Shown here piece by piece: positions 1-64,000 of a stretch of 64,000 nucleotides of DNA (its first letter is position 1; every line of letters starts with the position of its first letter). This stretch comes from Synergistaceae bacterium. Lineage in GTDB: Bacteria; Synergistota; Synergistia; Synergistales; Aminobacteriaceae. The notes beneath the pieces are model-generated. The model saw only the letters and a program-made list of their open reading frames with translations, did no database searches and was not told the origin of the DNA. The stretch spans positions 1 through 64,000 of the forward strand of contig JAFSXS010000068.1 in NCBI GenBank assembly GCA_017443945.1, given 5' to 3'. Made by a program: the position numbers and the translations under genes.

Positions 1-630
1 AATTGACTCGTGCAAATTATTTAATTTCGTGCGTATAATTCTTTCTCGTGAAGTTGTGCCGTTCTCGATTACTGCGCATGACGTGTCAGGACTCAAATTT
101 TCTGACAATAATTTATCCTGCAATTCTTTAGAGTGAGAGACCCCCATCAGAAAAATTTTTGTCGTTCGCGTAAAGTCAGGCAGCAAATTATTTCTGTCAT
201 GAGCAGTGAAAATATTTAGTCCTGAGCAATAATCCCTATGAGTTACAGGAATCCCCACCCATTCAGGAACAGCAAGAGCAGAGCTTACACCGGGCACTAT
301 CTCGAAATTTATTCCTGCTTTGATTAACGAGTCGGCCTCCTCACCTCCGCGCCCAAATAAAAAGGGGTCTCCGCCTTTGAGTCTGACTGTAATTTTTCCT
401 GTTTTAGCGTGCTTGATGATTAATGACTCGATCTCACGCTGTGAAAGTTTATGACAACTTGAAGATTTGCCTGCGTCGATTAATTCTGCGTTTTCCGGTA
501 TCATAGCAAGAATAGAATCACTTACGAGTCTGTCATAAATTACTACTTCAGCGCGGTTAATAATTTCTCTTGCCCTGAGAGTCAATAAACCTGAATCTCC
601 CGGGCCAGCTCCGACTATGTAAACATTCAT
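1..630 (-). CDS. cobA: Uroporphyrinogen-III C-methyltransferase (CobA/SUMT), partial at window edge
   Basis: Methylates uroporphyrinogen III at C2 and C7 using S-adenosylmethionine to give precorrin-2, the branch towards sirohaem and cobalamin, in the cytoplasm. The N-terminal 210 residues are present and continue past base 1. They begin MNVYIVGAGPGDSGLLTLRA, the tetrapyrrole methylase glycine-rich SAM site, and carry VRLKGGDPFLFGRGGEE and a VPGVSSALAVPEWVGIPVTHR segment, all family hallmarks. The ATG at 628-630 overlaps the hemC stop (ATGA), so the two are translationally coupled. In anaerobes this gene is often fused to hemD (uroporphyrinogen-III synthase); whether that holds here lies outside the window. 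Identity is secure; full length is unknown. Confidence 0.93.
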   Translation of the reverse strand, partial: MNVYIVGAGPGDSGLLTLRAREIINRAEVVIYDRLVSDSILAMIPENAELIDAGKSSSCHKLSQREIESLIIKHAKTGKITVRLKGGDPFLFGRGGEEADSLIKAGINFEIVPGVSSALAVPEWVGIPVTHRDYCSGLNIFTAHDRNNLLPDFTRTTKIFLMGVSHSKELQDKLLSENLSPDTSCAVIENGTTSRERIIRTKLNNLHESI

Positions 631-1496
631 GATAAAATCTCCCTTGCTAAATTTTCGCCGATTATAGCTGCTTCACTTCTCAAGCCCGAAAGAGTCCCGC
701 TATGAAAAATTTTGTTGTTATCAATGTATAAGCCCCTGAGAGTCAAAATGTTATCATGAATTTCTGCATATGCTCCGGCGGGAACGTTACAACCTGCATT
801 GAGTGCGCGCGCAAAACTTCTTTCGGCGAGTGAGCAATCTTGAGAGTCTTTGTCATTGACGCATTCGAGATAATTATAATTTCGGCCTCTAACGCCTTGA
901 CAAGCTATAACGCCTTGACCGGGTGCGGGCATTATTTCATTTACGCTGAAAATTTTTGTGATTCTGTCAGTGAGATTCAATCTCTCAAGACCTGACGCAG
1001 CCAAGACAAGACCGGAAAAAATTTTTTCGTTGTCAAGTTTCTTGATTCGCGTATTAATATTGCCTCTGACCGGTATAATTTTAGAGTCAGGATATAATTT
1101 TTCGAGCTGTAAACGCCTTCTCAACGATGACGAAGCTAAAATTTTCGTGCATGAGTCCTCGTTCAAGATTAGAGCGTCTCTAGGGTCTCCGCGCTTTGAA
1201 TATGCGATTATAGGGAGATTCAAATTTTCCTGAACTGGTAAATCTTTCAGGCTGTGAACTGCAAAATCTATTTCATGATTCGATAGTGCCTGCTCGATTT
1301 CCTGTGTGAACAAGCCTTTAATGCCGGGTGCTGAACTCGTGAAAGCTGTCATATTTGTATCGCCCTGAGTCGTGATAGTTATGATCTTAACTTGCAAGTC
1401 CGGCCAAGATTGCGAAATTTTATCTGCGATTATTTTACTTTGTGCAAGAGCTAAAATACTTCCGCGCGTGCCGATTTTTATTTCTTGTAACGTGAT
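627..1496 (-). CDS. hemC: Porphobilinogen deaminase (hydroxymethylbilane synthase) HemC, probable ATC start
   Basis: Joins four porphobilinogen molecules into hydroxymethylbilane in the cytoplasm. The segments KIGTRGSILALAQS, HSLKDLP, SSLRRR, VRGNINTR and ALNAGCNVPAGAYA (the Cys that carries the dipyrromethane cofactor) identify it. The conserved N-terminus (KIGTRGS) lies upstream of the first ATG/GTG/TTG-type start, which is TTG at 1397. In this frame no ATG, GTG or TTG occurs between the upstream stop and the conserved region. An ATC at 1494-1496 sits 8 bases after a perfect AGGAGG, and I chose it, giving about 289 residues, close to the usual 300 or so. A sequencing error changing ATG to ATC is the alternative. 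It is followed by cobA with a 4-base overlap. Confidence 0.92.
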   Translation of the reverse strand: MTLQEIKIGTRGSILALAQSKIIADKISQSWPDLQVKIITITTQGDTNMTAFTSSAPGIKGLFTQEIEQALSNHEIDFAVHSLKDLPVQENLNLPIIAYSKRGDPRDALILNEDSCTKILASSSLRRRLQLEKLYPDSKIIPVRGNINTRIKKLDNEKIFSGLVLAASGLERLNLTDRITKIFSVNEIMPAPGQGVIACQGVRGRNYNYLECVNDKDSQDCSLAERSFARALNAGCNVPAGAYAEIHDNILTLRGLYIDNNKIFHSGTLSGLRSEAAIIGENLAREILS

Positions 1497-2044
1497 AGCT
1501 TCGACCTCCTGAAAAATTTAAACACGGCAATATTTTATAATAACCATATCTTAAAATTTGCAGGGATTCAATTTTATAATTACACAAAATTTTGATGACT
1601 ATATTCACAGTATCTAATGACCATAGCAGGCTAAATGCTGAAAAAAGCTCTCTCCTTTCAGTATCTGATTTGTGTTGAATGCGCGTGAAAATTTTTGTTC
1701 TATAATAAACGCTTTCGGAAAGTAAATTTTTATGCATGACATTGTAAATTATATAACCCACATATCAAAGAAAATGTAATTATAAAATTTTGATGTGAGT
1801 TTCTATAAGCGGGAGACTATATGATTTATATACTTTCTGATTATCAGTGAGTGGAACTTTTTTCCTGCGTTTCATTGGATAAATTTTTTCGTAATGCTTG
1901 CCCATTTAAAATATTTCCTTGTGAGGTCGTATTTTATTAGCCATTTCTGTTACAACTTTACTTTATCACAACAGGTGGCGGGCAGGCAGAACGAATTATA
2001 TAAGCGCGATAAATTAACTGGATATAACAAATTAAGTGCGTTGA
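1497..2044. other. 548-base AT-rich intergenic region
   Basis: No convincing gene. Short open frames on both strands have low-complexity AT-driven composition and no recognisable motif. On the minus strand a TATAAT-like hexamer (plus-strand 1748-1753) could serve hemC, but its -35 is poor. A hairpin-like CTGAAA...TTTCAG element lies near 1637-1660. The part at 1973-2021 resembles a second site at 33961-34010 (listed separately). Because the kinase gene ends at 2045 and hemC starts at 1496 on the same strand, this region must hold either a terminator or a read-through leader; I see no clear terminator. Confidence 0.5.
1973..2021. repeat. Copy A of a short dispersed repeat
   Basis: About 48 bases starting GGTGGCGGGCAGGCAGAACG align with 33961-34010 with one single-base gap and roughly ten mismatches. 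Shared blocks are GGCAG, ACGA, GCGCGAT and AATTAA. Both copies are in non-coding DNA between genes and in the same orientation relative to the plus strand. The composition (G-rich then AT-rich) stands out against the surroundings. No function is recognised. Confidence 0.5.
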
Positions 2045-3964
2045 CTACATGGCTGAAAATATTATTATTTCGACTAATATTGCACTGATAATTAACATGA
2101 GAAATTTATTTTTACGCTTCACATTGAACGTGTGTAAAAAATGTCCGGGAATAAATCTCGTTATAGCAATTATTAATAGCAAAGTAAATGACAAAAATTG
2201 AATTATAGTCCCTGCAAAATATCCGTATAACTGCCACGAAAAACGCTCTTGAGAAATTCCGGGAAAATTAGCACTAATAACATAATATAAAATCTCACTA
2301 TATTTTGTATATCCGGCTACGTAAATTATCATCGCTATAATGTTAAAAAATTGCAGAGAAATTAATAATGCAAGTCCAATGTCAGTTTTTAGCGAAAAAT
2401 TATTTGACTCACCCAATAACATCGACACAGGCAAAATCAATAACATCAAAAAAGGTATCGCAGCAGCCCCAGAAACATATGTGTAATGAGTCATTCTGCT
2501 TGTATTAAGAAATAATAAAGCTATAATTACCGCACCAACCAGCATGGAAATAGAATATATAATTTGAAATTTTTTCTCGCGCGAAGAAGTAATAGCCATC
2601 AATGACAAAATAAATATCAATGCTGAATAATCAAATAACTGGAAATCTATTAACATGCTGAATAATAAATAACAACCAAAATATATAATCGATAAATAAT
2701 TTGCGGCCTTATTCTCAAATTTCAAGATAGATTGAGCTCCACATAAAACGTAAATGGGCAAAAATGCAAAAATATCGCAAGTTTTACTGCTAAAAAATGT
2801 CAATCCAGCCATCAATAACCATAATATAGAGCTAGAGAGAGTTAATTTTTTCATGATTCTGTCAGGAATTTTTATTTGAGATTCAACTGTTTCGGCCGGC
2901 TGCTCTTCTGATATATTCTTTCTTGAGAAAATAATTTGTGTTCGATCATTTGTGTATTCATGAAAATTAGTATTCTCAACATATGAATTATCTGTATTAT
3001 CTGCATTATCTTCATTTGAATCATAAACGGGCATAAGCGAATCAGAGTCATAATTTTGCAGAGCTTCCAGAGATGATTTCATGTCTGAGGCATTCTTAAA
3101 GCGTTCATTTTTGTTATATGCACATGCTTTGAGAACTATATAATTTAACTCTTCATTAATTCCCTTTATGGCCGGCAACTGTTCGCCAAGCATACGTCTT
3201 TGTAGTGACTCTTGTCTATCATGCGGAGTTATTGGATTTGGAAATTCAGGCAAGAAAGGAGCGCGATTTTTATTCAAGAAACGATACATTATTATACCAA
3301 GCGAATAAATATCTACTGAAGCGCCATATTCTTCACCCTTAAAGACTTCAGGAGCCATATATTGATATGTACCTTTTTTCGAGAGTCCTGACATTGTGCG
3401 CTCGATTTGTCTTGCTATTCCAAAATCGCCCAATTTATATTCACCGTATTGAGAAACAAAAATATTATCAGGTTTTATATCTCTGTGTATAGTATTATGC
3501 TTTGCGCAGAGTTCCAATGCTTTGCAGATGTGAATCCCTAATTTAATAACTTCAGCTTGAGTCAGGGGTTTCTTTGCGATATAACTTGAAAGAGTTTCGA
3601 GCAGCTCCATACGAATAATTATATCCCAGCCGATTTTATCTTTGCGCTCGATTACTTTGTGATCCTCAAGAGAGACGATATTACTATTACCGCGAAAAGC
3701 ACTCATTAAATCAACTTCTTGAATAATATCCGTAACAAATGCTTGAAAATAGCTCCGTGCAGACTCATCATTAAGTCCCTCGCTTTTTGCCTGAATAATA
3801 TCAGAATCATTTTGAGGAATAGAGATAATTTTTACTGCTGCTTCGTAAGTTCTGCCAAATTCCTGTTTATGAACTTTGTAGACTTTTCCGTACGAGCCTT
3901 CACCGAGCTTTTCATCTACGTACCATGATCCCCAAAGAGGTTCATATTCTTTTATGTCAGCCAT
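2045..3964 (-). CDS. Membrane-anchored Hanks-type Ser/Thr protein kinase
   Basis: Probably phosphorylates Ser/Thr residues on partner proteins at the inner membrane. The kinase domain (about residues 14-300) is complete: glycine loop G21-E-G-S-Y-G26, catalytic Lys45, alpha-C Glu83, HRDIKPDN with Asp162, DFG at 180-182, and an APE-like MAPEV segment. A roughly 60-residue acidic linker follows, then about nine hydrophobic segments to residue 639. There are no PASTA repeats, so this is not the usual wall-sensing kinase. AAGGAG lies 10 bases before the ATG, and the start overlaps the phosphatase stop (TAATG). It is the last gene of the type VII-like run, next to its likely antagonist phosphatase and downstream of an FHA-bearing ATPase. 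The substrate is unknown. Confidence 0.93.
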   Translation of the reverse strand: MADIKEYEPLWGSWYVDEKLGEGSYGKVYKVHKQEFGRTYEAAVKIISIPQNDSDIIQAKSEGLNDESARSYFQAFVTDIIQEVDLMSAFRGNSNIVSLEDHKVIERKDKIGWDIIIRMELLETLSSYIAKKPLTQAEVIKLGIHICKALELCAKHNTIHRDIKPDNIFVSQYGEYKLGDFGIARQIERTMSGLSKKGTYQYMAPEVFKGEEYGASVDIYSLGIIMYRFLNKNRAPFLPEFPNPITPHDRQESLQRRMLGEQLPAIKGINEELNYIVLKACAYNKNERFKNASDMKSSLEALQNYDSDSLMPVYDSNEDNADNTDNSYVENTNFHEYTNDRTQIIFSRKNISEEQPAETVESQIKIPDRIMKKLTLSSSILWLLMAGLTFFSSKTCDIFAFLPIYVLCGAQSILKFENKAANYLSIIYFGCYLLFSMLIDFQLFDYSALIFILSLMAITSSREKKFQIIYSISMLVGAVIIALLFLNTSRMTHYTYVSGAAAIPFLMLLILPVSMLLGESNNFSLKTDIGLALLISLQFFNIIAMIIYVAGYTKYSEILYYVISANFPGISQERFSWQLYGYFAGTIIQFLSFTLLLIIAITRFIPGHFLHTFNVKRKNKFLMLIISAILVEIIIFSAM

Positions 3965-4770
3965 TAATTTATTTCTCCTTTATTCTGAATATCTATTATT
4001 ATGCAAGTTATGTTATCTCGTCCGCCGTTATGAAGTGCTGCATTAATAAGAACATTAGCAGTTGTTCGAGTATCTTTATTTGCAAATATTATGTCTCGTA
4101 TTTGTGAATCTGAAAGCATGTCAGTTAATCCATCCGAGCACAACAGCAAACGCAAATTATCATTTACAACAAACGGGGGGACTACATAAGGCGTTAAAAT
4201 CATTTCATGCTCAAAAATTCCAAGACAGCGGGTTAATACATGCTTGCTTTTGTCGTGTCTCGCTTGTTCTTGTGTAAGCAGTCCCATTTTAATTTTCTGA
4301 TCTGCTATAGTATGATCCTCTGAAATACGAGATAAAATATTGTTCTGCGCTTTATATATTCTTGAATCGCCGATGTTATATGCTCTGATAAAATCACCTG
4401 CAATAACAACAAGAGCTAACGTAGTCCCCATCCGAAAAGAGTTTTCGCGCATAACATTGCAAATTTTTTTATTTGCAGCAGATATGTATAATTGCACAGT
4501 TTCATCAACATTTTTAGATGATAAAGCAGCGAGTTTGATATTTTCGGCGTATTCATCAAGAACATTTACAGCCGTTAATGAAGCTAATTCGCCGTTAGAT
4601 TCTCCTCCCATACCATCACAAACAGCAAAGATACAGGGAGTTCGGGCAAATCCATTCAGAGAATAATTTTCTTGTGAGATTAACATTTCTCCGTTGCAAT
4701 AAAAATTATCCTCGTTATTTTTGCGAACTAAGCCTATTGTTGATTTGCATGAAAAATTTATTGTAATCAT
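3964..4770 (-). CDS. PP2C-family Ser/Thr protein phosphatase
   Basis: Metal-dependent phosphatase, cytoplasmic, expected to reverse the neighbouring kinase. All PP2C motifs are visible: KNNEDNFYC near the N-terminus, FAVCDGMGGE, YNIGDSRIY, LLLCSDGLTDML and GGRDNIT near the C-terminus, so the metal-binding Asp residues are present. Length (268 residues) fits bacterial Stp/PrpC-type enzymes. An upstream in-frame start at 4788 is possible, but the ATG at 4770 gives the conserved N-terminus directly and an ATGA overlap with the preceding gene, so I chose it. The stop overlaps the kinase start. The pair may set the phosphorylation state of the secretion ATPase or its substrates; that is inference. 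Confidence 0.93.
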   Translation of the reverse strand: MITINFSCKSTIGLVRKNNEDNFYCNGEMLISQENYSLNGFARTPCIFAVCDGMGGESNGELASLTAVNVLDEYAENIKLAALSSKNVDETVQLYISAANKKICNVMRENSFRMGTTLALVVIAGDFIRAYNIGDSRIYKAQNNILSRISEDHTIADQKIKMGLLTQEQARHDKSKHVLTRCLGIFEHEMILTPYVVPPFVVNDNLRLLLCSDGLTDMLSDSQIRDIIFANKDTRTTANVLINAALHNGGRDNITCIIIDIQNKGEIN

Positions 4771-5813
4771 AACCCTAATAAGCTGCATAATACATTAGCA
4801 ATATCATAACCCGCTGTTGCGCCGTCTTTAGCACCGCTCAAAGCACCCTGCACGCCCTGCAATATAGTTTGATCGAGACCCAAAGGAGCCGCTGCTTCAG
4901 TAACTAGTCCGACAACATTATTCATATTTGCTTTAAATGCTTCTGGATCTTGTGCGGTTAAATTTTGTGCTCCAATAATCGAAAAATTTGCAGAATCAAC
5001 AGCATTAATAATATCACTTATATTATCTGCATTCTGAAGTACAAATTTATCACCTTTTATAAATAAATCAGCAGCACTGGAAATATTTGTATCACCTACT
5101 GCTACTGACAATAATTTACTCGGATCAGTATTAGCTAATTTTGCTGCTCCGCCCAAAGTTACGGCATTCAATAATAGCGATGCGGAATTCTTCGTTATTT
5201 TCAATAGATTTTGCGCAACATCATAAGGGGGTCTAACTATTGAATAACTTGCTTGAAATATATTGACCATAGGAGTTATTACCGCGTCTTTTACATCAGT
5301 CAAGAATCCTTCAGCGGCTTTATTTATGCCATTAGATATAGCTCCTACTGCTAGACCCATTACACTCCCTAAACCTAGAATTGTATTTTTTACTGTACCC
5401 TTTATGATTTTCACGAAAAAATTATCTTCCTGTTTGGGAACTTCTGTAACGGGTAAATTTATTTTTTCGCCTGTTTCACGATTTGAAGCGCTAAACCCAT
5501 ATCTATCCCGTAAATTTTCCGATAACTTTTGTGCTTGTCTGTCAGAACGAGTTTCGAGCGTTTGAAATTGTCGCTGTCCCCTACTGAGGGTGTGTGCAGT
5601 GGCTGACAGTCCGCGATCGAGATTGCTTAATTTTGATGATATATTATTAATATTCTCGGTTATATCTCTTACTTCAGGACATCGCCAGCCATTATGAGAA
5701 CTTGCTTTCTTTAACGAGCTTTTTGCTTCATCAATGAGAGTATTAGCTTTATTTATATTTCTTACGAGCTCGTCAATGTAGGCGGGATCAAATATTATTA
5801 AATTTGCCGACAT
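4767..5813 (-). CDS. Type VII-like substrate with WXG-like head and glycine-rich hydrophobic body, function unknown
   Basis: Not recognised by family. The first 115 residues share a clear pattern with the next gene upstream (5841-6947): MSANLIIF start, helical stretch, W43-R-C45 at the position where WXG100 proteins have W-x-G, then a second helical region ending YGFSASNR. This looks like a shared secretion head. Residues 130-200 are hydrophobic and Gly/Ala-rich, and the C-terminal half is mostly helical with no catalytic motif. It could be a pore-forming effector, an immunity or scaffold protein, or a structural part. AGGAG lies 8 bases before the chosen ATG at 5813; an upstream start at 5834 would bypass this site. 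It overlaps the phosphatase gene by 4 bases. Confidence 0.75.
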   Translation of the reverse strand: MSANLIIFDPAYIDELVRNINKANTLIDEAKSSLKKASSHNGWRCPEVRDITENINNISSKLSNLDRGLSATAHTLSRGQRQFQTLETRSDRQAQKLSENLRDRYGFSASNRETGEKINLPVTEVPKQEDNFFVKIIKGTVKNTILGLGSVMGLAVGAISNGINKAAEGFLTDVKDAVITPMVNIFQASYSIVRPPYDVAQNLLKITKNSASLLLNAVTLGGAAKLANTDPSKLLSVAVGDTNISSAADLFIKGDKFVLQNADNISDIINAVDSANFSIIGAQNLTAQDPEAFKANMNNVVGLVTEAAAPLGLDQTILQGVQGALSGAKDGATAGYDIANVLCSLLGL

Positions 5814-5840
5814 ATTAAAATCTCCTAAAAGCACACAATT

Positions 5841-6947
5841 TTATACAGTATGCATTTCATTGTAAAAATTCTCGCCTTGACCTGCTCTATATGCACATAC
5901 GCTCTCTGATTGATTTGCGGGTCTCTCAAATTCTTTAAGGACAACATCGCTTGCTTCTCTGATTGAAGACGCATTTTTCAACGCGTTCAACACGCCTGTA
6001 TATCTCTCTGATAACTCTTTCCAGAGAAATTCCATTTGAGTTTGGAGATCGCCTACAGATGTACCTTTTTCTCTTGCAAAATCAAGAAGTGCTTGTTTAC
6101 GTGAATAATAAGTCCATTGAGCAATCCCGTAACCTGCGGAATCGTTTACAAAATTATTGTATGAACCGCTGTCAACTGCTTGCGTATAAGAATTATCGTT
6201 CATTCCAAGCGAACTTTCATAAGAATTTTGGAGATTATTAGCATTAAGTCCGCTTTCTGCTTGAAGATTACCCATTAATGCAGCTACGCCATATTCATTG
6301 CCGATTTTATCCTTAAAAAAGTTCCATATAGTTTGCTGTGTTGTCTCGTTACTTTGCGGTACAGTGTCTGTCGTCGGCTCTGTTTTAGGTGCGGGCGCAG
6401 GTGTCGGGCTGTTATCAGGTTTAGGGGCAGGAGTCGGCGTAACATTATTATTAGAATTGGGCTGATTATTCCTATTCTTGAAATTCTCCCAAAATTGTCT
6501 AATTCTTTCCATTAGTTCCCTAAACCATTGAATCAACGCTGCAACAGTTATTTTACCGACTATGATTGCAGGAATTATTGTTACAGGCAGCAAAGAATTA
6601 TTATTTGTATTTCTGTTCGACGCGTTAACCCCATAATTATTTTGCAGATTACTTGACAGTGTATTGGCTTGATTTTCCGAACGTTTTTCAAGCTCTGTAA
6701 CACTTACAAAACCTCTGCCCAATGCGTTGCCGGTTCTTATTATTCCCATATCGAGCCGATTAAGCCTGTTTGAAATAGTATTTAGGCTGTTATCGATTTC
6801 TGCTCTCTCGTTGCACTGCCAATTTCTGTGCTGACTGGCTTTCTTGAGAATTTCTATAGCCTCTTCTGTGAGATTCTTAGCTTTGTCGATATTGCGCATT
6901 TGGTCGGCCATGTATTGACCCTCAAATATAATTAAATTCGCGGACAT
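5841..6947 (-). CDS. WXG-like head fused to phage-tail-lysozyme-type peptidoglycan hydrolase
   Basis: Predicted cell-wall hydrolase exported by the neighbouring secretion locus. Residues 1-115 match the head of the 4767-5813 protein, with W43-Q-C45 in the WXG position. Residues 119-155 contain hydrophobic and aromatic helices, 160-200 form a Pro/Thr/Ala linker, and 205-368 resemble the phage tail lysozyme family: NLQAESGLN with probable catalytic Glu231, then SAGYGIAQWT and a downstream Arg. There is no N-terminal signal peptide, so export would rely on the head domain. GGAG lies 8 bases before the ATG. Its target would be glycan strands. Family membership is by motif; the assignment of the head to type VII export is inference. 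Confidence 0.85.
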   Translation of the reverse strand: MSANLIIFEGQYMADQMRNIDKAKNLTEEAIEILKKASQHRNWQCNERAEIDNSLNTISNRLNRLDMGIIRTGNALGRGFVSVTELEKRSENQANTLSSNLQNNYGVNASNRNTNNNSLLPVTIIPAIIVGKITVAALIQWFRELMERIRQFWENFKNRNNQPNSNNNVTPTPAPKPDNSPTPAPAPKTEPTTDTVPQSNETTQQTIWNFFKDKIGNEYGVAALMGNLQAESGLNANNLQNSYESSLGMNDNSYTQAVDSGSYNNFVNDSAGYGIAQWTYYSRKQALLDFAREKGTSVGDLQTQMEFLWKELSERYTGVLNALKNASSIREASDVVLKEFERPANQSESVCAYRAGQGENFYNEMHTV

Positions 6948-6959
6948 CTTTTACTCTCC

Positions 6960-7826
6960 TTAAACAATGCCTTCAGCGTATTGAAACCCGCCTTTAAACT
7001 TTTTGAAATCTTCAAATGACATGCTTTGAAGTGCTCCATCCGGATGACTGCCCATATTTGAATCAGAGAACCATACAACATTGTTAGCTGCGTCATAATG
7101 TTCAACATACACGCTATGGCCGTCAAAACGTACAACACAATTACCATTTTTTATATATTCAGGATCATAAACGTGTTTACCAAAAAACGGATATTGATCG
7201 CCGCCGTTAATTTCTAAATATCTTGCTCTTGCATAATAAACGCAATTAACGCGATTTTCTTTAGCCCAACCATTATATAATTCTCTCGTGTTTACGTTTA
7301 CAGAAGCATTTGAGCGGTTATAAGCTCCTGAAGACATATCCGGAGTATTATGCGAGAACGGCAAATTTTCAGTGTTCCAGCCCCATTTATCATTATCTGC
7401 CTGTGTTGCAACAGTACCGGAAGGCGGAGTATAACTCGAAGGATTTGCGTTATTGTTATTATTTGTGCCTGTTGTACCTGTAGTGCCTGAACTTGAAGCA
7501 CCGTTTGAGCTTGAAGAACTTGCGCCGGGATTCCCTAATGATGCAGCAAAGCGCGCTAACTCGTCTTCTTTCCATTCGTAATTATGCGCACTGTCTTCGA
7601 GAAAAGTTTTATAGTTCGTTAATATGCCGTTCATGGTCTTATATTCTTTATCCATGCCCAACATGTGTTGAGTCATTAACGACGGAATTTTTCCGCTGAA
7701 ATTTCTTCCCATATTCCTGAAGAGGTCAGTAACCATGTTTTGTTTCTCAAGAATATTTGTTGTATCTTGTCCGATTTTATTTGCCCTGTTGAGCATTTCG
7801 TCTGTAACAATCTGCATTTTTGGCAT
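6960..7826 (-). CDS. WXG100-like head fused to CHAP-type amidase/endopeptidase
   Basis: Predicted peptidoglycan amidase or endopeptidase. Residues 1-95 form a helical head with F43-S-G45 where WXG proteins have W-x-G. A Ser/Gly/Asn/Thr-rich linker spans about 98-140. Residues 150-288 look like a CHAP/NlpC-P60-type fold with Cys195 (NCVYYARARY) and His237 (GHSVYVEHYD) as the catalytic pair, and WFSDSN supplying a likely third residue. There is no signal peptide. A strong GGAGG site lies 9 bases before the ATG. Together with the lysozyme-type neighbour it would cut both the glycan and the peptide parts of the wall. No obvious immunity gene sits next to it. Confidence 0.87.
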   Translation of the reverse strand: MPKMQIVTDEMLNRANKIGQDTTNILEKQNMVTDLFRNMGRNFSGKIPSLMTQHMLGMDKEYKTMNGILTNYKTFLEDSAHNYEWKEDELARFAASLGNPGASSSSSNGASSSGTTGTTGTNNNNNANPSSYTPPSGTVATQADNDKWGWNTENLPFSHNTPDMSSGAYNRSNASVNVNTRELYNGWAKENRVNCVYYARARYLEINGGDQYPFFGKHVYDPEYIKNGNCVVRFDGHSVYVEHYDAANNVVWFSDSNMGSHPDGALQSMSFEDFKKFKGGFQYAEGIV

Positions 7827-7847
7827 GAGAAAATACCTCCTTCATAA

Positions 7848-8147
7848 TTACCAGCTGACATTATTTAGATCGCGTGCTGTCTGTGAATCAATTGCAACAC
7901 AGTCATCTACATATTTTTTCATAGCGTCCAGAGACTCTTTTACGCCCTGATTGAAAGTCTCGATCCTTTTTTGCGTTGAATTAAATTGTTCGGCGTACAT
8001 TTTTTGATCTTCTGCTTCCCATACTCCAGTCATGGAATTTATTGTGTTATTTATGTCGCTAAGAGAAGCGTTTTGTTCGTCAATGTACCTATTTGCGCTG
8101 TTAATGCTGTCTTGGATAGCCTGCACATTTATTATTGTAGCTGCCAT
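7848..8147 (-). CDS. WXG100-family protein with W-E-A in place of W-x-G
   Basis: Small helical-hairpin protein of 99 residues, the classic size of an ESAT-6/CFP-10 family member. W43-E-A45 occupies the turn position where the family normally has W-x-G. Two amphipathic helices flank it, rich in Asn, Gln and charged residues. Likely a secreted substrate or partner of the EssC-type ATPase encoded downstream in coordinates (9974-14542). A GGAGG-containing site precedes the ATG. It sits directly before the CHAP fusion gene and could act as its pairing partner, as WXG proteins form dimers; that pairing is inference. Confidence 0.85.
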   Translation of the reverse strand: MAATIINVQAIQDSINSANRYIDEQNASLSDINNTINSMTGVWEAEDQKMYAEQFNSTQKRIETFNQGVKESLDAMKKYVDDCVAIDSQTARDLNNVSW

Positions 8148-8165
8148 TATAAAACCTCCTGTTAT

Positions 8166-8504
8166 TTAGCCATTTCTGCCGCCTGAAGAATGACCGCGAT
8201 TAGCTATTTTTTGGGCGTACTCCCTGTCTATGCGCTGATATTTATTTACAACAGCACGAATATATTTCGCTGTCAAAGTGCACCGCTCTTCCCAAGTATT
8301 GAAATCTTTAGAAAGTTTAGAGTAAACCTCCTCAAGCGCTGTCAAAGTATCACCATGCATACGATTTGAATCAAGTTTTGCACGGTCTAAAAAACTGCGG
8401 GCCTCCTCAAGTTTTGCTCTTGCCAGCTCTATTTTCTTTGCGTCTGCTTCTGCTTCTGCCTCGTCGATAACAATTCTGCCGTTAGAATCTCTCAATTTAG
8501 CCAT
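8166..8504 (-). CDS. Small charged helical protein of the type VII-like locus
   Basis: Not assigned to a named family. The 112 residues are strongly helical and charged, with an alanine/glutamate-rich first helix (residues 14-45), M49-H-G51 at roughly the place of the WXG turn, and a second helix to about 102, ending in a Gly/Ser/Arg-rich tail. This layout suggests a divergent WXG100-type protein or a chaperone for one. AGGAGG lies 9 bases before the ATG, and the gene overlaps the end of the upstream gene by 8 bases, so it belongs to the same transcript. It lacks a tryptophan at the turn; the single Trp lies at about residue 71. Confidence 0.72.
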   Translation of the reverse strand: MAKLRDSNGRIVIDEAEAEADAKKIELARAKLEEARSFLDRAKLDSNRMHGDTLTALEEVYSKLSKDFNTWEERCTLTAKYIRAVVNKYQRIDREYAQKIANRGHSSGGRNG

Positions 8505-8931
8505 TTTCGTTTACCTCCTTTTGTGATGACTCATTAATTTTCGAGTCGATATAGTTATCAAGATTTTCTTTGCTCAGGAACCACGCCGCGAGAAGTTCAT
8601 CACCTGAACCGCGCTCTAATAACATGTAAAAATTTGATGCAGTATAAATAGTAGCGTAATAATTATTTACATCGATTACTTCACAGTTTTCAGGCTCGGC
8701 ACAAAACGCGGCACACGTGCATAATGAAGTATCAAGAGTTATCCCGTTACGCGCGCTCTCTGTCAGTAATTTCTTTTTCCGGAGGGTGCTTCTTGCTTCG
8801 TTGAGTTCCTGCTCAAATTTTGCATTATCTGCCGGAAAATCATAGACGATATTCACAAGCCGGCTTAATTGCAGCATTACGGCCGTATAAAATAATTCTT
8901 TCGCTGTTACACGCAAAAAATTGACTTCCAT
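8497..8931 (-). CDS. Accessory protein of the type VII-like locus with a four-Cys cluster, unknown function
   Basis: Not recognised. The 144-residue protein has a helical N-terminal half and a mixed C-terminal half. Four cysteines at residues 71, 73, 77 and 83 (C-x-C-x3-C-x5-C) could bind a metal or form disulfides. It has no signal peptide or membrane segment. I chose the ATG at 8931 because GGAGG lies 10 bases upstream; an earlier in-frame start at 8991 would place the ribosome site inside the gene. It lies between canonical WXG100 genes and WXG-like genes, a position suited to a substrate chaperone, but no similarity to a known chaperone is evident to me. Confidence 0.7.
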   Translation of the reverse strand: MEVNFLRVTAKELFYTAVMLQLSRLVNIVYDFPADNAKFEQELNEARSTLRKKKLLTESARNGITLDTSLCTCAAFCAEPENCEVIDVNNYYATIYTASNFYMLLERGSGDELLAAWFLSKENLDNYIDSKINESSQKEVNENG

Positions 8932-8991
8932 AAATATATAACCTCCATTTTTTATTGAGGGCAGAGAGTGAGTCCCCGCCCCTTGTAACAA

Positions 8992-9294
8992 TTACGCGCC
9001 TAATTTGCTGGCGATGCCCTTATTGCCCTGTTCAAGCTCTCTCATATCACCGGCATATTTCTGCATAAACTTTGCAAAGCTCTCCATATCCTGCGAAAAC
9101 TTATCGAATACAGTTCTCTTCTGATTGAAGCTATCAGTGAAAGCCTGCTGCGTTTCACCGTGCCAGTGCTCAATCAAGCCTGCTATAAGATTAGCGATTT
9201 GTTGAAACATGCTGTCAAGACTCGATTTCTGACCTAAAAGCTTTGTTGCTTCAGACTCTAAATTTTCAGGCGTTAAGAGAATATCAGCTGCCAT
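8992..9294 (-). CDS. Canonical WXG100 (ESAT-6-like) protein
   Basis: A 100-residue WXG100 protein, the secreted helical-hairpin substrate or co-substrate of type VII systems. W44-H-G46 lies between two amphipathic helices, followed by the usual aromatic pattern (QQAFTDSFNQKRTVFDKF). The C-terminal helix contains Y-x3-D/E-like spacing near its end (KYAGDMREL), as in secretion-signal helices. The ATG at 9294 lies 8 bases after AAGGAGG; an in-frame GTG at 9303 overlaps that site and is less likely. It is a paralogue of the next gene (9338-9628), sharing the W-H-G turn and LTPE/LTPQ N-terminus. Confidence 0.93.
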   Translation of the reverse strand: MAADILLTPENLESEATKLLGQKSSLDSMFQQIANLIAGLIEHWHGETQQAFTDSFNQKRTVFDKFSQDMESFAKFMQKYAGDMRELEQGNKGIASKLGA

Positions 9295-9337
9295 TAAATT
9301 CACCTCCTTTACTATTACGCAAAAAATGACACCATTA

Positions 9338-9628
9338 CTAGAAGTTCAAGCCAGATGTTGCACTAGCGTCGGCATTTTCCATAGCAGCAGCATAATTCTT
9401 CATGAATGTTGAAAAAGTGAGCATATCCTCAGCAAATTTGTCATAAACCTTTTTCTTCTCAGTAAAGCTGTTGACAAATGCTTGCTGTGCTTTACCATGC
9501 CAACCGCTTTGAAGCTCGTTAACAAGAGTTTGAATTTGATTGACGATTCCTGTCAGATTCTCTCTATGAGTGTCCATTTTGCCAGCTTCCGAATTCAGCA
9601 GTTGAGGTGTTAATTGAATCTCCGGCAT
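9338..9628 (-). CDS. Canonical WXG100 (ESAT-6-like) protein
   Basis: A 96-residue WXG100 protein with W43-H-G45 at the turn and two amphipathic helices. A strong GGAGG site lies 8-9 bases before the ATG. Closely related to the 8992-9294 protein (both have AQQAF/TQQAF after the turn, and KKVYDKFAEDM against KRTVFDKFSQDM), so the two could form a heterodimer or be alternative partners. It is the first WXG gene after the ATPase and ubiquitin-like genes, the usual order in type VIIb loci of Firmicutes in a shuffled form. Probably exported without a cleaved signal. Confidence 0.93.
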   Translation of the reverse strand: MPEIQLTPQLLNSEAGKMDTHRENLTGIVNQIQTLVNELQSGWHGKAQQAFVNSFTEKKKVYDKFAEDMLTFSTFMKNYAAAMENADASATSGLNF

Positions 9629-9709
9629 ATAAATTCACCTCCTTATAAATAAATTTTGTGTATATCTTTAATTCCCATAAAACTATCAGGGAATAAAGCC
9701 CGAACCTTA

Positions 9710-9973
9710 TTATTTCTTAGAGACATATAAACAGCTCCCCTCGTATGATCCTGCGCTGATTAAAGTCTCATCATCATGTAAAAAACGATTGTTGAACGCG
9801 ATATTATATTCATTCCATCCTGTAAAAATTCCCTCGTACATATTTCTAAGTATCTCCAAAATCTTATCTTTCAAGACATTAACAGGAACATCGGCCGGAA
9901 TTTCCATATCAACAAAAATATTTTTCTCGTAATATCCGATAGTAATAATCACTGTCTCAGGTTCTTTCGCCAT
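9710..9973 (-). CDS. YukD/EsaB-like ubiquitin-fold protein
   Basis: Small cytoplasmic protein of 87 residues with the beta-grasp pattern of the YukD/EsaB family, an accessory part of type VIIb secretion systems. Visible: an opening strand (ETVIITIGYY), a second strand with acidic residues (FVDMEIPADVPV), the long helix (VLKDKILEILRNMY) and closing strands (NIAFNNRFL, SCLYVSKK). It lacks a C-terminal Gly-Gly, as expected for YukD. The ATG follows the EssC stop directly (TAA then ATG), so it is co-translated with the ATPase. Families in Firmicutes use it to regulate secretion; the role here is inferred from that. Confidence 0.87.
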   Translation of the reverse strand: MAKEPETVIITIGYYEKNIFVDMEIPADVPVNVLKDKILEILRNMYEGIFTGWNEYNIAFNNRFLHDDETLISAGSYEGSCLYVSKK

Positions 9974-12900
9974 TTATTGAGCACCTGCCTTAGCAAATTT
10001 CAAAGCTGTAACTTTTCCGGCATGTATTAAGCAGCCTTCCGAGTCAGAAAAAATCATATCGGTTTCTTGATGCAGATTATTAAACGCTATATATTCATTA
10101 ATGCTGCCTCCTGCAATAAGGGCATTACCATTATTCAAGCAATTATTAAACGGTCTTATGCTGTCTTTAAACATGTTCAAGAACGCAAGATCTTCACTGC
10201 TGCTAAAAATGTATAAATGAATGTTGAAATCTGCCCCGCTGCGTGTGAGAGTTTCGAGAATGTCTGCGCTTTCCTGCGAGATTCCACGATAAAACCCGAG
10301 AAAATTATCAATACAGAAAATTATGCGCTGAAAATTAGTAGCTTCATCGTCATTACAGCGTCTGTCAAATTCATCGGCAATCTGTGAGATTAAAGCGTTT
10401 GCACCTTCAGAGTCATGAACGTAAATACAATCGGGATATAGAGATTTAATTTCGTCGCCTGTCTCGTAAATATAAACGCTGTTATCAAATTCGCGGGAGA
10501 CTGCATTTACTATCAGACTAAGCACATTTTTTATTGCCTCGCGTGATTTTCCTGAAATTATGCATGTGTTCATTTCTGAGAATACAAATTCAACGGGCTG
10601 CTTAGATATTTTATTTATGCCGATCTGGAAACTTTCGCCGCTGAAATTCAAATCGTCAATATTTATTTCTCTGTTTTCTGCTTCCTCTAGTGATGCATTT
10701 TCGCCGGACCATAAATTTTTCATTGATGTACATATCTCACGAAGATTTATAACGCGCTCGCCTTCTGTATTGCCTCGTACACATAAAGCTGTCTGAAATT
10801 CTAACGGCCCCTTTGTAAAACCTCTGCCCGGAAAGTGTCCCGGTTCTTGACGTGCTGAGCCTCCAACTAACGCGCGGTATTCTGTCGGGTCTGTGAGCTG
10901 CAGCGCATGTTTCGACTTTATAAATTGATCTATTCTGAACATTGAGCTGCCCGTACTGGTCAAAATTAAATAAATTCCGAGTCCTCCGCCTTCTCTAGCA
11001 ACTTTTATAATTGAGTCAAGCATGTCGGGATATTGAGTATTTAAGGCCGCGAGATTATCAACAGCAATTAACATAGCAGGGAGATTTTTGCCTGACACTT
11101 GTTGATAAGCGTCTAATGTTCCTACACCTTGTTCGGCGAAAAGACGTTTGCGTGAATCAATTTCGTTCAAGAAATAATTTTCTGCCTGCTGTAATTTCTC
11201 TTTATCGTTTGGATCTGCAACCATTAACATATGCGGCAAACCCTCAAAAATTTTCATTCCCCAGTTCCCGAAGTCAAAGACTAAAAATTGAAGCTGTGCC
11301 GGAGTATATGAAAACGCTGCTGAAAGTATCGCAGTCTGTAAAAATGTTGTTTTCCCCGATGAAGGCGCACCATATATAATTTGATGACCGTCTTTCATGA
11401 AGTCCAAGATAAAAGGCTCTTGACGCTGTTGTTCGGGATTATCAAGAAGTCCTACAATGAACGACAAGCCGCTATTAACTTCCTCCCATGCAGAATTATT
11501 AAACGCTAAATCTTTATAACGTTCATTCAGTAATGCTAAATCTAAAATTTCCGGTAATGCTTCAGTCCAAATCGGTTTTGCACGATGAATATTATTATTT
11601 GCCGACGTAGTATTTATATAATTAACAACTGCTTGACCTTCGCTGAATACATCGCCGAAAGGATTTACAGTTTTATCATATATTTCAGGGCTGACTCTTT
11701 CGCCGTTTATCTCAATTAAATTTATCTCTGACACCTGTTTATTATTTCCTTGCTCCGGATAATAGGGTGCTTTGCTGTAAAATGTTTGGACTTGTTCATA
11801 AACTTCATTATTGCCAACTTTTATATATGCTCGTCCGGGCAATGATATATGAAATGCGTCGGGAGTGCCTATCATGTCTTTGCTTTCTCCTACTTCTGCG
11901 GTTTTGAGGCATATTCTAAATTTTGTATTAGCTGACACTTGGCCTGCAACTATTCCGCCGGGTGATTGTGTAGCAAGTACCATGTATAAACCAAGACTGC
12001 GGCCGACTCGAGCGATAGAAATAAATTCTGCCATTTGGTCGGGAAATTGATTCTTAAATTCTGCAAACTCATCGACCACTACAAATAAATAAGGCATTGG
12101 CTCAAGATTTTTATCTGGGTGCTCCTTCTGATATTTCTGATATTCAAAAATTGCCTTTGTCGCTAAGTCTTCAGCACTCTCAAATAATCTCTGTCTGCGC
12201 GCGATTTCTCCTCGTAGTGAACGTAAACTCCTTTCAATGCTTGAAGCGTCTTGAAGATTACTGACTATACCGGCCACATGAGGAAGAGTCCGCAAAATAT
12301 TTGATAAATCATTGCCCTTAAACTCGATTAATAAAAAATTGACATCTTCAGGCGAAAAATGAACTGCTAACGATAACAGCCAAGTAGTGAGCATTTCACT
12401 TTTTCCGCTTCCTGATGTACCCGCTACAAGACCATGAGGCCCCATAAATTTTTCGTGAGCGTCGAACTCAAATATATCGCTATTTCCCTTAAATCCGATT
12501 GGTACTGCTAAACTTGCATAAGACTGGCTATTTTTCCAACGCTGCAATAAATTTATATCTTCTACTTTTGTTACTCCCAGCCCTTGAAGGAATAACGCTT
12601 TTGAAGGAATTGCACCAGAACGCCCTGATGTCTGAACTCGAACGGGTGCAAGCTGACGAGAAAAATTCTCTACCATATTTAATTGCGTGTATATGCTGTC
12701 TGGAATAAAAATTTTTCCGCTCTCATTTATTGAGGTCATTTGAATATTAGCATTAATCCCGTTCTGAATATCGCCGCAATTTATTATCGCGTTACATTCT
12801 TTGGGAAGTTTGCGAATATCGCCGTAAGCATATAATACAGCAAATCCAAGCGCAGAAGACTCCGGCAAAAACTGTTCTCCGCTGCTCTCTACTAAATTTT

Positions 12901-14542
12901 CATCAGCAAGAACAAGAAAATAAAAAGGTGTTTCCGGCAAACTATCGCGATTATTACCGGAATTATCACGCCTGCGAACCTTCAAAATTTCTGCGAGTTC
13001 TCGAAGTAATGTGCGTGCGGTCTTGTCCTGCCTCTTTTTCTTGCGCTGTTGTGTAGAAGAATCTTCCTTATTTTCAAGCGTACACGACATAAAACGCCGT
13101 GTTCTTTCTGAGTTCCACACATGAGGCAGCCAGCGAATCCACTCCCATTGCTCTTTTTCTCGTTCAGGGTAGATACACACAATTTTTACATCGTCATAAG
13201 AATGATGAGTCGCAATATTAATTAAAATTGTCCATGCAACTTTTTTCACGCTGTCCCGCGTTCCTTCAAGACCTGTGATAGGAGCTTCCATAAATGAATG
13301 ACATACAGGAATACCGCTTAAAATTTCGTGTCTAGCTTTTAATTTTGCTGCTTCCTTCAAAAAAGGGTTCTCCTCCAAAACGAGCTGCTCCTTAGGAATC
13401 TTTACATTCACATTTGAAGTAAATTCGCCCGTTCCAAGACGTATATTAAGAAAATCTGAATCATTTATAGTTCTTTCCCACAGACGGCGATCTCTATTTT
13501 TTGCTATAGAAATACACTCAAGTATGCCGGGATTAATCGAAGCTAAGACAGAAATATACTCGGTTTCGGATCTGATAATCTCAATTTCTTTCTCTATTAA
13601 ATGCTCATTATATTTTTTCTTAGCTAATTCTTGTATTTGCAGCCACTTCTTTTTTTGTCCTCTGTAATTAATTACGGCCATCATGATACTGACACTCGAC
13701 ATTGGAAGCGTGTACATTAACGTATGTGCGTTTTTCGTGAAAGCTGCTATACAAAGCATAATAGTAATCATCATACCGGGAGGCAGCAACACTGAAAGCC
13801 AAGATATTGACGGACGAGTCCCAGTATTAGGCGGTGCAAGGACTTCGATTTCTGTAGAGTTTACTGCTTTTCTTATTCTGGGTGATCTATAAAATAATGT
13901 CTGCGGCCTCTTAATATTGAAAGATGGCATAACTGCACGGAGAATAACAGCAGAAAATATTACATTGCCGGGCGTATTCCTGAATCTCAAAGTGTTATCT
14001 CTAAATTCAAGAATAAACCCGCCGATAAAAATTATTGCGCCGTCATTAAGCTCAACAGTAGAATTAATTAGCTTGCCATCAACAAAAATCCCGTTATGAC
14101 TGTTTTTATCTTTTATCGTCCATTTACCGTTATTTTTATGGAGGACGGCATGAGATGAAGAAACAAGCAAACCTTTTAGACAAATATCATTCTTTGAGGA
14201 TCTGCCTATTTTGATTTCATTTAGTCTGTTTAACGAAATGATGTTATCGCAATTACAGTAATTTTCTAATACAGCAAGACTTGTGCGTTCAGTGATAATT
14301 ACGTTGTCGCCTGCTGATAATATTCTGTTTACTGCTTTATGTCCCATTATAGTAAATGGAGTCTTTGAGAAAATATTTATGCTATCATCCGTAGCTCGAA
14401 AAATTAAATGATTATCTTCAAGACTATTATCCGGCAAATGAATCGTGTCATTTTCTCCTGTGCCCACACTAACACGATCACCCTTTGCAAGCGATTTTTC
14501 TCTGATTTCATCATTTGTGTAAAAAACTAGCAAATAATTCAT
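9974..14542 (-). CDS. essC: EssC-type FtsK/SpoIIIE ATPase with two N-terminal FHA domains (type VII secretion motor)
   Basis: Inner-membrane motor that drives export of WXG substrates. At 1522 residues it matches the EssC length. Two FHA-like domains occupy about 1-95 and 105-180; the second has GRSSKNDICL and SSHAVLHK with Ser and His positions of a phosphothreonine-binding site. Two membrane segments lie at about 250-296. Three ATPase modules follow: module 1 with GTSGSGKS (about 707-714) and VVVDEFAEF (about 820-828); module 2 with GAPSSGKT (about 1058-1065) and AVDNLAAL; module 3 degenerate around 1327, with no full P-loop Lys-Thr but FCIDNF retained. AGGAG lies 6 bases before the ATG. 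EssA, EssB and EsaA homologues are not seen nearby. Confidence 0.95.
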   Translation of the reverse strand: MNYLLVFYTNDEIREKSLAKGDRVSVGTGENDTIHLPDNSLEDNHLIFRATDDSINIFSKTPFTIMGHKAVNRILSAGDNVIITERTSLAVLENYCNCDNIISLNRLNEIKIGRSSKNDICLKGLLVSSSHAVLHKNNGKWTIKDKNSHNGIFVDGKLINSTVELNDGAIIFIGGFILEFRDNTLRFRNTPGNVIFSAVILRAVMPSFNIKRPQTLFYRSPRIRKAVNSTEIEVLAPPNTGTRPSISWLSVLLPPGMMITIMLCIAAFTKNAHTLMYTLPMSSVSIMMAVINYRGQKKKWLQIQELAKKKYNEHLIEKEIEIIRSETEYISVLASINPGILECISIAKNRDRRLWERTINDSDFLNIRLGTGEFTSNVNVKIPKEQLVLEENPFLKEAAKLKARHEILSGIPVCHSFMEAPITGLEGTRDSVKKVAWTILINIATHHSYDDVKIVCIYPEREKEQWEWIRWLPHVWNSERTRRFMSCTLENKEDSSTQQRKKKRQDKTARTLLRELAEILKVRRRDNSGNNRDSLPETPFYFLVLADENLVESSGEQFLPESSALGFAVLYAYGDIRKLPKECNAIINCGDIQNGINANIQMTSINESGKIFIPDSIYTQLNMVENFSRQLAPVRVQTSGRSGAIPSKALFLQGLGVTKVEDINLLQRWKNSQSYASLAVPIGFKGNSDIFEFDAHEKFMGPHGLVAGTSGSGKSEMLTTWLLSLAVHFSPEDVNFLLIEFKGNDLSNILRTLPHVAGIVSNLQDASSIERSLRSLRGEIARRQRLFESAEDLATKAIFEYQKYQKEHPDKNLEPMPYLFVVVDEFAEFKNQFPDQMAEFISIARVGRSLGLYMVLATQSPGGIVAGQVSANTKFRICLKTAEVGESKDMIGTPDAFHISLPGRAYIKVGNNEVYEQVQTFYSKAPYYPEQGNNKQVSEINLIEINGERVSPEIYDKTVNPFGDVFSEGQAVVNYINTTSANNNIHRAKPIWTEALPEILDLALLNERYKDLAFNNSAWEEVNSGLSFIVGLLDNPEQQRQEPFILDFMKDGHQIIYGAPSSGKTTFLQTAILSAAFSYTPAQLQFLVFDFGNWGMKIFEGLPHMLMVADPNDKEKLQQAENYFLNEIDSRKRLFAEQGVGTLDAYQQVSGKNLPAMLIAVDNLAALNTQYPDMLDSIIKVAREGGGLGIYLILTSTGSSMFRIDQFIKSKHALQLTDPTEYRALVGGSARQEPGHFPGRGFTKGPLEFQTALCVRGNTEGERVINLREICTSMKNLWSGENASLEEAENREINIDDLNFSGESFQIGINKISKQPVEFVFSEMNTCIISGKSREAIKNVLSLIVNAVSREFDNSVYIYETGDEIKSLYPDCIYVHDSEGANALISQIADEFDRRCNDDEATNFQRIIFCIDNFLGFYRGISQESADILETLTRSGADFNIHLYIFSSSEDLAFLNMFKDSIRPFNNCLNNGNALIAGGSINEYIAFNNLHQETDMIFSDSEGCLIHAGKVTALKFAKAGAQ

Positions 14543-14561
14543 CTCATGCTCCTATAAATTT

Positions 14562-15671
14562 TTAGTGTCGTCTAAAGAATTTGAATACAATTAATCCGCC
14601 TACGAGGACAACTCCTCCGCCTATAAGACCTAAATTACACCCGCCGAGAAGCATAAGAAGAATCCTGAGAACATAAACAGTTAAGCTCTTGCCTGCTGAT
14701 AAAAACATTGTCGCTAAAAATTGTTTCGGCAGTGTATCAAGCTCTACTCCGAAAAAGTCGCTGACCTCAAATGCGCCTGTGATTCCGTTGATTATCGGCA
14801 TAAAACCGAAGGCCGTTTTTACTCCTTTCATAGAAGCAATATTAACGAAGTCAGAATCTTCCGCATAGAATAATCTTAAATCGTTAACACTTTTACCGAC
14901 TAAATCATCAGGGACAGTAACTTGGAAAACGTACCAGCCGTCTTCAGATACATTAATTGTGTTGAGTTTGGCTGCAAATTCATAGCCGTTATCGCTGACT
15001 TCTTTTCTCATTGCGTTGGTAGGTTCTGGAGGAATGGCGGTTGAAAAATCTCTGCTGGTCAAAAAGTGAAGCTCGCTAACGCCAATGTTGATGTTATTTG
15101 CGATGCGCTCGAGAACGTCATCACTTAACACAACAGGGGTGATTACGCCTACGTTTAATTCTGTTGTTGATGAATCTGTGTCGGGTGTAGGTGTAGGAGT
15201 GGGATAATTATTTATACGTTCTCGATTATAAATATAGCCATTATATTGAGCAGGAGCTATCAGAGAATCGCCTACTGCATTTCCATTAGAATCTAAGTCA
15301 ATTGCAATGATTGATAATCCTAGACTATATGAATCTGGGTGAAGAGTCCCTGTTATTGTTGCTGTATTGCCTGAATGTGAAAAATTAAGCGTGCTAATAT
15401 GCTGCATTTCTTGACCATTTGCCCCAGCTTGATCAAAAGATACAGGCAAACGCCAGTCTACTACACTACCCACTAAATCACTAGCTGTTAATGTAAAACT
15501 AAAATTTTCGTTACCATTAACCCACATTACATTTTTAATATCGCCATAGTCAGCAATTGCATGACTGCTGTTAGTAACAGTAAGGGTCATTGCAAATACT
15601 TTGCAGTTTCCTTCAAATAGGAAAATAAGAACACTTACGACTAAAGCAAAAAATTTCTTTCTATTTGACAT
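14562..15671 (-). CDS. Exported protein with Synergist-type C-terminal sorting tail
   Basis: Unknown function. Residues 1-27 form a signal peptide (basic start, long hydrophobic core, AxA-like NCKVFAM region). The ectodomain is Ser/Thr/Asn-rich and beta-type, with a proline-threonine linker at about 160-170. The final 30 residues read as Gly-Gly-Cys-Asn, a hydrophobic run and F-F-R-R-H. That is the layout of the proposed Synerg-CTERM protein-sorting signal, in which the Cys is thought to be the processed residue. An extra hydrophobic stretch precedes it. The ATG at 15671 is preferred over GTG at 15680, which has only 3 bases to AAAGG. It lies just upstream of essC and may be a surface or anchor component. 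Both links are inference. Confidence 0.75.
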   Translation of the reverse strand: MSNRKKFFALVVSVLIFLFEGNCKVFAMTLTVTNSSHAIADYGDIKNVMWVNGNENFSFTLTASDLVGSVVDWRLPVSFDQAGANGQEMQHISTLNFSHSGNTATITGTLHPDSYSLGLSIIAIDLDSNGNAVGDSLIAPAQYNGYIYNRERINNYPTPTPTPDTDSSTTELNVGVITPVVLSDDVLERIANNINIGVSELHFLTSRDFSTAIPPEPTNAMRKEVSDNGYEFAAKLNTINVSEDGWYVFQVTVPDDLVGKSVNDLRLFYAEDSDFVNIASMKGVKTAFGFMPIINGITGAFEVSDFFGVELDTLPKQFLATMFLSAGKSLTVYVLRILLMLLGGCNLGLIGGGVVLVGGLIVFKFFRRH

Positions 15672-15697
15672 CTTTAACACGTACCTTTCTGAAAATA

Positions 15698-16633
15698 TTA
15701 TTTCTTCTTCCCGCTTGAACCCGAGAAAAATTTTTGCTTAATGAGAGTATCAGCCTCTTGCTGCGTTATAGGCTGTACCCTGTTCCCCTTGCGAAGACTT
15801 GAGCTTTTGCCGCCGTTCTTAATAATTTGTGCGGTGCTGAAATCTTCTTGAACGTCCGTAATTTTCAAGATAGCGAGGATAGTTCTTTTCTTGCCCATTG
15901 ATGTGCCGTCTAGATTTATCATTTCTCTCCCTTCTGAATAGACTTGAAATAACATTCCGGGAGTTATCCCCCAGTTTTTACCCGCATTTATGGCTATTTC
16001 TTTTGCGGCGATATTTATAACTTGAACAGAGTCACCCGCAAATTTTTCACGAATCCTGAACACAGCCCGCGATATTGCTTCGGTTATTGCTGCCATCTCA
16101 AGGCCGGAAAAATCATTATTCTTCGTCTGGAATCCATAGAAATTAAAGCCTGACTCTTTGCCCGACGAGCTGCCGTTTTCTGACAATGTGTAAATAACTT
16201 TGCTTGTTTCAACGTCGACAATGCGCACATCAATAGTAACTGTGATTGCTTGACGAGTCTCACTTATAAGCCATAAATCTGTCGTTTTAGTCTTCTTGCT
16301 CATATTAGTAACTGCACCCATAAGCATGTATTTGCAGCTTATAATTTTTCCTAGTTGAATTACTTCATCATCTTTAAAGCGTCCTGACTGGGCAAATTGA
16401 TATTCTTTCGCTAGTTCATCAAATCTATCACGTTCAACAACCGTAATAGAGCTTGATTGATTGAGCATTCGTGTAAAAATATCTCCGATTGCTTCGGCTT
16501 GTTTATCGCTGACTCCTTCTGCACGACTCAAAAATTTAACGATCCCGAGCCTGATTCCTGCACCGTCTTGGGCATAAATAACTTGAGCCGGCCACATAAC
16601 TAATATCAACAGCAAAAATATAATTTTCTTCAT
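15698..16633 (-). CDS. CsgG-family secreted protein, paralogue 1
   Basis: Periplasmic or outer-membrane protein of the CsgG/FlgT-M fold group. A signal peptide (residues 1-21, ending IYAQ) has no lipobox Cys, unlike lipoprotein CsgG. Residues 27-205 carry the family pattern: GIVKFLSRAEG, AIGDIFTRML, VVERDRFDELAKE, IQLGKIISCKYMLMGAVT and DVRIVDVETSKVIYT. A C-terminal beta domain (about 210-300) reads INAGKNWGITPGMLFQVYSEG and LKITDVQEDFSTAQII, as in the FlgT C-terminal domain. It is separated by 4 bases from paralogue 2. CsgG itself forms an outer-membrane secretion ring; whether these do is inference. Confidence 0.85.
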   Translation of the reverse strand: MKKIIFLLLILVMWPAQVIYAQDGAGIRLGIVKFLSRAEGVSDKQAEAIGDIFTRMLNQSSSITVVERDRFDELAKEYQFAQSGRFKDDEVIQLGKIISCKYMLMGAVTNMSKKTKTTDLWLISETRQAITVTIDVRIVDVETSKVIYTLSENGSSSGKESGFNFYGFQTKNNDFSGLEMAAITEAISRAVFRIREKFAGDSVQVINIAAKEIAINAGKNWGITPGMLFQVYSEGREMINLDGTSMGKKRTILAILKITDVQEDFSTAQIIKNGGKSSSLRKGNRVQPITQQEADTLIKQKFFSGSSGKKK

Positions 16634-16637
16634 GAGT

Positions 16638-17624
16638 CTATTCTCCTATTCGTTGTGAGGCTAAATTAATTTTCTCGGCTTCAGAAAACGATATTGCTTC
16701 GATTTTGTCTCCCTCGCGTATTAAAACCGGTACAGTTTTTTGCGGAACTCTTGAAGATTTTGACGGCTTTTTTCCTTGCTGCTGAGTCTGTTTGTCATTT
16801 CCTGCAAAAATTTCAACGGTGCTGAATGCGTTATTGACATTGACGACGCGTAATATAGTGAGATTGATAACTTTTTTCCCTAAAGATTTCCCGTTTAAGT
16901 CAAAAATTTCTTGGCCGTCCTGATAGACTTTATATAAGGAGCCTATATTTACACCTGACGAGCTGCCCCGATTAATGCGAATATTATTTTTGCTGATTGA
17001 AATTATTTCGGCGGACTCATTTGCAAGTAATGCCCTAATATTATCGCAAAGTCTTGTAGCTGCTGACTGTATAGCGTTCCTTATTAATTTATCAATGGAG
17101 TAATTTTTGTCCTTACTCGAAATTATTGCACTACCGCTCTTAGAGAACGATAACACAACTTGACCGGTTGCAGTGTTGATTAATCTTGCTTCTAAATGTG
17201 CTGAGGCCTCCTGCATTTGGCTGTCCTGCTCATAATATGTGTCAAATAAAAAACGTGATGCCTTGCGAATATCTAAATATCGTTGAGTAATCTGCGTGAT
17301 TGATCCCAGCAAAATATATTTACACGAAGCAAGCTGCGCTATTTTTACTGCTGAAGCCTGATTTAGTCTTCCGGCATTAAAGCCCTGCTCCATAGCTATA
17401 ACGCTGAGTCTTTCGCGCTCAAATACAGAAATCGACGGCGACGAATTAAGAACGCTTATTATCATATCAGTAATAAAAGATGTCTGCTCTTCGTTGACTT
17501 CATTTGTTTTGCTGGAGAACGGCATAACAGCGAGTCTAACTTGTTCGGCAGCGTTTACAGATATTGCCGTCATAAAGAATATAGAAAGAGTCAGACATAA
17601 CAAAAATTTTTTACTGGTCATCAT
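16638..17624 (-). CDS. CsgG-family secreted protein, paralogue 2
   Basis: Same architecture as the 15698-16633 protein. Signal peptide at residues 1-25 (ending VNAA). CsgG-like core: RLAVMPFSSKTNEVN, VFERERLSVIAMEQGF, KIAQLASCKYILLGSIT, LEARLINTATGQVVLSF. C-terminal domain: INRGSSSGVNIGSLYKVYQDG and LRVVNVNNAFSTVEIF, followed by a basic, Gln/Lys/Ser-rich stretch and a short EGDKIEAIS strand. The start ATG overlaps the stop of the upstream 796-residue gene (TAATG), so translation is coupled; a second ATG directly after it has better spacing to AAGGGG. No lipobox is present. Confidence 0.84.
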   Translation of the reverse strand: MMTSKKFLLCLTLSIFFMTAISVNAAEQVRLAVMPFSSKTNEVNEEQTSFITDMIISVLNSSPSISVFERERLSVIAMEQGFNAGRLNQASAVKIAQLASCKYILLGSITQITQRYLDIRKASRFLFDTYYEQDSQMQEASAHLEARLINTATGQVVLSFSKSGSAIISSKDKNYSIDKLIRNAIQSAATRLCDNIRALLANESAEIISISKNNIRINRGSSSGVNIGSLYKVYQDGQEIFDLNGKSLGKKVINLTILRVVNVNNAFSTVEIFAGNDKQTQQQGKKPSKSSRVPQKTVPVLIREGDKIEAISFSEAEKINLASQRIGE

Positions 17625-20014
17625 TAATTCCCCTTGTCAATTTTTTCGATTAAGTCTTTTGCCGGTTTATAATTTGGATTTGCAAAAAGTGCTTTAGAAG
17701 CCCATTCTCTAGCCTCTATATACATTGACTGATCGAGGGCATATTTTCCGGTGTTATAAGCTGCGAGATAATCATTTATATTTGCGTCAGAAATTTTCTT
17801 GTAGGCCTCATATTTATTTTTTGCGCTGCTTGCTTTCGAGGCTTTGACGTGAGCATTTATTAAAGATTTCTCCTCGTTGGGCTTGAGTCCGTAAGTCTTG
17901 ATAACTTTTTTCGGATCTGTCGAGGCATTTTCGAGTCGTTTTTTGCGGCCTGTTCCTGATGAAAGACTTTCAAGCGAGACATTATCTTTATTACGTTCTT
18001 GAGCCTGTAAACGTTTTTGATTCTTTATGTGCCAGATTCCGCGCTGAAAATCGCTGTGTAAAACCGGTTCTAATCTGCTGCCTACTGCCGGCGAATAAGG
18101 GTCATAAATAGATTTTGCAATTTCTGCCGTACTGAAAGACTCTTGAACGTCCTTAATTGAAATTATTGCTTCAGTGTCGCCGCCCGATTGGTCTTCAGAG
18201 TAAACGCAGAATAAATCATCAACTTGAATCCCTGATGATGAACCGCGATTAATAATAATTTCTCCGTCATTTACTGATGTAATTTGCACGAGTTCATTTG
18301 CGAGGACTTCTCTAATTCGCTGGCCTAAATTTGCAGCTGTTGAGGCTATTGCACGATTGCTTAAATCACCGTAATTTGCTTCGACGTGCTTTATTTGTCC
18401 GTTTCCGTCCTGAGTTATTACGTCAGATTGTGCAGCACTTCCCTTCACAGATACTGCAATTATTTGACTCGTTTGAACGTTTATTAATCTTGCGTCAATT
18501 TCTGTTATGACCTCATGAGTCTCTATTACAATATTTTCTTTCTGAGCTTCAGAATTTTTTGCAATTAGGGCTATAATTTCGAGTCCTAATAATACACCTG
18601 CTGCTTTACTGCTCATGTTCGCAGTATTATAACGTGAAAAATTTGCGCTTTCCGTCGGTCTTATATAACGTCCTGAAACTGTATCACGCTCTTCACAGCC
18701 TGTAACGGAACCGATTAATATATATTGACAACTTGCTAATTTTCCGATTTGTGCTGCTGTGGCCGGGTCAATAAGTCCTGAAAGATTTAATTTGTGCTCG
18801 CGTGCTATTGCGTTGAGCTGGCTGCGTTCAAGGACTGCGATTTTATCAGAATTTGCTAACATTCGTGATAATAAATCAGAAAGTGTTGACGCTCCTTTTT
18901 GCGGGATTCCTGCTGCTTTGCTGTCAAAATTTACGACTCCGACTCTTATCATTCCCGGAGGTAGTGCCGGAATAGGTTCAACATTTGCGGGGGCTTGTGA
19001 TGATGAAGGAGCTGCAGCAATTTCCGGGCGTTTATCTGGGAAACTGAATTTATTTGATAAATAATTATCAACGATCATATTATTAACCGGACGCAAAATA
19101 TCGTCAGGGCGAAGAGTACTGATATTTCCCAAATTTGAATATATTTCTGCTGTGCTTGAATTTTTCTGTACGGATTTAATAACTATTATTGCAAGATTAC
19201 TGCTCTGCAGATTTTCCCCGAAAATGTCATTAACTTCTTCATTATTGAGCATAACAAAAAATTTATCGCCTGCACTCATGAATGAGTCCGAGCCTTTATT
19301 TATAGTTATATTATCTCCGTCAACACTTAATATTTTGGGATAATCTTCCGTAATTTCATAGCGGAAATATTGTAACGCCTTATTGAACGCTAATAAAGCC
19401 GCATGCTCTCTTGCTGACTGCTCGTTTGTTGATGAGTCTTTGCTGCCCCTGCTGCCTTTACCTCTTTGCGGTTTGACTGCGGACAATGGAACTTTTACAT
19501 CCGAGAATATCTCAAAATTTCTATCGCTTATTACTTCATTTATAGAAAAATTAACAGTTGCTTCGACATCACTTTTTGATGAATTCTTAAAAATTATGTG
19601 TCCTCGAAAAATATAGTTATATTTGTTACGGCGGGCGGCATTCCTGAGCTGGTCCATATGCATCTTCATGGCTTCTTGCTGAGTTTTCGGTGACGTTGTC
19701 AGCGTCTCTGTTATGCTTCGTCTATATAAATTTCTTCCCGATAACTGATAATCAACCACTTCAAGTTGCAGATTTCCACCCTCGAAACCGTTTGTTTTCG
19801 ACAATAGGTCAATGAACATTTTTTTATATTTCTTCGAGTTTTTTTGCTGAACAGAAGCTACTGAGAAAGTAGAATGCTTAGATATATCTGTCTCAGGAGA
19901 AGAGAACCAGAAATCTTCTACTCCTATGCGGATATTAGAATCAGCTGCCAAAACTTCAACACAGCACAATAATAATATTGCAATTACACTTAATGCCGAC
20001 TTAAAAATTTTCAT
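17624..20014 (-). CDS. Large CsgG-family secreted protein with duplicated C-terminal-type domains and TPR-like tail
   Basis: The longest paralogue, 796 residues. Signal peptide at 1-23 (ending VLAA). Residues 25-330 form a first unit ending in a FlgT-C-like domain (INKGSDSFMSAGDKFFVML, then VIKSVQKNSSTAEIYS). A second, more typical CsgG-like unit starts at about 355 (MIRVGVVNFDSKAAG, AVLERSQLNAIAREHKLN, QIGKLASCQYILIGSVTG, DARLINVQTSQIIAVS) and ends in INRGSSSGIQVDDLFCVY and IKDVQESFSTAEIA. About 730-796 contains helical TPR-like pairs (AAYNTGKYALDQSMYIEARE, ALFANPNYKPAKDLI). This looks like an internal duplication or fusion of two paralogues. Its start overlaps the end of the 20014-20985 gene by one base. 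Confidence 0.82.
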   Translation of the reverse strand: MKIFKSALSVIAILLLCCVEVLAADSNIRIGVEDFWFSSPETDISKHSTFSVASVQQKNSKKYKKMFIDLLSKTNGFEGGNLQLEVVDYQLSGRNLYRRSITETLTTSPKTQQEAMKMHMDQLRNAARRNKYNYIFRGHIIFKNSSKSDVEATVNFSINEVISDRNFEIFSDVKVPLSAVKPQRGKGSRGSKDSSTNEQSAREHAALLAFNKALQYFRYEITEDYPKILSVDGDNITINKGSDSFMSAGDKFFVMLNNEEVNDIFGENLQSSNLAIIVIKSVQKNSSTAEIYSNLGNISTLRPDDILRPVNNMIVDNYLSNKFSFPDKRPEIAAAPSSSQAPANVEPIPALPPGMIRVGVVNFDSKAAGIPQKGASTLSDLLSRMLANSDKIAVLERSQLNAIAREHKLNLSGLIDPATAAQIGKLASCQYILIGSVTGCEERDTVSGRYIRPTESANFSRYNTANMSSKAAGVLLGLEIIALIAKNSEAQKENIVIETHEVITEIDARLINVQTSQIIAVSVKGSAAQSDVITQDGNGQIKHVEANYGDLSNRAIASTAANLGQRIREVLANELVQITSVNDGEIIINRGSSSGIQVDDLFCVYSEDQSGGDTEAIISIKDVQESFSTAEIAKSIYDPYSPAVGSRLEPVLHSDFQRGIWHIKNQKRLQAQERNKDNVSLESLSSGTGRKKRLENASTDPKKVIKTYGLKPNEEKSLINAHVKASKASSAKNKYEAYKKISDANINDYLAAYNTGKYALDQSMYIEAREWASKALFANPNYKPAKDLIEKIDKGN

Positions 20015-20985
20015 TAAAACATTCTCCTTTTCTTGATAAAATCTTTATTGTCAATAATTAACTGCGCTTCTTCCGGTGTAATCTGCTCGGCCTTGTCTCC
20101 TGTTCTGATATTTGCTGCTGTGCCTCCTGTAATATTTGCTACACTGCTGTTAGTCCGCGAGCTTGTTACTTCAGCAACGGCAATATTAAATTTTTCCCGG
20201 CCAAGTGAATTATTGCCAGAGTCAAATATTTCTTCTCCCTCGTAAAAAATTTTGTAAAAAGTTTTCCCGCCGACTCCTGAGTCAGAGCCTTTATTAATTG
20301 TTACGGTGCTTGGAGCTGAATTTGTCTTCCTGCCTCTTCTTGCAGGGGGAGCAGCTTTTATATTTATAACTTCGGGATATTCGCCAGTCAGGAACGCACA
20401 AATTTTTTCGGCGGCCATTGATGACGCAGAATCAAACGCAATTTTTCTGATATTCTCTAAATCGTCGATCATTTTCTGCTTGCCTTCTTTAGTGGCGTTA
20501 AGTCTAATTGCCTCCTTATTGCTGATGGTATATGAGCCCCTGCCGACTCCGGAGACAGACAAAACAATTTTCCCCGTCTCTGCTTCTATGAGCCTTACTG
20601 ATATATTCATTATTTGAATGTGCTCTGTTGCAACAGGCGCGTCATACAATAATCCAGGTTTACTAATCATCATGAAGTCTGATTTATCGCTGATTATTGC
20701 GCCTAGAACTACATATTTGCAGCCTTCCGACCTGCCTGCATTTGCTGCCGACTCCGCCGTTAATGAATTGAGATTCTGAAAACTTTTGCTCGTTGACACA
20801 TTTATATTGCTTGAATATGAATCTAAAATGTTCATAAATTTTTCTGTTATTTCACGCGGGACTGTATAATTTTTCCCGGAAGTCTTATCAACAAAATCAG
20901 CTACTCCGATTCGAACAGGACTCGCCTCAGCTGACGAAATTATTATCAACGTCGAGAAAATGAAAGCTGCTAAAAATTTTTTCAT
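20014..20985 (-). CDS. CsgG-family secreted protein, paralogue 4
   Basis: 323 residues with a signal peptide (1-21, AEAS). CsgG-like core: VRIGVADFVDKTSGKN, FMNILDSYSSNINVSTSKSF in place of the usual VVERERL, GRSEGCKYVVLGAIIS, SVRLIEAETGKIVLSVSG. C-terminal FlgT-C-like domain: VTINKGSDSGVGGKTFYKIF and AEVTSSRTNSSVANITGG. The segment between has an Arg-rich stretch (PPARRGRKTNS) marking the linker. The divergence in the 'ERE' region suggests a separate role from the other copies. The gene overlaps its downstream neighbour by one base and starts 12 bases after the preceding stop. Confidence 0.82.
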   Translation of the reverse strand: MKKFLAAFIFSTLIIISSAEASPVRIGVADFVDKTSGKNYTVPREITEKFMNILDSYSSNINVSTSKSFQNLNSLTAESAANAGRSEGCKYVVLGAIISDKSDFMMISKPGLLYDAPVATEHIQIMNISVRLIEAETGKIVLSVSGVGRGSYTISNKEAIRLNATKEGKQKMIDDLENIRKIAFDSASSMAAEKICAFLTGEYPEVINIKAAPPARRGRKTNSAPSTVTINKGSDSGVGGKTFYKIFYEGEEIFDSGNNSLGREKFNIAVAEVTSSRTNSSVANITGGTAANIRTGDKAEQITPEEAQLIIDNKDFIKKRRMF

Positions 20986-20997
20986 GTTAGCTGCCTC

Positions 20998-21603
20998 CTA
21001 CTCCCAATTTATAGCCTTTATCGCGCTGACATGCTGCATTACTGCCTCACGAGTCGCCAAAGCCAGAATCCCGCCGTGAGTCTTATTTACGCTTCCTACA
21101 AAAAATTCTTTGAATGATAGTCCGCTGCTTTTACCTGTTTGCTTTGCTTGGCCTTGTTTCACGGAACTGTATACAATCTTGCTAGTTGTGTTACTTATTA
21201 TGCGGATGTCTAAATTAACATATGCTGTTTTTGCATCTGCTGTGCTGCCGATAATTATTGAGAAACCGCTTTTTTTCTCGTTGTAGTAATAAAGCGTGAT
21301 TGCTCCCGTTATTGTGTATTGCGCGCTGTGAACTTTGCCGAGCTCTAAAACCATTGACGGATCTACTAAACCCGATTGACTAAGCTCTATCTCTTCGGCG
21401 ATGTACTTAAATTTTTCACGTTCGACGAGTTCAAACACTCCCGATTTATCAAGCTCGGTAACAAACATATCCATAACTGCGCCTGCGGGTGCGTCTTGCT
21501 CCTGCGTCCTGTCTTCAAATGCTCTGACGGCGACTCGAGGCTTTGACTCTGCTGTCCCGGTAAAAATCGTCGTAAAGATTAATATTATTGCAGCAATCCT
21601 CAT
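20998..21603 (-). CDS. Short CsgG-family secreted protein (core domain only)
   Basis: A 201-residue member with a signal peptide (1-19) and the core domain only: RVAVRAFEDRTQEQDAP, VFELVEREKFKYIAEEIELS, LELGKVHSAQYTITGAITL and LDIRIISNTTSKIVYSS. It lacks the C-terminal INRGSSSG-type domain seen in its neighbours, so it is closest in length to a minimal CsgG-like subunit. A glycine-rich AGGAGG site precedes the ATG at 21603. The Gly residues and the amphipathic GSTADAKTAYVNLDIRI region resemble CsgG strands, but a transmembrane barrel hairpin cannot be confirmed by eye. Confidence 0.83.
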   Translation of the reverse strand: MRIAAIILIFTTIFTGTAESKPRVAVRAFEDRTQEQDAPAGAVMDMFVTELDKSGVFELVEREKFKYIAEEIELSQSGLVDPSMVLELGKVHSAQYTITGAITLYYYNEKKSGFSIIIGSTADAKTAYVNLDIRIISNTTSKIVYSSVKQGQAKQTGKSSGLSFKEFFVGSVNKTHGGILALATREAVMQHVSAIKAINWE

Positions 21604-21629
21604 GTAATAACCTCCTAAAGATTTAGAGT

Positions 21630-22154
21630 TCAGAATAATTGATTCATTCCGATTTTGACTGCTTCATCGACGGCCTTTCTTGTTGCTTCTGCTTCGGTGT
21701 AGCCGACTTGCTTGCTTGATGCATTTTCCCCGCCGAATTTGACTCCGTTAGATTTTGCAACCGTGATTGATACTGACGCTGTAGCAGTAAAAAGTTTAAA
21801 GCTGTTCTCCCGTGCTTGTTCCGGAGTAATCGTCGCTATAATTGTTGCTGCAACACTATATCTTGCGTTAATGCTCAAAATTTTATGTTTCTCGCCGTAT
21901 AAAATATATTTGTTCGCGAGTGCTTGTGCTGCTGCCCGGCGAATACTTTTCATTTTTGCTTCATCAACGACTCTGTAACCCCTGTTTCGCAGCATGTTAA
22001 TAATGAAAGTTTCTACGCGTTTTGCATGTTCCGCAGGCCCCTCAACAAGTAAAGCTATATCGCCGCGCTTGGGTAAAATGTCGGATCCATAGACGTTATC
22101 AGCGCTCATTACACAAAGAATAATAATAAATGCTCGAAAAATTTTGCTTATCAT
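21630..22154 (-). CDS. Secreted protein of the CsgG/FlgT-like cluster, unknown function
   Basis: About 174 residues with a signal peptide (MISKIFRAFIIILCVMSADN, cleaved near VYGS). The mature part has a strand ALLVEGPAEHAKRVETFI, a RNRGYRVVDEAKMKSI helix that recalls FlgT/LPP20-type domains, KYILYGEK (the same 'KYxLxG' strand seen in the CsgG-like neighbours) and a TEAEATRKAVDEAVKIGMNQLF C-terminal helix typical of FlgT-like proteins. I chose the ATG at 22154 because it overlaps the stop of the upstream gene (TAATG) with GGGGG 8 bases away; the ATG at 22160 leaves only 2 bases. Confidence 0.75.
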   Translation of the reverse strand: MISKIFRAFIIILCVMSADNVYGSDILPKRGDIALLVEGPAEHAKRVETFIINMLRNRGYRVVDEAKMKSIRRAAAQALANKYILYGEKHKILSINARYSVAATIIATITPEQARENSFKLFTATASVSITVAKSNGVKFGGENASSKQVGYTEAEATRKAVDEAVKIGMNQLF

Positions 22155-23579
22155 TACCATAACCCCCTATGTTTAACAGCTTCTTGAATGAGCCTGCCGC
22201 TTACAAAATTTGGTGAGACACTCTCTATTGTGATATTGTTTCCTTCGAGAAATGCTGCCGTGCTCTTTGCAAATTCCTCATTATTTACTGTGTTGGGAAG
22301 ATTTATAATTAATTCAAGCGTTTTTTCTTGATATCTTGCGCTTGTTACTCCGTTTGAGGACTGGACAAAATTTTTCAGGAGCGACTCAATTTCTCCAGAC
22401 TTACTGAACGAAGGCACGTCCAAAATTTTCACGTTTATAATATTATTCCGCGCTATATTGACAACTGCTTTATTTGCCGTAACCGCGTCTATAGACCAAT
22501 TTGTTAAAGCCGTTACAGTGAAACCATGTCCGGATAAAAACGAGGCCGCCTCCCTTGCTGTGTGCTTGGAAGTAAATACTATTTCCAATAAATTATCTTT
22601 GTAGGAACGCTCGAAAATTTCTCCTGATCTGCCGGCTAACTCTCTAAGCTCAGACTCAATCCTTGCGACATCATCAAATAAAACATTGGACAATTTTATA
22701 TTTATCGTTATGTCGTTATTGCTTGAACCTGTTACTAATGCAGCAGCAATCTTATAAATTATTTGTCCCGCAGCTTTATTCGCACTCGGAGTCAAACACC
22801 TTGCAGCACCCTCACCAAGTGAACCGGCCGGCCTTCTTCCTGTCGAAGCTGAAAATTTCCCCGATGAGATTTCCTGCGACGTGTCTGTGATTATTGCTCT
22901 TAACTCAACAGAACCGCTCACACCGTAAAAAGATGTTCCATAAAGTTTTCTCGTTGCAAATGCAGCTGCTGACGAGTTCGCTATTATTATTGCGTCTGCC
23001 CGTAACGTTCGCGCCATGTCATAAAGTTTTGCTGTGTCGTCCAAGGCTTTGAACGCTTCAAGATTCGTAACCGGACGCGCCATATCAGGTGTAACGATTG
23101 TATATCCGGCTTTCTCTAAGACACGTTTTATTTCTTTGCGGGCGATTGATGAGGATGAATTTTTTCCGCCGATTTTCTCGTTGACGATTAATAATATTCT
23201 GGGATTATCTAAAGTTTTTATCAGTGCAGGGCCGACGATTTTATTTATTGCGCTCTCGTCAAATTTGCATGTACCCGTTACATAAAATTTTTTGTCCTGT
23301 ATAAATTCTTGTGTTACTATAAAACTTTTAACGGGGGGGGGGGGCACTGTATTTGACTGACTTTACAAATTCAGCAAAAATTTTTTCCATTGCATTACGA
23401 CTCGCGGCTGTTTTTGCTTTTGTCCGGGCTGCGTTCTTGTTTTTTCCGTTATAGTCAGCTGCTCCGATGCAATTTTCGACAATGTATAAACCGTTTTCGA
23501 GTCTAACAGAGGCAGCAGAAATTTTCGGCGCAATTAAATACAACATAATCAAGAAAAATAAAAGTATCCTGCTCTTCAT
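22154..23579 (-). CDS. FlgT-like secreted protein, reading frame split at a poly-C(12) tract
   Basis: Two open frames (23328-23579 and 22154-23347) join as one gene when the homopolymer length changes. Part 1 has a signal peptide (ending ISAA) and a FlgT N-terminal-like stretch (GAADYNGKNKNAARTKAKTA, then SRNAMEKIFAEFVKSV). It runs into Ala-Pro-Pro-Pro, then a stop. Part 2 continues in another frame with VKSFIVTQEF, VTGTCKFDESAINKIV, a strand-helix core (PRILLIVNEKIG) and two roughly 75-residue repeats at its C-terminus. The coding strand has 12 C; 11 or 14 would restore one frame of about 475 residues. Current state: off, unless part 2 starts at GTG 23347 without a signal peptide. Sequencing error is possible. 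Confidence 0.78.
23333..23344 (+). repeat. Poly-G(12) homopolymer (poly-C in the coding strand)
   Basis: Twelve consecutive G on the plus strand inside the FlgT-like gene, placed after the predicted signal peptide and first domain. It is by far the longest G/C homopolymer in this AT-rich window. Slipped-strand mispairing at such tracts is an established mechanism of phase variation in surface and secreted proteins. Only lengths equal to 2 modulo 3 (11, 14) join the two halves of the gene. Assembly error at homopolymers is the main alternative. Confidence 0.9.
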
Positions 23580-23644
23580 TGCAAGTCGATATTCTCCTGT
23601 TAAATTATTTATGAATCAAAAATTTTTATAATCTTAGCACAAAT

Positions 23645-26422
23645 TTATTTTATTGTCTTCAACGCCTTATACATCGCAAATAATTCTGATATTATCCCGC
23701 TCTCGGTTATGTCAGCAGGCCAGCCGTAAGCCCCGCACACTGCATTGTCATTTTCTCGGTGAGCTTTCCGGAGTTCAGCAGGCATTAACAAATCGTTATA
23801 CAACGCAGCAAATGAACTGTCCGGATATAATTTTCTCGCGTCTAAAATTTTTTGTGCGGTTGATTCAATTTTTGCGCGCTGACTCTCGTTCGGACTCGGC
23901 CAGATAAAATTATTGTACACGATTGTATTTGAGTAGCTGTAATCACTCTTGAGTCGTCCGCAGACTCTCCGCATCCACGCCATATGTACGCGAGATGTTA
24001 ATATTCCGAAATCGTAAAGTGTTGCGCCGGGAATGATAAGTAATTTATTACCGGGTATAACAGAGTTGTCAAGCCATCCCATTGGAATATAAATTCGATT
24101 TTCTGATGATACAACTGGGATTGCGATATAATTTGTGCTGCACTCTACAATTTCATCAAATAGAGTCGGGGTCTCTGCTTTTCTCTTTGTAGCTTCTTTC
24201 TTGCTTTCGAGTCTAAATTCCCGCACTCTTTTAACGCGCTCTAAAACTTTCGGACACCTCATAATATCGTCTGGGTTCGCGTTCACCAGCCATAAACAAT
24301 AACGGGGTTTCCTTTGTATAAAATCTGCTCCCATCATGAACGGTCTAATAAATTTTTTTGCGGTCGGGTTAGCTGCAACAAGTCCGCACATTGCATCATG
24401 AGTCAAAATTAAATTTCCCTTATCAGTCGGCTGACTCCCGCGTCTCATAAATTTAGCGTCTTTACACACTGGATTTTGCCGTGACTCAATAAAAATGTTT
24501 TCCCCCTCCACGAGATAAAAATTTATATTATTCACGAGTTTGACTCCTTCAGGCGTGAAAAGTCTGCGCATTCTTCCCGACTCTTTTATCGCGTCAAAGC
24601 CTATAATCACAACATGAACGTGTGCTTTGTCCTTGTCTTCCGTCTCACTGTCCCAAATAAATGACTGGTACGCAAAATCTATGTTGATTCCGAATCTTTC
24701 GTGCAAAGGCTTAAAAATTGCGCTCACCTGTTCGCCTTGAGTGATTGAATTAGTAGACACAAATGCAGCCTTGACTCTTGTGTTGCGGATAAATTCAGCT
24801 GCTTTGAAGTACCAGCCCGCGACGTAATCAATTTTTCCGGAGGCTCTGTAAGTTTTCCCGCTCTCATCAACGAAGACCGACAAAATATCGTTTTTCTGTT
24901 CATGACTCTGAATCGAATATCCCAAAAACGGAGGATTTCCCATGATGTATAAATTTTCGCGTGAATCAATCACCGTGCGCCAATCGATTCGCAATGCATT
25001 AGCCTCAATTATATTATTGTAGGACTTCAACGGGAGTAAATCGCCGTAAAAGTGTATCAAATTTTTTGTCTCGTTCCACATTTGAGCCTCTGCAATCCAT
25101 AAGGCAGTACGCGCGACAGAGACGGCAAAATCATTTATTTCGATTCCGTAAAATTGCGAGATTGATATTTGTATGGGAGTCAAATCTTTAGAGTCAGCAA
25201 AAGAAATCTGCTTTGACAACAAAGATAAAATTCTATTTTCCAGCCGCCTCAATGACAAGTAAGACTCAGTTAAGAAATTTCCTGAACCGCACGCAGGATC
25301 AAAAAATGTCAGCGATGATAATTTTTTCTGGAATGACTGCAATTCTTTTGTACGTTTCCCGGAATCTGAAATATTTATTATCGCGTTAAATTCTTCGTTG
25401 AGCTCGTCAAGAAATAACGGATCTATAACCTTGTGAATGTTGTCGACTGATGTGTAATGCATTCCGCCTGAGTGCCGGGTTTCCGGATTCAAAGTTGACT
25501 CAAAGACTGCGCCGAAAATTGTAGGAGATATTCCCGACCAGTCAAAGCCCTCGCTCATGTCATGAAGAATTATGCGCAAAGGTTCGCCGTCAAGCTGGGG
25601 GAGTTCGATATTATCATCAGCAAATAAACCGCCGTTGACGTGTTTAAATGCTTTAAGATCTGACTCTAAATATGGATCGCGCTCATTTTCTTTCTGGTTG
25701 AGGACGGAAAAAAGTTTTCGCAGTGAATCGCGCGCAGTTAGTTCACGAGACTTCAAATAATCATGAAATTGTGATTTAGCGAAGAGTCCGGAATCTTCAG
25801 CATAGAGCAAAAAAACGATTCTGACGCAAAAAATATTTAAACTTTCCGCCGACGATTTATTTTCCGGATTAATGTAGCGTTCCAGCAATGAGTCTCGGAG
25901 CTTGCCAACTAATTGACCGGCCTTTACGGATAATTCTTCTTCGCGTACGTCATGAGGATTCACGCCTTTGGGATCAATGATGAACGATAATTTATTATAA
26001 TCGCGCGAGAGTTCATCCAGCAGCAACACGGCCGGGGGAGCTTTGGGACGTTCCATGTCGTAAATAATAAATTTCTGGAAATTACAAACAATAATCCATC
26101 GTGCGCGCTCGGAGTCTGGGAGCCAGTCTGAATAACGTTTTGCCTGCTGATAGGGAGTCAACAATGATCCGTCAGACTGCGTGAATGCTTTATCGAGGTT
26201 AATATCAAAACTTTTTTGCTCGATTAGTGTGCGCGTTGAAGGTATGTAGACATCAATAAATCCGACGTGTTCAATAGTAACGCTTTTCTCGAAATTTATT
26301 AACTCGTCGGGATAATCAACGTTCAAGACATCGCGTAATAATTGATTCCAGAATGATTGAGTGTCGCTTTTCTCATTGCCGCGTCCCTGCCAGCGTTGTA
26401 CAAAATTTTTTACGTTATTCAT
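23645..26422 (-). CDS. MmeI-like (type IIL) restriction-modification enzyme, nuclease plus adenine methyltransferase in one chain
   Basis: Cuts unmodified DNA and methylates adenine in its own recognition site. About 925 residues, close to MmeI (919). N-terminal nuclease motif D57-x10-E68-x-K70 (IDVYIPSTRTLIEQKS); a helical linker; methyltransferase motif I FFDPACGSGNFL (about 371-382) and motif IV MGNPPFLG (about 494), the NPPF type for N6-adenine; C-terminal target-recognition region. No separate specificity subunit is needed or present. I chose the ATG at 26422 (GGAG 10 bases upstream, starting 2 bases after the hemB stop) over an earlier in-frame start. The domain set also resembles BREX/DISARM methylases, but those are longer or lack the nuclease motif. 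Confidence 0.88.
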   Translation of the reverse strand: MNNVKNFVQRWQGRGNEKSDTQSFWNQLLRDVLNVDYPDELINFEKSVTIEHVGFIDVYIPSTRTLIEQKSFDINLDKAFTQSDGSLLTPYQQAKRYSDWLPDSERARWIIVCNFQKFIIYDMERPKAPPAVLLLDELSRDYNKLSFIIDPKGVNPHDVREEELSVKAGQLVGKLRDSLLERYINPENKSSAESLNIFCVRIVFLLYAEDSGLFAKSQFHDYLKSRELTARDSLRKLFSVLNQKENERDPYLESDLKAFKHVNGGLFADDNIELPQLDGEPLRIILHDMSEGFDWSGISPTIFGAVFESTLNPETRHSGGMHYTSVDNIHKVIDPLFLDELNEEFNAIINISDSGKRTKELQSFQKKLSSLTFFDPACGSGNFLTESYLSLRRLENRILSLLSKQISFADSKDLTPIQISISQFYGIEINDFAVSVARTALWIAEAQMWNETKNLIHFYGDLLPLKSYNNIIEANALRIDWRTVIDSRENLYIMGNPPFLGYSIQSHEQKNDILSVFVDESGKTYRASGKIDYVAGWYFKAAEFIRNTRVKAAFVSTNSITQGEQVSAIFKPLHERFGINIDFAYQSFIWDSETEDKDKAHVHVVIIGFDAIKESGRMRRLFTPEGVKLVNNINFYLVEGENIFIESRQNPVCKDAKFMRRGSQPTDKGNLILTHDAMCGLVAANPTAKKFIRPFMMGADFIQRKPRYCLWLVNANPDDIMRCPKVLERVKRVREFRLESKKEATKRKAETPTLFDEIVECSTNYIAIPVVSSENRIYIPMGWLDNSVIPGNKLLIIPGATLYDFGILTSRVHMAWMRRVCGRLKSDYSYSNTIVYNNFIWPSPNESQRAKIESTAQKILDARKLYPDSSFAALYNDLLMPAELRKAHRENDNAVCGAYGWPADITESGIISELFAMYKALKTIK

Positions 26423-26424
26423 AA

Positions 26425-27408
26425 TTATAATTCTCCTGCGTTCATCCATTCGGCCAAGTCAAGAGCATAATAGGAAATAATTATATCTGCTCCCGCCCTA
26501 GCCTGTGAGATTGCAGCCTCACCCGCGATTTTTTTCTCGTCAAGCCAGCCGTTTAATGCAGCAGCTTTTATCATCGCATATTCACCGCTTACTGAATACG
26601 ACCCGACCGGCACTAAAAATTTTTCCCGCACAGATTTTAATATATCAAGATAAGCGAGTCCAGGTTTAACAATTATCATGTCTGAACCTTCTTGAATGTC
26701 GAGTAAAGCCTCTTTCAGTGCCTCGCGTGAATTTCTCGGATTCATCTGATAAGACTTTCTATCACCGAACGAAGGAGCAGACCCCGCAGCTTCACGAAAT
26801 GGCCCATAAAACGCGCTTGCATACTTCACAGCGTACGAAAAAATTAATGTATCCTGCAAATAATTTTCGTCAAGTGCTTCACGTATTGCGCCCGTGTGTC
26901 CGTCCATCATGTCGGAAGGTGCTACAATGTCCGCGCCTGCGTTGGCCTGTGAGACTGCGATTTTTGCAAGATATTCAAGCGTAGAGTCGTTGTCGACAGT
27001 CCCATTTTTTATTATTCCGCAATGCCCGTGTGAAGTGTATTCGCACATGCATACGTCGCCGATAATGTTTAATTCGGGAAAATTATTTTTTGCGGTTCTT
27101 ATTGCCTGCTGGATTACGCCGTTATCGTCCCATGCTGAAGAAGCGCACTCGTCTTTATGTTCAGGGATCCCGAATAAAAGTACACCGCCGATTTTATTTT
27201 TTGCTGCACGTTCGAGAATCACCGGTAATTTATCAGGGCTGTAACGATATTGATCGGGCATAGCTGGAATTGATTCGATGATATTTTTTCCTTCGCGCAC
27301 AAAAACGGGATAAATTAACATTGAAGGCGTTAATCTCGTTTCGCTGGTGAGATCCCTTATTGCTTGAGTCCTTCTTAAGCGTCTTGGCCTGATTCGTAAG
27401 TTATTCAT
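26425..27408 (-). CDS. hemB: Delta-aminolevulinic acid dehydratase (porphobilinogen synthase) HemB
   Basis: Condenses two 5-aminolevulinate molecules to porphobilinogen, the substrate of HemC. 327 residues, standard length. Visible: RPRRLRRTQAIRDLTSET at the N-terminus, the zinc-binding Cys set in DVCMCEYTSHGHCG, catalytic Lys in YAVKYASAFYGPFR and the Schiff-base Lys in IIVKPGLAYLD, plus SYSVSGEYAM. The first 8 bases overlap the end of the epimerase gene, so the two are co-transcribed. Its expected pathway neighbours hemC and cobA lie on the same strand but about 25 kb away, beyond the secretion block. Confidence 0.96.
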   Translation of the reverse strand: MNNLRIRPRRLRRTQAIRDLTSETRLTPSMLIYPVFVREGKNIIESIPAMPDQYRYSPDKLPVILERAAKNKIGGVLLFGIPEHKDECASSAWDDNGVIQQAIRTAKNNFPELNIIGDVCMCEYTSHGHCGIIKNGTVDNDSTLEYLAKIAVSQANAGADIVAPSDMMDGHTGAIREALDENYLQDTLIFSYAVKYASAFYGPFREAAGSAPSFGDRKSYQMNPRNSREALKEALLDIQEGSDMIIVKPGLAYLDILKSVREKFLVPVGSYSVSGEYAMIKAAALNGWLDEKKIAGEAAISQARAGADIIISYYALDLAEWMNAGEL

Positions 27409-28384
27409 GCAAAAATTTTAGTCCTTCCTCAAGATAAATAATAGGTTCAAAGTGTAAAATTTTTCTCGCAAGCTCAATAGATGCCGACGAGTGTAAAATA
27501 TCGCCGTCTCTGGGTTGTTCGTGAATTGCTTTAATTTCGCGTTCAGGTGCAAAGACGGAATAAATTTTTTCTAGCAGCTCATTAAGACTCGTTCTGACTC
27601 CGCAGCCGATATTGAAAACTTTTCCCGCCGCGTTACCATCAAGGGCAGCAAGAATATTAGCTGAGACGACATTTTGTACGGCGCAAAAATCCCGTGTTGC
27701 TTCTCCTGTGCCGTAAATTATTGGAATCTTTCCGGCCTTCACTGCGTCAACCCATTTCGGAATAACTGCAGCATATGCCCCGTTAGGATTCTGACGAGCT
27801 CCGAAGACGTTAAAATATCGCAGTCCGACGCACTCAAGATTATATACGCGCGTAAAAAATTCTGCGTTGATCTCGTTTATAAATTTCGTCATTGCATATG
27901 GAGATAAAGATTTTCCCGTTTTGCTCTCGATTTTGGGCATAGTCTCATCATCGCCGTAAACAGCACTTGAACTCGCATAAACAACGCGTTTTATATTATT
28001 TTCGCGCGAGGCCTGCAAAATGTTCATGAATCCCGATACGTTTACGTCATTATATTTCAAGGGGAACTGCATAGACTCGGGAACAGACGCTAAAGCAGCA
28101 TGATGAAGAACATAATCAATGCCCGTTAAAGCCTCTTTGCACGTGTTAAAATCTGTAATGCTGCCATTAATGAACGAAAAATTTTCCGGATGTCCTGAAT
28201 TATTTAATGCTGCGTCAAGATTTTTTTGCGTGCCTGAGCTGAAGTCGTCGAGTCCCCTTACATTTTGTCCGAGCGATAATAAAGCCTCTGTCAAGTGAGA
28301 GCCGATAAAACCTGCTGCACCCGTAATGAGCCAATTATATTTTGCGTTGATTCGGCCTGATAAAATTTTTGAGTAAATGCTCAT
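27401..28384 (-). CDS. NAD-dependent sugar-nucleotide epimerase (UDP-GlcNAc/UDP-glucose 4-epimerase type)
   Basis: Short-chain dehydrogenase of the extended type acting on UDP-sugars for surface polysaccharide. Rossmann motif ITGAAGFIGSHL (about residues 20-31), substrate and cofactor segment LDDFSSGTQKNL, catalytic SSSAVYG and Y-A-M-T-K, then GLRYFNVFGARQNPNGAYAAV, YGTGEATRDF and a C-terminal EQPRDGDI. The ARQNP and PRDGDI features favour the WbpP/TviC (UDP-N-acetylglucosamine 4-epimerase) branch over GalE, but the substrate is not fixed by sequence alone. It overlaps hemB by 8 bases and follows greA by 2 bases. Confidence 0.9.
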   Translation of the reverse strand: MSIYSKILSGRINAKYNWLITGAAGFIGSHLTEALLSLGQNVRGLDDFSSGTQKNLDAALNNSGHPENFSFINGSITDFNTCKEALTGIDYVLHHAALASVPESMQFPLKYNDVNVSGFMNILQASRENNIKRVVYASSSAVYGDDETMPKIESKTGKSLSPYAMTKFINEINAEFFTRVYNLECVGLRYFNVFGARQNPNGAYAAVIPKWVDAVKAGKIPIIYGTGEATRDFCAVQNVVSANILAALDGNAAGKVFNIGCGVRTSLNELLEKIYSVFAPEREIKAIHEQPRDGDILHSSASIELARKILHFEPIIYLEEGLKFLHE

Positions 28385-28386
28385 TA

Positions 28387-28887
28387 TTATTTCTCGATCG
28401 ATACAATTTTTAATCTTCTTGTGCCTCTGGGGATTCTTACGAGAATTTCTGCGCCCGCAATATGACCTGAAATCGCCTGACCGACGGGACTCTTTTGTGA
28501 AATTCTCTGCACTCCTTTAGCGTTGACTGCTGCGCCGGATAATTCTTCGGAGCCGACAAGCTCATATTTATAAATTTTTCCGGGCTGGTCTAAGTCTTCA
28601 AGTGTGATAGTTAAGCCGATACCGACTCTATTAGTGTCGAGTTTTGCTTCATCAATGACAGTAACTTTGCTTAAAGTGTTCTCAAGGTCTAATATTCTAT
28701 CTTCGAGCTTGGCTTGTTCTTCTTTTGCTGCTGCGTACTCTGCGTTTTCGCTCAAGTCTCCGAATGCGCGTGCTTCCTCTAATTGTCTAGCTACTTCCTG
28801 ACGTTTGACCGTTCTTAAGTGCGTTAATTCCTCGCTGAGTCTCTCGTACCCTTTGCGTGTCATTTCGTGTGTGTCTGATTTCTTCAT
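28387..28887 (-). CDS. greA: Transcription elongation factor GreA
   Basis: Rescues backtracked RNA polymerase by stimulating transcript cleavage through its channel. 166 residues, normal length. The N-terminal coiled coil has the acidic tip DLSENAEYAAAKEEQ, followed by the C-terminal FKBP-like domain with the GxxL..PVGQAISGH segment. First gene of a minus-strand run greA-epimerase-hemB. It is divergent from the plus-strand membrane protein gene at 28963, with about 75 bases between them that must hold both promoters. Confidence 0.94.
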   Translation of the reverse strand: MKKSDTHEMTRKGYERLSEELTHLRTVKRQEVARQLEEARAFGDLSENAEYAAAKEEQAKLEDRILDLENTLSKVTVIDEAKLDTNRVGIGLTITLEDLDQPGKIYKYELVGSEELSGAAVNAKGVQRISQKSPVGQAISGHIAGAEILVRIPRGTRRLKIVSIEK

Positions 28888-28962
28888 AATAAATCCTCAC
28901 ATTCTGATAAAATATAACCTGCATATTTTACTTCATAATAGAATTAAGGAGATGTAAATTTT

Positions 28963-29679
28963 ATGTCGCAATATGAAAATTATGCGTCTTATGCGCCTGG
29001 AGTAGATACACTGGAGATAACTAATACTCTTTTCCGCAAAGTTTACCAGTTTATGGCGTTGGGATTAATTATAACGTCTGTTGCAGCATATTTGACGGCC
29101 TCAAGTCCTGCGATGATAAATTTTTTATTTGGTTCGCGGGCACCGTTGATTATTGCTGTAGTTGTTGAGCTTGGACTCGTGTTTTATTTAGGATTTGCGA
29201 TTAATAAAATTTCTGCTGGGACGGCGTTAATATTATTTTTGCTTTACAGTCTCGTGAACGGCTTGACATGTTCTGTATTATTGCTTGTATACACGCAGGC
29301 ATCAATTTATCAGGCGTTTTTCACGACGGCTGGAATGTTCGGTGTAATGAGCATTTACGGGCTTTACACTAAGCGCGATTTAACGGGCATGGGAAGTTTC
29401 TTAATTATGGGCTTGTTCGGTCTTATTATTGCGGGGCTTATAAATATGTTCATGAGATCCACCGGCATGGAAATGGCGATAAGCATAATGGGAATAATAA
29501 TTTTCATGGGGTTGACTGCATATGACACGGCGAAAATTAAGCAGCTTTCAATGACAGTAAACGGCGCAGATGACTCTGCATTAACGAAAATTGCGGTTAT
29601 AGGAGCGTTACAACTTTATCTTGACTTCATTAATTTATTTATTTATTTGCTGAGATTATTTGGTAAGCGCAGAGACTAA
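28963..29679 (+). CDS. Bax inhibitor-1/YccA-family integral membrane protein
   Basis: Inner-membrane protein of 238 residues with seven predicted membrane segments from about residue 30 to the end. Family signatures: KVYQFMALGLIITSVAAYL at the first helix and the C-terminal signature GLTAYDTAKIKQL followed by YLDFINLFIYLLRLFG. Members act as calcium or proton leak channels or modulate FtsH proteolysis (YccA); the role here is not determined. An AAGGAG site precedes the ATG by about 8 bases. It is a single-gene unit closed by the terminator at 29702-29736. Confidence 0.92.
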   Translation: MSQYENYASYAPGVDTLEITNTLFRKVYQFMALGLIITSVAAYLTASSPAMINFLFGSRAPLIIAVVVELGLVFYLGFAINKISAGTALILFLLYSLVNGLTCSVLLLVYTQASIYQAFFTTAGMFGVMSIYGLYTKRDLTGMGSFLIMGLFGLIIAGLINMFMRSTGMEMAISIMGIIIFMGLTAYDTAKIKQLSMTVNGADDSALTKIAVIGALQLYLDFINLFIYLLRLFGKRRD

Positions 29680-29701
29680 GATATTTACGAAAATTTTTGT
29701 G

Positions 29702-29736
29702 TTCCCTTGTCTGTAATGGCGAGGGAATTTTTTTTT
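29702..29736 (+). terminator. Rho-independent terminator after the Bax-inhibitor-like gene
   Basis: Inverted arms TTCCCT (29702-29707) and AGGGAA (29722-29727) followed by nine T. It lies 23 bases after the stop codon at 29679. Confidence 0.82.
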
Positions 29737-30232
29737 TGCAGATAATTGTAATTAATTAAAGTTGATTGATTGTTAGCGCTAATAAATGATGAAGTTGTTG
29801 CAAATTTTCAAGTGTGTGAGAAAAAATTTTTTGCGCGAAAATTATTGCATTAATAAAAAATTTTTCTTCGCGAGTCTTTGTGAATGCATGAACGAAATTA
29901 AATTTTTGTAGTTGCAAATGTAGTTGTAAAAATATTTTTTTGCTGGGAAGATATAATTTGTTCGAGAAATATTTTATCACATGTTTTGCTTTTTTCGGCG
30001 GATTCATAGGGCTGCAAAGTTTTATAAAACATTTTCGGAAAACTATGACAAAATATTTTTGTTGAGCTTGTATATTAATTTGTTGTATGTGTGCGCCCCG
30101 TTTTTTATCGCACTTTTTTTCTACGCCCGTAATTATAAATGCACGTTTCCGAAAGACTTTATAGTAATTGCACTTGAATAGCTGTAAAAATGTTCGCACC
30201 ATTTATAACCGGTTGCAAAAAGATTTTCGCCC

Positions 30233-30260
30233 TTGACATTGCATTTATAGATTTTAAAGT
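30233..30260 (+). promoter_or_regulatory. Candidate sigma-70 promoter (distal)
   Basis: TTGACA at 30233-30238, 16-base spacer, TAAAGT at 30255-30260. The -35 is perfect and the -10 weak. It would yield a leader of roughly 90 bases before the thioesterase ATG at 30354. Confidence 0.5.
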
Positions 30261-30313
30261 GTTCTCAACTAATAATAATTTCGCGATAAAATTTTTATTT
30301 CCGCCTGTTTGAC

Positions 30314-30322
30314 TGTTATAAT
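30314..30322 (+). promoter_or_regulatory. Candidate extended -10 promoter (proximal)
   Basis: TGT followed by a perfect TATAAT (30317-30322), an extended -10 element without a good -35. The start point would be near 30329, about 25 bases before the ATG at 30354, leaving room for the AAAGGA ribosome site. Confidence 0.55.
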
Positions 30323-30353
30323 GCGTGAAAATTGTCGAAAGGATTATTTTTGC

Positions 30354-31091
30354 ATGTATTCACGAGATTTAAAGGTTATGCCGTCGGGAGCTTCATGTCT
30401 TGGCACGATAAAATTAAAAAATTTGCTCGACCACTTTCAAGACACAGCCGGACTCGCCGTCGATGACATAGAAGGCACTGCAACAGAACTTAACGCGCGC
30501 GGTTATTCATGGGTTCTGACACGCTATGAAATTAACTTTATCGGCCGTCTTCCCGTGTTGGACGAAAAATTTCGCATAAAAACTTTTCATGACCCTTCGC
30601 ACGGTTATAACACGTTGAGAGTCTTTCACGTCGAGTCAGAGAATGGAACTCCTATAATTTACGCAAAAACGAGCTGGATTTTATTGGACTTAGCAGCCGG
30701 ACGAGCAGTAAAAGCCGCCGCACATCTGCCAGAAATTATTACGAACGATACGCCCGCAATAGATTCTGATTTTCGAGAAATTCCTGATTTTGACGATTCA
30801 CAAATTATCAAGACTGTAAATAAACATGTAACTTTTCATGATTTGGACTATAACTCACATGTAAATAACGCGGTTTATTTCGGGTGGATATTTGACTCAA
30901 CGCCGGTTGACTTGATGAATCATGAATTAAAATATTTGTGCGCTTCATTCAGGAGCGGTGCAAGACTCGGCGAAAATATTACGATTCAGATAGCAGAGCC
31001 GGAAAAAAATTTATTCGCATATAAAATTTTGCGTGAAAATATCAAGAAACCCAGCGCAAATTTTCTGTGCAAATGGGAGACTAAAGAATGA
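30354..31091 (+). CDS. Acyl-ACP thioesterase (FatA/FatB family)
   Basis: Releases free fatty acids from acyl carrier protein. About 245 residues with two hot-dog folds. N-terminal fold: LKNLLDHFQDTAGLAVDDI and YSWVLTRYEINFIGRLPVL. C-terminal fold: the catalytic segment HDLDYNSHVNNAVYFGWIFD with the Asp/Asn/His set used by plant and bacterial acyl-ACP thioesterases. I chose the ATG at 30354, 10 bases after AGGA. An upstream TTG at 30309 would run the frame through the promoter -10. Its last four bases overlap trkA (ATGA), an odd pairing with potassium uptake. It might adjust membrane lipid or free-fatty-acid pools. Confidence 0.9.
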   Translation: MYSRDLKVMPSGASCLGTIKLKNLLDHFQDTAGLAVDDIEGTATELNARGYSWVLTRYEINFIGRLPVLDEKFRIKTFHDPSHGYNTLRVFHVESENGTPIIYAKTSWILLDLAAGRAVKAAAHLPEIITNDTPAIDSDFREIPDFDDSQIIKTVNKHVTFHDLDYNSHVNNAVYFGWIFDSTPVDLMNHELKYLCASFRSGARLGENITIQIAEPEKNLFAYKILRENIKKPSANFLCKWETKE

Positions 31092-32482
31092 AAATTGTTA
31101 TTGTAGGAGCAGGAGAAATCGGACGTAATGTCGCACTGAATCTTTCAAAGGATGAGAACGAGAATCACGACATTTATTTAGTAGACAACAACGAGGCAAA
31201 CGCAAAAAATGCAGAAGAGCTTGACGTTCAAGTAATACGCGGAAACGGTGCACGCCCTCAAATACTCGCTCAGGCAGGAATTATCCCCGGCGGTGATGTT
31301 GATATGTTAATCGCCTGCACAGATCGCGACGAAGTCAATATGTTAGCATGCTGGATCGCAAAAAGTGCCGGAGTCCCCGTTGTTATTTCACGCGCAAGAA
31401 ATTTAGAGTTCACAGACTCGCCTGACTGGGGACGCAAACTCGGAATCAACATGATGATTTCTCCCGAACGTTCAATCGCTCGCGAAGTTTTGAGTCTCTT
31501 GGCCGTTAGTTCTGCGACTCATACAGCTGAATTATTAGACGGCAGAGCAGCACTTTACACGCTGAAAATTGCGGAAAATTCCCCGTTAGTAAATATGGCG
31601 TTGAAGGATATTCGCGTAAAATTTCCGGAATTAATTGCAGTCTTTGTTCACGTTGCACACGAGGGCGGCGAATCAGGAGTCCCAAACGGTTTTACGATAT
31701 TGAAACCTGATGATGTCTGCCACGTTGTTACATATAAGAAGAGCGCAGAAATTTTACAGGAGTTATTCCAGCCCGACCCGGAAAAATCGCGGCCGCTTAG
31801 ACGTTTATTTATTGTAGGAGGCGGGAAATTAGGGACTCAAATCGCGCAGAGAGTCAGACGTGAATTTGGAAATGTCAGCCTGCGTTTAATCGACAAAGAC
31901 CCGTTCAGGTGTGAAAAACTTTCTGAGGAGTTCGGCGAGGCACTTGTAATAAATTGCGACGGTGCGGACAAAAAAGTTTTAAGCGAGGAAGGAATCGAAT
32001 TAGCTGACGGTTATGTATGTGCTACTGATTCGGACGAGCTAAATTTAATTTATTCTGTCATAGCTAAGACAATGGGCGCGAAAAAAACTATTGCAATCGT
32101 CAAGCGCAAAGATTATCAGGATTTAACAGAGTCAATGCAGGTTGATGCAATTGTTGACCCTAATGAGGCACTAGCTAATTTATTGCTTAGAGTCGTACGT
32201 TATCCGACACATACACTTGCATATTCAATGATTGAGCAGATAAACGCTGAAATGTTAGAAGTCGTCATGAAAGAAGATAATGATTTAATCGGCAAAAGTT
32301 TAATGGAGCTGAAATTACAAAAAGGTGTTATTGTTGCGTTATTAGGTCGTGGAAATGAAGTCTTAGTCCCAACCGGAGCTACAAAAATTTTGGCAGGGGA
32401 TCACGTAATTTTATTTGCTTTAACGTCGATGATGCCGGAAGCCGCAAAATTATTCGGAGCAGAGTTAAACAATGAAGATTAA
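31088..32482 (+). CDS. trkA: Trk potassium uptake regulatory protein TrkA
   Basis: Cytoplasmic gating subunit of the Trk potassium channel, binding NAD(H) and nucleotides. 464 residues, the normal tandem form: RCK-N1 (GAGEIGRNVALNLS at residue 6, with VDNNEANAKNAEELD and VIRGNGA), RCK-C1 (to about 225), RCK-N2 (VGGGKLGTQIAQRV, LIDKDPFRCEKLSEE, VINCDGADKKVL) and RCK-C2 (IGKSLMELKLQKGVIVALLG). The start overlaps the thioesterase stop and the end overlaps trkH by 11 bases, so the three are translated in series. Confidence 0.96.
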   Translation: MKIVIVGAGEIGRNVALNLSKDENENHDIYLVDNNEANAKNAEELDVQVIRGNGARPQILAQAGIIPGGDVDMLIACTDRDEVNMLACWIAKSAGVPVVISRARNLEFTDSPDWGRKLGINMMISPERSIAREVLSLLAVSSATHTAELLDGRAALYTLKIAENSPLVNMALKDIRVKFPELIAVFVHVAHEGGESGVPNGFTILKPDDVCHVVTYKKSAEILQELFQPDPEKSRPLRRLFIVGGGKLGTQIAQRVRREFGNVSLRLIDKDPFRCEKLSEEFGEALVINCDGADKKVLSEEGIELADGYVCATDSDELNLIYSVIAKTMGAKKTIAIVKRKDYQDLTESMQVDAIVDPNEALANLLLRVVRYPTHTLAYSMIEQINAEMLEVVMKEDNDLIGKSLMELKLQKGVIVALLGRGNEVLVPTGATKILAGDHVILFALTSMMPEAAKLFGAELNNED

Positions 32483-33920
32483 AACAGTTTCGGGCGTAAT
32501 AGCTTTAATTTGTCTAGTTGTGTCGTGTGCGATGATACCGTCTTTATTGATTGCTCTTTATGACGGAAGCAGGGACTCGAGTGCGTTTGCTATGTCAATG
32601 CTTGCGGGTTTCTTGACGTGTGCTGCATTGCGAATCTACTCGAAAAATTTTTATTCGTCAATCGGGATTCGTGAAGGAGTCGGAATAACGGGTTTCTCAT
32701 GGGTTGCTGCGTCATTGCTGGGTGCGCTGCCTTATTATTTTGCGGGATCTGTGCCGAGTTACACGGACGCATTTTTTGAGACAATGTCAGGATTCACAAC
32801 AACGGGAGCGACAATTTTTACGAATATTGAAGCATTGCCGCGAGGAATTTTATTATGGCGGTCTCTTACACACTGGATGGGCGGAATGGGAATAATTGTA
32901 TTGAGTCTTGCTGTGCTGCCGTTCTTAGGAGTCTCCGGAATGGAAATGTACAAAGCTGAAGTCCCCGGAGTAACCGCAGAAAAATTGACTCCCCGTTTAC
33001 ATCAGACAGCGATTTATTTATGGGGCGTTTATGTAGCGTTTACTCTGATTGAGACGGTTTTATTATGCATGGGGGGAATGACTTTATTTGATGCATTTGC
33101 ACATTCATGTTCGACGATAGCAACGGGCGGTTTCTCGACGAAAAATAATTCAGTCGCATATTTTACGAGTCCGTTTATTCAGTGGGTAATAATAATTTTC
33201 ATGTTTGCCAGCGGAGTAAATTTTTCGTTGTATTTCCTGATATTGAATAAAAGATTTCGTGAATTTCTTGCTGACGAAGAGTTTAAATCATATTTATTTA
33301 TCACGATCGGTGCGGCTCTTGCGATGTCGGCAGCTTTATATTTTGCGGGCTCATTTTTCGGAATTGAACACACTTTGAGGCGTACATTTTTTCATGTAGT
33401 AAGCGTCATGACGACAACAGGATTTATTGTCGAAGATTATAATTTATGGCCGGAATTTACGAAATTTATATTTGTCTTGTTAATGTTTATAGGAGCGTCA
33501 GGAGGTTCAACGGGGGGCGGCTGTAAAGTTTCGAGATTTATAATAATAGGCCGTCAGCTAAAATCTGAAATATGGAGACTCTTACATCCTAGAGCAATAA
33601 TTACAGCGCGATTAAATTCTAAGCCGATTCCAAAAAGTACAATGGACTCATCGACGGCGTTTTTTGTGTTGTATATGGCGATATTGTCATTTGCGACTCT
33701 AATTACTACAGGATTCGGGATTGATTTATTGACATCATTTACGGGCGTGTTGACGTGTTTAAGCAATGTCGGGCCGGGGTTAAATGCTTTAGGGCCTGTA
33801 GAAAATTTTGCGTGGCTGCCTTCTGTTGTAAAATGGCTGTTTTCGTTCTGTATGTTAGCGGGGAGGCTTGAATTATTTGCGGTCTTGTTATTATTAATGC
33901 CCGGCACATATAGAAAATAG
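32472..33920 (+). CDS. trkH: Trk potassium channel membrane subunit TrkH
   Basis: Inner-membrane potassium-translocating subunit, 482 residues. The four pore-loop repeats are visible: MSGFTTTGATIF, STIATGGFSTKN, SVMTTTGFIVEDY and the last TCLSNVGPGLNALGP, each with the selectivity Gly. The first cytoplasmic loop after the first two helices and a WAASLLGALPYYF helix match the family. It is partnered with the preceding trkA. No terminator is evident directly after it; the downstream gap holds repeat copy B. Confidence 0.95.
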   Translation: MKIKTVSGVIALICLVVSCAMIPSLLIALYDGSRDSSAFAMSMLAGFLTCAALRIYSKNFYSSIGIREGVGITGFSWVAASLLGALPYYFAGSVPSYTDAFFETMSGFTTTGATIFTNIEALPRGILLWRSLTHWMGGMGIIVLSLAVLPFLGVSGMEMYKAEVPGVTAEKLTPRLHQTAIYLWGVYVAFTLIETVLLCMGGMTLFDAFAHSCSTIATGGFSTKNNSVAYFTSPFIQWVIIIFMFASGVNFSLYFLILNKRFREFLADEEFKSYLFITIGAALAMSAALYFAGSFFGIEHTLRRTFFHVVSVMTTTGFIVEDYNLWPEFTKFIFVLLMFIGASGGSTGGGCKVSRFIIIGRQLKSEIWRLLHPRAIITARLNSKPIPKSTMDSSTAFFVLYMAILSFATLITTGFGIDLLTSFTGVLTCLSNVGPGLNALGPVENFAWLPSVVKWLFSFCMLAGRLELFAVLLLLMPGTYRK

Positions 33921-33960
33921 CTGTAAAAACTTTTCTCTGTTCGCGCTGCACATTCAAAAC

Positions 33961-34010
33961 GGGTGGGCGGGTGGGCAGGACGAGTTCTGTTCGCGCGATG
34001 AATTAATTGC
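33961..34010. repeat. Copy B of a short dispersed repeat
   Basis: G-rich then AT-rich sequence beginning GGGTGGGCGGGTGGGCAGGA, aligned with 1973-2021 at about four positions in five. An 11-base direct repeat TCTGTTCGCGC occurs here (about 33986) and upstream (about 33936), so the element may extend to the left. Confidence 0.5.
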
Positions 34011-34106
34011 ATTGAGCGGGAATTAATTTATTATTCAGGTACATTTACTATACATTTTTGAATTTCGGCGGTTAAAATATTTTAATCATAAGGAGTTGAC
34101 TAAAAT

Positions 34107-35639
34107 TTGAGTAATGATTATAGAAATCGCGTAAAAATTAAGGCACGTTTGCAGATGATTTCATTTTTCAGCGGAGCAGCGACAATGATTCTTGAGCTTA
34201 CAGGTTCGCGGATGGTTGCGCCTTTTTTCGGGACATCATTAATTGTCTGGACAGCTTTAATCGGAATTATCATGACGAGTCTATGTATAGGAAACTGGCT
34301 CGGCGGTGCAATGGCTGACAGAAGGCCGGACGGTCGTTTACTTGGGAGAATATTATTATTTTCTGCTGTAATAATTGCTGTAACTGCATATTCAAGCAAC
34401 ATGATTTTAACGTGGCTGCAGTCGTTAGGGTTAAATTTGTATCTTGCTTCAGTATTTGCGGCGGTGATAATATTTGCTCCCTCAAGTATTTTGCTGGGCA
34501 TGGTGTCGCCGTTTACAGCGCGTCTTGCAATGCAGAATGTAGACTCATCCGGTGCGGTTGTGGGTCGTTTGTCTGCGTTAAATTCTGCGGGCAGTATCTT
34601 AGGTACATTTTTAGGCGGCTTTGTGCTGATTTCATTATTTCCGTCGGGAATTATTTTAATGCTGTTAGCTACAATGATTGCTTTATTGTCGGTCTTGTCA
34701 TACACGGGAGCATGGCGAAATATTATATTAGTTATCATTCTTGCGGGTGCGTCATATGCGGCAGAAAGATTCGGGCTTCCATTTTCACCGCGCGGGATTC
34801 AGCTCGACACAGCATATAATCACTTGTCAATAATTGATTACGATGCAAGCAACACGAGAACGGGCCGGCCTCTTAGAGTCTTAGTTACTAATCCTGACGC
34901 AGCACAGTCAATGATGTATCTTGATAACCCTTCCGAATTAGTGAGCAGTTACACAAAATTTTATGATCTAGCGTTTCATTATAAGCCTGACACACAAAAA
35001 ATTTTAATGCTCGGAGGAGGGGGCTATTGTTTTCCCCGTTATTTGCTTGCAGAACGTCCTGCCGTCTCTATTGATGTTGTAGAATTAGATCCGGGAGTAA
35101 CTGAGACAGCACGAAAATATTTTAATTTGGCAGATCACCCGAATATGAGAATCTTTCACGAGGACGCTAGAACATTTTTGAATCGTGCAATAAAAGACGG
35201 TTTCGAGAAATATGACGCTATTTTAATGGACACTTTCAGCTCATGGACATCGATCCCGTTTCAAATGACGACAGTAGAGACCGCCGAAAAACTTCGTGAA
35301 CTTCTCAAGCCTGACGGGACATTAATTGTAAATATTATAGCTTCACTTTACGGCAGCAAATCGGGAGTCTTTCACGGGATTTATAAAGCGTTTAACACGT
35401 CATTTAGTACGATGATGATATTTCCGGTTTTGTTCGAGGAGCAGAAATACTCACAAATTCTGCAAAATATAATACTTGTTGGAATGGGTGATACAGCTTC
35501 TACAGTGTCGCCGACTCCGGATGCAAAAATTTCTGCTTTGCTTGCTCATCAGTGGCTGACTCCATTTGTGCCGAATCCAGCAATCCCGGCATTTACGGAC
35601 TCGTTTGCTCCTGTTGAGAGATATACACTTGTGCAATAA
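34107..35639 (+). CDS. Membrane-fused spermidine-synthase-like protein
   Basis: About 510 residues. The first 215 or so form seven to eight membrane helices beginning TGSRMVAPFFGTSLIVWTAL, the transporter-like module often fused to bacterial aminopropyltransferases. The C-terminal half has the nucleotide-binding fold: LMLGGGGYCFPRYLL, VVELDPGVTETARKYF, FHEDARTFLNRA. The position of the catalytic Asp region reads YDAILMDTFSSWTSIP, which departs from the D-x-x-D-P-x-G-P pattern of true spermidine synthases, so it may not make spermidine. It starts at TTG 34107, with AGGAG 11 bases upstream. It stands alone between trkH and the secretion operon. Confidence 0.85.
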   Translation: MSNDYRNRVKIKARLQMISFFSGAATMILELTGSRMVAPFFGTSLIVWTALIGIIMTSLCIGNWLGGAMADRRPDGRLLGRILLFSAVIIAVTAYSSNMILTWLQSLGLNLYLASVFAAVIIFAPSSILLGMVSPFTARLAMQNVDSSGAVVGRLSALNSAGSILGTFLGGFVLISLFPSGIILMLLATMIALLSVLSYTGAWRNIILVIILAGASYAAERFGLPFSPRGIQLDTAYNHLSIIDYDASNTRTGRPLRVLVTNPDAAQSMMYLDNPSELVSSYTKFYDLAFHYKPDTQKILMLGGGGYCFPRYLLAERPAVSIDVVELDPGVTETARKYFNLADHPNMRIFHEDARTFLNRAIKDGFEKYDAILMDTFSSWTSIPFQMTTVETAEKLRELLKPDGTLIVNIIASLYGSKSGVFHGIYKAFNTSFSTMMIFPVLFEEQKYSQILQNIILVGMGDTASTVSPTPDAKISALLAHQWLTPFVPNPAIPAFTDSFAPVERYTLVQ

Positions 35640-35660
35640 AAATTTTAAGGAGTTGTATTC

Positions 35661-37718
35661 ATGAAGAAAAAAGATAAATTGCTTTCACTCGATAAAGTAA
35701 AGAAGATTCCAGATAAATATATTCAAGTTCCGTTAGTGCCTGCGTGGGTCTTGCTGCCGTTATGGTTTATTTCGCTAGCACTGCCGAATCTCGTATATTC
35801 GGGCGTAAAATTTGCTGATACTTTGCACGTTATAAAATGGACAGTTACGGGCGTTCCGATTGCAATAGCTGTATTAGTTGCGGGCGTGAGACTCTTAATT
35901 TACGGACGGGACAAAATTAGATTCAAGATAGATTTGTTTGCGCTTGTGTGGGCGTTGTTGCTTGCTTATGCAGTCTTACAAACTTTATGGGTAAAATTAT
36001 TTTCGCCGACTGGTTATGTTCTCGAAATGGTTTGCTTTGTAGCTGTGTGGGCATTTTACGTAATAAGTGTCGCTTCATTTCCTGATAATGCATTGCGTTA
36101 TGTCTTGATATTAGGGAATCTCAACGCCGCTATTAACGTTTTATATGCCGAGCTTCAGATTAGAAATTTAAATGATTTCTCGTTTCTTAACGGGACAATT
36201 TTTGAGTCGTTAAAGCAGTTTAGCTCGATAATTTTGCCGACTCCAGGAAATTATATCGGAAACACAGCACAGCAAAATATGTTTGGTTTATGGGCGGCTG
36301 TAGGTGTGCTAGGAGCGATTTATTTATTTGTCTATGACGCATGGAGAAATGACTCAAGCGAACACGGGAAAAAAATTTATTTGCCTGCTGTAAGTCTTGC
36401 ATTAGGCGTTATCAGCATGAAATTTGCGGTACTCAACGAGAATATTTTATTTGCGGTCTTGGCCGTAATATTTTTGCTGGGAGCTTTTGTGCTTGCATTT
36501 GTTCTCGGCAATGATAAACGGGTCTATTACAGCGTATTTATATTATTCTTGGCTGCGATAAATTTATGGGGCCTGCTTAATTCAACGAGCAGATCCGGTT
36601 TTCTTGCACTTGTGAGCGGTTCTCTTGTGATGTTGATTATTGCTGCATGGAAATTTAACCGCAATTATGTAATTAGATTCGGAGCTGTATTGATTGTCTT
36701 AGCTGCTGTCTTCTGGGTCTCAACAAGTTCAAGCCGTGCAGGTGGACTCGTCGAGAAAACAGCTGATATAATCGAACACGCAGAAAATATCGGAAATCGC
36801 CGCGGAATTTGGATGACTTCATATGCTATGTTAATGGAACACCCGAAAGGAGTCGGCACAGGACAATATAAATGGCATTATCTAGAGGCACAGCGCGAAG
36901 GATTCAAGACTGTTACATCAGATTGGTACACGTGGCAATATACACATTGGGCGCATAATGAGTTTTTGCAGTGGTTCTGCGAGGGCGGATGGATCGGCGG
37001 AATTATATTAATTGTCATGTATTTGACGTGGTTTATTCCGGCGTTAATGGGATTGATTAAGCGTCAGGAAATAAATATAAATGCTGTCTGGGCACTTGGT
37101 TTAACGTCTCTGATAACTTTTTGTGCGATATTTACTCGGCCGTTTCACAGAATCGAAAATATGGTATGGATTACGCTAGCATTTGCATTGTCGAATCGTG
37201 AATTTATCAGCGAGAAATTTAAATTTACTGCCTTCAAGTCAAAAAGTTTCATGAATCTAATCGGACTCGTTTGCATTGTCTCATCGATTGCCGGAATATT
37301 ATATATCTCTGACGGAATCTACGGAAATTATGTCTTGCGTCAGGCCTTATCGACTCAGAATCCTAGCGTTCAAATAGCTTTACTTGAGGAGGCCGCAAAA
37401 CATCCGATAGTTTACGAGGAAGCGCAGAGAAATATCGGTTATCACTATATACAATTAGGCGAGCAGACAAACGACAGAGATTTACTCGCGAAAGGCTTTA
37501 ATACTTTATGGGGGCATTTCAACAGGGAGCCGCACTCGGAAGACATTTCAAGACTGTTAAATTTTGCGCAGAAATATCAAGTTCAGGGTGCATTAATAGA
37601 AATTGTCAGCTACTTCAAGCCGGGGACTTATCATTTAGTGAGACAAAGGCACAAGACTCCAGAAGGCCAGGAATTTGACGCGCTTGTTTTAGCGAACGGC
37701 CCGGAACCGGGGAAATAA
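35661..37718 (+). CDS. O-antigen ligase / PglL-type O-oligosaccharyltransferase-like membrane protein
   Basis: Large polytopic protein (685 residues) of the Wzy/WaaL/PglL group, which move lipid-linked glycans onto lipid A core or proteins at the periplasmic face. About twelve hydrophobic helices to residue 550. The Wzy_C signature is present: GTGQYKWHYLEAQREG, a large periplasmic loop, then THWAHNEFLQWFCEGGWIGG with the conserved His. The last 130 residues are helical and TPR-like. It is followed with a TAATG overlap by the pseudopilin gspJ, so it is the first gene of the type II operon. PglL-type enzymes often sit beside pilin genes, which favours protein glycosylation; this is inference. 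Confidence 0.82.
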   Translation: MKKKDKLLSLDKVKKIPDKYIQVPLVPAWVLLPLWFISLALPNLVYSGVKFADTLHVIKWTVTGVPIAIAVLVAGVRLLIYGRDKIRFKIDLFALVWALLLAYAVLQTLWVKLFSPTGYVLEMVCFVAVWAFYVISVASFPDNALRYVLILGNLNAAINVLYAELQIRNLNDFSFLNGTIFESLKQFSSIILPTPGNYIGNTAQQNMFGLWAAVGVLGAIYLFVYDAWRNDSSEHGKKIYLPAVSLALGVISMKFAVLNENILFAVLAVIFLLGAFVLAFVLGNDKRVYYSVFILFLAAINLWGLLNSTSRSGFLALVSGSLVMLIIAAWKFNRNYVIRFGAVLIVLAAVFWVSTSSSRAGGLVEKTADIIEHAENIGNRRGIWMTSYAMLMEHPKGVGTGQYKWHYLEAQREGFKTVTSDWYTWQYTHWAHNEFLQWFCEGGWIGGIILIVMYLTWFIPALMGLIKRQEININAVWALGLTSLITFCAIFTRPFHRIENMVWITLAFALSNREFISEKFKFTAFKSKSFMNLIGLVCIVSSIAGILYISDGIYGNYVLRQALSTQNPSVQIALLEEAAKHPIVYEEAQRNIGYHYIQLGEQTNDRDLLAKGFNTLWGHFNREPHSEDISRLLNFAQKYQVQGALIEIVSYFKPGTYHLVRQRHKTPEGQEFDALVLANGPEPGK

Positions 37719-38356
37719 TGAAAAAAGGTTTTACACTCATAGAAATATTAGTTGCTGTGATGCTTACGGGATTGTTAGCGAGTCTTGCGCTGGCTCCCGT
37801 AGTTTTTACAGTGAGAAGGGTTGTAGAGACTCAAGAAGAATACGCCGACATTTCAGCGTTGCAAAGGACTATGAATTTTATAGCGCGTGATTTAAATTCT
37901 GCCATGAGATTAGCAGCAAACGTGATAACTATAATAGATCATGAATCAATGGGAAATAGAGATGACGATACTTTAATGATTATGAGCACTGCTCCTGTTA
38001 TTCAAGGAATGCCGGCGGGGACTCTCGTTTATAAGCTCGAAGAAGGCGGAATCGCGCATAATAATATAATTCCCGGTCTTTACAGATGGGTAATTCCCGG
38101 TAAAGCTCCTAACGCTGTGAAAGTTGATGACTTAACCGGCGAAAATGGACAGCTAGTTTTACCATATGTTACTGCATTTAATGTTGAAGTCCCTACTAAC
38201 GCGCGCAAAGATGACAACAAGAAAGATTTTGCGGGCCCTCTTCCAAAGGGTTTATACATAAAAATTTCCCGCAGAAAATTAGATTCTCAGCAGGGAGTAA
38301 ATAATAATGAAGCAAATAATTTTGACGAACTCGAAAGCGTTATCGTTTTCCCGTAA
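37718..38356 (+). CDS. gspJ: Type II secretion minor pseudopilin GspJ
   Basis: Minor pseudopilin near the tip of the periplasmic pseudopilus. MKKG/FTLIEILVAVMLTGLLA is a class III prepilin signal: cleavage after Gly4, Glu5 of the mature protein present. The 212-residue length and long C-terminal region (NFIARDLNSAMRLA, TLMIMSTAPVIQG) fit GspJ/PulJ rather than the short GspI. The processing peptidase (GspO) is not in the window. The 3' end overlaps gspK by 50 bases. Confidence 0.83.
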   Translation: MKKGFTLIEILVAVMLTGLLASLALAPVVFTVRRVVETQEEYADISALQRTMNFIARDLNSAMRLAANVITIIDHESMGNRDDDTLMIMSTAPVIQGMPAGTLVYKLEEGGIAHNNIIPGLYRWVIPGKAPNAVKVDDLTGENGQLVLPYVTAFNVEVPTNARKDDNKKDFAGPLPKGLYIKISRRKLDSQQGVNNNEANNFDELESVIVFP

Positions 38357-39260
38357 AAAATCGGGCTTTGTCCTCGTAAGCGTCTTAATGCTGGGAGTAT
38401 TATTAATCTCATGTGCAACGGCCTTCAGCTGGTTTGTACGAGCTCAGGTAAGGAGCATAGGCCAAGAACGTAACGCAATCGCAAGCAGAACAATGGCAAA
38501 TGTTTTATCAAATGCCGTATTAAGTGCATTGACTCAAGTTGCAGCACAGACAAATTATGACAGTCCCGCCGATCAAAGGTGGTACAAGCCTTTTATTTTG
38601 CCTCTGGGTGAACTTGGAATCTGGGTCGTACAAATTACGCCGTTAGATGACAAAATCCCGTTGAGAAATCTATTTTTGCCCGACGGAAATACTTTAAGGC
38701 GCGAAATTTCAGAAGTATGGCAGGAATTATGGCGAAAGCTCGGAAAAAGTGAATTATCAGAGTACTTGCTTGATTTCATTGACAGAAATAATAAGCCCAG
38801 AGTCGGAAGTGCAGAACGCGACGAATTTATTAACCGCCCGCCTTATGATGTGTCAGAGTTATTATTAATGAGCCGTGATATTCCCATTGAAATTTTATTT
38901 GGTGCTGAAGGTAAAAAAGGTTTTGTCGATTACTGCACAATCTACAGCGACGGAAAAATTAATATAAACGTTGCCCCCGTTGAAGTAATGGAATTAATGC
39001 CCGGCTTCGATGTAGGAGACACAGCAGCAAGAATCGCACGCATTAGAGTTGATGAACCGTTCAAAAATTTATCTGACCTTCAAAAAGTTGCTGGAGCTTC
39101 GGCCAAGACTACGAATAAATTAATGAATCTAATCGGGTTCAAGAGCCGTTATTTTCTGCTCAAAATTGAATGTCTTGACGATTCTGGCAACGGCGGTAAA
39201 GCATTTAATATAATATTAGACAGAACAACAAAGCAAATAGTTAAATGGGAGGAGTCATGA
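38307..39260 (+). CDS. gspK: Type II secretion minor pseudopilin GspK
   Basis: Caps the pseudopilus tip with GspI and GspJ. 317 residues. A prepilin-like N-terminal segment KSGFVLVSVLMLGVLLISC lacks Glu at mature position 5, as is usual for GspK. The large globular domain includes LLDFIDRNNKPR, RPPYDVSELLLM, YSDGKININVAP and a helix-hairpin-helix-like PFKNLSDLQKV. The start overlaps the end of gspJ by 50 bases in a different frame. The stop overlaps gspL (ATGA). Confidence 0.87.
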   Translation: MKQIILTNSKALSFSRKKSGFVLVSVLMLGVLLISCATAFSWFVRAQVRSIGQERNAIASRTMANVLSNAVLSALTQVAAQTNYDSPADQRWYKPFILPLGELGIWVVQITPLDDKIPLRNLFLPDGNTLRREISEVWQELWRKLGKSELSEYLLDFIDRNNKPRVGSAERDEFINRPPYDVSELLLMSRDIPIEILFGAEGKKGFVDYCTIYSDGKININVAPVEVMELMPGFDVGDTAARIARIRVDEPFKNLSDLQKVAGASAKTTNKLMNLIGFKSRYFLLKIECLDDSGNGGKAFNIILDRTTKQIVKWEES

Positions 39261-40528
39261 AGATAGATTTATTTAGCAGGAAGACCGGCGATAATTTCAG
39301 CAATACAGAATTTCGCAGAATAATCGACGTACACGAAAAAGCATTTGACGAGGACAAAGGCGAAGAACTCGAAGAAAACCGCAAGGCCATAAGAATAATT
39401 GCATCAAGTTTAGACGTAAGAAAAAATTTTATTACGTTAGTCCCTATGAAATCGCTTTCACTTGAAGATTTTGCGTTCCCGTTTTCAGGAAATACAAAGA
39501 TTCGCGAGGCCTTAAGACTTCAAGTTATGCCATATTCCGCAGCAGGTGAGCTTGAGTTATTTCCGGTGATAATTAATAAGTCCGGGCGTTCAGTTAATGG
39601 CGTTGTCTGGTATGTGTCGCCGGAAGAATTAAATTTGCCTAGTTTCTCATATGAGTCAAAGTCGGTAAATAAAATTTGGCCTGCTCCCTTGCCGTTTATC
39701 TCGCGCTTGAAAGACTATAACGGGACGGGCGTAACAATGTGGATTGACGAAGAAAATATCTGCTCGCTTTTATGGCAGAATAATAAACCGGTTTTATATC
39801 GCTGGCGTAAAGCTGAAGGCGAAGACTCAGAGTCAAAAGAGTTAGCTTGGTACGATAATTACTGCAAATCACGTGAAATCGAGCGGGGCGGAAATTTTGT
39901 CGTGAATGTTGCCGGCGATAATGACGAGGACGACGAGGAGTCTAATAAAGAATTTCGCGACATGATAAATGAAAGTCTCAAAATTTGCCCATGGATTAAC
40001 AATATAAATTTATCACGTTCAGCACTTGAGGGAGCTATTGATTTAGAGCGCAATATAAAATTTTTGACTCGTGCTGCCGGGTGGTTATTTATTCTGGGAG
40101 TCATTGCGATATCGGCGAGTCTCTTGCGTTGGAATCAGCTTCAATCACAAATACAGGAAATAAGGACTCGCGGCGAAAAAATTTATCGTCAAACTTTTGA
40201 CCCTCAGCACACAGGAAGAATCGCAAACCCTGTAGTCCTTGCGCGTGATAAAATTGACTCTCTCACTAATACCGGCCCCGTTGGACATCCGATTAATGAC
40301 GTGCTTGCTGATTTAGGCGAAATTTTCAAGAATAACAGCATGGATATAACACTTGATATAATTCGTTATAATTCAGATGGCATTGACTGCACCGGAGTTG
40401 CTCCTGACATGAGCACTGTATTGACGTTCAGAAAGGCTTGGGAAAATTATGCGAAACTCTCACAAGTCGATAACACGCAGTTTGTGTCGGGTATAGGCTA
40501 TAGATTTGATATGCGCGTAAGGTGGTAG
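39257..40528 (+). CDS. gspL: Type II secretion assembly-platform protein GspL
   Basis: Bitopic inner-membrane protein linking the ATPase GspE to the platform. 423 residues: an N-terminal cytoplasmic actin-like domain (about 1-270), one membrane segment (about 275-295, AGWLFILGVIAISASLL), and a periplasmic ferredoxin-like domain (IGYRFDMRV end). A very acidic insert lies at about residues 215-225 (NDEDDEES). The ATG at 39257, preceded by GGGAGG, is preferred to the in-frame start at 39245 inside that site. Confidence 0.82.
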   Translation: MKIDLFSRKTGDNFSNTEFRRIIDVHEKAFDEDKGEELEENRKAIRIIASSLDVRKNFITLVPMKSLSLEDFAFPFSGNTKIREALRLQVMPYSAAGELELFPVIINKSGRSVNGVVWYVSPEELNLPSFSYESKSVNKIWPAPLPFISRLKDYNGTGVTMWIDEENICSLLWQNNKPVLYRWRKAEGEDSESKELAWYDNYCKSREIERGGNFVVNVAGDNDEDDEESNKEFRDMINESLKICPWINNINLSRSALEGAIDLERNIKFLTRAAGWLFILGVIAISASLLRWNQLQSQIQEIRTRGEKIYRQTFDPQHTGRIANPVVLARDKIDSLTNTGPVGHPINDVLADLGEIFKNNSMDITLDIIRYNSDGIDCTGVAPDMSTVLTFRKAWENYAKLSQVDNTQFVSGIGYRFDMRVRW

Positions 40529-41031
40529 AAAAATTGAATCTCGAACAGTTAATTAATAACATAAAGAGTATTGCACGCGGTGAAGCTGCCGGAAGTATAA
40601 AATTTGTCGCAGTAATTATATTGACTCTTGCTGTCTGGCTGGGGGTCTTGATTATTAACAGCTGGTCATCACAGAGTCAAGTTAATTTACGCGCGCAGCA
40701 GTCAAGATTGAGAACGCTTTTATCTCTTGCTGACGAGTACAAAGCAATTGCACCCAAGAACGCAAATAATGCACCTGCAAATGTTGATGTCCCGACAGTT
40801 TTTGCGCAGGTCTCTGAACGTATGGAGCTGGGCAGCAGAGTCAATCGAATCACACCCGATGGCCGCAATCAATCAGTAGAAATTAATAGACTCTACGCAG
40901 AAGAATTTACGGAATTGCAAAGCCTTCTTGCAGCACGTGGAGTAAGAATCATAGCTCTTGAACTTCGCGCACTTCCGGCGGGGCAGGAGAGATTATTTAC
41001 AATTTCAGCTATAATAGGACCGATGAATTAA
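40522..41031 (+). CDS. gspM: Type II secretion platform protein GspM-like
   Basis: Small bitopic inner-membrane protein, 169 residues: short cytoplasmic start, membrane helix at about 27-47 (FVAVIILTLAVWLGVLIINS), a coiled-coil stretch, and a small periplasmic ferredoxin-like domain with FTELQSLLAARGVRII. This layout and its place after gspL identify it as GspM; the sequence itself is weakly conserved in the family. It starts with GTG, overlapping gspL by 7 bases. Confidence 0.75.
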   Translation: MVEKLNLEQLINNIKSIARGEAAGSIKFVAVIILTLAVWLGVLIINSWSSQSQVNLRAQQSRLRTLLSLADEYKAIAPKNANNAPANVDVPTVFAQVSERMELGSRVNRITPDGRNQSVEINRLYAEEFTELQSLLAARGVRIIALELRALPAGQERLFTISAIIGPMN

Positions 41032-41034
41032 ATC

Positions 41035-41613
41035 ATGAAACGTTCACTAATAAATGTCATAAAAATTTTATTACTGCTTGCGGGATTTGTTTACGCTTTA
41101 TGGGTATTTCTGCCATATCGTGAAGTCGGAAATTTTGTGATGTCGTTAGCTCATTCGCAGTTAAATTCGCGGGGAATGCGTGTAAACTGGTCTGACGTTT
41201 CCGGCGAGTCTGACGGCTTCACAGTAAGTAATTTGACTCTTAACGGCGTTGTAAATCTTTCGTTCAGTTCAATAACGATAAGGCCGAGAATTTTAGCAAG
41301 CATTCTGAGTCTTGGTGCTGTAGCTGATATAAATTTTAAGGCTGCTAACATGAGACTCGGACAAAATTTTAATTTCGGGGACGGCAGATTTTTATTGACA
41401 GCTGGAAGACGTGAAATTTTGCTTGAACAGTTGCGGACTAACGGAGATTTTGCGATTAACGGATATTTAACGATTGACCCTGCACGAGCCAGAATCGGAC
41501 GGGCCGACGCACAATTGAATTTCCCGAAAGAGTTTGCAGATAATTTGAATCTCGTCAAAAACTTTTTACCGTTAGTGCAAGAGGGCGAACGCTGGTATTT
41601 AAGGAGGCAGTAA
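41035..41613 (+). CDS. gspN: Type II secretion protein GspN-like
   Basis: Inner-membrane-anchored periplasmic protein of 192 residues. One N-terminal hydrophobic helix (residues 9-28), then a beta-rich domain with GMRVNWSDVSGESDG, LTLNGVVNLSF and LLLTAG-type strands, as in GspN and AsmA-like domains. GspN is an optional part of type II systems, related to lipid-transfer-type folds. It lies between gspM and gspC with 3- and 6-base gaps. Confidence 0.75.
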   Translation: MKRSLINVIKILLLLAGFVYALWVFLPYREVGNFVMSLAHSQLNSRGMRVNWSDVSGESDGFTVSNLTLNGVVNLSFSSITIRPRILASILSLGAVADINFKAANMRLGQNFNFGDGRFLLTAGRREILLEQLRTNGDFAINGYLTIDPARARIGRADAQLNFPKEFADNLNLVKNFLPLVQEGERWYLRRQ

Positions 41614-41619
41614 CAAAAA

Positions 41620-42606
41620 ATGTTAGATAGATTAAGTAGATTAAGAGACGCTCTGCAATCCTCACGCAGAAAAAAAATAAAATCTGACAAGGATAACAAT
41701 AATAAGCAGTCAGGAGGAAAAATTTATCAGACTTGGCTAATTATTTTGCCGCTTTTAATGGGACTTGCTGCCGGCCGTCTTGCAGGTGTGGGACTCGGTT
41801 ATGGTCTTGATTTTCTCGCGGGAAATTCCGGCGTTGTTGATAGTGCAGTAGAGGGAAATTATACGGACTCTGATAAATCATCGGGGCAAAATAGGGGATT
41901 CACAGATTTTCTTGCGTCTAACCCTTTTCACATTTCTCCGCAAAAAATAGTGTCAAATGATTCTGCACCGGTTGTCTCTCAAGAAGTCAAGCCGCCCGAA
42001 CCTCCAAGCACGTTAGATAATGTAATCTTAAGGGGGACTTTTCCGGGCATTAGCGCATGGTTCGAGAAAGACGGCAAATTAGAATTAGTCTTAGTCGGCA
42101 GAGAGTTAGAACGCTGGAAATTAACGAGCGTCAATTATCGTGAAGCAATTTTTACTCAAGGCAAAAGACGCATAACAAAGCGCATGGTTTACGGACCTGT
42201 CAAAACAGCAGCAAAGCCCGCACCCAAACCAGCACCCAAGCCGAGCAATACTCCCGCACCGACCGGAAATATAATCGCAGCAGATCCCGGAAAAAAACAG
42301 GACGGACAAATTTCAAGCGAATTAGTGAGTCAGCTCGTGCAGAATCCTTTTGACGAGTTGAAGCGCATTAGAATCCGTCCCAATGAAAGCGCAGGAGGAC
42401 TCGAAGTGCAATGGATTCAGAATGAAAGTATCTTAAAGCGTCTGGGCGTTCAAAAGGGTGATATTATCAGGTCTGTTAATGGGATCCCGTTTACAAACAT
42501 GGGAGATATAGCAAATTCTATTAATTCGCTGATGAACAGTGAAAGATTTGACGTTGAAGTAACACGTAAAGGCGAGTCGACGGCCTTGCGTTATGTCGTA
42601 AAATAA
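41620..42606 (+). CDS. gspC: Type II secretion inner-membrane protein GspC with PDZ domain
   Basis: Connects the inner platform to the secretin GspD. 328 residues: cytoplasmic basic N-terminus, one membrane helix (about 37-60), homology-region domain (LDNVILRGTFPGISAWFEKD, VLVGRELERWKLTSV), a Pro/Ala/Lys linker (about 195-215) and a C-terminal PDZ domain (GGLEVQWIQNE, LGVQKGDIIRSVNGIPF, FDVEVTRKGE). The order in this operon (C after N) is unlike the C-first proteobacterial order. It overlaps gspI (TAATG). Confidence 0.85.
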   Translation: MLDRLSRLRDALQSSRRKKIKSDKDNNNKQSGGKIYQTWLIILPLLMGLAAGRLAGVGLGYGLDFLAGNSGVVDSAVEGNYTDSDKSSGQNRGFTDFLASNPFHISPQKIVSNDSAPVVSQEVKPPEPPSTLDNVILRGTFPGISAWFEKDGKLELVLVGRELERWKLTSVNYREAIFTQGKRRITKRMVYGPVKTAAKPAPKPAPKPSNTPAPTGNIIAADPGKKQDGQISSELVSQLVQNPFDELKRIRIRPNESAGGLEVQWIQNESILKRLGVQKGDIIRSVNGIPFTNMGDIANSINSLMNSERFDVEVTRKGESTALRYVVK

Positions 42607-42944
42607 TGAGAAAATTTAAGCGCGGTTTTACATTAATGGAGGTGCTTGTCTCTGTTGCGATTGCTGGACTCGTTATTTCCGGCGGATTTAGATTAATTGC
42701 GATGTCATATAAATTGCTTGGTGAACTTCAGACGGAGCGCGAATTAATTTCAGCAGCAGAAAAAATTTGGCTCAGATTCAAAATTGATAGCGATATGCCC
42801 GATAACGGAACAGACGACGAGACAAAAATATCATGGCGCAGTGATAATATTTCTATACCGATTGACGATTACGAATTAAAATATAAACGCGTTACTGTTA
42901 CTATAGAGTCAGGCCGTTCGACTATTATATATGTTGCCGAATGA
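42606..42944 (+). CDS. gspI: Type II secretion minor pseudopilin GspI-like
   Basis: 112 residues with a class III prepilin signal: MRKFKRG then FTLMEVLVSVAIAGLVISGG, cleaved after Gly7, with Glu at mature position 5. The short length and small C-terminal sheet fit GspI. It completes the I-J-K tip complex with the two genes upstream. A gap of 55 bases follows before gspD. Confidence 0.8.
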   Translation: MRKFKRGFTLMEVLVSVAIAGLVISGGFRLIAMSYKLLGELQTERELISAAEKIWLRFKIDSDMPDNGTDDETKISWRSDNISIPIDDYELKYKRVTVTIESGRSTIIYVAE

Positions 42945-42999
42945 ATTAATTTTGTAGTATTATCATGTATTGAATAAGGGACGGGGGATGTTGTAAATT

Positions 43000-45099
43000 T
43001 TGAGAAAAAAATTTTTGCTTATATTATTATTTATAGCGTTAATAGTTGATTTATCGGGAGTAAATGCCGAGTCAGCTACAAGGAGCGTCAACAGGAGAAC
43101 GAATCCGGCTCCGGCACCATCAGCACCAGCACCAGCCGCACAGCCGCAATCAGGACAAGGGGACGCAATGACTCCAGAGCAGGAACAAGCATTAATGGAT
43201 TCTGCTGCAGCAATGAGAAGAGCAGGACTCGTGCAATTTAACTTCAAAGATTTTGACCTAGTTAGATTCATGCGCTTTATGTCAGAAGTCTTGCAGGAAA
43301 ATATAATTGTGCCTCCGAATATAAATTCAAAGATTACTATAATTTCGCCTCATCCTGTTACTATAACTGAAGCGCGCGAAATAATGCTTTCGACTCTGCA
43401 AATGTATAATTTCTCGTTACAGAACATGGGCAGTTATTCAATAGTTCGTCAGGGCGGTAATAGTCCCTCTCCTGATGTTTTTCGCGGTAGAGCAGGCCCC
43501 GAACCAGGCGAACAGACAGTAACTTATATAGTGCCGATTGATTATGTAACGATTGAAAGTTTATTACCGGCGATTCAACAGGCTTTCGGATCGACTCTTG
43601 TAGCTCTTGCAGTAGGTAACGGACGAGATATTTTATTGCAGGGACGCGCGGTTGATGTTCATAAAGGTGTAGAGCTGATACGCAAAATGGATACTCCTCA
43701 AAGCGCAAGACTCAGCCGTACATTTGAGATTAAAGACGGGGACGCAGCAACAATCGCAGCACAGTTAAACGCCGTCGCGCAGTCAAATGGGCCGTTACAG
43801 GGATTAAACGCGATCGCCGACGTTCCCAGCAAAAAAGTTATAGTTGTAGGAAGTTCAAGCGCAATCGATAAAGCAGCAAGAATCATAAAAGATTTAGACG
43901 TTAACCCGCAAATCGGCGACTTTCACATTTATAAATTGAAGAATATCGACGCAACCGCCGCGGCTGAACAGGTCGGGAAGGTTTTAGCTTCGACAAATAC
44001 AATGTTAGGAGCTGACTCGGCGAAATTTACTGCTGCTGTTGTTCCTGATGTTGCTACAAACAGTTTAATTTTTGCGGCGACTCAGAGACAATATGACGCA
44101 CTTGTGCCGATTCTTGACGCTATTGACGTTCAGCCGAGACAAATTTTACTGCGGGGCTTTATTGCAGAAATCAACGTTACAAATCTTGATAGAAACGGTA
44201 TAGACTGGTCAATTGTAGGCGGCCAGATGTGGGACGATTTATTATTAGGCGGTAATATGTCGCTCGGAGAAGGTTCCGTCCCTTCACAATTTATGACATG
44301 GTTCAATGATTTGTCAAAGCGTGAGGAATTACTCGAACGAAACGGATCTACATATACAGTTACAAATTATAACCCGATGGCTTTAATGTATGCCACGATT
44401 GAATTATTGAAACGTTATGACGCTGTTAATGTTTTGTCCGTCCCGCGTTTAATGTGCACTGACAACAAAGAAAGCACGTTCAAAGTCGGAAATGTTATCC
44501 CAGTCATGAAGGGTTCAACGTCTGATTTGACGAATCCAAACTCTATACAGAATAATTATGATTATAAGGATACGGGCTTGACTCTTACTGTTACTCCTCA
44601 CATAAGAAGCGGAAATCTTGTCGCAATGGACATCAAGCAGACTACAGAAGACGTTATGTCAGCGTCAGGAGTTACGACACCGACAACATCAAAGCGCGAA
44701 GTTGTAACATCTGTTGTAGTTGCTGACGGCGAGACAATTATTTTAGGCGGAATGATTAAGGAAACAGAAAGATCCATGCGTCGTAAAGTTCCGGGCTTGT
44801 CTTATATTCCGTTGATAGGCGGTTTATTTCAGAAGTTGTCAAAGGAAAAGGAAAAAGTTGATTTCGTTATATTCTTGACTCCTCAAATTATCGAGTCGCC
44901 AGAAGAAATGAGACACGCAACAATGAGAGCAGCAGGTTTCGCAAGAGGTTTTGTGTCGCCTGATATGAGCTTTGACGTAAATACTTTAATGCCCGACAAC
45001 GCAAGACCGGAATTAACAACTATCGGAGCCAGCCCCGTAGAAGCTGATATTGACGCGAGATTTAGAGATTTGTATCAGCGCAGCCTCAGGAGGAAATAA
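43000..45099 (+). CDS. gspD: Type II secretion outer-membrane secretin GspD
   Basis: Forms the multimeric outer-membrane gate. 699 residues. Signal peptide (1-24), Pro/Ala-rich stretch (about 32-48), N0 domain (VQFNFKDFDLVRFMRFMSEV), N1-N3 repeats (PIDYVTIESLLPAIQQAF; FEIKDGDAATIAAQLNAVAQ; YKLKNIDATAAAEQVGKVLA), then the secretin core with RQILLRGFIAEINV, DTGLTLTVTPHI and VPGLSYIPLIGGLF. It starts with TTG, about 10 bases after GGGGGAT. Clear evidence for an outer membrane in this organism. Confidence 0.93.
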   Translation: MRKKFLLILLFIALIVDLSGVNAESATRSVNRRTNPAPAPSAPAPAAQPQSGQGDAMTPEQEQALMDSAAAMRRAGLVQFNFKDFDLVRFMRFMSEVLQENIIVPPNINSKITIISPHPVTITEAREIMLSTLQMYNFSLQNMGSYSIVRQGGNSPSPDVFRGRAGPEPGEQTVTYIVPIDYVTIESLLPAIQQAFGSTLVALAVGNGRDILLQGRAVDVHKGVELIRKMDTPQSARLSRTFEIKDGDAATIAAQLNAVAQSNGPLQGLNAIADVPSKKVIVVGSSSAIDKAARIIKDLDVNPQIGDFHIYKLKNIDATAAAEQVGKVLASTNTMLGADSAKFTAAVVPDVATNSLIFAATQRQYDALVPILDAIDVQPRQILLRGFIAEINVTNLDRNGIDWSIVGGQMWDDLLLGGNMSLGEGSVPSQFMTWFNDLSKREELLERNGSTYTVTNYNPMALMYATIELLKRYDAVNVLSVPRLMCTDNKESTFKVGNVIPVMKGSTSDLTNPNSIQNNYDYKDTGLTLTVTPHIRSGNLVAMDIKQTTEDVMSASGVTTPTTSKREVVTSVVVADGETIILGGMIKETERSMRRKVPGLSYIPLIGGLFQKLSKEKEKVDFVIFLTPQIIESPEEMRHATMRAAGFARGFVSPDMSFDVNTLMPDNARPELTTIGASPVEADIDARFRDLYQRSLRRK

Positions 45100-45103
45100 T
45101 TTA

Positions 45104-46609
45104 ATGCCCGACAGTGAAGTAACTAACGCATTGCCGCCCCTCCCCGACGCTAAAGAAGTATCGAGTCTCTTGCCTGATGGAATGGGACTCGACATTTTGA
45201 GGCAGGCTAGAATCGTCCCGTTAAGAATACAAGACGGTGTATTAATTGTAGGTGCTGTAAACTTTGACTCATGGCCAAAAGCTCAAATTTTAGGCACTGC
45301 ATTAGGATACCCGATAGATTTAGAGATTCGCGACGAGAAAGAAATCGGCGATTTATTACACACTTTATATGATTTACGCAGTGTCGCAGCTGATGAGGCC
45401 GCAAAAAATATTGAGGGCATTGACGATATAGACGACTTAACGCGCGAGGACGTATTAAGCGATTCCGTTGATGTTCCTGTTATAAGGCTCGTTAATGGCT
45501 TGTTCGTTGATGCATTGAGGCAAAGAGCAACAGATATTCACGTTGAACCCTACGAGGACGAAGTATTAATCAGATTCAGAATTGACGGCGTTTTGCAGGA
45601 TAGACTCAGACTCCCGCGTTCAAATCAAGCTCCCTTAACAAGTAGAATAAAAGTTATGTCCCGCATGGATATAGCCGAACACATGGCACCTCAAGACGGC
45701 AGAATCGGAATCACTGTCGGTGATAGAGCAGTTGACGTAAGAGTCGGACTCGTCCCTACTCAATATGGCGAAAGAATCGCAATGCGTTTATTAGACAAAG
45801 GGCACGGCTTAATGACTCTTGAAGATCTCGGCATGGAAGAACGCGAGCGCACTATCATGGATGAATTGATTCATAGACCTCACGGAATGATTTTATTTAC
45901 TGGTCCGACCGGCTCAGGAAAATCTACGAGTCTTTATGCGATATTGCAGGCTCTTGCACGCCCTGAAGTAAATATTATTACAGTTGAGGATCCCGTCGAG
46001 TATGCGTTGCCCGGTGTCGCACAAATTCAAGTCAACGAGAAAGCCGGAGTAACTTTTGCTGCTGCTTTGCGTTCGATTCTGCGTCAAGATCCCGATATTG
46101 TAATGATAGGAGAAATGCGAGACTTTGAGACGGCTCACATCGGTGTACAGGCTTCATTAACCGGACACTTAGTATTATCGACTCTGCACACAAATGACTC
46201 AATCAGCGCAATTATTAGACTCGTTGATATGGGAATAGAGCCCTATTTGGCCGCAAGCTGTATGATTGGAACAGTAGCACAGAGATTAGCCCGCCGATTA
46301 TGCCCCCATTGCAGAAGAGAAATAACCCCGCCCGCAATGATGGCCAAGCAGGGATTAACACGAGCATTTGAACCGGTCGGATGTTCTGAATGCCACAACA
46401 CAGGCTATCGAGGCCGAGTCGGTTTATATGAGCAGTTCGTCATTAATGAAGCCATACAAGAAGCATTTGTTGCCGGTGCTCCTGCGTCGAAATTGCGAGA
46501 AATTGCACGTGAAAGCGGCTTTAAAACTTTATGGGAAATTGGACTCTCTGCCGTTCAGTCAGGTTTAACATCGCCGGACGAGTTAGCAAGAGTCGCGGGA
46601 GAAGATTAA
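45104..46609 (+). CDS. gspE: Type II secretion ATPase GspE
   Basis: Cytoplasmic hexameric motor, 501 residues. N-terminal N1E-type domain (LPDGMGLDILRQARIVPL), Walker A GPTGSGKST at about 267-275, Asp box, Walker B with IVMIGEMRD (about 330), His box, and the four-Cys zinc module CPHC ... CSEC (about 400-430) typical of GspE. The ATG at 45104 has AGGAGG 10 bases upstream; the longer in-frame start at 45050 lies inside gspD and is unlikely. Confidence 0.95.
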   Translation: MPDSEVTNALPPLPDAKEVSSLLPDGMGLDILRQARIVPLRIQDGVLIVGAVNFDSWPKAQILGTALGYPIDLEIRDEKEIGDLLHTLYDLRSVAADEAAKNIEGIDDIDDLTREDVLSDSVDVPVIRLVNGLFVDALRQRATDIHVEPYEDEVLIRFRIDGVLQDRLRLPRSNQAPLTSRIKVMSRMDIAEHMAPQDGRIGITVGDRAVDVRVGLVPTQYGERIAMRLLDKGHGLMTLEDLGMEERERTIMDELIHRPHGMILFTGPTGSGKSTSLYAILQALARPEVNIITVEDPVEYALPGVAQIQVNEKAGVTFAAALRSILRQDPDIVMIGEMRDFETAHIGVQASLTGHLVLSTLHTNDSISAIIRLVDMGIEPYLAASCMIGTVAQRLARRLCPHCRREITPPAMMAKQGLTRAFEPVGCSECHNTGYRGRVGLYEQFVINEAIQEAFVAGAPASKLREIARESGFKTLWEIGLSAVQSGLTSPDELARVAGED

Positions 46610-46612
46610 ATC

Positions 46613-47767
46613 ATGCCTTATTTCAGTTATTCAGGTTATGACGCTAAAGGCAAAAACACAAAGGGTACAATTGAAGCAGGTTCATCGATTCAAGCAGTAG
46701 ATAAATTAACAGAACGCGGAATTGTTGTCGTTGATGTCAAGCTAACAGAAGAGAAAAAGGGCGGTAAAGTCAAGATTAAATTATTACCGTTAGAACAACA
46801 TATATTTTTTTGCAGGAGTCTAGCGTCATATCTTAAATCAGGTCTCCCGCTTGCTGACTCATTGCGCATAATGTCAAAGCAGGCACGAGACAAAATCATG
46901 AAACCCGTCATAGAGAAGATTCTTGCTGAAGTTGAAGGCGGGCGGAAATTTCATACTGCTTTATCAGAGAGCGGCGCATTTCGTGAGAGTCTTTGGCGTG
47001 TTGCTGAGTCAGGCGAGCAGAGCGGAACTCTAATTTCTGTCTTGACGGAAGCTGCTGACGAGTTCAAGCTAGAAGACGATTTACGGCGCAAAATTCGCGG
47101 TGCAATGACTTATCCAATAGTAATGGCTGTTGTAGGTGTCGGAGTCGTTGCGTTCATGCTTACATATGTAGTGCCGAAAATTTCTGAACTGTTCGAGGAC
47201 ATGCACCAGACTTTACCCCTTCCGACAAGAATATTAATTGGCATGTCTGACTTTCTCGCAAATTACGGACTCTGGATTCTTTTAGCGTTCGGGATATTAT
47301 TATTATGGATGAACAGAACCGGACGAAAATTTAATATGCCGTTCATGAAGGGAATCAGGGGGCAGTTAAGCCTCGCTCTTGTAATGTCGCATATAAGCAC
47401 GCTGTTAAAATCCGGTATTCCATTAGTGCAGGCTTTGAGAATGGCCTCATCAATGGACTCTGACTCTAAACGCTGGCTCGACGCTGCCGAAATGGTGAAG
47501 GCCGGTCATAGATTCGATAAAGCGCTTGAGAAAATCGGAATGCCTGAAGAAACAGTTGCAGTTGTCAGAGTCGGTGAAATGGGCGGTGAATTAGCAGAGG
47601 CATTGACAAACGTATCAAATAATTGCCGTGAAGTAGCACAGTCCCGCATGGAAAAACTTTCGACTTTGATGGAGCCGATAATGGTTTTGTCGCTGGGAGT
47701 CTCTGTCGGGTTTATAGTCTTGGCAATCTTAACGCCGGTATTTGATTTGGCCGGTATTGTTAGATAA
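46613..47767 (+). CDS. gspF: Type II secretion platform protein GspF
   Basis: Polytopic inner-membrane core of the platform, 384 residues with two homologous halves. N-terminal cytoplasmic part (YFSYSGYDAKGKNTKGTIEA), first T2SSF domain (FFCRSLASYLKSGLPLADSL, LWRVAESGEQSGTL), a hydrophobic pair (MAVVGVGVVAFMLTYVVP and LWILLAFGILLLW), second T2SSF domain (MSHISTLLKSGIPLVQALRM, VAVVRVGEMGGELAEAL) and a last helix. It follows gspE by 3 bases. Confidence 0.94.
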   Translation: MPYFSYSGYDAKGKNTKGTIEAGSSIQAVDKLTERGIVVVDVKLTEEKKGGKVKIKLLPLEQHIFFCRSLASYLKSGLPLADSLRIMSKQARDKIMKPVIEKILAEVEGGRKFHTALSESGAFRESLWRVAESGEQSGTLISVLTEAADEFKLEDDLRRKIRGAMTYPIVMAVVGVGVVAFMLTYVVPKISELFEDMHQTLPLPTRILIGMSDFLANYGLWILLAFGILLLWMNRTGRKFNMPFMKGIRGQLSLALVMSHISTLLKSGIPLVQALRMASSMDSDSKRWLDAAEMVKAGHRFDKALEKIGMPEETVAVVRVGEMGGELAEALTNVSNNCREVAQSRMEKLSTLMEPIMVLSLGVSVGFIVLAILTPVFDLAGIVR

Positions 47768-47794
47768 ATTATAAAATTTTTAGGAGGTTATATC

Positions 47795-48232
47795 ATGAAA
47801 GCAAAGAAAAATTATTTAATGCGCAGACGTTCAGGCTTTACCCTTATTGAAATTATGGTCGTCGTTGTTATTCTAGGCTTATTAGCGGCTCTTGTCGTTC
47901 CCAGAATCGGCCCTCAGGTAGCAGAAGCACAACGCACAGCAACACGCACGCAAATTAAAAGTATCGAGGACGCATTAGAAATGTACAGAATGCATAACGG
48001 TTTTTACCCGTCAACACAGCAGGGACTTGAAGCACTTGTAACAGCTCCGACAACTTCCCCCGTACCTAAGCACTATCAAGACGGCGGTTATCTCAAAAAA
48101 GTTCCTGAAGACTCATGGGGAAATCCTTTCGTTTATCGCAATCAGAACGGCAGAATCACTATAACAAGCTACGGCCCAGACGGTGAAGAAGGCGGAGAAG
48201 GCGTAAACGCTGATATTACTAACGAGGACTAA
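47795..48232 (+). CDS. gspG: Type II secretion major pseudopilin GspG
   Basis: Main pseudopilus subunit, 145 residues. Class III prepilin signal RRRSG then FTLIEIMVVVVILGLLAALV with Glu5, and the GspG-specific C-terminal region (HNGFYPSTQQGLEALVTAPT, YLKKVPEDSWGNPFVYRNQN, SYGPDGEEGGEG) that binds calcium in homologues. It has its own good AGGAGG site 27 bases after gspF, consistent with high expression. Confidence 0.96.
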   Translation: MKAKKNYLMRRRSGFTLIEIMVVVVILGLLAALVVPRIGPQVAEAQRTATRTQIKSIEDALEMYRMHNGFYPSTQQGLEALVTAPTTSPVPKHYQDGGYLKKVPEDSWGNPFVYRNQNGRITITSYGPDGEEGGEGVNADITNED

Positions 48233-48237
48233 AAATT

Positions 48238-48738
48238 TTGCGTAAATCGGGCTTCACTCTGATTGAAATAATGATTGTCCTGCTGATTATAGGTTCACTC
48301 GCGGGGTTAATGGCTCCGCGAATATCGTTTTTCTTCGAGCCTCCGTCAGCGTCATTGCAGCGTGCATTTGAAGAGGCCTGCGACATGGCTTTATCGGGTA
48401 CATCAGTAAGATTCAGAGTCAAGAAAAATGCAAGTTCAGAACGCGGCACAATCGAAGTAGAAGCCCTCATGAAACGCGAAATCCCCGAAGACGGCCTAAG
48501 CTCATTTCTCGGAACATCAGAAACAAAACAAGTCTTAGAGTGGCGCAAGGTTGATTTAAGAAATATTCCGACGGGAGAAGGCTGGCAATTTTCGCCGGAA
48601 GTAATTTATTTCTACACTGACGGATCATGCACGCCCGCAAAAATTTCTTACGCAGAGAGACAGACTTCAGAACGTAACGCAGAAAATTATATATTAACTG
48701 TTACGGGATACTGCACAAAGATTCAAACACAGCAATAA
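48238..48738 (+). CDS. gspH: Type II secretion minor pseudopilin GspH-like
   Basis: 166 residues with class III prepilin signal MRKSG then FTLIEIMIVLLIIGSLAGLM. The length and C-terminal sheet fit GspH/FimT. It starts with TTG, 5 bases after the gspG stop. It ends the type II operon; no hairpin terminator is obvious downstream. It completes the pseudopilin set (G, H, I, J, K). GspO is absent from the window. Confidence 0.82.
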   Translation: MRKSGFTLIEIMIVLLIIGSLAGLMAPRISFFFEPPSASLQRAFEEACDMALSGTSVRFRVKKNASSERGTIEVEALMKREIPEDGLSSFLGTSETKQVLEWRKVDLRNIPTGEGWQFSPEVIYFYTDGSCTPAKISYAERQTSERNAENYILTVTGYCTKIQTQQ

Positions 48739-48756
48739 ATACTATTTCGCGTTATA

Positions 48757-48783
48757 TTGCAAATTAATATTTCATGCTAGAAT
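48757..48783 (+). promoter_or_regulatory. Candidate promoter for the yedF cluster
   Basis: TTGCAA (48757-48762), 15-base spacer ending in TGC, and TAGAAT (48778-48783): an extended -10. The start point would be near 48790, directly upstream of the structured leader. Confidence 0.5.
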
Positions 48784-48789
48784 TTCACT

Positions 48790-48954
48790 ATCACAAATTT
48801 TTAATTTTTACAGAAGGGAGCGCAAAAGAGTCATTATGCCGCGTTTTACGTGAGAAAAATTTATCTCATGCACGGGAATGCATTTTTTTGCGCAACGCAA
48901 TAATTTAATTACGCACTCCCACTATAAGCACGGCAAAATCTCTTATTTACCGCT
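48790..48954 (+). promoter_or_regulatory. Structured 5' leader upstream of yedF, candidate cis-regulatory RNA
   Basis: Perfect 8-base pairing GCGCAAAA (48820-48827) with TTTTGCGC (48886-48893); outer GGGAG (48816-48820) with CTCCC (48916-48920), sharing one G; inner CGTGAGA with TCTCATG near 48849-48869. In addition TGCCG (48837-48841) and the GAG before it match CGGCA and CTC near 48930-48943, just before the start codon. That pairing crosses the first set, so it would be a pseudoknot or an alternative fold. No class is recognised (not a known selenium, SAM or cobalamin element by eye). Confidence 0.5.
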
Positions 48955-49539
48955 ATGACAAAAGTTAACGCAATGGGCAAATTATGTCCCGAACCAGTAA
49001 TCATGACTAAGGCCGAAATCGAAAAGGGCGCAGCAGAACTTGAAATATTAGTTGACAATGATATAGCCGTATCTAATGTAACAAGACTGCTTAACAATAA
49101 AGGCTATGAGGTCAAATTAACGCGTTCTGACTCAAGCAACGAAAGAAAATTATCAGCAAAGAAAGTTTCATCAGGCGAAGTCAACGCACCCGCAAAACGT
49201 GATGAATTATTAGCGATTCTTGTAGCTCATGACGTTTTAGGCGGCAATGATAAAGAATTAGGCGAGGTCTTAATGAAGGCTTTTCTCGGCTGTATCTCGA
49301 AATTATCACGCAAACCTGCTGTAATGGCTTTCATGAACGAGGGCGTAAAATTAGTTCTTCCTGAGTCATCAGCCTGCGAATACATTAAGGATCTCGAGAA
49401 GGCCGGCACAAAAATTTTAGTCTGCGGAACATGTACGACTCATTTCAATATCACTGAAAAAGTAGCGGTCGGCACTATCTCTAACATGTTTGAAATTATG
49501 GAAATGATAACGGGAGCAGATAACACGCTGATATTCTAA
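48955..49539 (+). CDS. yedF: YedF: TusA-like plus DsrE-like protein of selenium/sulfur metabolism
   Basis: 194-residue protein of the 'sulfurtransferase-like selenium metabolism protein YedF' family. The N-terminal TusA-like domain has the C11-P12 motif (MGKLCPEPVIMTKAEI). The C-terminal DsrE-like domain (from about 80) has ILVCGTCTTHFNI. YedF occurs with selenium-using enzymes and may carry reactive Se or S. It stands first in a five-gene plus-strand operon and has the structured leader upstream. No in-frame TGA indicating selenocysteine was found in this gene. Confidence 0.9.
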   Translation: MTKVNAMGKLCPEPVIMTKAEIEKGAAELEILVDNDIAVSNVTRLLNNKGYEVKLTRSDSSNERKLSAKKVSSGEVNAPAKRDELLAILVAHDVLGGNDKELGEVLMKAFLGCISKLSRKPAVMAFMNEGVKLVLPESSACEYIKDLEKAGTKILVCGTCTTHFNITEKVAVGTISNMFEIMEMITGADNTLIF

Positions 49540-49540
49540 A

Positions 49541-50293
49541 ATGTTCTATGCTGGTATAGATATAGGCTCAACGGCAGCAAAAGCAGTTGTACTCGATGAC
49601 GGCAAAAAAAATATTCTCGCGAAAAAATTAATGCCATCAGGTTGGAACAGCAAAGAGACTGCTAACGAGCTTTTAACGTGGCTTGAATCGCAAAATTTTT
49701 CACGTGCAGAGACTCGAATCATTGCAACAGGTTACGGGCGTGTTTCTGTTCCTTATGCTGATAAGACTTTGACAGAAATTACTTGTCATGCGAAAGGGGC
49801 TGCGTTTCTTGCAGGCGATAATTTAACAGTTATAGACATCGGCGGGCAGGATACAAAAATTATTCTGCTCTCGAATGGCCGAGTGCTTGATTTTATCATG
49901 AATGACAAGTGTTCAGCAGGTACGGGAAAATTTCTCGAAGTAATGTCTAACCGCATGGGATTGACTCTTGATGAATTTTTTGCGCTCGCTGAAAAAGGTC
50001 ATGAAGTAAAAATTTCGTCAATGTGCACTGTATTTGCTGAGTCAGAAATCGTGAGTCTTATGGGCTTAGGGACTCCGCGTGAAGATATTGCGTGCGGTGC
50101 TATCGGGTCAGTTGCTTCAAAAGTTGCGGTCTTGGCCGGACGTAAAGTAAATTCAGGAAATTATTTCTTGACGGGCGGATTTTGTGAGGCCGGTTTGCTC
50201 GTGAAAAAACTTTCTGAAGTCCTTAATGCTGACGTTAAAACATGTCCTGAAGCGAGATTTGCAGGTGCTGTCGGGGCGGCTTTGCTGGGATGA
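49541..50293 (+). CDS. ATP-dependent activator (BcrA/HgdC/YjiL family) of the double-cubane reductase
   Basis: Homodimeric [4Fe-4S] ATPase that injects electrons into a 2-hydroxyacyl-CoA-dehydratase-like partner using ATP. 250 residues of the ASKHA fold: AGIDIGSTAAKAVVL, TGYGR, VIDIGGQDTKII, then the cluster-binding Cys residues in NDKCSAGTGKFLE and SSMCTVFAESE, and GGFCEAGLL near the end. It starts one base after yedF and overlaps the next gene by 4 bases. The partner is most probably the 51060-52337 protein. Confidence 0.93.
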   Translation: MFYAGIDIGSTAAKAVVLDDGKKNILAKKLMPSGWNSKETANELLTWLESQNFSRAETRIIATGYGRVSVPYADKTLTEITCHAKGAAFLAGDNLTVIDIGGQDTKIILLSNGRVLDFIMNDKCSAGTGKFLEVMSNRMGLTLDEFFALAEKGHEVKISSMCTVFAESEIVSLMGLGTPREDIACGAIGSVASKVAVLAGRKVNSGNYFLTGGFCEAGLLVKKLSEVLNADVKTCPEARFAGAVGAALLG

Positions 50294-51045
50294 AAATTTT
50301 TGACGATCTCGAAAATTTGCGTCGTGAGGCCTATGTTAAAGCTATTATGCGTGATGATGTAATAGGCTATATCGGCGCGAATATTCCCGTTGAAATTTTT
50401 TATTCACGCGGTTTGTATGCGATTCCGGTTTATGGGATAGACTCTGAGATTTTACAGTTCTCACGCGAAAAAAATTTATGCGATTACGTTAATGCTACTA
50501 TTACATATGCTAAGACTGACAAATGCCCGTTGATTCACAGCAGCAAATTAATTGTGCTGGAAAACTTTTGCGAAATATTTACCCGTGAATTAAGCAGGCT
50601 GGAGAAAAATATATTTATTTACGAGTCTGGCCAAGAAAATAATTTAATAGCGAAAATAAATGAAGTCTACGGAGTCAGAAAATTAACTGACGCGAAAAAT
50701 TTAATGCGCAAAATTAAAGATTTACTTCACAAAATAAAATTTTACTCGGACTTAAGCGGCTTACAAGTTTATATAATCGAGTACTACATAAATTTTCTTG
50801 AGTTTGGCGAGCAGTTAAGGGTCTTGCAGGAAATTTCAGAGTCTATAACCTTTCATGACGAGCAAATAAAATTTTTCCCCGTCTACGTTCAAAGCGGTGC
50901 AGGGATTTACAGGCAGATCAACAAAATTTTTTCAGGCACTCAATACAGAATATTTGAAGACTTCTGCGCGGGTAAATGCAAATATAATTACGTGTTCAAA
51001 AATTGCCCGTTCTATCAGGGCGAAGAAATTAGCTATAAACTTTGA
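50290..51045 (+). CDS. 2-hydroxyacyl-CoA-dehydratase-like (HgdB/BcrC-related) short protein
   Basis: 251 residues related to the dehydratase D family but shorter than the usual 330-420. Visible: VIGYIGANIPVEIFYSRGLY (the segment that precedes cluster-binding sites in this family) and a C-terminal Cys group (FCAGKCKYN and KNCPFYQG). The usual Cys after GLY is replaced (AIPVYG), so its cluster ligands may be C-terminal only. Function unknown; possibly a partner or degenerate subunit of the double-cubane reductase. It has an ATGA overlap with the activator gene. Confidence 0.75.
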   Translation: MKIFDDLENLRREAYVKAIMRDDVIGYIGANIPVEIFYSRGLYAIPVYGIDSEILQFSREKNLCDYVNATITYAKTDKCPLIHSSKLIVLENFCEIFTRELSRLEKNIFIYESGQENNLIAKINEVYGVRKLTDAKNLMRKIKDLLHKIKFYSDLSGLQVYIIEYYINFLEFGEQLRVLQEISESITFHDEQIKFFPVYVQSGAGIYRQINKIFSGTQYRIFEDFCAGKCKYNYVFKNCPFYQGEEISYKL

Positions 51046-51059
51046 GGGAGGTTTTATGA

Positions 51060-52337
51060 ATGGCTGATTATCATCAAATGTGGCAGGATTTAGGAATGGA
51101 TGTAAAGACTCATGATTTGCTTTGTGAGGCTTTACCGGGCGCGTTCGGTGATGTTTTCTTATCGCAGCAGAACAGACCCGAAGGCATGGACTATTTTAAT
51201 ATGGTAGTCGCGGAAATTCACGGAATCAGACCGGCTGAACTCGTCGAACACAAGAAAAACGGCGGAAAAGTTGTCGGCACATTTTGTATCCATGTTCCTG
51301 ATGAGATTCCAATTGCTGCGGGTGCGATTGCTACGGGTTTGTGTTCAGGTTCGCAATTCTGGGTTCCAGGCGGCGAGAAAAAATTACCTGCTGCAACATG
51401 TCCGTTGATTAAAGCGAGTCTCGGCGCAAGATTTGACAGAACGTGCCCATTTTTCAGGCTTGCAGATTTATTTATCGGCGAGAACACATGCGACGGCAAA
51501 AAAAAGGCGTGGGAGATTCTTGCAGAAGACGCACCCATGTATATTATGGACATCCCGCAAATGAAACGTCCGAAAGATTACGAACACTGGGCAGACGAGA
51601 TTAAAGGCTATCTTGCAAAATGTGAGGAGCTCACGGGAAATAAAGTAACTCCGGCAAAATTACGCGAGGCAATTATTTTACTCAACAAAAAACGCAAAGC
51701 ACTGCAACGGCTCGCGAACTTCAGAAAACTTGACGATATTCCCATCAGCGGGAAGGACGTTTTATTAATCACGCAGATAGCATTTTACGACGACCCCGCA
51801 AGAATAACAGGCATGATTAATAAGTTGTGTGATGAACTCGACGAACGCGCGAAGAATCACGTTTCAGTCTTCCCCAAAGGCGCGAAAAGAATTTTAATCA
51901 CCGGTACGCCCTTATCGATTCCAAATTGGAAGATTCATCATATTATTGAGTCTCTCGGCGGTACTGTTGTCTGTGAGGAGTTATGCACTGGAGTCAGATA
52001 TTACGAGAAGTGCGTTGATGAGTCCGGCGCAACTATTGACGAAATGATAAAGAATTTAACCGAACGCTATATGGGAGCGATTCACTGTGCCTGCTTCACG
52101 CCTAATTTCGAGCGCATTGACGACATTAAACGCTTAGTGAAAGAATACAAGGCCGATGGAGTCATAGATTTAAATCTCAAGTTCTGCAACATTTATGACA
52201 CTGAAGGATTCTTTGTTGAGCGCGAATTAAAGAATGCAGGGATCCCCGTTTTAGGCATTGAGACAGATTACACGGATCAGGACGCAGAGCAGTTAAAGAC
52301 TCGAATCGGGGCATTTCTTGAGATGTTAGGAAATTAG
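51060..52337 (+). CDS. Double-cubane-cluster-type anaerobic reductase (2-hydroxyacyl-CoA dehydratase superfamily)
   Basis: Low-potential reductase subunit of the DCCP/YjiM group. 425 residues. Family pattern: VGTFCIHVPDEIPIAAGAIA, TGLCSGSQFWVPGGEKKLPA, ATCPLIKASLGA, FDRTCPFFRLAD, and in the second half CEELCTGVRYYEKCVDE and ACFTPNFERIDDI with LNLKFCNIYDTEG. The many conserved Cys fit a double-cubane [Fe-S] site. Known members reduce small molecules such as acetylene in vitro; the physiological substrate is unknown. GGGAGG precedes the ATG at 51060; a nearby ATG at 51056 is out of frame. Confidence 0.88.
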   Translation: MADYHQMWQDLGMDVKTHDLLCEALPGAFGDVFLSQQNRPEGMDYFNMVVAEIHGIRPAELVEHKKNGGKVVGTFCIHVPDEIPIAAGAIATGLCSGSQFWVPGGEKKLPAATCPLIKASLGARFDRTCPFFRLADLFIGENTCDGKKKAWEILAEDAPMYIMDIPQMKRPKDYEHWADEIKGYLAKCEELTGNKVTPAKLREAIILLNKKRKALQRLANFRKLDDIPISGKDVLLITQIAFYDDPARITGMINKLCDELDERAKNHVSVFPKGAKRILITGTPLSIPNWKIHHIIESLGGTVVCEELCTGVRYYEKCVDESGATIDEMIKNLTERYMGAIHCACFTPNFERIDDIKRLVKEYKADGVIDLNLKFCNIYDTEGFFVERELKNAGIPVLGIETDYTDQDAEQLKTRIGAFLEMLGN

Positions 52338-52340
52338 AAA

Positions 52341-52592
52341 TTGCTGCATTATATTTTATTTCCTGACGTAACAAACGCTCAAAAACTTTATGACTCAATG
52401 AAGGCTGACGGGATTAAATGCACTTTTGCGCCGACTCCTAGAGAAGCTGACAAGTGCTGTGGTGTGAGCGTGCTTTATTATGACGAGTCAGACAAGGGAA
52501 AAATTACAGGATTGATTGACTCAACGGGCGTTAAGATTCTCAAATTTTTTGACGGCGAGTCAGGAGATCCAAACCGTATGAAATTTTGTTAG
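52341..52592 (+). CDS. DUF3343-family small protein (putative Se/S carrier)
   Basis: 83 residues. DUF3343 proteins occur near selenium and 2-hydroxyacyl-CoA dehydratase-type genes and are proposed Se/S carriers. Visible: HYILFPDVTNAQKLYDSMKA, the READKCCGVSVLYY segment with a Cys-Cys pair, and a C-terminal Cys. It starts with TTG, with AGGA 9 bases upstream, 3 bases after the reductase stop. It ends the yedF operon; the terminator at 52600-52627 follows directly. Confidence 0.82.
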   Translation: MLHYILFPDVTNAQKLYDSMKADGIKCTFAPTPREADKCCGVSVLYYDESDKGKITGLIDSTGVKILKFFDGESGDPNRMKFC

Positions 52593-52812
52593 ATTATTTG
52601 CTCCTCAATGGCGAGGAGCTTTTTTTTGCGCTCGACTCCTGCGTTGTAACCGGTTAAATTATTATTTGCGCCTATGACTCTATGACATGGAATAACTATT
52701 AAAATATGATTTTGCGAGAGTGCCCGTCCGACTGCACGCGGTGAAGTGTTGAGTTTTGCAGCTATCGTCTAATTTTCCCAAGCGGTGAGTCATAATCGCC
52801 GGTATAAATCAT
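52589..52812 (-). pseudogene. ogt: ogt (methylated-DNA-protein cysteine methyltransferase) remnant with internal deletion
   Basis: A GGAGGGAG site and ATG at 52810-52812 start MIYTGDYDSPLGKIR, the usual opening of Ogt/MGMT proteins, followed by a stop. In another frame the C-terminal half continues: IAAKLNTSPRAVGRALSQ, NHILIVIPCHRVIGANNN with the alkyl-acceptor PCHR motif, then LTGYNAGVERKKKLLAIEEQ, and a stop at 52589. About 80 residues between the two are missing, so the gene was broken by an internal deletion with frame change. The last codons double as the terminator hairpin and U-tract of the convergent operon. Confidence 0.88.
52600..52627 (+). terminator. Strong Rho-independent terminator of the yedF operon
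   Basis: Seven-base stem GCTCCTC (52600-52606) with GAGGAGC (52613-52619), 6-base loop, then eight T. It begins 8 bases after the DUF3343 stop. The same DNA encodes the C-terminal end of the ogt remnant on the other strand. Confidence 0.9.
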
Positions 52813-52868
52813 TTCTGCTCCCTCCAGTAACGTTATCGCGAAATAATTTTCACTCTGATATTATAATT

Positions 52869-52931
52869 CACACTTCAAATTTTACAGAATTTATTTGCAC
52901 ATGAATTTTGGTTCGGACTGTAAAATGTGTG
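52869..52931. repeat. Long imperfect inverted repeat in intergenic DNA
   Basis: Arms CACAC..ATTTTACAG (52869-52887, with a 5-base bulge) and CTGTAAAATGTGTG (52918-52931) give 14 base pairs around a loop of about 30 bases. It sits between the ogt remnant and the flavodoxin-like gene. It might be a regulator site, a hairpin RNA or a remnant of a small mobile element. A TATAAT hexamer lies downstream at 53004-53009. Confidence 0.55.
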
Positions 52932-53054
52932 CTGACATCGTGCGCCTACTCTACATGAGACTACTTTTTGCGAAAAAATCACCCTTTTGAACGCGAAATA
53001 ATATATAATAACTTATCCATAATCAATCAAATTTTTTGAGGGAGACTATAAAAC

Positions 53055-53726
53055 GTGAAAGCATTATTTGTGAATGGATCACCGCGCAAAAATTGGAACA
53101 CTTTCAAACGTTTGGAAAGCGCAATGAAGGGAGCTTCAGAATCAGGAGCAGAGACGGAATTAATACACCTTTATGACTATAAATACAAAGGTTGTGTATC
53201 GTGTTTTGCGTGCAAGCTCAAGAACAAAAATTTTGACGGAATCTGCGTTTATCGCGACGAATTAAGGCCGGTGCTTGAGAAGGCGTTTGACTCTGATATT
53301 ATCGTAATGGGCAGCCCGATTTATTTTAGCTTTGTAACTGGTATGATGCGCTCATTTATGGAGAGATTAATTTTTCCTGTTATGACGTACAGCACTGACT
53401 CGAACGGGCAATTAATTAAGAACGTTGACAAGAAAATTTATACAGCAAATATTTACACGATGAATGCCTCTGAGTCAATTGCAGCTAAAATCGGTTATCC
53501 GGCATTGCTTGAGACGAATGACGCAGCTTTTAAACGCGTACTCGGTTATTGTGAAAGTCTTTGCGTGTATGAGACTCTGCAATTTAATGACTACTCGCGC
53601 TATGAGTGCAACATGTTTAATGGGGATCAGAGAGTCGAACGCAACAAAACTATTTTCCCCGAAGATTTAAACAAAGCATATGAACTCGGTAAACGTTTAG
53701 TCGAGAAGGCAAAAGAAGGCAAGTAA
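53055..53726 (+). CDS. Flavodoxin-like NAD(P)H-dependent FMN reductase / iron-sulfur flavoprotein type
   Basis: FMN-binding redox protein of 223 residues. N-terminal phosphate-binding segment NGSPRKNWNTFKRL, then GCVSCFACKLKNKN with three Cys in the place where iron-sulfur flavoproteins bind a cluster, VMGSPIYFSFVTGMMRSFME typical of the family, and LFVNGS opening. Likely an electron-transfer enzyme in an anaerobe. GGGAGA precedes the ATG. It is monocistronic, closed by a hairpin at 53735-53767. Confidence 0.87.
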   Translation: MKALFVNGSPRKNWNTFKRLESAMKGASESGAETELIHLYDYKYKGCVSCFACKLKNKNFDGICVYRDELRPVLEKAFDSDIIVMGSPIYFSFVTGMMRSFMERLIFPVMTYSTDSNGQLIKNVDKKIYTANIYTMNASESIAAKIGYPALLETNDAAFKRVLGYCESLCVYETLQFNDYSRYECNMFNGDQRVERNKTIFPEDLNKAYELGKRLVEKAKEGK

Positions 53727-53734
53727 AAATTTTT

Positions 53735-53767
53735 GCGGAAGTTATACATTTTTGCAGGGACTTCCGC
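53735..53767. terminator. Bidirectional terminator between convergent genes
   Basis: Perfect 8-base arms GCGGAAGT (53735-53742) and ACTTCCGC (53760-53767) with a 17-base loop, T-rich on both outer sides. It separates the flavoprotein gene from the convergent secreted-protein gene. Confidence 0.75.
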
Positions 53768-53777
53768 ATTTATTTGT

Positions 53778-54473
53778 TTATGGACGATAATTAGCTATGC
53801 TCTGACCATCATAAAATATTGGCAATAATTTATTTAGGCTTGACATTCCCATTTTGCGCGCTTGTGATTCTGCAAAGTTTACAGCCTTCATCGAGAGACA
53901 ACCGCCCCTGCTATCGTCAAATTCTCCGCCTGCGTCATAATTAATTTCTGTTATGACACCGTTTTTGCACCTGATATTTATAGTAGGGTCAAGCCAGCTG
54001 CTTCCGCCGTAGTAAGGCCCAAATATAATTATTGTATCGCCGATTTTGTGTCCTATGTTATTTATGGAATCTCCGAAAAATTTTTCTAGGACTCTTACGC
54101 TTGCTCCGACGTGGATTCCGTGAAATACAAATTTTGGATCCGTTGTCTTCATGAAGAATGCGCGAAATTTTTTATCTCTCAAGGCAGCTGCAAATACTAA
54201 TGTGAAATCCTTTGCGTAAACTCTATTCCAGATAACATTAGAGACTTCTATATTATCTTCGTCTACGTATTCGCGTTCTTTGCGCGTTAATCTTGACTCA
54301 AAAATGGGCTTATTGTGTGCTGCTATCTTGTCGGCGAAAATATGTATTTCTTTGACGAGAATATTAATTTTATCGTTGAATACATCTATTTTTTCGCTTC
54401 CTGCCTCATAAAACGCAAAACAGTTTTCAACACTCAACAACAAACAGATAACGGCCAAGAAAAATTTTCTCAT
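53778..54473 (-). CDS. Secreted protein of unknown function
   Basis: About 231 residues. Signal peptide MRKFFLAVICLLLSVENCFA. The mature part has a helical N-terminal half (KIDVFNDKINILVKEIHIFA) and a beta-rich C-terminal half (VSNVIWNRVYAKDFTLVFAA, HGIHVGASVRVLEKFFGDSI, DTIIIFGPYYGGSSWLDPTI) reminiscent of small periplasmic SmpA-like domains, but no family is firmly recognised. The ATG at 54473 is preferred, with GGAG about 11 bases upstream. It is monocistronic and converges with the flavoprotein gene. Confidence 0.72.
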   Translation of the reverse strand: MRKFFLAVICLLLSVENCFAFYEAGSEKIDVFNDKINILVKEIHIFADKIAAHNKPIFESRLTRKEREYVDEDNIEVSNVIWNRVYAKDFTLVFAAALRDKKFRAFFMKTTDPKFVFHGIHVGASVRVLEKFFGDSINNIGHKIGDTIIIFGPYYGGSSWLDPTINIRCKNGVITEINYDAGGEFDDSRGGCLSMKAVNFAESQARKMGMSSLNKLLPIFYDGQSIANYRP

Positions 54474-54492
54474 AAATAATTTCACTCCCAAC

Positions 54493-54529
54493 TATAAAAT
54501 AAATCCCTCCGGCCATTTACGACCAGAGG
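54493..54529 (-). terminator. Terminator of the TRAP-alcohol dehydrogenase operon
   Basis: On the minus strand CCTCTGG pairs with CCGGAGG (one G-T), followed by a T-rich stretch. It starts 13 bases after the dehydrogenase stop at 54542. Confidence 0.68.
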
Positions 54530-54541
54530 AAATAAAATTTT

Positions 54542-55564
54542 TTAGTCGAACATCAACGCAATTTTTCTGATTGATGGGTCTCTGCTGTCAACAAAATCAA
54601 ATGCCTTCTGCGCTTCCATAAATGGGAACGTGTGAGAGACTGCCCCGTTGAGATTTACTTTATGTTCATTCACGAGCTTTATTACTTCTGCAAATTTGCG
54701 ATTCTGTAAACGTGAGCCTCGTATATCAAGTTCCTTAGACGTTATCACAAATTGATTTATTTCATCGGGTGCAATACTGAATCCCATTGTAATAACTCGT
54801 GTAGCATTTCCAGCAGCCTGGCACGCACTTAATAGACTGCCTTTCACGCACGCAGCATCAATAGTAACTGTCGGGCCATAACCGCCGGTTAATTCTTTTG
54901 CGCGCTTGACTAAATCTTCATTGCGGGAATTAATTTTTGCGGTCGCTCCGTTCGATAAAGCCTCGTCGAGTCGTGCCTCGTCAATGTCCGCCATTATGAT
55001 ACTGTGAGGATTAAACAATTTCACGATTCGTAATAAGCTGCTTCCTAACGCACCCGCACCGATAATTAATACGTCGTCTTCGCTCTCTAACTGGGCACGC
55101 GAGCAGCACTGCACTGCAATTGTAGTAGGCTCGATCATTACTGCGTCTTTGTATTCGAGGAAATCAGGCAGTAAATAGCAATCTCCTTCAGGAACGGCCA
55201 TAAACTCGCGGTAACCTCCGTCAATGTGAACGCCTCTGACCTGTAAATTTTGACACACGTTAGGGCGCGACTTCCTGCACGCGTAACAATGCCCGCAGGC
55301 TGTTACTTGATCGATTATGACTCTTTCGCCTACTTTGCGCGTTTTAACGTTCGGGGCAACTTCTACGATCTCACCGACTATTTCATGACCAATGACTCTG
55401 GGATAAGTGGCAGCTGCATTAGTTCCGTGATAGATTCCTACGTCAGAACCGCAGATCCCAGACGCTTTTATCTTGACTAACACATTATCATGCTCGTTAA
55501 TTTCGGGTTTGGGCATGTCGATAATTCTTAACTCATTAGGCTTCACTATTTGTACAGCTTTCAT
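54542..55564 (-). CDS. Zinc-dependent medium-chain alcohol dehydrogenase (polyol/sugar-acid dehydrogenase type)
   Basis: NAD(P)-dependent oxidation of a secondary alcohol, likely a polyol or sugar acid. 340 residues. Catalytic zinc site: ICGSDVGIYHG and VIGHEIVGEIVEV; structural zinc: CGHCYACRKSRPNVC; cofactor site: VLIIGAGALGSSLLRIVK with MADIDEAR downstream. The closest families are L-threonine, sorbitol and L-gulonate/galactonate 5-dehydrogenases. It follows dctM, so the substrate brought in by the TRAP transporter may be its substrate. A G-rich element separates it from dctM. Confidence 0.9.
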   Translation of the reverse strand: MKAVQIVKPNELRIIDMPKPEINEHDNVLVKIKASGICGSDVGIYHGTNAAATYPRVIGHEIVGEIVEVAPNVKTRKVGERVIIDQVTACGHCYACRKSRPNVCQNLQVRGVHIDGGYREFMAVPEGDCYLLPDFLEYKDAVMIEPTTIAVQCCSRAQLESEDDVLIIGAGALGSSLLRIVKLFNPHSIIMADIDEARLDEALSNGATAKINSRNEDLVKRAKELTGGYGPTVTIDAACVKGSLLSACQAAGNATRVITMGFSIAPDEINQFVITSKELDIRGSRLQNRKFAEVIKLVNEHKVNLNGAVSHTFPFMEAQKAFDFVDSRDPSIRKIALMFD

Positions 55565-55626
55565 AATAAATTTTTCACCTCTTATAAATTTTTACATCCA
55601 ATACACTTTATTATCGCACGAATTAC

Positions 55627-55671
55627 GGGCGGGGAGGGGGTTCGGGGGAACGGGTTTTCAGGGGTGCCCCC
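55627..55671 (+). repeat. G-rich element with G-quadruplex-forming pattern and hairpin
   Basis: Five G-runs (3, 4, 5, 5 and 3 long) separated by 1-3 bases from 55627, followed by GGGG-T-G-CCCC. It is exceptional in this AT-rich window. It lies between dctM and the dehydrogenase gene; the G-rich strand is the template strand for those genes. Confidence 0.65.
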
Positions 55672-55697
55672 GACTACAGGAAATAAAAAATTTTTCG

Positions 55698-56981
55698 CTA
55701 AATCCCATATAACAGCCCTACTAGCCACAACGTAACCGGCGGGAAATATGTAACTAGCAGCAATACAGCAAAATTGCAGATTAAAAACGGGATTATCGCT
55801 TTCGTTCCCTGAGCAATTGAAATTTTACCGATTGATGTCGTAATAAATAAACACACACCTACAGGAGGAGTCGTCAAGCCTATAACTAGATTCAATACAC
55901 ACATAACACCGAACTGAATCGGGCTTACTCCTATTGACGTTACAACAGGAAGCAAAACAGGAAATAAAATCGTCAATGCCGCTATCGTCTCCATAAAGCA
56001 CCCCACAAATAACAGGAAAATATTTATTATCAGCAAGATAACAAATTTATTCTGAGTAATCGAGAGAATCCAATTTGCAATCATCGTAGGAATCTGTTCT
56101 TTCGTGAGGACGTATGCAAAAACGTTCGCAAATCCTACAAGTACCATTATCCCAGCTGCTCCGACCATTGAGTCGCGAATAACTATAAGAGCTGATTTAA
56201 TGCTCAATTCACGATAAATAAAGAATCCTACAAATAACGCATAAAGCACTGCTATAATACTCGCTTCCGTCGGCGTTACTATTCCCGTTAAGATCCCTGC
56301 AAGAATTATCACCATCATTAACAGCGCCCAGAAAGCCTCTCGCCCTGATGAAATTATTTCTCTGAAAGTCGCGCGCCTCTCGTTCTTGGGATAATTGCGT
56401 TTGACTGAGATTACATAAGCTACTAACATCATGCCTAATCCCATTAAGATCCCGGGAATTACTCCGGCAACAAACATTTTTGAGACGCTTATACCCGTTA
56501 ACGTTCCCGCCATAATCATCGGCACACTCGGCGGAATTATCGGCCCTATACATGAACTCGCAGCCGTAACAGCTACTGAATAATCAGCGTCATAACCGTC
56601 TTTGACCATCGCAGGAATAAGAATCCCGCCCAGTGAAGCAGCATCAGCCGCCGCAGTTCCGGAAACTCCCGCAAAAATCATTGACGCTCCTATATTCGCA
56701 AGTCCTAGACCTCCCCGAATGTGGCCTATAACTTTATCGCAAAATCTTACTATTTGATACGTTATTCCGCCGGTGTTCATTAAATTTCCCGCAAGCATAA
56801 ATCCCGGTATACATAAAAGCGTAAACGAGTCCAGCCCAGAAAAAAATCTCTGCGCAAACGTTACAAGCGGCATATTTTCAAGCAAAAAATATAACAAACT
56901 CGATATCCCCAGACAGTAAGCGACAGGGAAGCCGACAAACAAGAATACAAGAAAACTCAAGAATAATACAGCAACACTCAT
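55698..56981 (-). CDS. dctM: TRAP transporter large permease subunit DctM
   Basis: Twelve-helix inner-membrane permease of a TRAP (sodium-driven, binding-protein-dependent) carboxylate or sugar-acid transporter. 427 residues. Hallmarks: FVGFPVAYCLGIS, GIPGFMLAGNLM-like LCIPGFMLAGNLMNTGGI, IFAGVSGTAAADAASLGGIL and IGPIIPPSVPMIM. It overlaps dctQ by one base. No fused Q domain. Confidence 0.95.
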   Translation of the reverse strand: MSVAVLFLSFLVFLFVGFPVAYCLGISSLLYFLLENMPLVTFAQRFFSGLDSFTLLCIPGFMLAGNLMNTGGITYQIVRFCDKVIGHIRGGLGLANIGASMIFAGVSGTAAADAASLGGILIPAMVKDGYDADYSVAVTAASSCIGPIIPPSVPMIMAGTLTGISVSKMFVAGVIPGILMGLGMMLVAYVISVKRNYPKNERRATFREIISSGREAFWALLMMVIILAGILTGIVTPTEASIIAVLYALFVGFFIYRELSIKSALIVIRDSMVGAAGIMVLVGFANVFAYVLTKEQIPTMIANWILSITQNKFVILLIINIFLLFVGCFMETIAALTILFPVLLPVVTSIGVSPIQFGVMCVLNLVIGLTTPPVGVCLFITTSIGKISIAQGTKAIIPFLICNFAVLLLVTYFPPVTLWLVGLLYGI

Positions 56982-57520
56982 TATTTAACGACCTCCTCAA
57001 CGTCATAATTTCCGATTGATTCCTCTTCAGGGCTCGCAAGTAATTCTTTTGTGTCTGTCCCGAACAAGAGCAAAATAATTTTTACCGCATACGATACAGC
57101 CTGCAGCACAACAAATAACAGCACAGAAAAATTTATCCACTGCATAGGGAGCTGCATTGCCGTTGATACCATCCTGAAGCGCAGAAAAACGAATTTCGGC
57201 ACCGAATAATATGCAAGATAGACATCAAACACGATTAATATCAAGCACACTAGAATCTCATAACATTTCTTGAAACCGGGCGCAAATTTCGACGTAAAAA
57301 TATCAACTCGCGCGTATTCGTCCTTGAGTGAGACCGCCGCCGCACCTACCGCAACTGAATAAATAAATAAATATCTCGCCGCTTCCTCCGTCCATGAAGG
57401 CACAACAGGTAAAAATGTCCTGCTGAAAACTTGAATAACTACAGCAGCTATATAACCGAGCATTCCTATTACAGCTAATAAAGAAATCAGCCAGTAATAA
57501 ATTTTTGTGAGAATCTTCAA
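56981..57520 (-). CDS. dctQ: TRAP transporter small permease subunit DctQ
   Basis: Four-helix small subunit, 179 residues. Hallmarks: VIQVFSRTFLPVVPSWTEEAARYLFIYSV pattern (PSWTEEAARYL) and a conserved DEYARVDIFT segment. The C-terminus is acidic and cytoplasmic. It lies between the hydrolase gene (4-base gap) and dctM (one-base overlap). Confidence 0.92.
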   Translation of the reverse strand: MKILTKIYYWLISLLAVIGMLGYIAAVVIQVFSRTFLPVVPSWTEEAARYLFIYSVAVGAAAVSLKDEYARVDIFTSKFAPGFKKCYEILVCLILIVFDVYLAYYSVPKFVFLRFRMVSTAMQLPMQWINFSVLLFVVLQAVSYAVKIILLLFGTDTKELLASPEEESIGNYDVEEVVK

Positions 57521-57524
57521 GTGT

Positions 57525-58352
57525 TTACGCTCCTTTACTCATGAAATTTTTGATACACTCTGCACACTCTCTCGGCCTCTCCATCAATATTAAATGAGTC
57601 GTGCCGGGAAAATCTTTCGCGAGGGTAAATCCGCCTTTGACATTTTCGCGTATAAAATCTGCCGTCTTCATTGAATATAAACCTTTTTCGGGCATTATGT
57701 ACAGGAACGGGACAGAAATTTTTTGCATTGCAGGACGCTGGTCAGTCCTGAAAAGTGAATACCATAGACTCGCAAATGTTAAAGGGTCTTGGCCTTGTCG
57801 GGCTGTTACGGCCATTGATGACTCAAATTCTGCCGGGACGCTGGCCAATGAAGGATTCATTAATTTTGCGATGTGCCAAATTCCTGCGCCGTAATCGTCA
57901 AATATTCTGTCGAGGTCGCACAAGAAATCTTCATCTGTCTGTCTGCCGCAAACAAGCCCGCCCTCCCAGACTGTATTACGCATATAAGGTGTCATATCAA
58001 CAGAAATAATTTGCTTGAGCCTGTTACAGCCGAATTGATTTACATAACTGAAAATTGACGCTGCACCCATTGAATGACCGATTACAGTTATATTCTTGAG
58101 ATCGAGATAATTAATTAAGTCGTTCATGTCTTGGCCAAGTCTCTTTACGTTCATGTGAAATAATGATTTGTCTGAAGCACCGTGCCCGCGCTGGTCATAG
58201 CAGATACAGCGGTAATCTGATTTGAACTCGTTGATAAAATTTTTTAGCTCCATGTGATTCGAGCCTAGACCGTGAGCAAATAAAATTGTCTCGCCCTGTC
58301 CGTAGTCTTCATAATAAATTTTTGTGTAGTCAGATGATGCAAGAAACGGCAT
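57525..58352 (-). CDS. Alpha/beta-hydrolase within the TRAP operon
   Basis: 275-residue hydrolase. HGLGSNHMELKN oxyanion region, CYDQRGHGASD, nucleophile elbow GHSMGAAS with Ser, and a C-terminal GTTHLILMERP His; an acid residue is likely in the MPEKGLYS region. No signal peptide. Such enzymes (pimeloyl-ester carboxylesterase, lactonase and haloperoxidase-like) can open a lactone or ester. Placement between the binding protein and permease genes suggests it processes the imported compound. Substrate unknown. Confidence 0.88.
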   Translation of the reverse strand: MPFLASSDYTKIYYEDYGQGETILFAHGLGSNHMELKNFINEFKSDYRCICYDQRGHGASDKSLFHMNVKRLGQDMNDLINYLDLKNITVIGHSMGAASIFSYVNQFGCNRLKQIISVDMTPYMRNTVWEGGLVCGRQTDEDFLCDLDRIFDDYGAGIWHIAKLMNPSLASVPAEFESSMAVTARQGQDPLTFASLWYSLFRTDQRPAMQKISVPFLYIMPEKGLYSMKTADFIRENVKGGFTLAKDFPGTTHLILMERPRECAECIKNFMSKGA

Positions 58353-58370
58353 AAAAATTTTCTCCTAGCA

Positions 58371-58406
58371 AATAAAAAATTGCCGGCGCAAAACTTCACA
58401 CCGGCG
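58371..58406 (-). terminator. Intra-operon hairpin after dctP (attenuator or 3'-end stabiliser)
   Basis: On the minus strand GCCGG pairs with CCGGC, followed by an A/T stretch with six T, in the 68-base gap between dctP and the hydrolase gene. Such hairpins commonly give the binding-protein gene higher expression than the permease genes. Confidence 0.62.
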
Positions 58407-58420
58407 AAAAGATTTACGTT

Positions 58421-59410
58421 TTATTTGGGTTCAGCTGCTTTGATTTTGTCGTAGAGAGGCTTTAAATATTTATATTCGCCTTCCATTAATTTTTGCATAG
58501 CTGAGTCTGCTAATTTTGCAAATGCTGCCTGGTCGACATCGTTAATAATTGTCATGCCCTTAGACTGTAAGAAGCCTTCAAGCTCGGATTCATCCTTCAA
58601 GAATAATTCATGCTCGTACGCCTGCATTTCTTTGCCGACCTCAAGAACGATTTTCTGCAAGTCAGCGGGTAAAGCCTGAAAACTTTGCTCACTCATTGCG
58701 AAATAAAGCCACGTTCTTAAGTGCTCAGTCTTGCATAAAAATTTCTGGACTTCATAGAAATTTCCTGATTTGATCATAGCTAAGGGGTTCTCTTGGCCTT
58801 GAATCGTTCCGCTCTGCAAACTTGTGAAGACTTCAGAGAATGCCATCGGGGTGGGCTTGGCTCCGAAAGACTCGAACGTAGAAACAGTTATAGTTGACGC
58901 AGGAGTCCTTATAATCAAGCCTTTAATATCATCAGGAGTGCGAATCGCTTTATTAGCTGTAACATCGCGCGGGCCTCTGACGAAATAAGCAAGACATCTG
59001 AATCCGGCACCGTCCATCAACATTAAATTTTCGATTTCTTTGCCGATTTCACCGCCTGCAACTGCTTCAACGTGTGCATCACTCGTCATCAAGTAGGGAA
59101 CGCCTAAGATTCCAAGTTCGGGAACATAAGTCATCATTGACTCGCCGGTTATTACGACATCAACGCCGCCGCCTGTTAAAGCTGATTGAATCGTGTCGAT
59201 TTCGTTTCCTAATTGGCTGTTAGGGTAAATTTTGACCTCGATTTTACCGCCCGAACGTTTTTCGACTTCCTGCTTGAAAAATTCGCTTGCCTTGTGCCAC
59301 GAGTGATTTTCGTCAACAATGTGAGTTACTGTGATTGTGTGATTTGCAGCAAATGCCGCCGCACATGATACAAGCAGCATAGCAAGTACCAGAGCTGAAA
59401 GTTTCTTCAT
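58421..59410 (-). CDS. dctP: TRAP transporter substrate-binding protein DctP
   Basis: Periplasmic solute-binding protein, 329 residues. Signal peptide ends AFAAN. Family pattern: VEVKIYPNSQLGNEIDTIQS region (KIYPNSQLG), GIRTPDDIKGLIIRTPAS-type segment (TPDDIKGLIIRTP), FGAKPTPMAFSEVFTSLQSG and GQENPLAMI, with the conserved Arg for carboxylate binding in the IRTP segment. This points to a carboxylate such as a sugar acid. Strong GGAGG 9-10 bases before ATG. First gene of the operon dctP, hydrolase, dctQ, dctM, dehydrogenase. Confidence 0.95.
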   Translation of the reverse strand: MKKLSALVLAMLLVSCAAAFAANHTITVTHIVDENHSWHKASEFFKQEVEKRSGGKIEVKIYPNSQLGNEIDTIQSALTGGGVDVVITGESMMTYVPELGILGVPYLMTSDAHVEAVAGGEIGKEIENLMLMDGAGFRCLAYFVRGPRDVTANKAIRTPDDIKGLIIRTPASTITVSTFESFGAKPTPMAFSEVFTSLQSGTIQGQENPLAMIKSGNFYEVQKFLCKTEHLRTWLYFAMSEQSFQALPADLQKIVLEVGKEMQAYEHELFLKDESELEGFLQSKGMTIINDVDQAAFAKLADSAMQKLMEGEYKYLKPLYDKIKAAEPK

Positions 59411-59487
59411 GAATACAAAACCTCCTGAAATATTGAATTAAATTTTATGGTGCTTAAATTATACGTGATAAATCGCGTGAAAAGCAA

Positions 59488-59493
59488 TATAAT
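59488..59493 (+). promoter_or_regulatory. Consensus -10 hexamer just before the nucleosidase ATG
   Basis: TATAAT ends 7 bases before the ATG at 59501, so transcription would start about on the ATG (a leaderless mRNA). No Shine-Dalgarno-like sequence is present. The -35 region is poor. Confidence 0.5.
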
Positions 59494-59500
59494 TAATTCC

Positions 59501-60256
59501 ATGAAATATAAATCTTTCGCTGCCATATTGACAGCAGTAACAATCGAGAAAACTTATGTGATGAAATTATATGACAACTGGGAAAAAATGACTCTTCCGA
59601 GCGATGAACAGGAATATTTTATTACATCATTTGAAAGCGGTGATAAATCTCGTAAAATCATCACGGCGAGTCAAAATCTTATGGGCATGACAGCGGCGGC
59701 TCTGCTATCTTCCAAAGTTATTTACAATTTCAGGCCTAAATATTTAATCATGTGCGGTATAGCTGCAGGTGTCGGACGTGAAATCGAACAAATTTACGGC
59801 GATATAATAATTCCTGATGTCGTATGGGACGCTTCAGCCGGAAAATTTACCTCCCCCGAAAAAGCTGCTATAAGATACGGCAATGTAGGCTTTGAACCTC
59901 GACCGAGAGCACTATATCTCGATAAAGCCGTAAAAGAAAAAATAATTTCCCTTGCAGACAACACAGAATTTAGAATTAACATAGGCGCAATGGCGTGCGG
60001 AAGTTATGTAATCGCAAACAGTGAAGTATTGAATAAACAAATTTATCCGCAATTCCCTTCGACAATAGGCCTTGACATGGAATCTTACGGAGTGTTTTAC
60101 TCTGCTGAATATTCATCACATCCAAGACCTAAAGCAATTATCATTAAGGGCATATGCGACTACGCCGACGAGGACAAATCCGACAAATATCAAAAATTTG
60201 CGTCTTATAACAGCAGCATGTTAACAAAATATTTGATAGAAAACGTGTTAGATTAA
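59501..60256 (+). CDS. Phosphorylase-superfamily nucleosidase (MTA/SAH nucleosidase-like)
   Basis: About 251 residues of the PNP/UDP phosphorylase fold, acting on a nucleoside or its 5'-substituted form. Visible: AILTAVTIEK, LIMCGIAAGVGREI, IIIPDVVWDASAG, and the active-site segments IGLDMESYGVF (Met-Glu for ribose) and KGICDYADEDKSD with the catalytic Asp. The KGICDYADEDK style is common in nucleosidases found as defence effectors, but this protein stands alone. I chose the ATG at 59501 since the fold starts there; an ATG at 59447 would run over the promoter. It converges with the kinase gene, overlapping by 4 bases. Confidence 0.85.
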   Translation: MKYKSFAAILTAVTIEKTYVMKLYDNWEKMTLPSDEQEYFITSFESGDKSRKIITASQNLMGMTAAALLSSKVIYNFRPKYLIMCGIAAGVGREIEQIYGDIIIPDVVWDASAGKFTSPEKAAIRYGNVGFEPRPRALYLDKAVKEKIISLADNTEFRINIGAMACGSYVIANSEVLNKQIYPQFPSTIGLDMESYGVFYSAEYSSHPRPKAIIIKGICDYADEDKSDKYQKFASYNSSMLTKYLIENVLD

Positions 60257-61638
60257 GCCTTAAATCTCGCTGTTATTCTTGTGCCTTCACCAGGTTTAGA
60301 TGAAATTTGCAGTGTCCCGCCTATTAGACTCATTCGTTCGGTCATGCTTGCAAGTCCTCTATGGCCTTCGACTCGTAAAGTTTCGTGATTTATCCCGCTG
60401 GACTCAAAGCCCCGCCCGTTGTCAGAAATTTCGAGAGTCAAATTTTCGTCATCGTCCTTGTTGAGCTTGATTAACACCTCGCTTGCTTCACCGTGCCTGA
60501 CCGCGTTAGAGACTGCCTCTTGAACGATTCGCAGTAATGATAAAGTTTTCTCGCTGTCAACCTCGATTTTAGCTTCCTCGTCAAAGTCAGTGAAGACTCC
60601 GATATAATAGACCTGTGCTAACCTGTCAGCTAATTCCGTCAAAGCCTCAACAAATCCCAAATCAACCCAAGGCGGAGCAAGTTCATCACATAGAGATCTT
60701 AACTCGCGGACTACAGTTTTTGCGATTACTTCAGTGCGTTTGACTCGTTCGATATTATTTTCTTCATCGCGTGCCATGTGTAATTGCTGCAACAATGCCG
60801 TAATGTCCTGCAATGGGCCGTCGTGAATCTCTCTAGCCATGTCTAAACGTTCCTGTTCTTGAGCTTTTACTATATCGCGTACGTAATTATTTCGCAATTT
60901 ATCGCGGTCAACTGCTGCCTGAGCTGCTCTCACTAATGCAATATGAACGCTTTCAATTTCCTGCACGGCTTTATCGGGTAAATCTTCGGGGACATCTTTT
61001 CCGAGAGTCATATTTTCAATTTCGGCAGCTAAAGACTGTAACGGCACAACTAGAAAACGCCATAACATTCTAATCGCAACAAAAATTGACAACGCAATAA
61101 TCACTATCAAAGCCGGCCAAATTCTTGTAACTCCTACGAGACCGCCTAATAATTGAGTCCATGAGACAGCAGCAATTACATAACCTCCTCCGCGGCGTTT
61201 AACGGGCTGTACTGCTAAAGTGTAAATCGCGCCTTCTTTGTCCTCGACTTTGACTGCATGACCGACGGGGAGACTCTGACTCCAAATCGCAGAAATATTC
61301 ATAGCTCCTGGAGACGCAGCGATGACTCTTCCGTCCTGACCTATTAAAGCAACCCACCCGGGAATTGACGGCCCCCATGAGAAAAACGGCAGTCTTGTAA
61401 ATTCACTCAATACAGAATATGACCATACTTCAGAATCAGAAGCTAAATGATATGACATACTTTCCGCTAAATCTTGAACGTAGGAGCTTACGGCCTCATC
61501 CATAGCGCGTTCCTGGCTGACCATTCCGCCTATTGCCACGAAAACAACAGCAGCAGACGGAACTACAAGCGCACACAACAGCCACGCTAATAAATGAGAT
61601 TTTGACCCCGAAAATTTTTTGCGTAAACCTTCAAACAT
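60253..61638 (-). CDS. Sensor histidine kinase, NarX/LiaS type (HisKA_3)
   Basis: Inner-membrane sensor, 461 residues. Two membrane segments (about 16-36 and 165-185) flank a periplasmic sensory domain of about 130 residues with no recognised family. A HAMP-like segment is followed by HisKA_3 (REIHDGPLQDITALLQQL, phospho-His near residue 268) and the ATPase domain (N-box VQEAVSNAVRHG, G1 DNGRGF, G2 GHRGLASMTERM). It is expected to phosphorylate the response regulator 12 bases downstream. The signal is unknown. Confidence 0.93.
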   Translation of the reverse strand: MFEGLRKKFSGSKSHLLAWLLCALVVPSAAVVFVAIGGMVSQERAMDEAVSSYVQDLAESMSYHLASDSEVWSYSVLSEFTRLPFFSWGPSIPGWVALIGQDGRVIAASPGAMNISAIWSQSLPVGHAVKVEDKEGAIYTLAVQPVKRRGGGYVIAAVSWTQLLGGLVGVTRIWPALIVIIALSIFVAIRMLWRFLVVPLQSLAAEIENMTLGKDVPEDLPDKAVQEIESVHIALVRAAQAAVDRDKLRNNYVRDIVKAQEQERLDMAREIHDGPLQDITALLQQLHMARDEENNIERVKRTEVIAKTVVRELRSLCDELAPPWVDLGFVEALTELADRLAQVYYIGVFTDFDEEAKIEVDSEKTLSLLRIVQEAVSNAVRHGEASEVLIKLNKDDDENLTLEISDNGRGFESSGINHETLRVEGHRGLASMTERMSLIGGTLQISSKPGEGTRITARFKA

Positions 61639-61649
61639 GAAAAATTTAA

Positions 61650-62294
61650 TTAGTCGTCCTCTTCTAATAATTCCTCAAGGGTAACGACTCCATATTTTAA
61701 CGCGAGTAATAGTGCTTCTGTCTTGTTGCGTGATCCGAGTTTGTCATAAATCGACGCTAAATGAGTCTGCACTGTGCGTTCACTAATAAATAAGCGTTTG
61801 GCTACTTCTTTGCTTGATAAACCTTTTGCAGCGAGTAATAAAACTTCTCTTTCCCTGCCTGAGAGCTGCTCCGGTATAAAATCCTGTTCGCCCATTACCG
61901 ACGCGACTTCAGGATCCAAATATAAGCCTCCTTTAGCAACTGTATTAATTGCCGTCGTTAATTCTTTGGGACTAACAGTTTTCAGCACAAAACCGCGCGC
62001 ACCTGCCCTCAATGAAGCTATTACATATTGCTGCGCGTCATAAGAAGTAAGCATTACAATTGCAGTGTTTAAGCCTTCATTCTTGACTCTTTGTGCGACG
62101 CTGACTCCATCCATGCCGGGCATACGAATATCTAATAATGCGACATTAGGGCGTAATTCCTGAATCAACTGCCACGCGCTTATGCCGTCTTCAGCCTCTG
62201 CTACAAGTTTAAAAGTTTCTTCACGCCTGACAAATTCAGCAATTCCCGAACGTGTCAAAGGGTGATCATCTGCAAGTAAAATAGTTACAGCCAT
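61650..62294 (-). CDS. NarL/LuxR-type response regulator
   Basis: DNA-binding regulator, 214 residues. Receiver domain: acidic pocket D9-D10, phospho-acceptor D55 (VALLDIRMPGMDG), switch Thr (VMLTSY) and Lys (FVLKTVSP). C-terminal LuxR helix-turn-helix: LSGREREVLLLAAKGLSSKE, then RLFISERTVQTHLASIYDKL. It is transcribed ahead of the kinase gene. Targets are not identifiable from the window. Confidence 0.95.
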   Translation of the reverse strand: MAVTILLADDHPLTRSGIAEFVRREETFKLVAEAEDGISAWQLIQELRPNVALLDIRMPGMDGVSVAQRVKNEGLNTAIVMLTSYDAQQYVIASLRAGARGFVLKTVSPKELTTAINTVAKGGLYLDPEVASVMGEQDFIPEQLSGREREVLLLAAKGLSSKEVAKRLFISERTVQTHLASIYDKLGSRNKTEALLLALKYGVVTLEELLEEDD

Positions 62295-62336
62295 AATAAA
62301 TAAATCATCTCCATTAAATATAGCAAGAAATTTATA

Positions 62337-62903
62337 TTACATTCCGATTAATTTTTCAACGGGGCGGAGTGCGATAATAGTTTCGTTTATTACGTCATCG
62401 AGGGGCATATTCATTTTTTTAGCACCCTGCTTGATTATTTCGCGATTGACCCCGCGTGCAAAGGCTTTATCCTTCCATTTTTTCTTTACGGATTTGAGCT
62501 CCAGATCCGCAAGGGATTTAGACGGCCTCACTAGTCCAGCAGTTATAATTAATCCTGTAAGTTCGTCAATAGTAAATAAAGTCTTCTCCATTTGATTAAC
62601 CGGTTCAACGTCCGAGCAAATGCCATAACCGTGAGAGACTACAGCATGAATAATATTTTCATCAATTCCGGCAGCGCGCAAATATTCAGGTGCTAAATGA
62701 CAGTGCTTGTCTGGTTCTGAGCTTGTCTGCTCCCAGTCGATGTCGTGCAGGATTCCTACAACGCCCCATAGATTTGGGTCTTCGTGATAGAGTTCTGCAA
62801 AATGTCTCATAGTGTTTTCTACGGCGATTGCGTGATGAATATGGGACTCTTCTTTATTATATTGCTTCAAGAGGGTTAAAGCCTGTTCTCTTGTTGGTAT
62901 CAT
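62337..62903 (-). CDS. HD/HDIG-domain hydrolase
   Basis: 188-residue metal-dependent phosphohydrolase-like protein. His-Asp metal site: EESHIHHAIAVENTMRHFA, GILHDIDWEQT, HLAPEYLRAAGI and HAVVSHGYG. Homologues act on nucleotides or phosphate esters; the substrate here is unknown. It follows the glycosyltransferase gene by 6 bases on the same strand. Confidence 0.88.
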   Translation of the reverse strand: MIPTREQALTLLKQYNKEESHIHHAIAVENTMRHFAELYHEDPNLWGVVGILHDIDWEQTSSEPDKHCHLAPEYLRAAGIDENIIHAVVSHGYGICSDVEPVNQMEKTLFTIDELTGLIITAGLVRPSKSLADLELKSVKKKWKDKAFARGVNREIIKQGAKKMNMPLDDVINETIIALRPVEKLIGM

Positions 62904-62909
62904 AAATAA

Positions 62910-63836
62910 TCATTCCTTCCAGAAAAAAATTTTACTACGCAGCCATTTTTTAAATTTTATCGTAAATAACGCTTTTGCAATGATATTTATTTTGTATGGC
63001 CGCAATGATAACGCCTTTAATAACGTAAACAGACATTTTTTATAGTGCTGGTCTTCCCTATAAAGATATGCTAATCTTACGAGCAAATACCAGTGTGATA
63101 ATTTATCATGAGCGAGATAATCTTTATTTTTGCTGATTATGACTTCACACGCTTTTATTAAATTTGTGTTATTGCTGCTAACGTGTTCGCCGTCGTGTAA
63201 ATGGACTTTCGCGAGGGACTTATTTATGTAAGCGAACTCATAATTTTTTGCGAGTCTTATCCATGCTTCCCAATCCTCGAAGGCATTTATTTCCTCGTCG
63301 AAACCGCCTGCATCAGCAAGACATTTAGTGCGTACAAGAGCTGTCATAGGAATAAAATTGCACTGAAATAATTTGCGGTATAAATTGTCATCAGGTTTTA
63401 ATTCGTAAGAAGAAAGTTTTATGATATTGCCTGTGTCGTCATTAATGGAGCAGCAATCACAATACACAAGAGCAGTATTATTTGATTTCGCAGCAAAAAT
63501 TTCTAACTGTTCAGCGAGTTTTTCAGGGAGCCATTCATCATCGTCATCAAGATAAGCAATAAATTCATAATTATTTGTCATGGCAAAATTTAGCGCGGTA
63601 TTTCTTGCATGAGAGACACCATAATTTTTATCGTGCTGAATATAAGTTATCCGCTCATCTTCTGCGCACCATTTTTCGGCCAAGCACTTAACGTCATTGC
63701 GTAAAATATAATCCTGCGGGCTGTCGTCTACTATTAATAAATGCCAATCTTTATATGTCTGGTTTACGACACTTTTTATTGCTCGTTCCAGCATTTCTGG
63801 CGGACGCTTATATGTAGTTATTACTGCAAGAATCAT
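62910..63836 (-). CDS. Family 2 glycosyltransferase
   Basis: Transfers a sugar from a nucleotide donor during surface-glycan synthesis. 308 residues of the GT-A fold: AVITTYKRPPEMLERAIKSV, LLIVDDSPQDY, YGVSHARNTALNFAM, and the metal/nucleotide DxD site AYLDDDDEWLPEKL; FEDWEAWIRLAKNYEFAY downstream is the usual acceptor region. The ATG overlaps the stop of the next gene upstream (TAATG). Confidence 0.93.
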   Translation of the reverse strand: MILAVITTYKRPPEMLERAIKSVVNQTYKDWHLLIVDDSPQDYILRNDVKCLAEKWCAEDERITYIQHDKNYGVSHARNTALNFAMTNNYEFIAYLDDDDEWLPEKLAEQLEIFAAKSNNTALVYCDCCSINDDTGNIIKLSSYELKPDDNLYRKLFQCNFIPMTALVRTKCLADAGGFDEEINAFEDWEAWIRLAKNYEFAYINKSLAKVHLHDGEHVSSNNTNLIKACEVIISKNKDYLAHDKLSHWYLLVRLAYLYREDQHYKKCLFTLLKALSLRPYKINIIAKALFTIKFKKWLRSKIFFWKE

Positions 63837-64000
63837 TAATTATTCGCTCCCTTCAGTTTGTGCTTCAGCCAATAAAATAATTTAGGGCTAGAGTCTTTCA
63901 GAAAATTTTTACACATTCTATCTGTAATTCGATAAAATAAAAATGAATTTTCTGCGAGCTTAAAAGGTTTCAATTTCACAGCTTTGAACCACGCATTAAA
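63836..64000 (-). CDS. C-terminal end of an unidentified protein, partial at window edge
   Basis: The last 54 codons of an open frame entering from the right end: FNAWFKAVKLKPFKLAENSF, then a basic helical tail ending KHKLKGANN and a stop. No family can be read from this piece. It is translationally coupled to the glycosyltransferase gene and is plausibly another glycosyltransferase of the same surface-polysaccharide set, since such tails are common there. Confidence 0.65.
   Translation of the reverse strand, partial: FNAWFKAVKLKPFKLAENSFLFYRITDRMCKNFLKDSSPKLFYWLKHKLKGANN

Follow-up and report, generated by a model that had tools for sequence, protein, structure and literature searches.

A conserved operon joins a CsgG/FlgT-family envelope module to the type VII secretion system in the diderm phylum Synergistota

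Introduction

Even in mycobacteria, the route by which substrates of type VII secretion systems (T7SS) pass the outer membrane is still an unanswered question. The same question is posed by a Synergistaceae genome (a Synergistota assembly of 2.4 Mb, GCA_017443945.1), on whose contig JAFSXS010000068.1 an array of genes at 14562-23579, all on the minus strand, leads head to tail into essC (9974-14542); positions throughout are those of the window, the whole stretch of 64,000 nucleotides that was analyzed. The original prediction, correct in coordinates, strand and the neighboring essC, had read this array as seven genes for CsgG-like secreted proteins that could provide the T7SS with hetero-oligomeric outer-membrane channels.

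In the portion of Garrett et al. 2024 (PMC11217815) on which we draw, T7SSa to T7SSj are reported in Bacillota and Actinomycetota only, and CsgG/FlgT-family proteins are not described for any of them. The open-access literature, preprints being outside its scope, yielded no report joining a T7SS with Synergistota or, in a relevant way, with CsgG.

Results

The window carries an FHA-EssC locus

The product of essC scored 967 bits against TIGR03928 (cut-off, 778 bits) and contains FHA and FtsK_SpoIIIE domains. It is followed on the minus strand by a YukD/EsaB-like ubiquitin-fold protein (9710-9973; PF08817, 2.2e-5, just below the cut-off) and by two WXG100 proteins within 8992-9628, one matching PF06013 with 43.5 bits (8992-9303) and the other being its paralogue (9338-9628; phmmer, 69 bits). 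By sequence, essC is thus a genuine FHA-EssC with YukD and WXG100 neighbors, and the two general marks of a T7SS, an EccC/EssC ATPase and a WXG100 protein, are both present. Small helical partners and candidate substrates fill 4767-8991, with a sub-threshold WXG100 match in 7848-8147. Putative substrates with helical N termini lie at 5841-6947 and 6960-7826, and the former contains a phage tail lysozyme domain (Phage_lysozyme2, 6.6e-30), so that peptidoglycan may be a target of the system or an obstacle that it has to open. The row ends with a PP2C phosphatase (3964-4788; PP2C_2, 7.6e-13) and a Ser/Thr kinase with membrane helices (2045-3964; Pkinase, 1.1e-40), both of whose genes are kept in many other T7SS loci.

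Comparison with described subtypes placed the locus close to two of them. With T7SSb (the Ess/Yuk system of Bacillota) it has in common an EssC above the TIGR03928 cut-off, YukD and WXG100 proteins. T7SSb membership by defining parts was rejected, since YukC/EssB (PF10140) was found in 0 of 19 EssC genomes and EsaA (TIGR03929) in 0 of 10, with a positive Bacillus subtilis control. The likeness to T7SSe as described by Garrett et al. 2024 (PMC11217815) comprises FHA-EssC, the YukD-like protein (slightly below the cut-off), two WXG100 proteins, the membrane kinase and a PPM phosphatase.

As for the envelope, Omp85 is present in the window's genome, which is consistent with a diderm cell. The Pfam model of LptD gave no match in this genome, and LPS is hence left without support from this marker. 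A profile scan of contigs with EssC yielded one relative, a roe deer rumen genome of the Synergistaceae; its contig breaks off within essC. In another genome (G048, L052:13952-15457), a second, partial essC stands straight after a full-length one.

The array comprises five CsgG-type genes and three other genes

Using the curated Pfam cut-offs (20.8 bits for CsgG, PF03783; 27 bits for FlgT_C), we found the CsgG domain above threshold in four ORFs with 57 to 99.5 bits. The highest score was that of a short protein, CsgG-S (20998-21603; 99.5 bits), followed by CsgG-L (15698-16633; 69.5 bits), in which the CsgG domain precedes an FlgT_C domain of 31.3 bits. The other two are a long paralogue (17624-20014; 63 bits) and a shorter one (16638-17624; 57 bits), both with FlgT_C-like domains at sub-threshold scores. 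A fifth, diverged paralogue with a long tree branch (20014-20985) reached 16.2 bits, below the cut-off. The array foreseen from the sequence is therefore real, with five CsgG-type members instead of seven, and its INRGSSSG-type C-terminal domain corresponds to FlgT_C, above the cut-off in CsgG-L only.

The remaining genes differ. The secreted protein c176 (21630-22160), whose HMM family adjoins LipL or CsgG genes in most module loci, and the main part of a LipL46-like periplasmic protein (22154-23347) are not CsgG proteins by Pfam; they have a related domain in common according to the HMMs, the c176 model scoring 118 bits inside the LipL46-like protein. The NCBIfam LipL46 model matched the latter weakly (2.9e-6), and LipL gave no informative match against Pfam and PDB. 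A C12 tract (23333-23344, coding strand; within 23328-23362) shifts the reading frame of the LipL46-like gene, which is the operon's first module gene, and the N-terminal part of this gene, with the signal peptide and the first ~60 residues, lies out of frame with the remainder at 23328-23579, where phmmer aligned it with the N termini of single-ORF homologues elsewhere. The reading frame of its homologue in the relative G061 is likewise interrupted, there at 10 consecutive G in a different position (L051:3237-3246), and poly-C runs of at least 12 are numerous across the window's genome. The first gene of the operon may be phase variable through such frameshifts, or the homopolymer run may have been misassembled.

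The gene next to essC (14562-15680) encodes a secreted protein without Pfam or NCBIfam match, neither CsgG-like nor related to its CsgG-type neighbors, and is an optional member of the operon. The protein ends in a GGCN...hydrophobic...RRH membrane anchor, which resembles Synergist-CTERM. Variable surface-type genes occupy the same place between CsgG-L and essC in G061 (L051:10994-12607) and G054 (L050:8987-12685); the three products measure 372 (window), 537 and 1232 amino acids, the longer ones having a GLUG motif (G061) or Ig-like repeats (G054), and they may be comparable to the Ig-like TsdI/TseI proteins.

The three extra CsgG paralogues by which the window's module is enlarged were found only here and in G061 (L051), where the homologues of 17624-20014 and 16638-17624 scored 709 and 302 bits and the diverged paralogue also has a counterpart. 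Most relatives carry one copy each of CsgG-S and CsgG-L, the two core CsgG-type proteins of the module, which rules against hetero-oligomeric channels built from seven paralogues as a general feature.

EssC is always accompanied by the module

We searched 188 Synergistota genomes with an EssC profile. Seventeen scored above the cut-off and another 6 had a split or incomplete gene; these 23 EssC genomes span two families and at least seven genera. LipL, c176, CsgG-S and CsgG-L were defined as the module, three of these families being modeled as HMMs from the fetched EssC loci. Among the 20 readable EssC loci (the other three contigs end inside essC), every one had at least one module gene upstream of essC on the same strand. 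The gap between the last gene and essC, measured in 19 loci, was 0 to 41 bp with a median of 4 bp, one pair overlapping by one base; in one locus (L048 of G096), other ORFs lie between module and essC. CsgG genes were present at 18 of the 20 loci, 17 times upstream and once downstream of the kinase gene (G077). The EssC locus of G145 has LipL and c176 alone, with the CsgG genes on another contig, and G085 is similar.

Across the phylum, CsgG was detected in 109 of the 188 genomes and LipL in 79. All 23 EssC genomes possess LipL, versus 56 of the 165 without EssC (Fisher test, 2.5e-10, kinship ignored), and within the window's genus the figures are 14 of 14 versus 12 of 29 (1.2e-4, kinship again ignored). 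In many EssC genomes (13 by reading of loci), no LipL was found besides the one at the T7SS locus. Separate occurrence of the two blocks in most relatives had been named at the outset as evidence against the link. The dependence proved one-sided: EssC was not found apart from the module, and the module was found without EssC in the 56 genomes just mentioned.

The module genes also diverge together with EssC. Pairwise EssC distances, at identities of 36 to 83%, correlated with those of CsgG-S (r = 0.62), CsgG-L (0.59), LipL (0.80) and c176 (0.83), and none of 2000 Mantel permutations reached the observed r. When 70 CsgG domains were placed in a tree, the T7-linked copies were clustered, with 11 changes versus 21.8 after shuffling, and did not form one clade. 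Within the window's genus, T7-linked CsgG-S forms one clade (starred), with four later escapes as fusions. Members of families f1 and f8 are intermingled in the EssC tree, which makes some transfer of the block likely.

A conserved operon therefore joins a CsgG/FlgT-family envelope module to the T7SS in a diderm phylum; its genes and their families, conserved order, near-zero spacing, correlated divergence and one-sided co-occurrence are all read directly from the genomes.

The module also occurs alone

Modules without EssC have the same gene order, a secreted protein of ~280 to 317 residues being followed by LipL, c176, CsgG-S and CsgG-L, and they reach the edge of the phylum. The window's genome itself holds a second copy, lacking CsgG-S, on contig C86 (L070). 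The module thus either predates the T7SS or is of more general use, its origin is not T7SS-specific, and neither, given the standalone modules and the L070 copy, is its basic function. The standalone module probably serves another purpose, and a general ring complex taken into use by the T7SS fits the one-sided dependence best. A looser hint comes from G073, which has no EssC, and where CsgG-S and CsgG-L stand beside a T7SS-type PP2C gene (L089).

In L067, L069 and L073 (G060, G063 and G054, respectively), a CsgG-S domain ends long proteins of 423 to 816 amino acids with Sel1-type-like repeats. These fusions derive in the tree from T7-linked CsgG-S, and those of G060 and G063 adjoin genes resembling an RND efflux pair.

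CsgG-S resembles CsgG and CsgG-L resembles FlgT

CsgG and FlgT both form rings, and curli CsgG is a lipoprotein. In profile searches of PDB, CsgG-S retrieved CsgG (1.5e-7), followed by LpoB at chance level, and CsgG-L likewise retrieved CsgG (1.2e-7). The AlphaFold2 model of CsgG-S had a pLDDT of 81 and a pTM of 0.75, with hairpin tips near pLDDT 50; that of CsgG-L had 87 and 0.81, with a long first hairpin at residues 101-139. Foldseek gave only CsgG as best matches of CsgG-S (8e-10), then PelC, GNA1162 and FlgT, and for CsgG-L it gave FlgT (4e-17) before CsgG (1e-8); the TM-scores were moderate, 0.34 to 0.61.

The loop of hairpin 1, compared by length only and not as a sign of membrane insertion, has 25 to 30 residues in 48 CsgG-S proteins and 24 to 42 (median, 27) in CsgG-L; it has 30 in Escherichia coli CsgG and is absent in LpoB. 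The CsgG-S hairpin tip (residues 111-124) carries almost no charge, and its alternate positions 114, 116 and 118 are hydrophobic in all sequences; the hairpin of the window's CsgG-L is rather polar, more so than that of CsgG-S. A lipobox was recognized by pattern in 1 of 46 CsgG-S and 3 of 71 CsgG-L proteins. Membrane hairpins and ring interfaces had been put forward as what the structures should reveal; fold and profile lead to CsgG and FlgT with a first hairpin of CsgG length, and on the other side stand the low-confidence tips of CsgG-S and the scarcity of the lipobox. A CsgG-type barrel in the case of CsgG-S and an FlgT-like ring in that of CsgG-L would both agree with the models.

Relative to curli CsgG (PDB 4uv2, 4uv3 and 6si7), CsgG-S belongs to the same Pfam family and has it as best PDB profile and fold match, with a first hairpin loop of ~28 residues and a shorter second hairpin. 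Unlike curli CsgG, CsgG-S and CsgG-L mostly miss the lipobox, and their module is linked to a T7SS. Lipoprotein targeting of the CsgG kind was rejected for this reason, as was assignment to the curli system, CsgF being found in 0 of 10 EssC genomes. CsgG-L shares with FlgT, the H-ring protein of the Vibrio flagellum (PDB 3w1e and 8z5n), a CsgG/FlgT_M-like domain followed by FlgT_C. It differs in its place in T7SS or standalone operons instead of among flagellar genes, and its whole-query TM-score to FlgT is only 0.34 to 0.38.

Discussion

The locus is best read, in our view, as one long operon for a diderm T7SS; at its head stands an envelope module, present at most EssC loci of the phylum, that on balance probably gives the substrates an outer-membrane exit. 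Passage through the inner membrane would be powered by EssC, both for the WXG100 proteins and for the larger helical substrates. At the outer membrane, CsgG-S would assemble into a CsgG-type ring; the periplasmic rings or collars would consist of CsgG-L, c176 and the LipL46-like protein, and together with the CsgG-S ring they would make up the exit. Ring formation, membrane insertion and the passage of T7SS substrates are what we infer here from families, folds and gene order. Whether the whole amounts to a Synergistota subtype of the T7SS, in which a dedicated outer-membrane and periplasmic ring module of the CsgG/FlgT family adapts the system to two membranes and gives it an outer-membrane exit of its own, we regard as evenly balanced. 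We count against the exit the modules without EssC, the L070 copy, the CsgG genes located off the EssC locus in G145 and G085 and the mostly absent lipobox, together with the uncertain CsgG-S tips, the polar CsgG-L hairpin and the undetected LptD.

The strongest rival is an envelope scaffold. In it, CsgG, FlgT, c176 and LipL proteins form rings, periplasmic or associated with the outer membrane, that support the T7SS and clear a way through peptidoglycan, the outer-membrane pore being a different protein. Such roles have parallels: FlgT supports the basal body of the flagellum, LpoB switches on a peptidoglycan synthase, and PelC encircles the barrel of another protein. The scaffold would account for FlgT as the nearest fold of CsgG-L, for the barrel-less PelC, GNA1162 and LpoB in the fold family, for the rarity of the lipobox and for a candidate substrate with a lysozyme domain at the locus. 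CsgG-S, however, has CsgG itself as its closest match and retains the first hairpin, which LpoB is without, and no other outer-membrane protein was recognized in the conserved part of the operon, so that we consider the scaffold rather unlikely.

The wide occurrence of the module without EssC raises a further alternative, namely, that it is independent, exports or assembles something else, such as the anchored surface protein of 14562-15680, and is merely co-regulated with the T7SS. The window, G061 and G054 do have a gene for an anchored protein of this type separating the module from essC, but the standalone modules that we examined showed no such gene beside them; moreover, the module is never missing from EssC genomes, across several genera and two families, and its divergence follows that of EssC. 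These data make mere cohabitation of the operon improbable. A neighborhood due to history, in which essC was inserted next to the module once, in an ancestor, and the pair was then passed on vertically or by block transfer with no functional tie, is very improbable, since order and near-zero spacing were kept despite EssC divergence to 36% identity and a partial rearrangement retained the CsgG pair in the locus (G077), even though EssC-module pairs could pass on as one block and the mixing of f1 and f8 in the EssC tree makes transfer likely.

Apart from the exit, the loci indicate that EssC, YukD and WXG100 proteins can work, or at least persist, without detectable EssB or EsaA. The operon of EssC and CsgG/FlgT-family genes in a diderm gut lineage, preferably read as the source of an outer-membrane exit, supplies named, testable candidates for that exit. 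The T7SS is a machine known from mostly single-membrane bacteria, and the linkage described here suggests how it could be fitted to an outer membrane.
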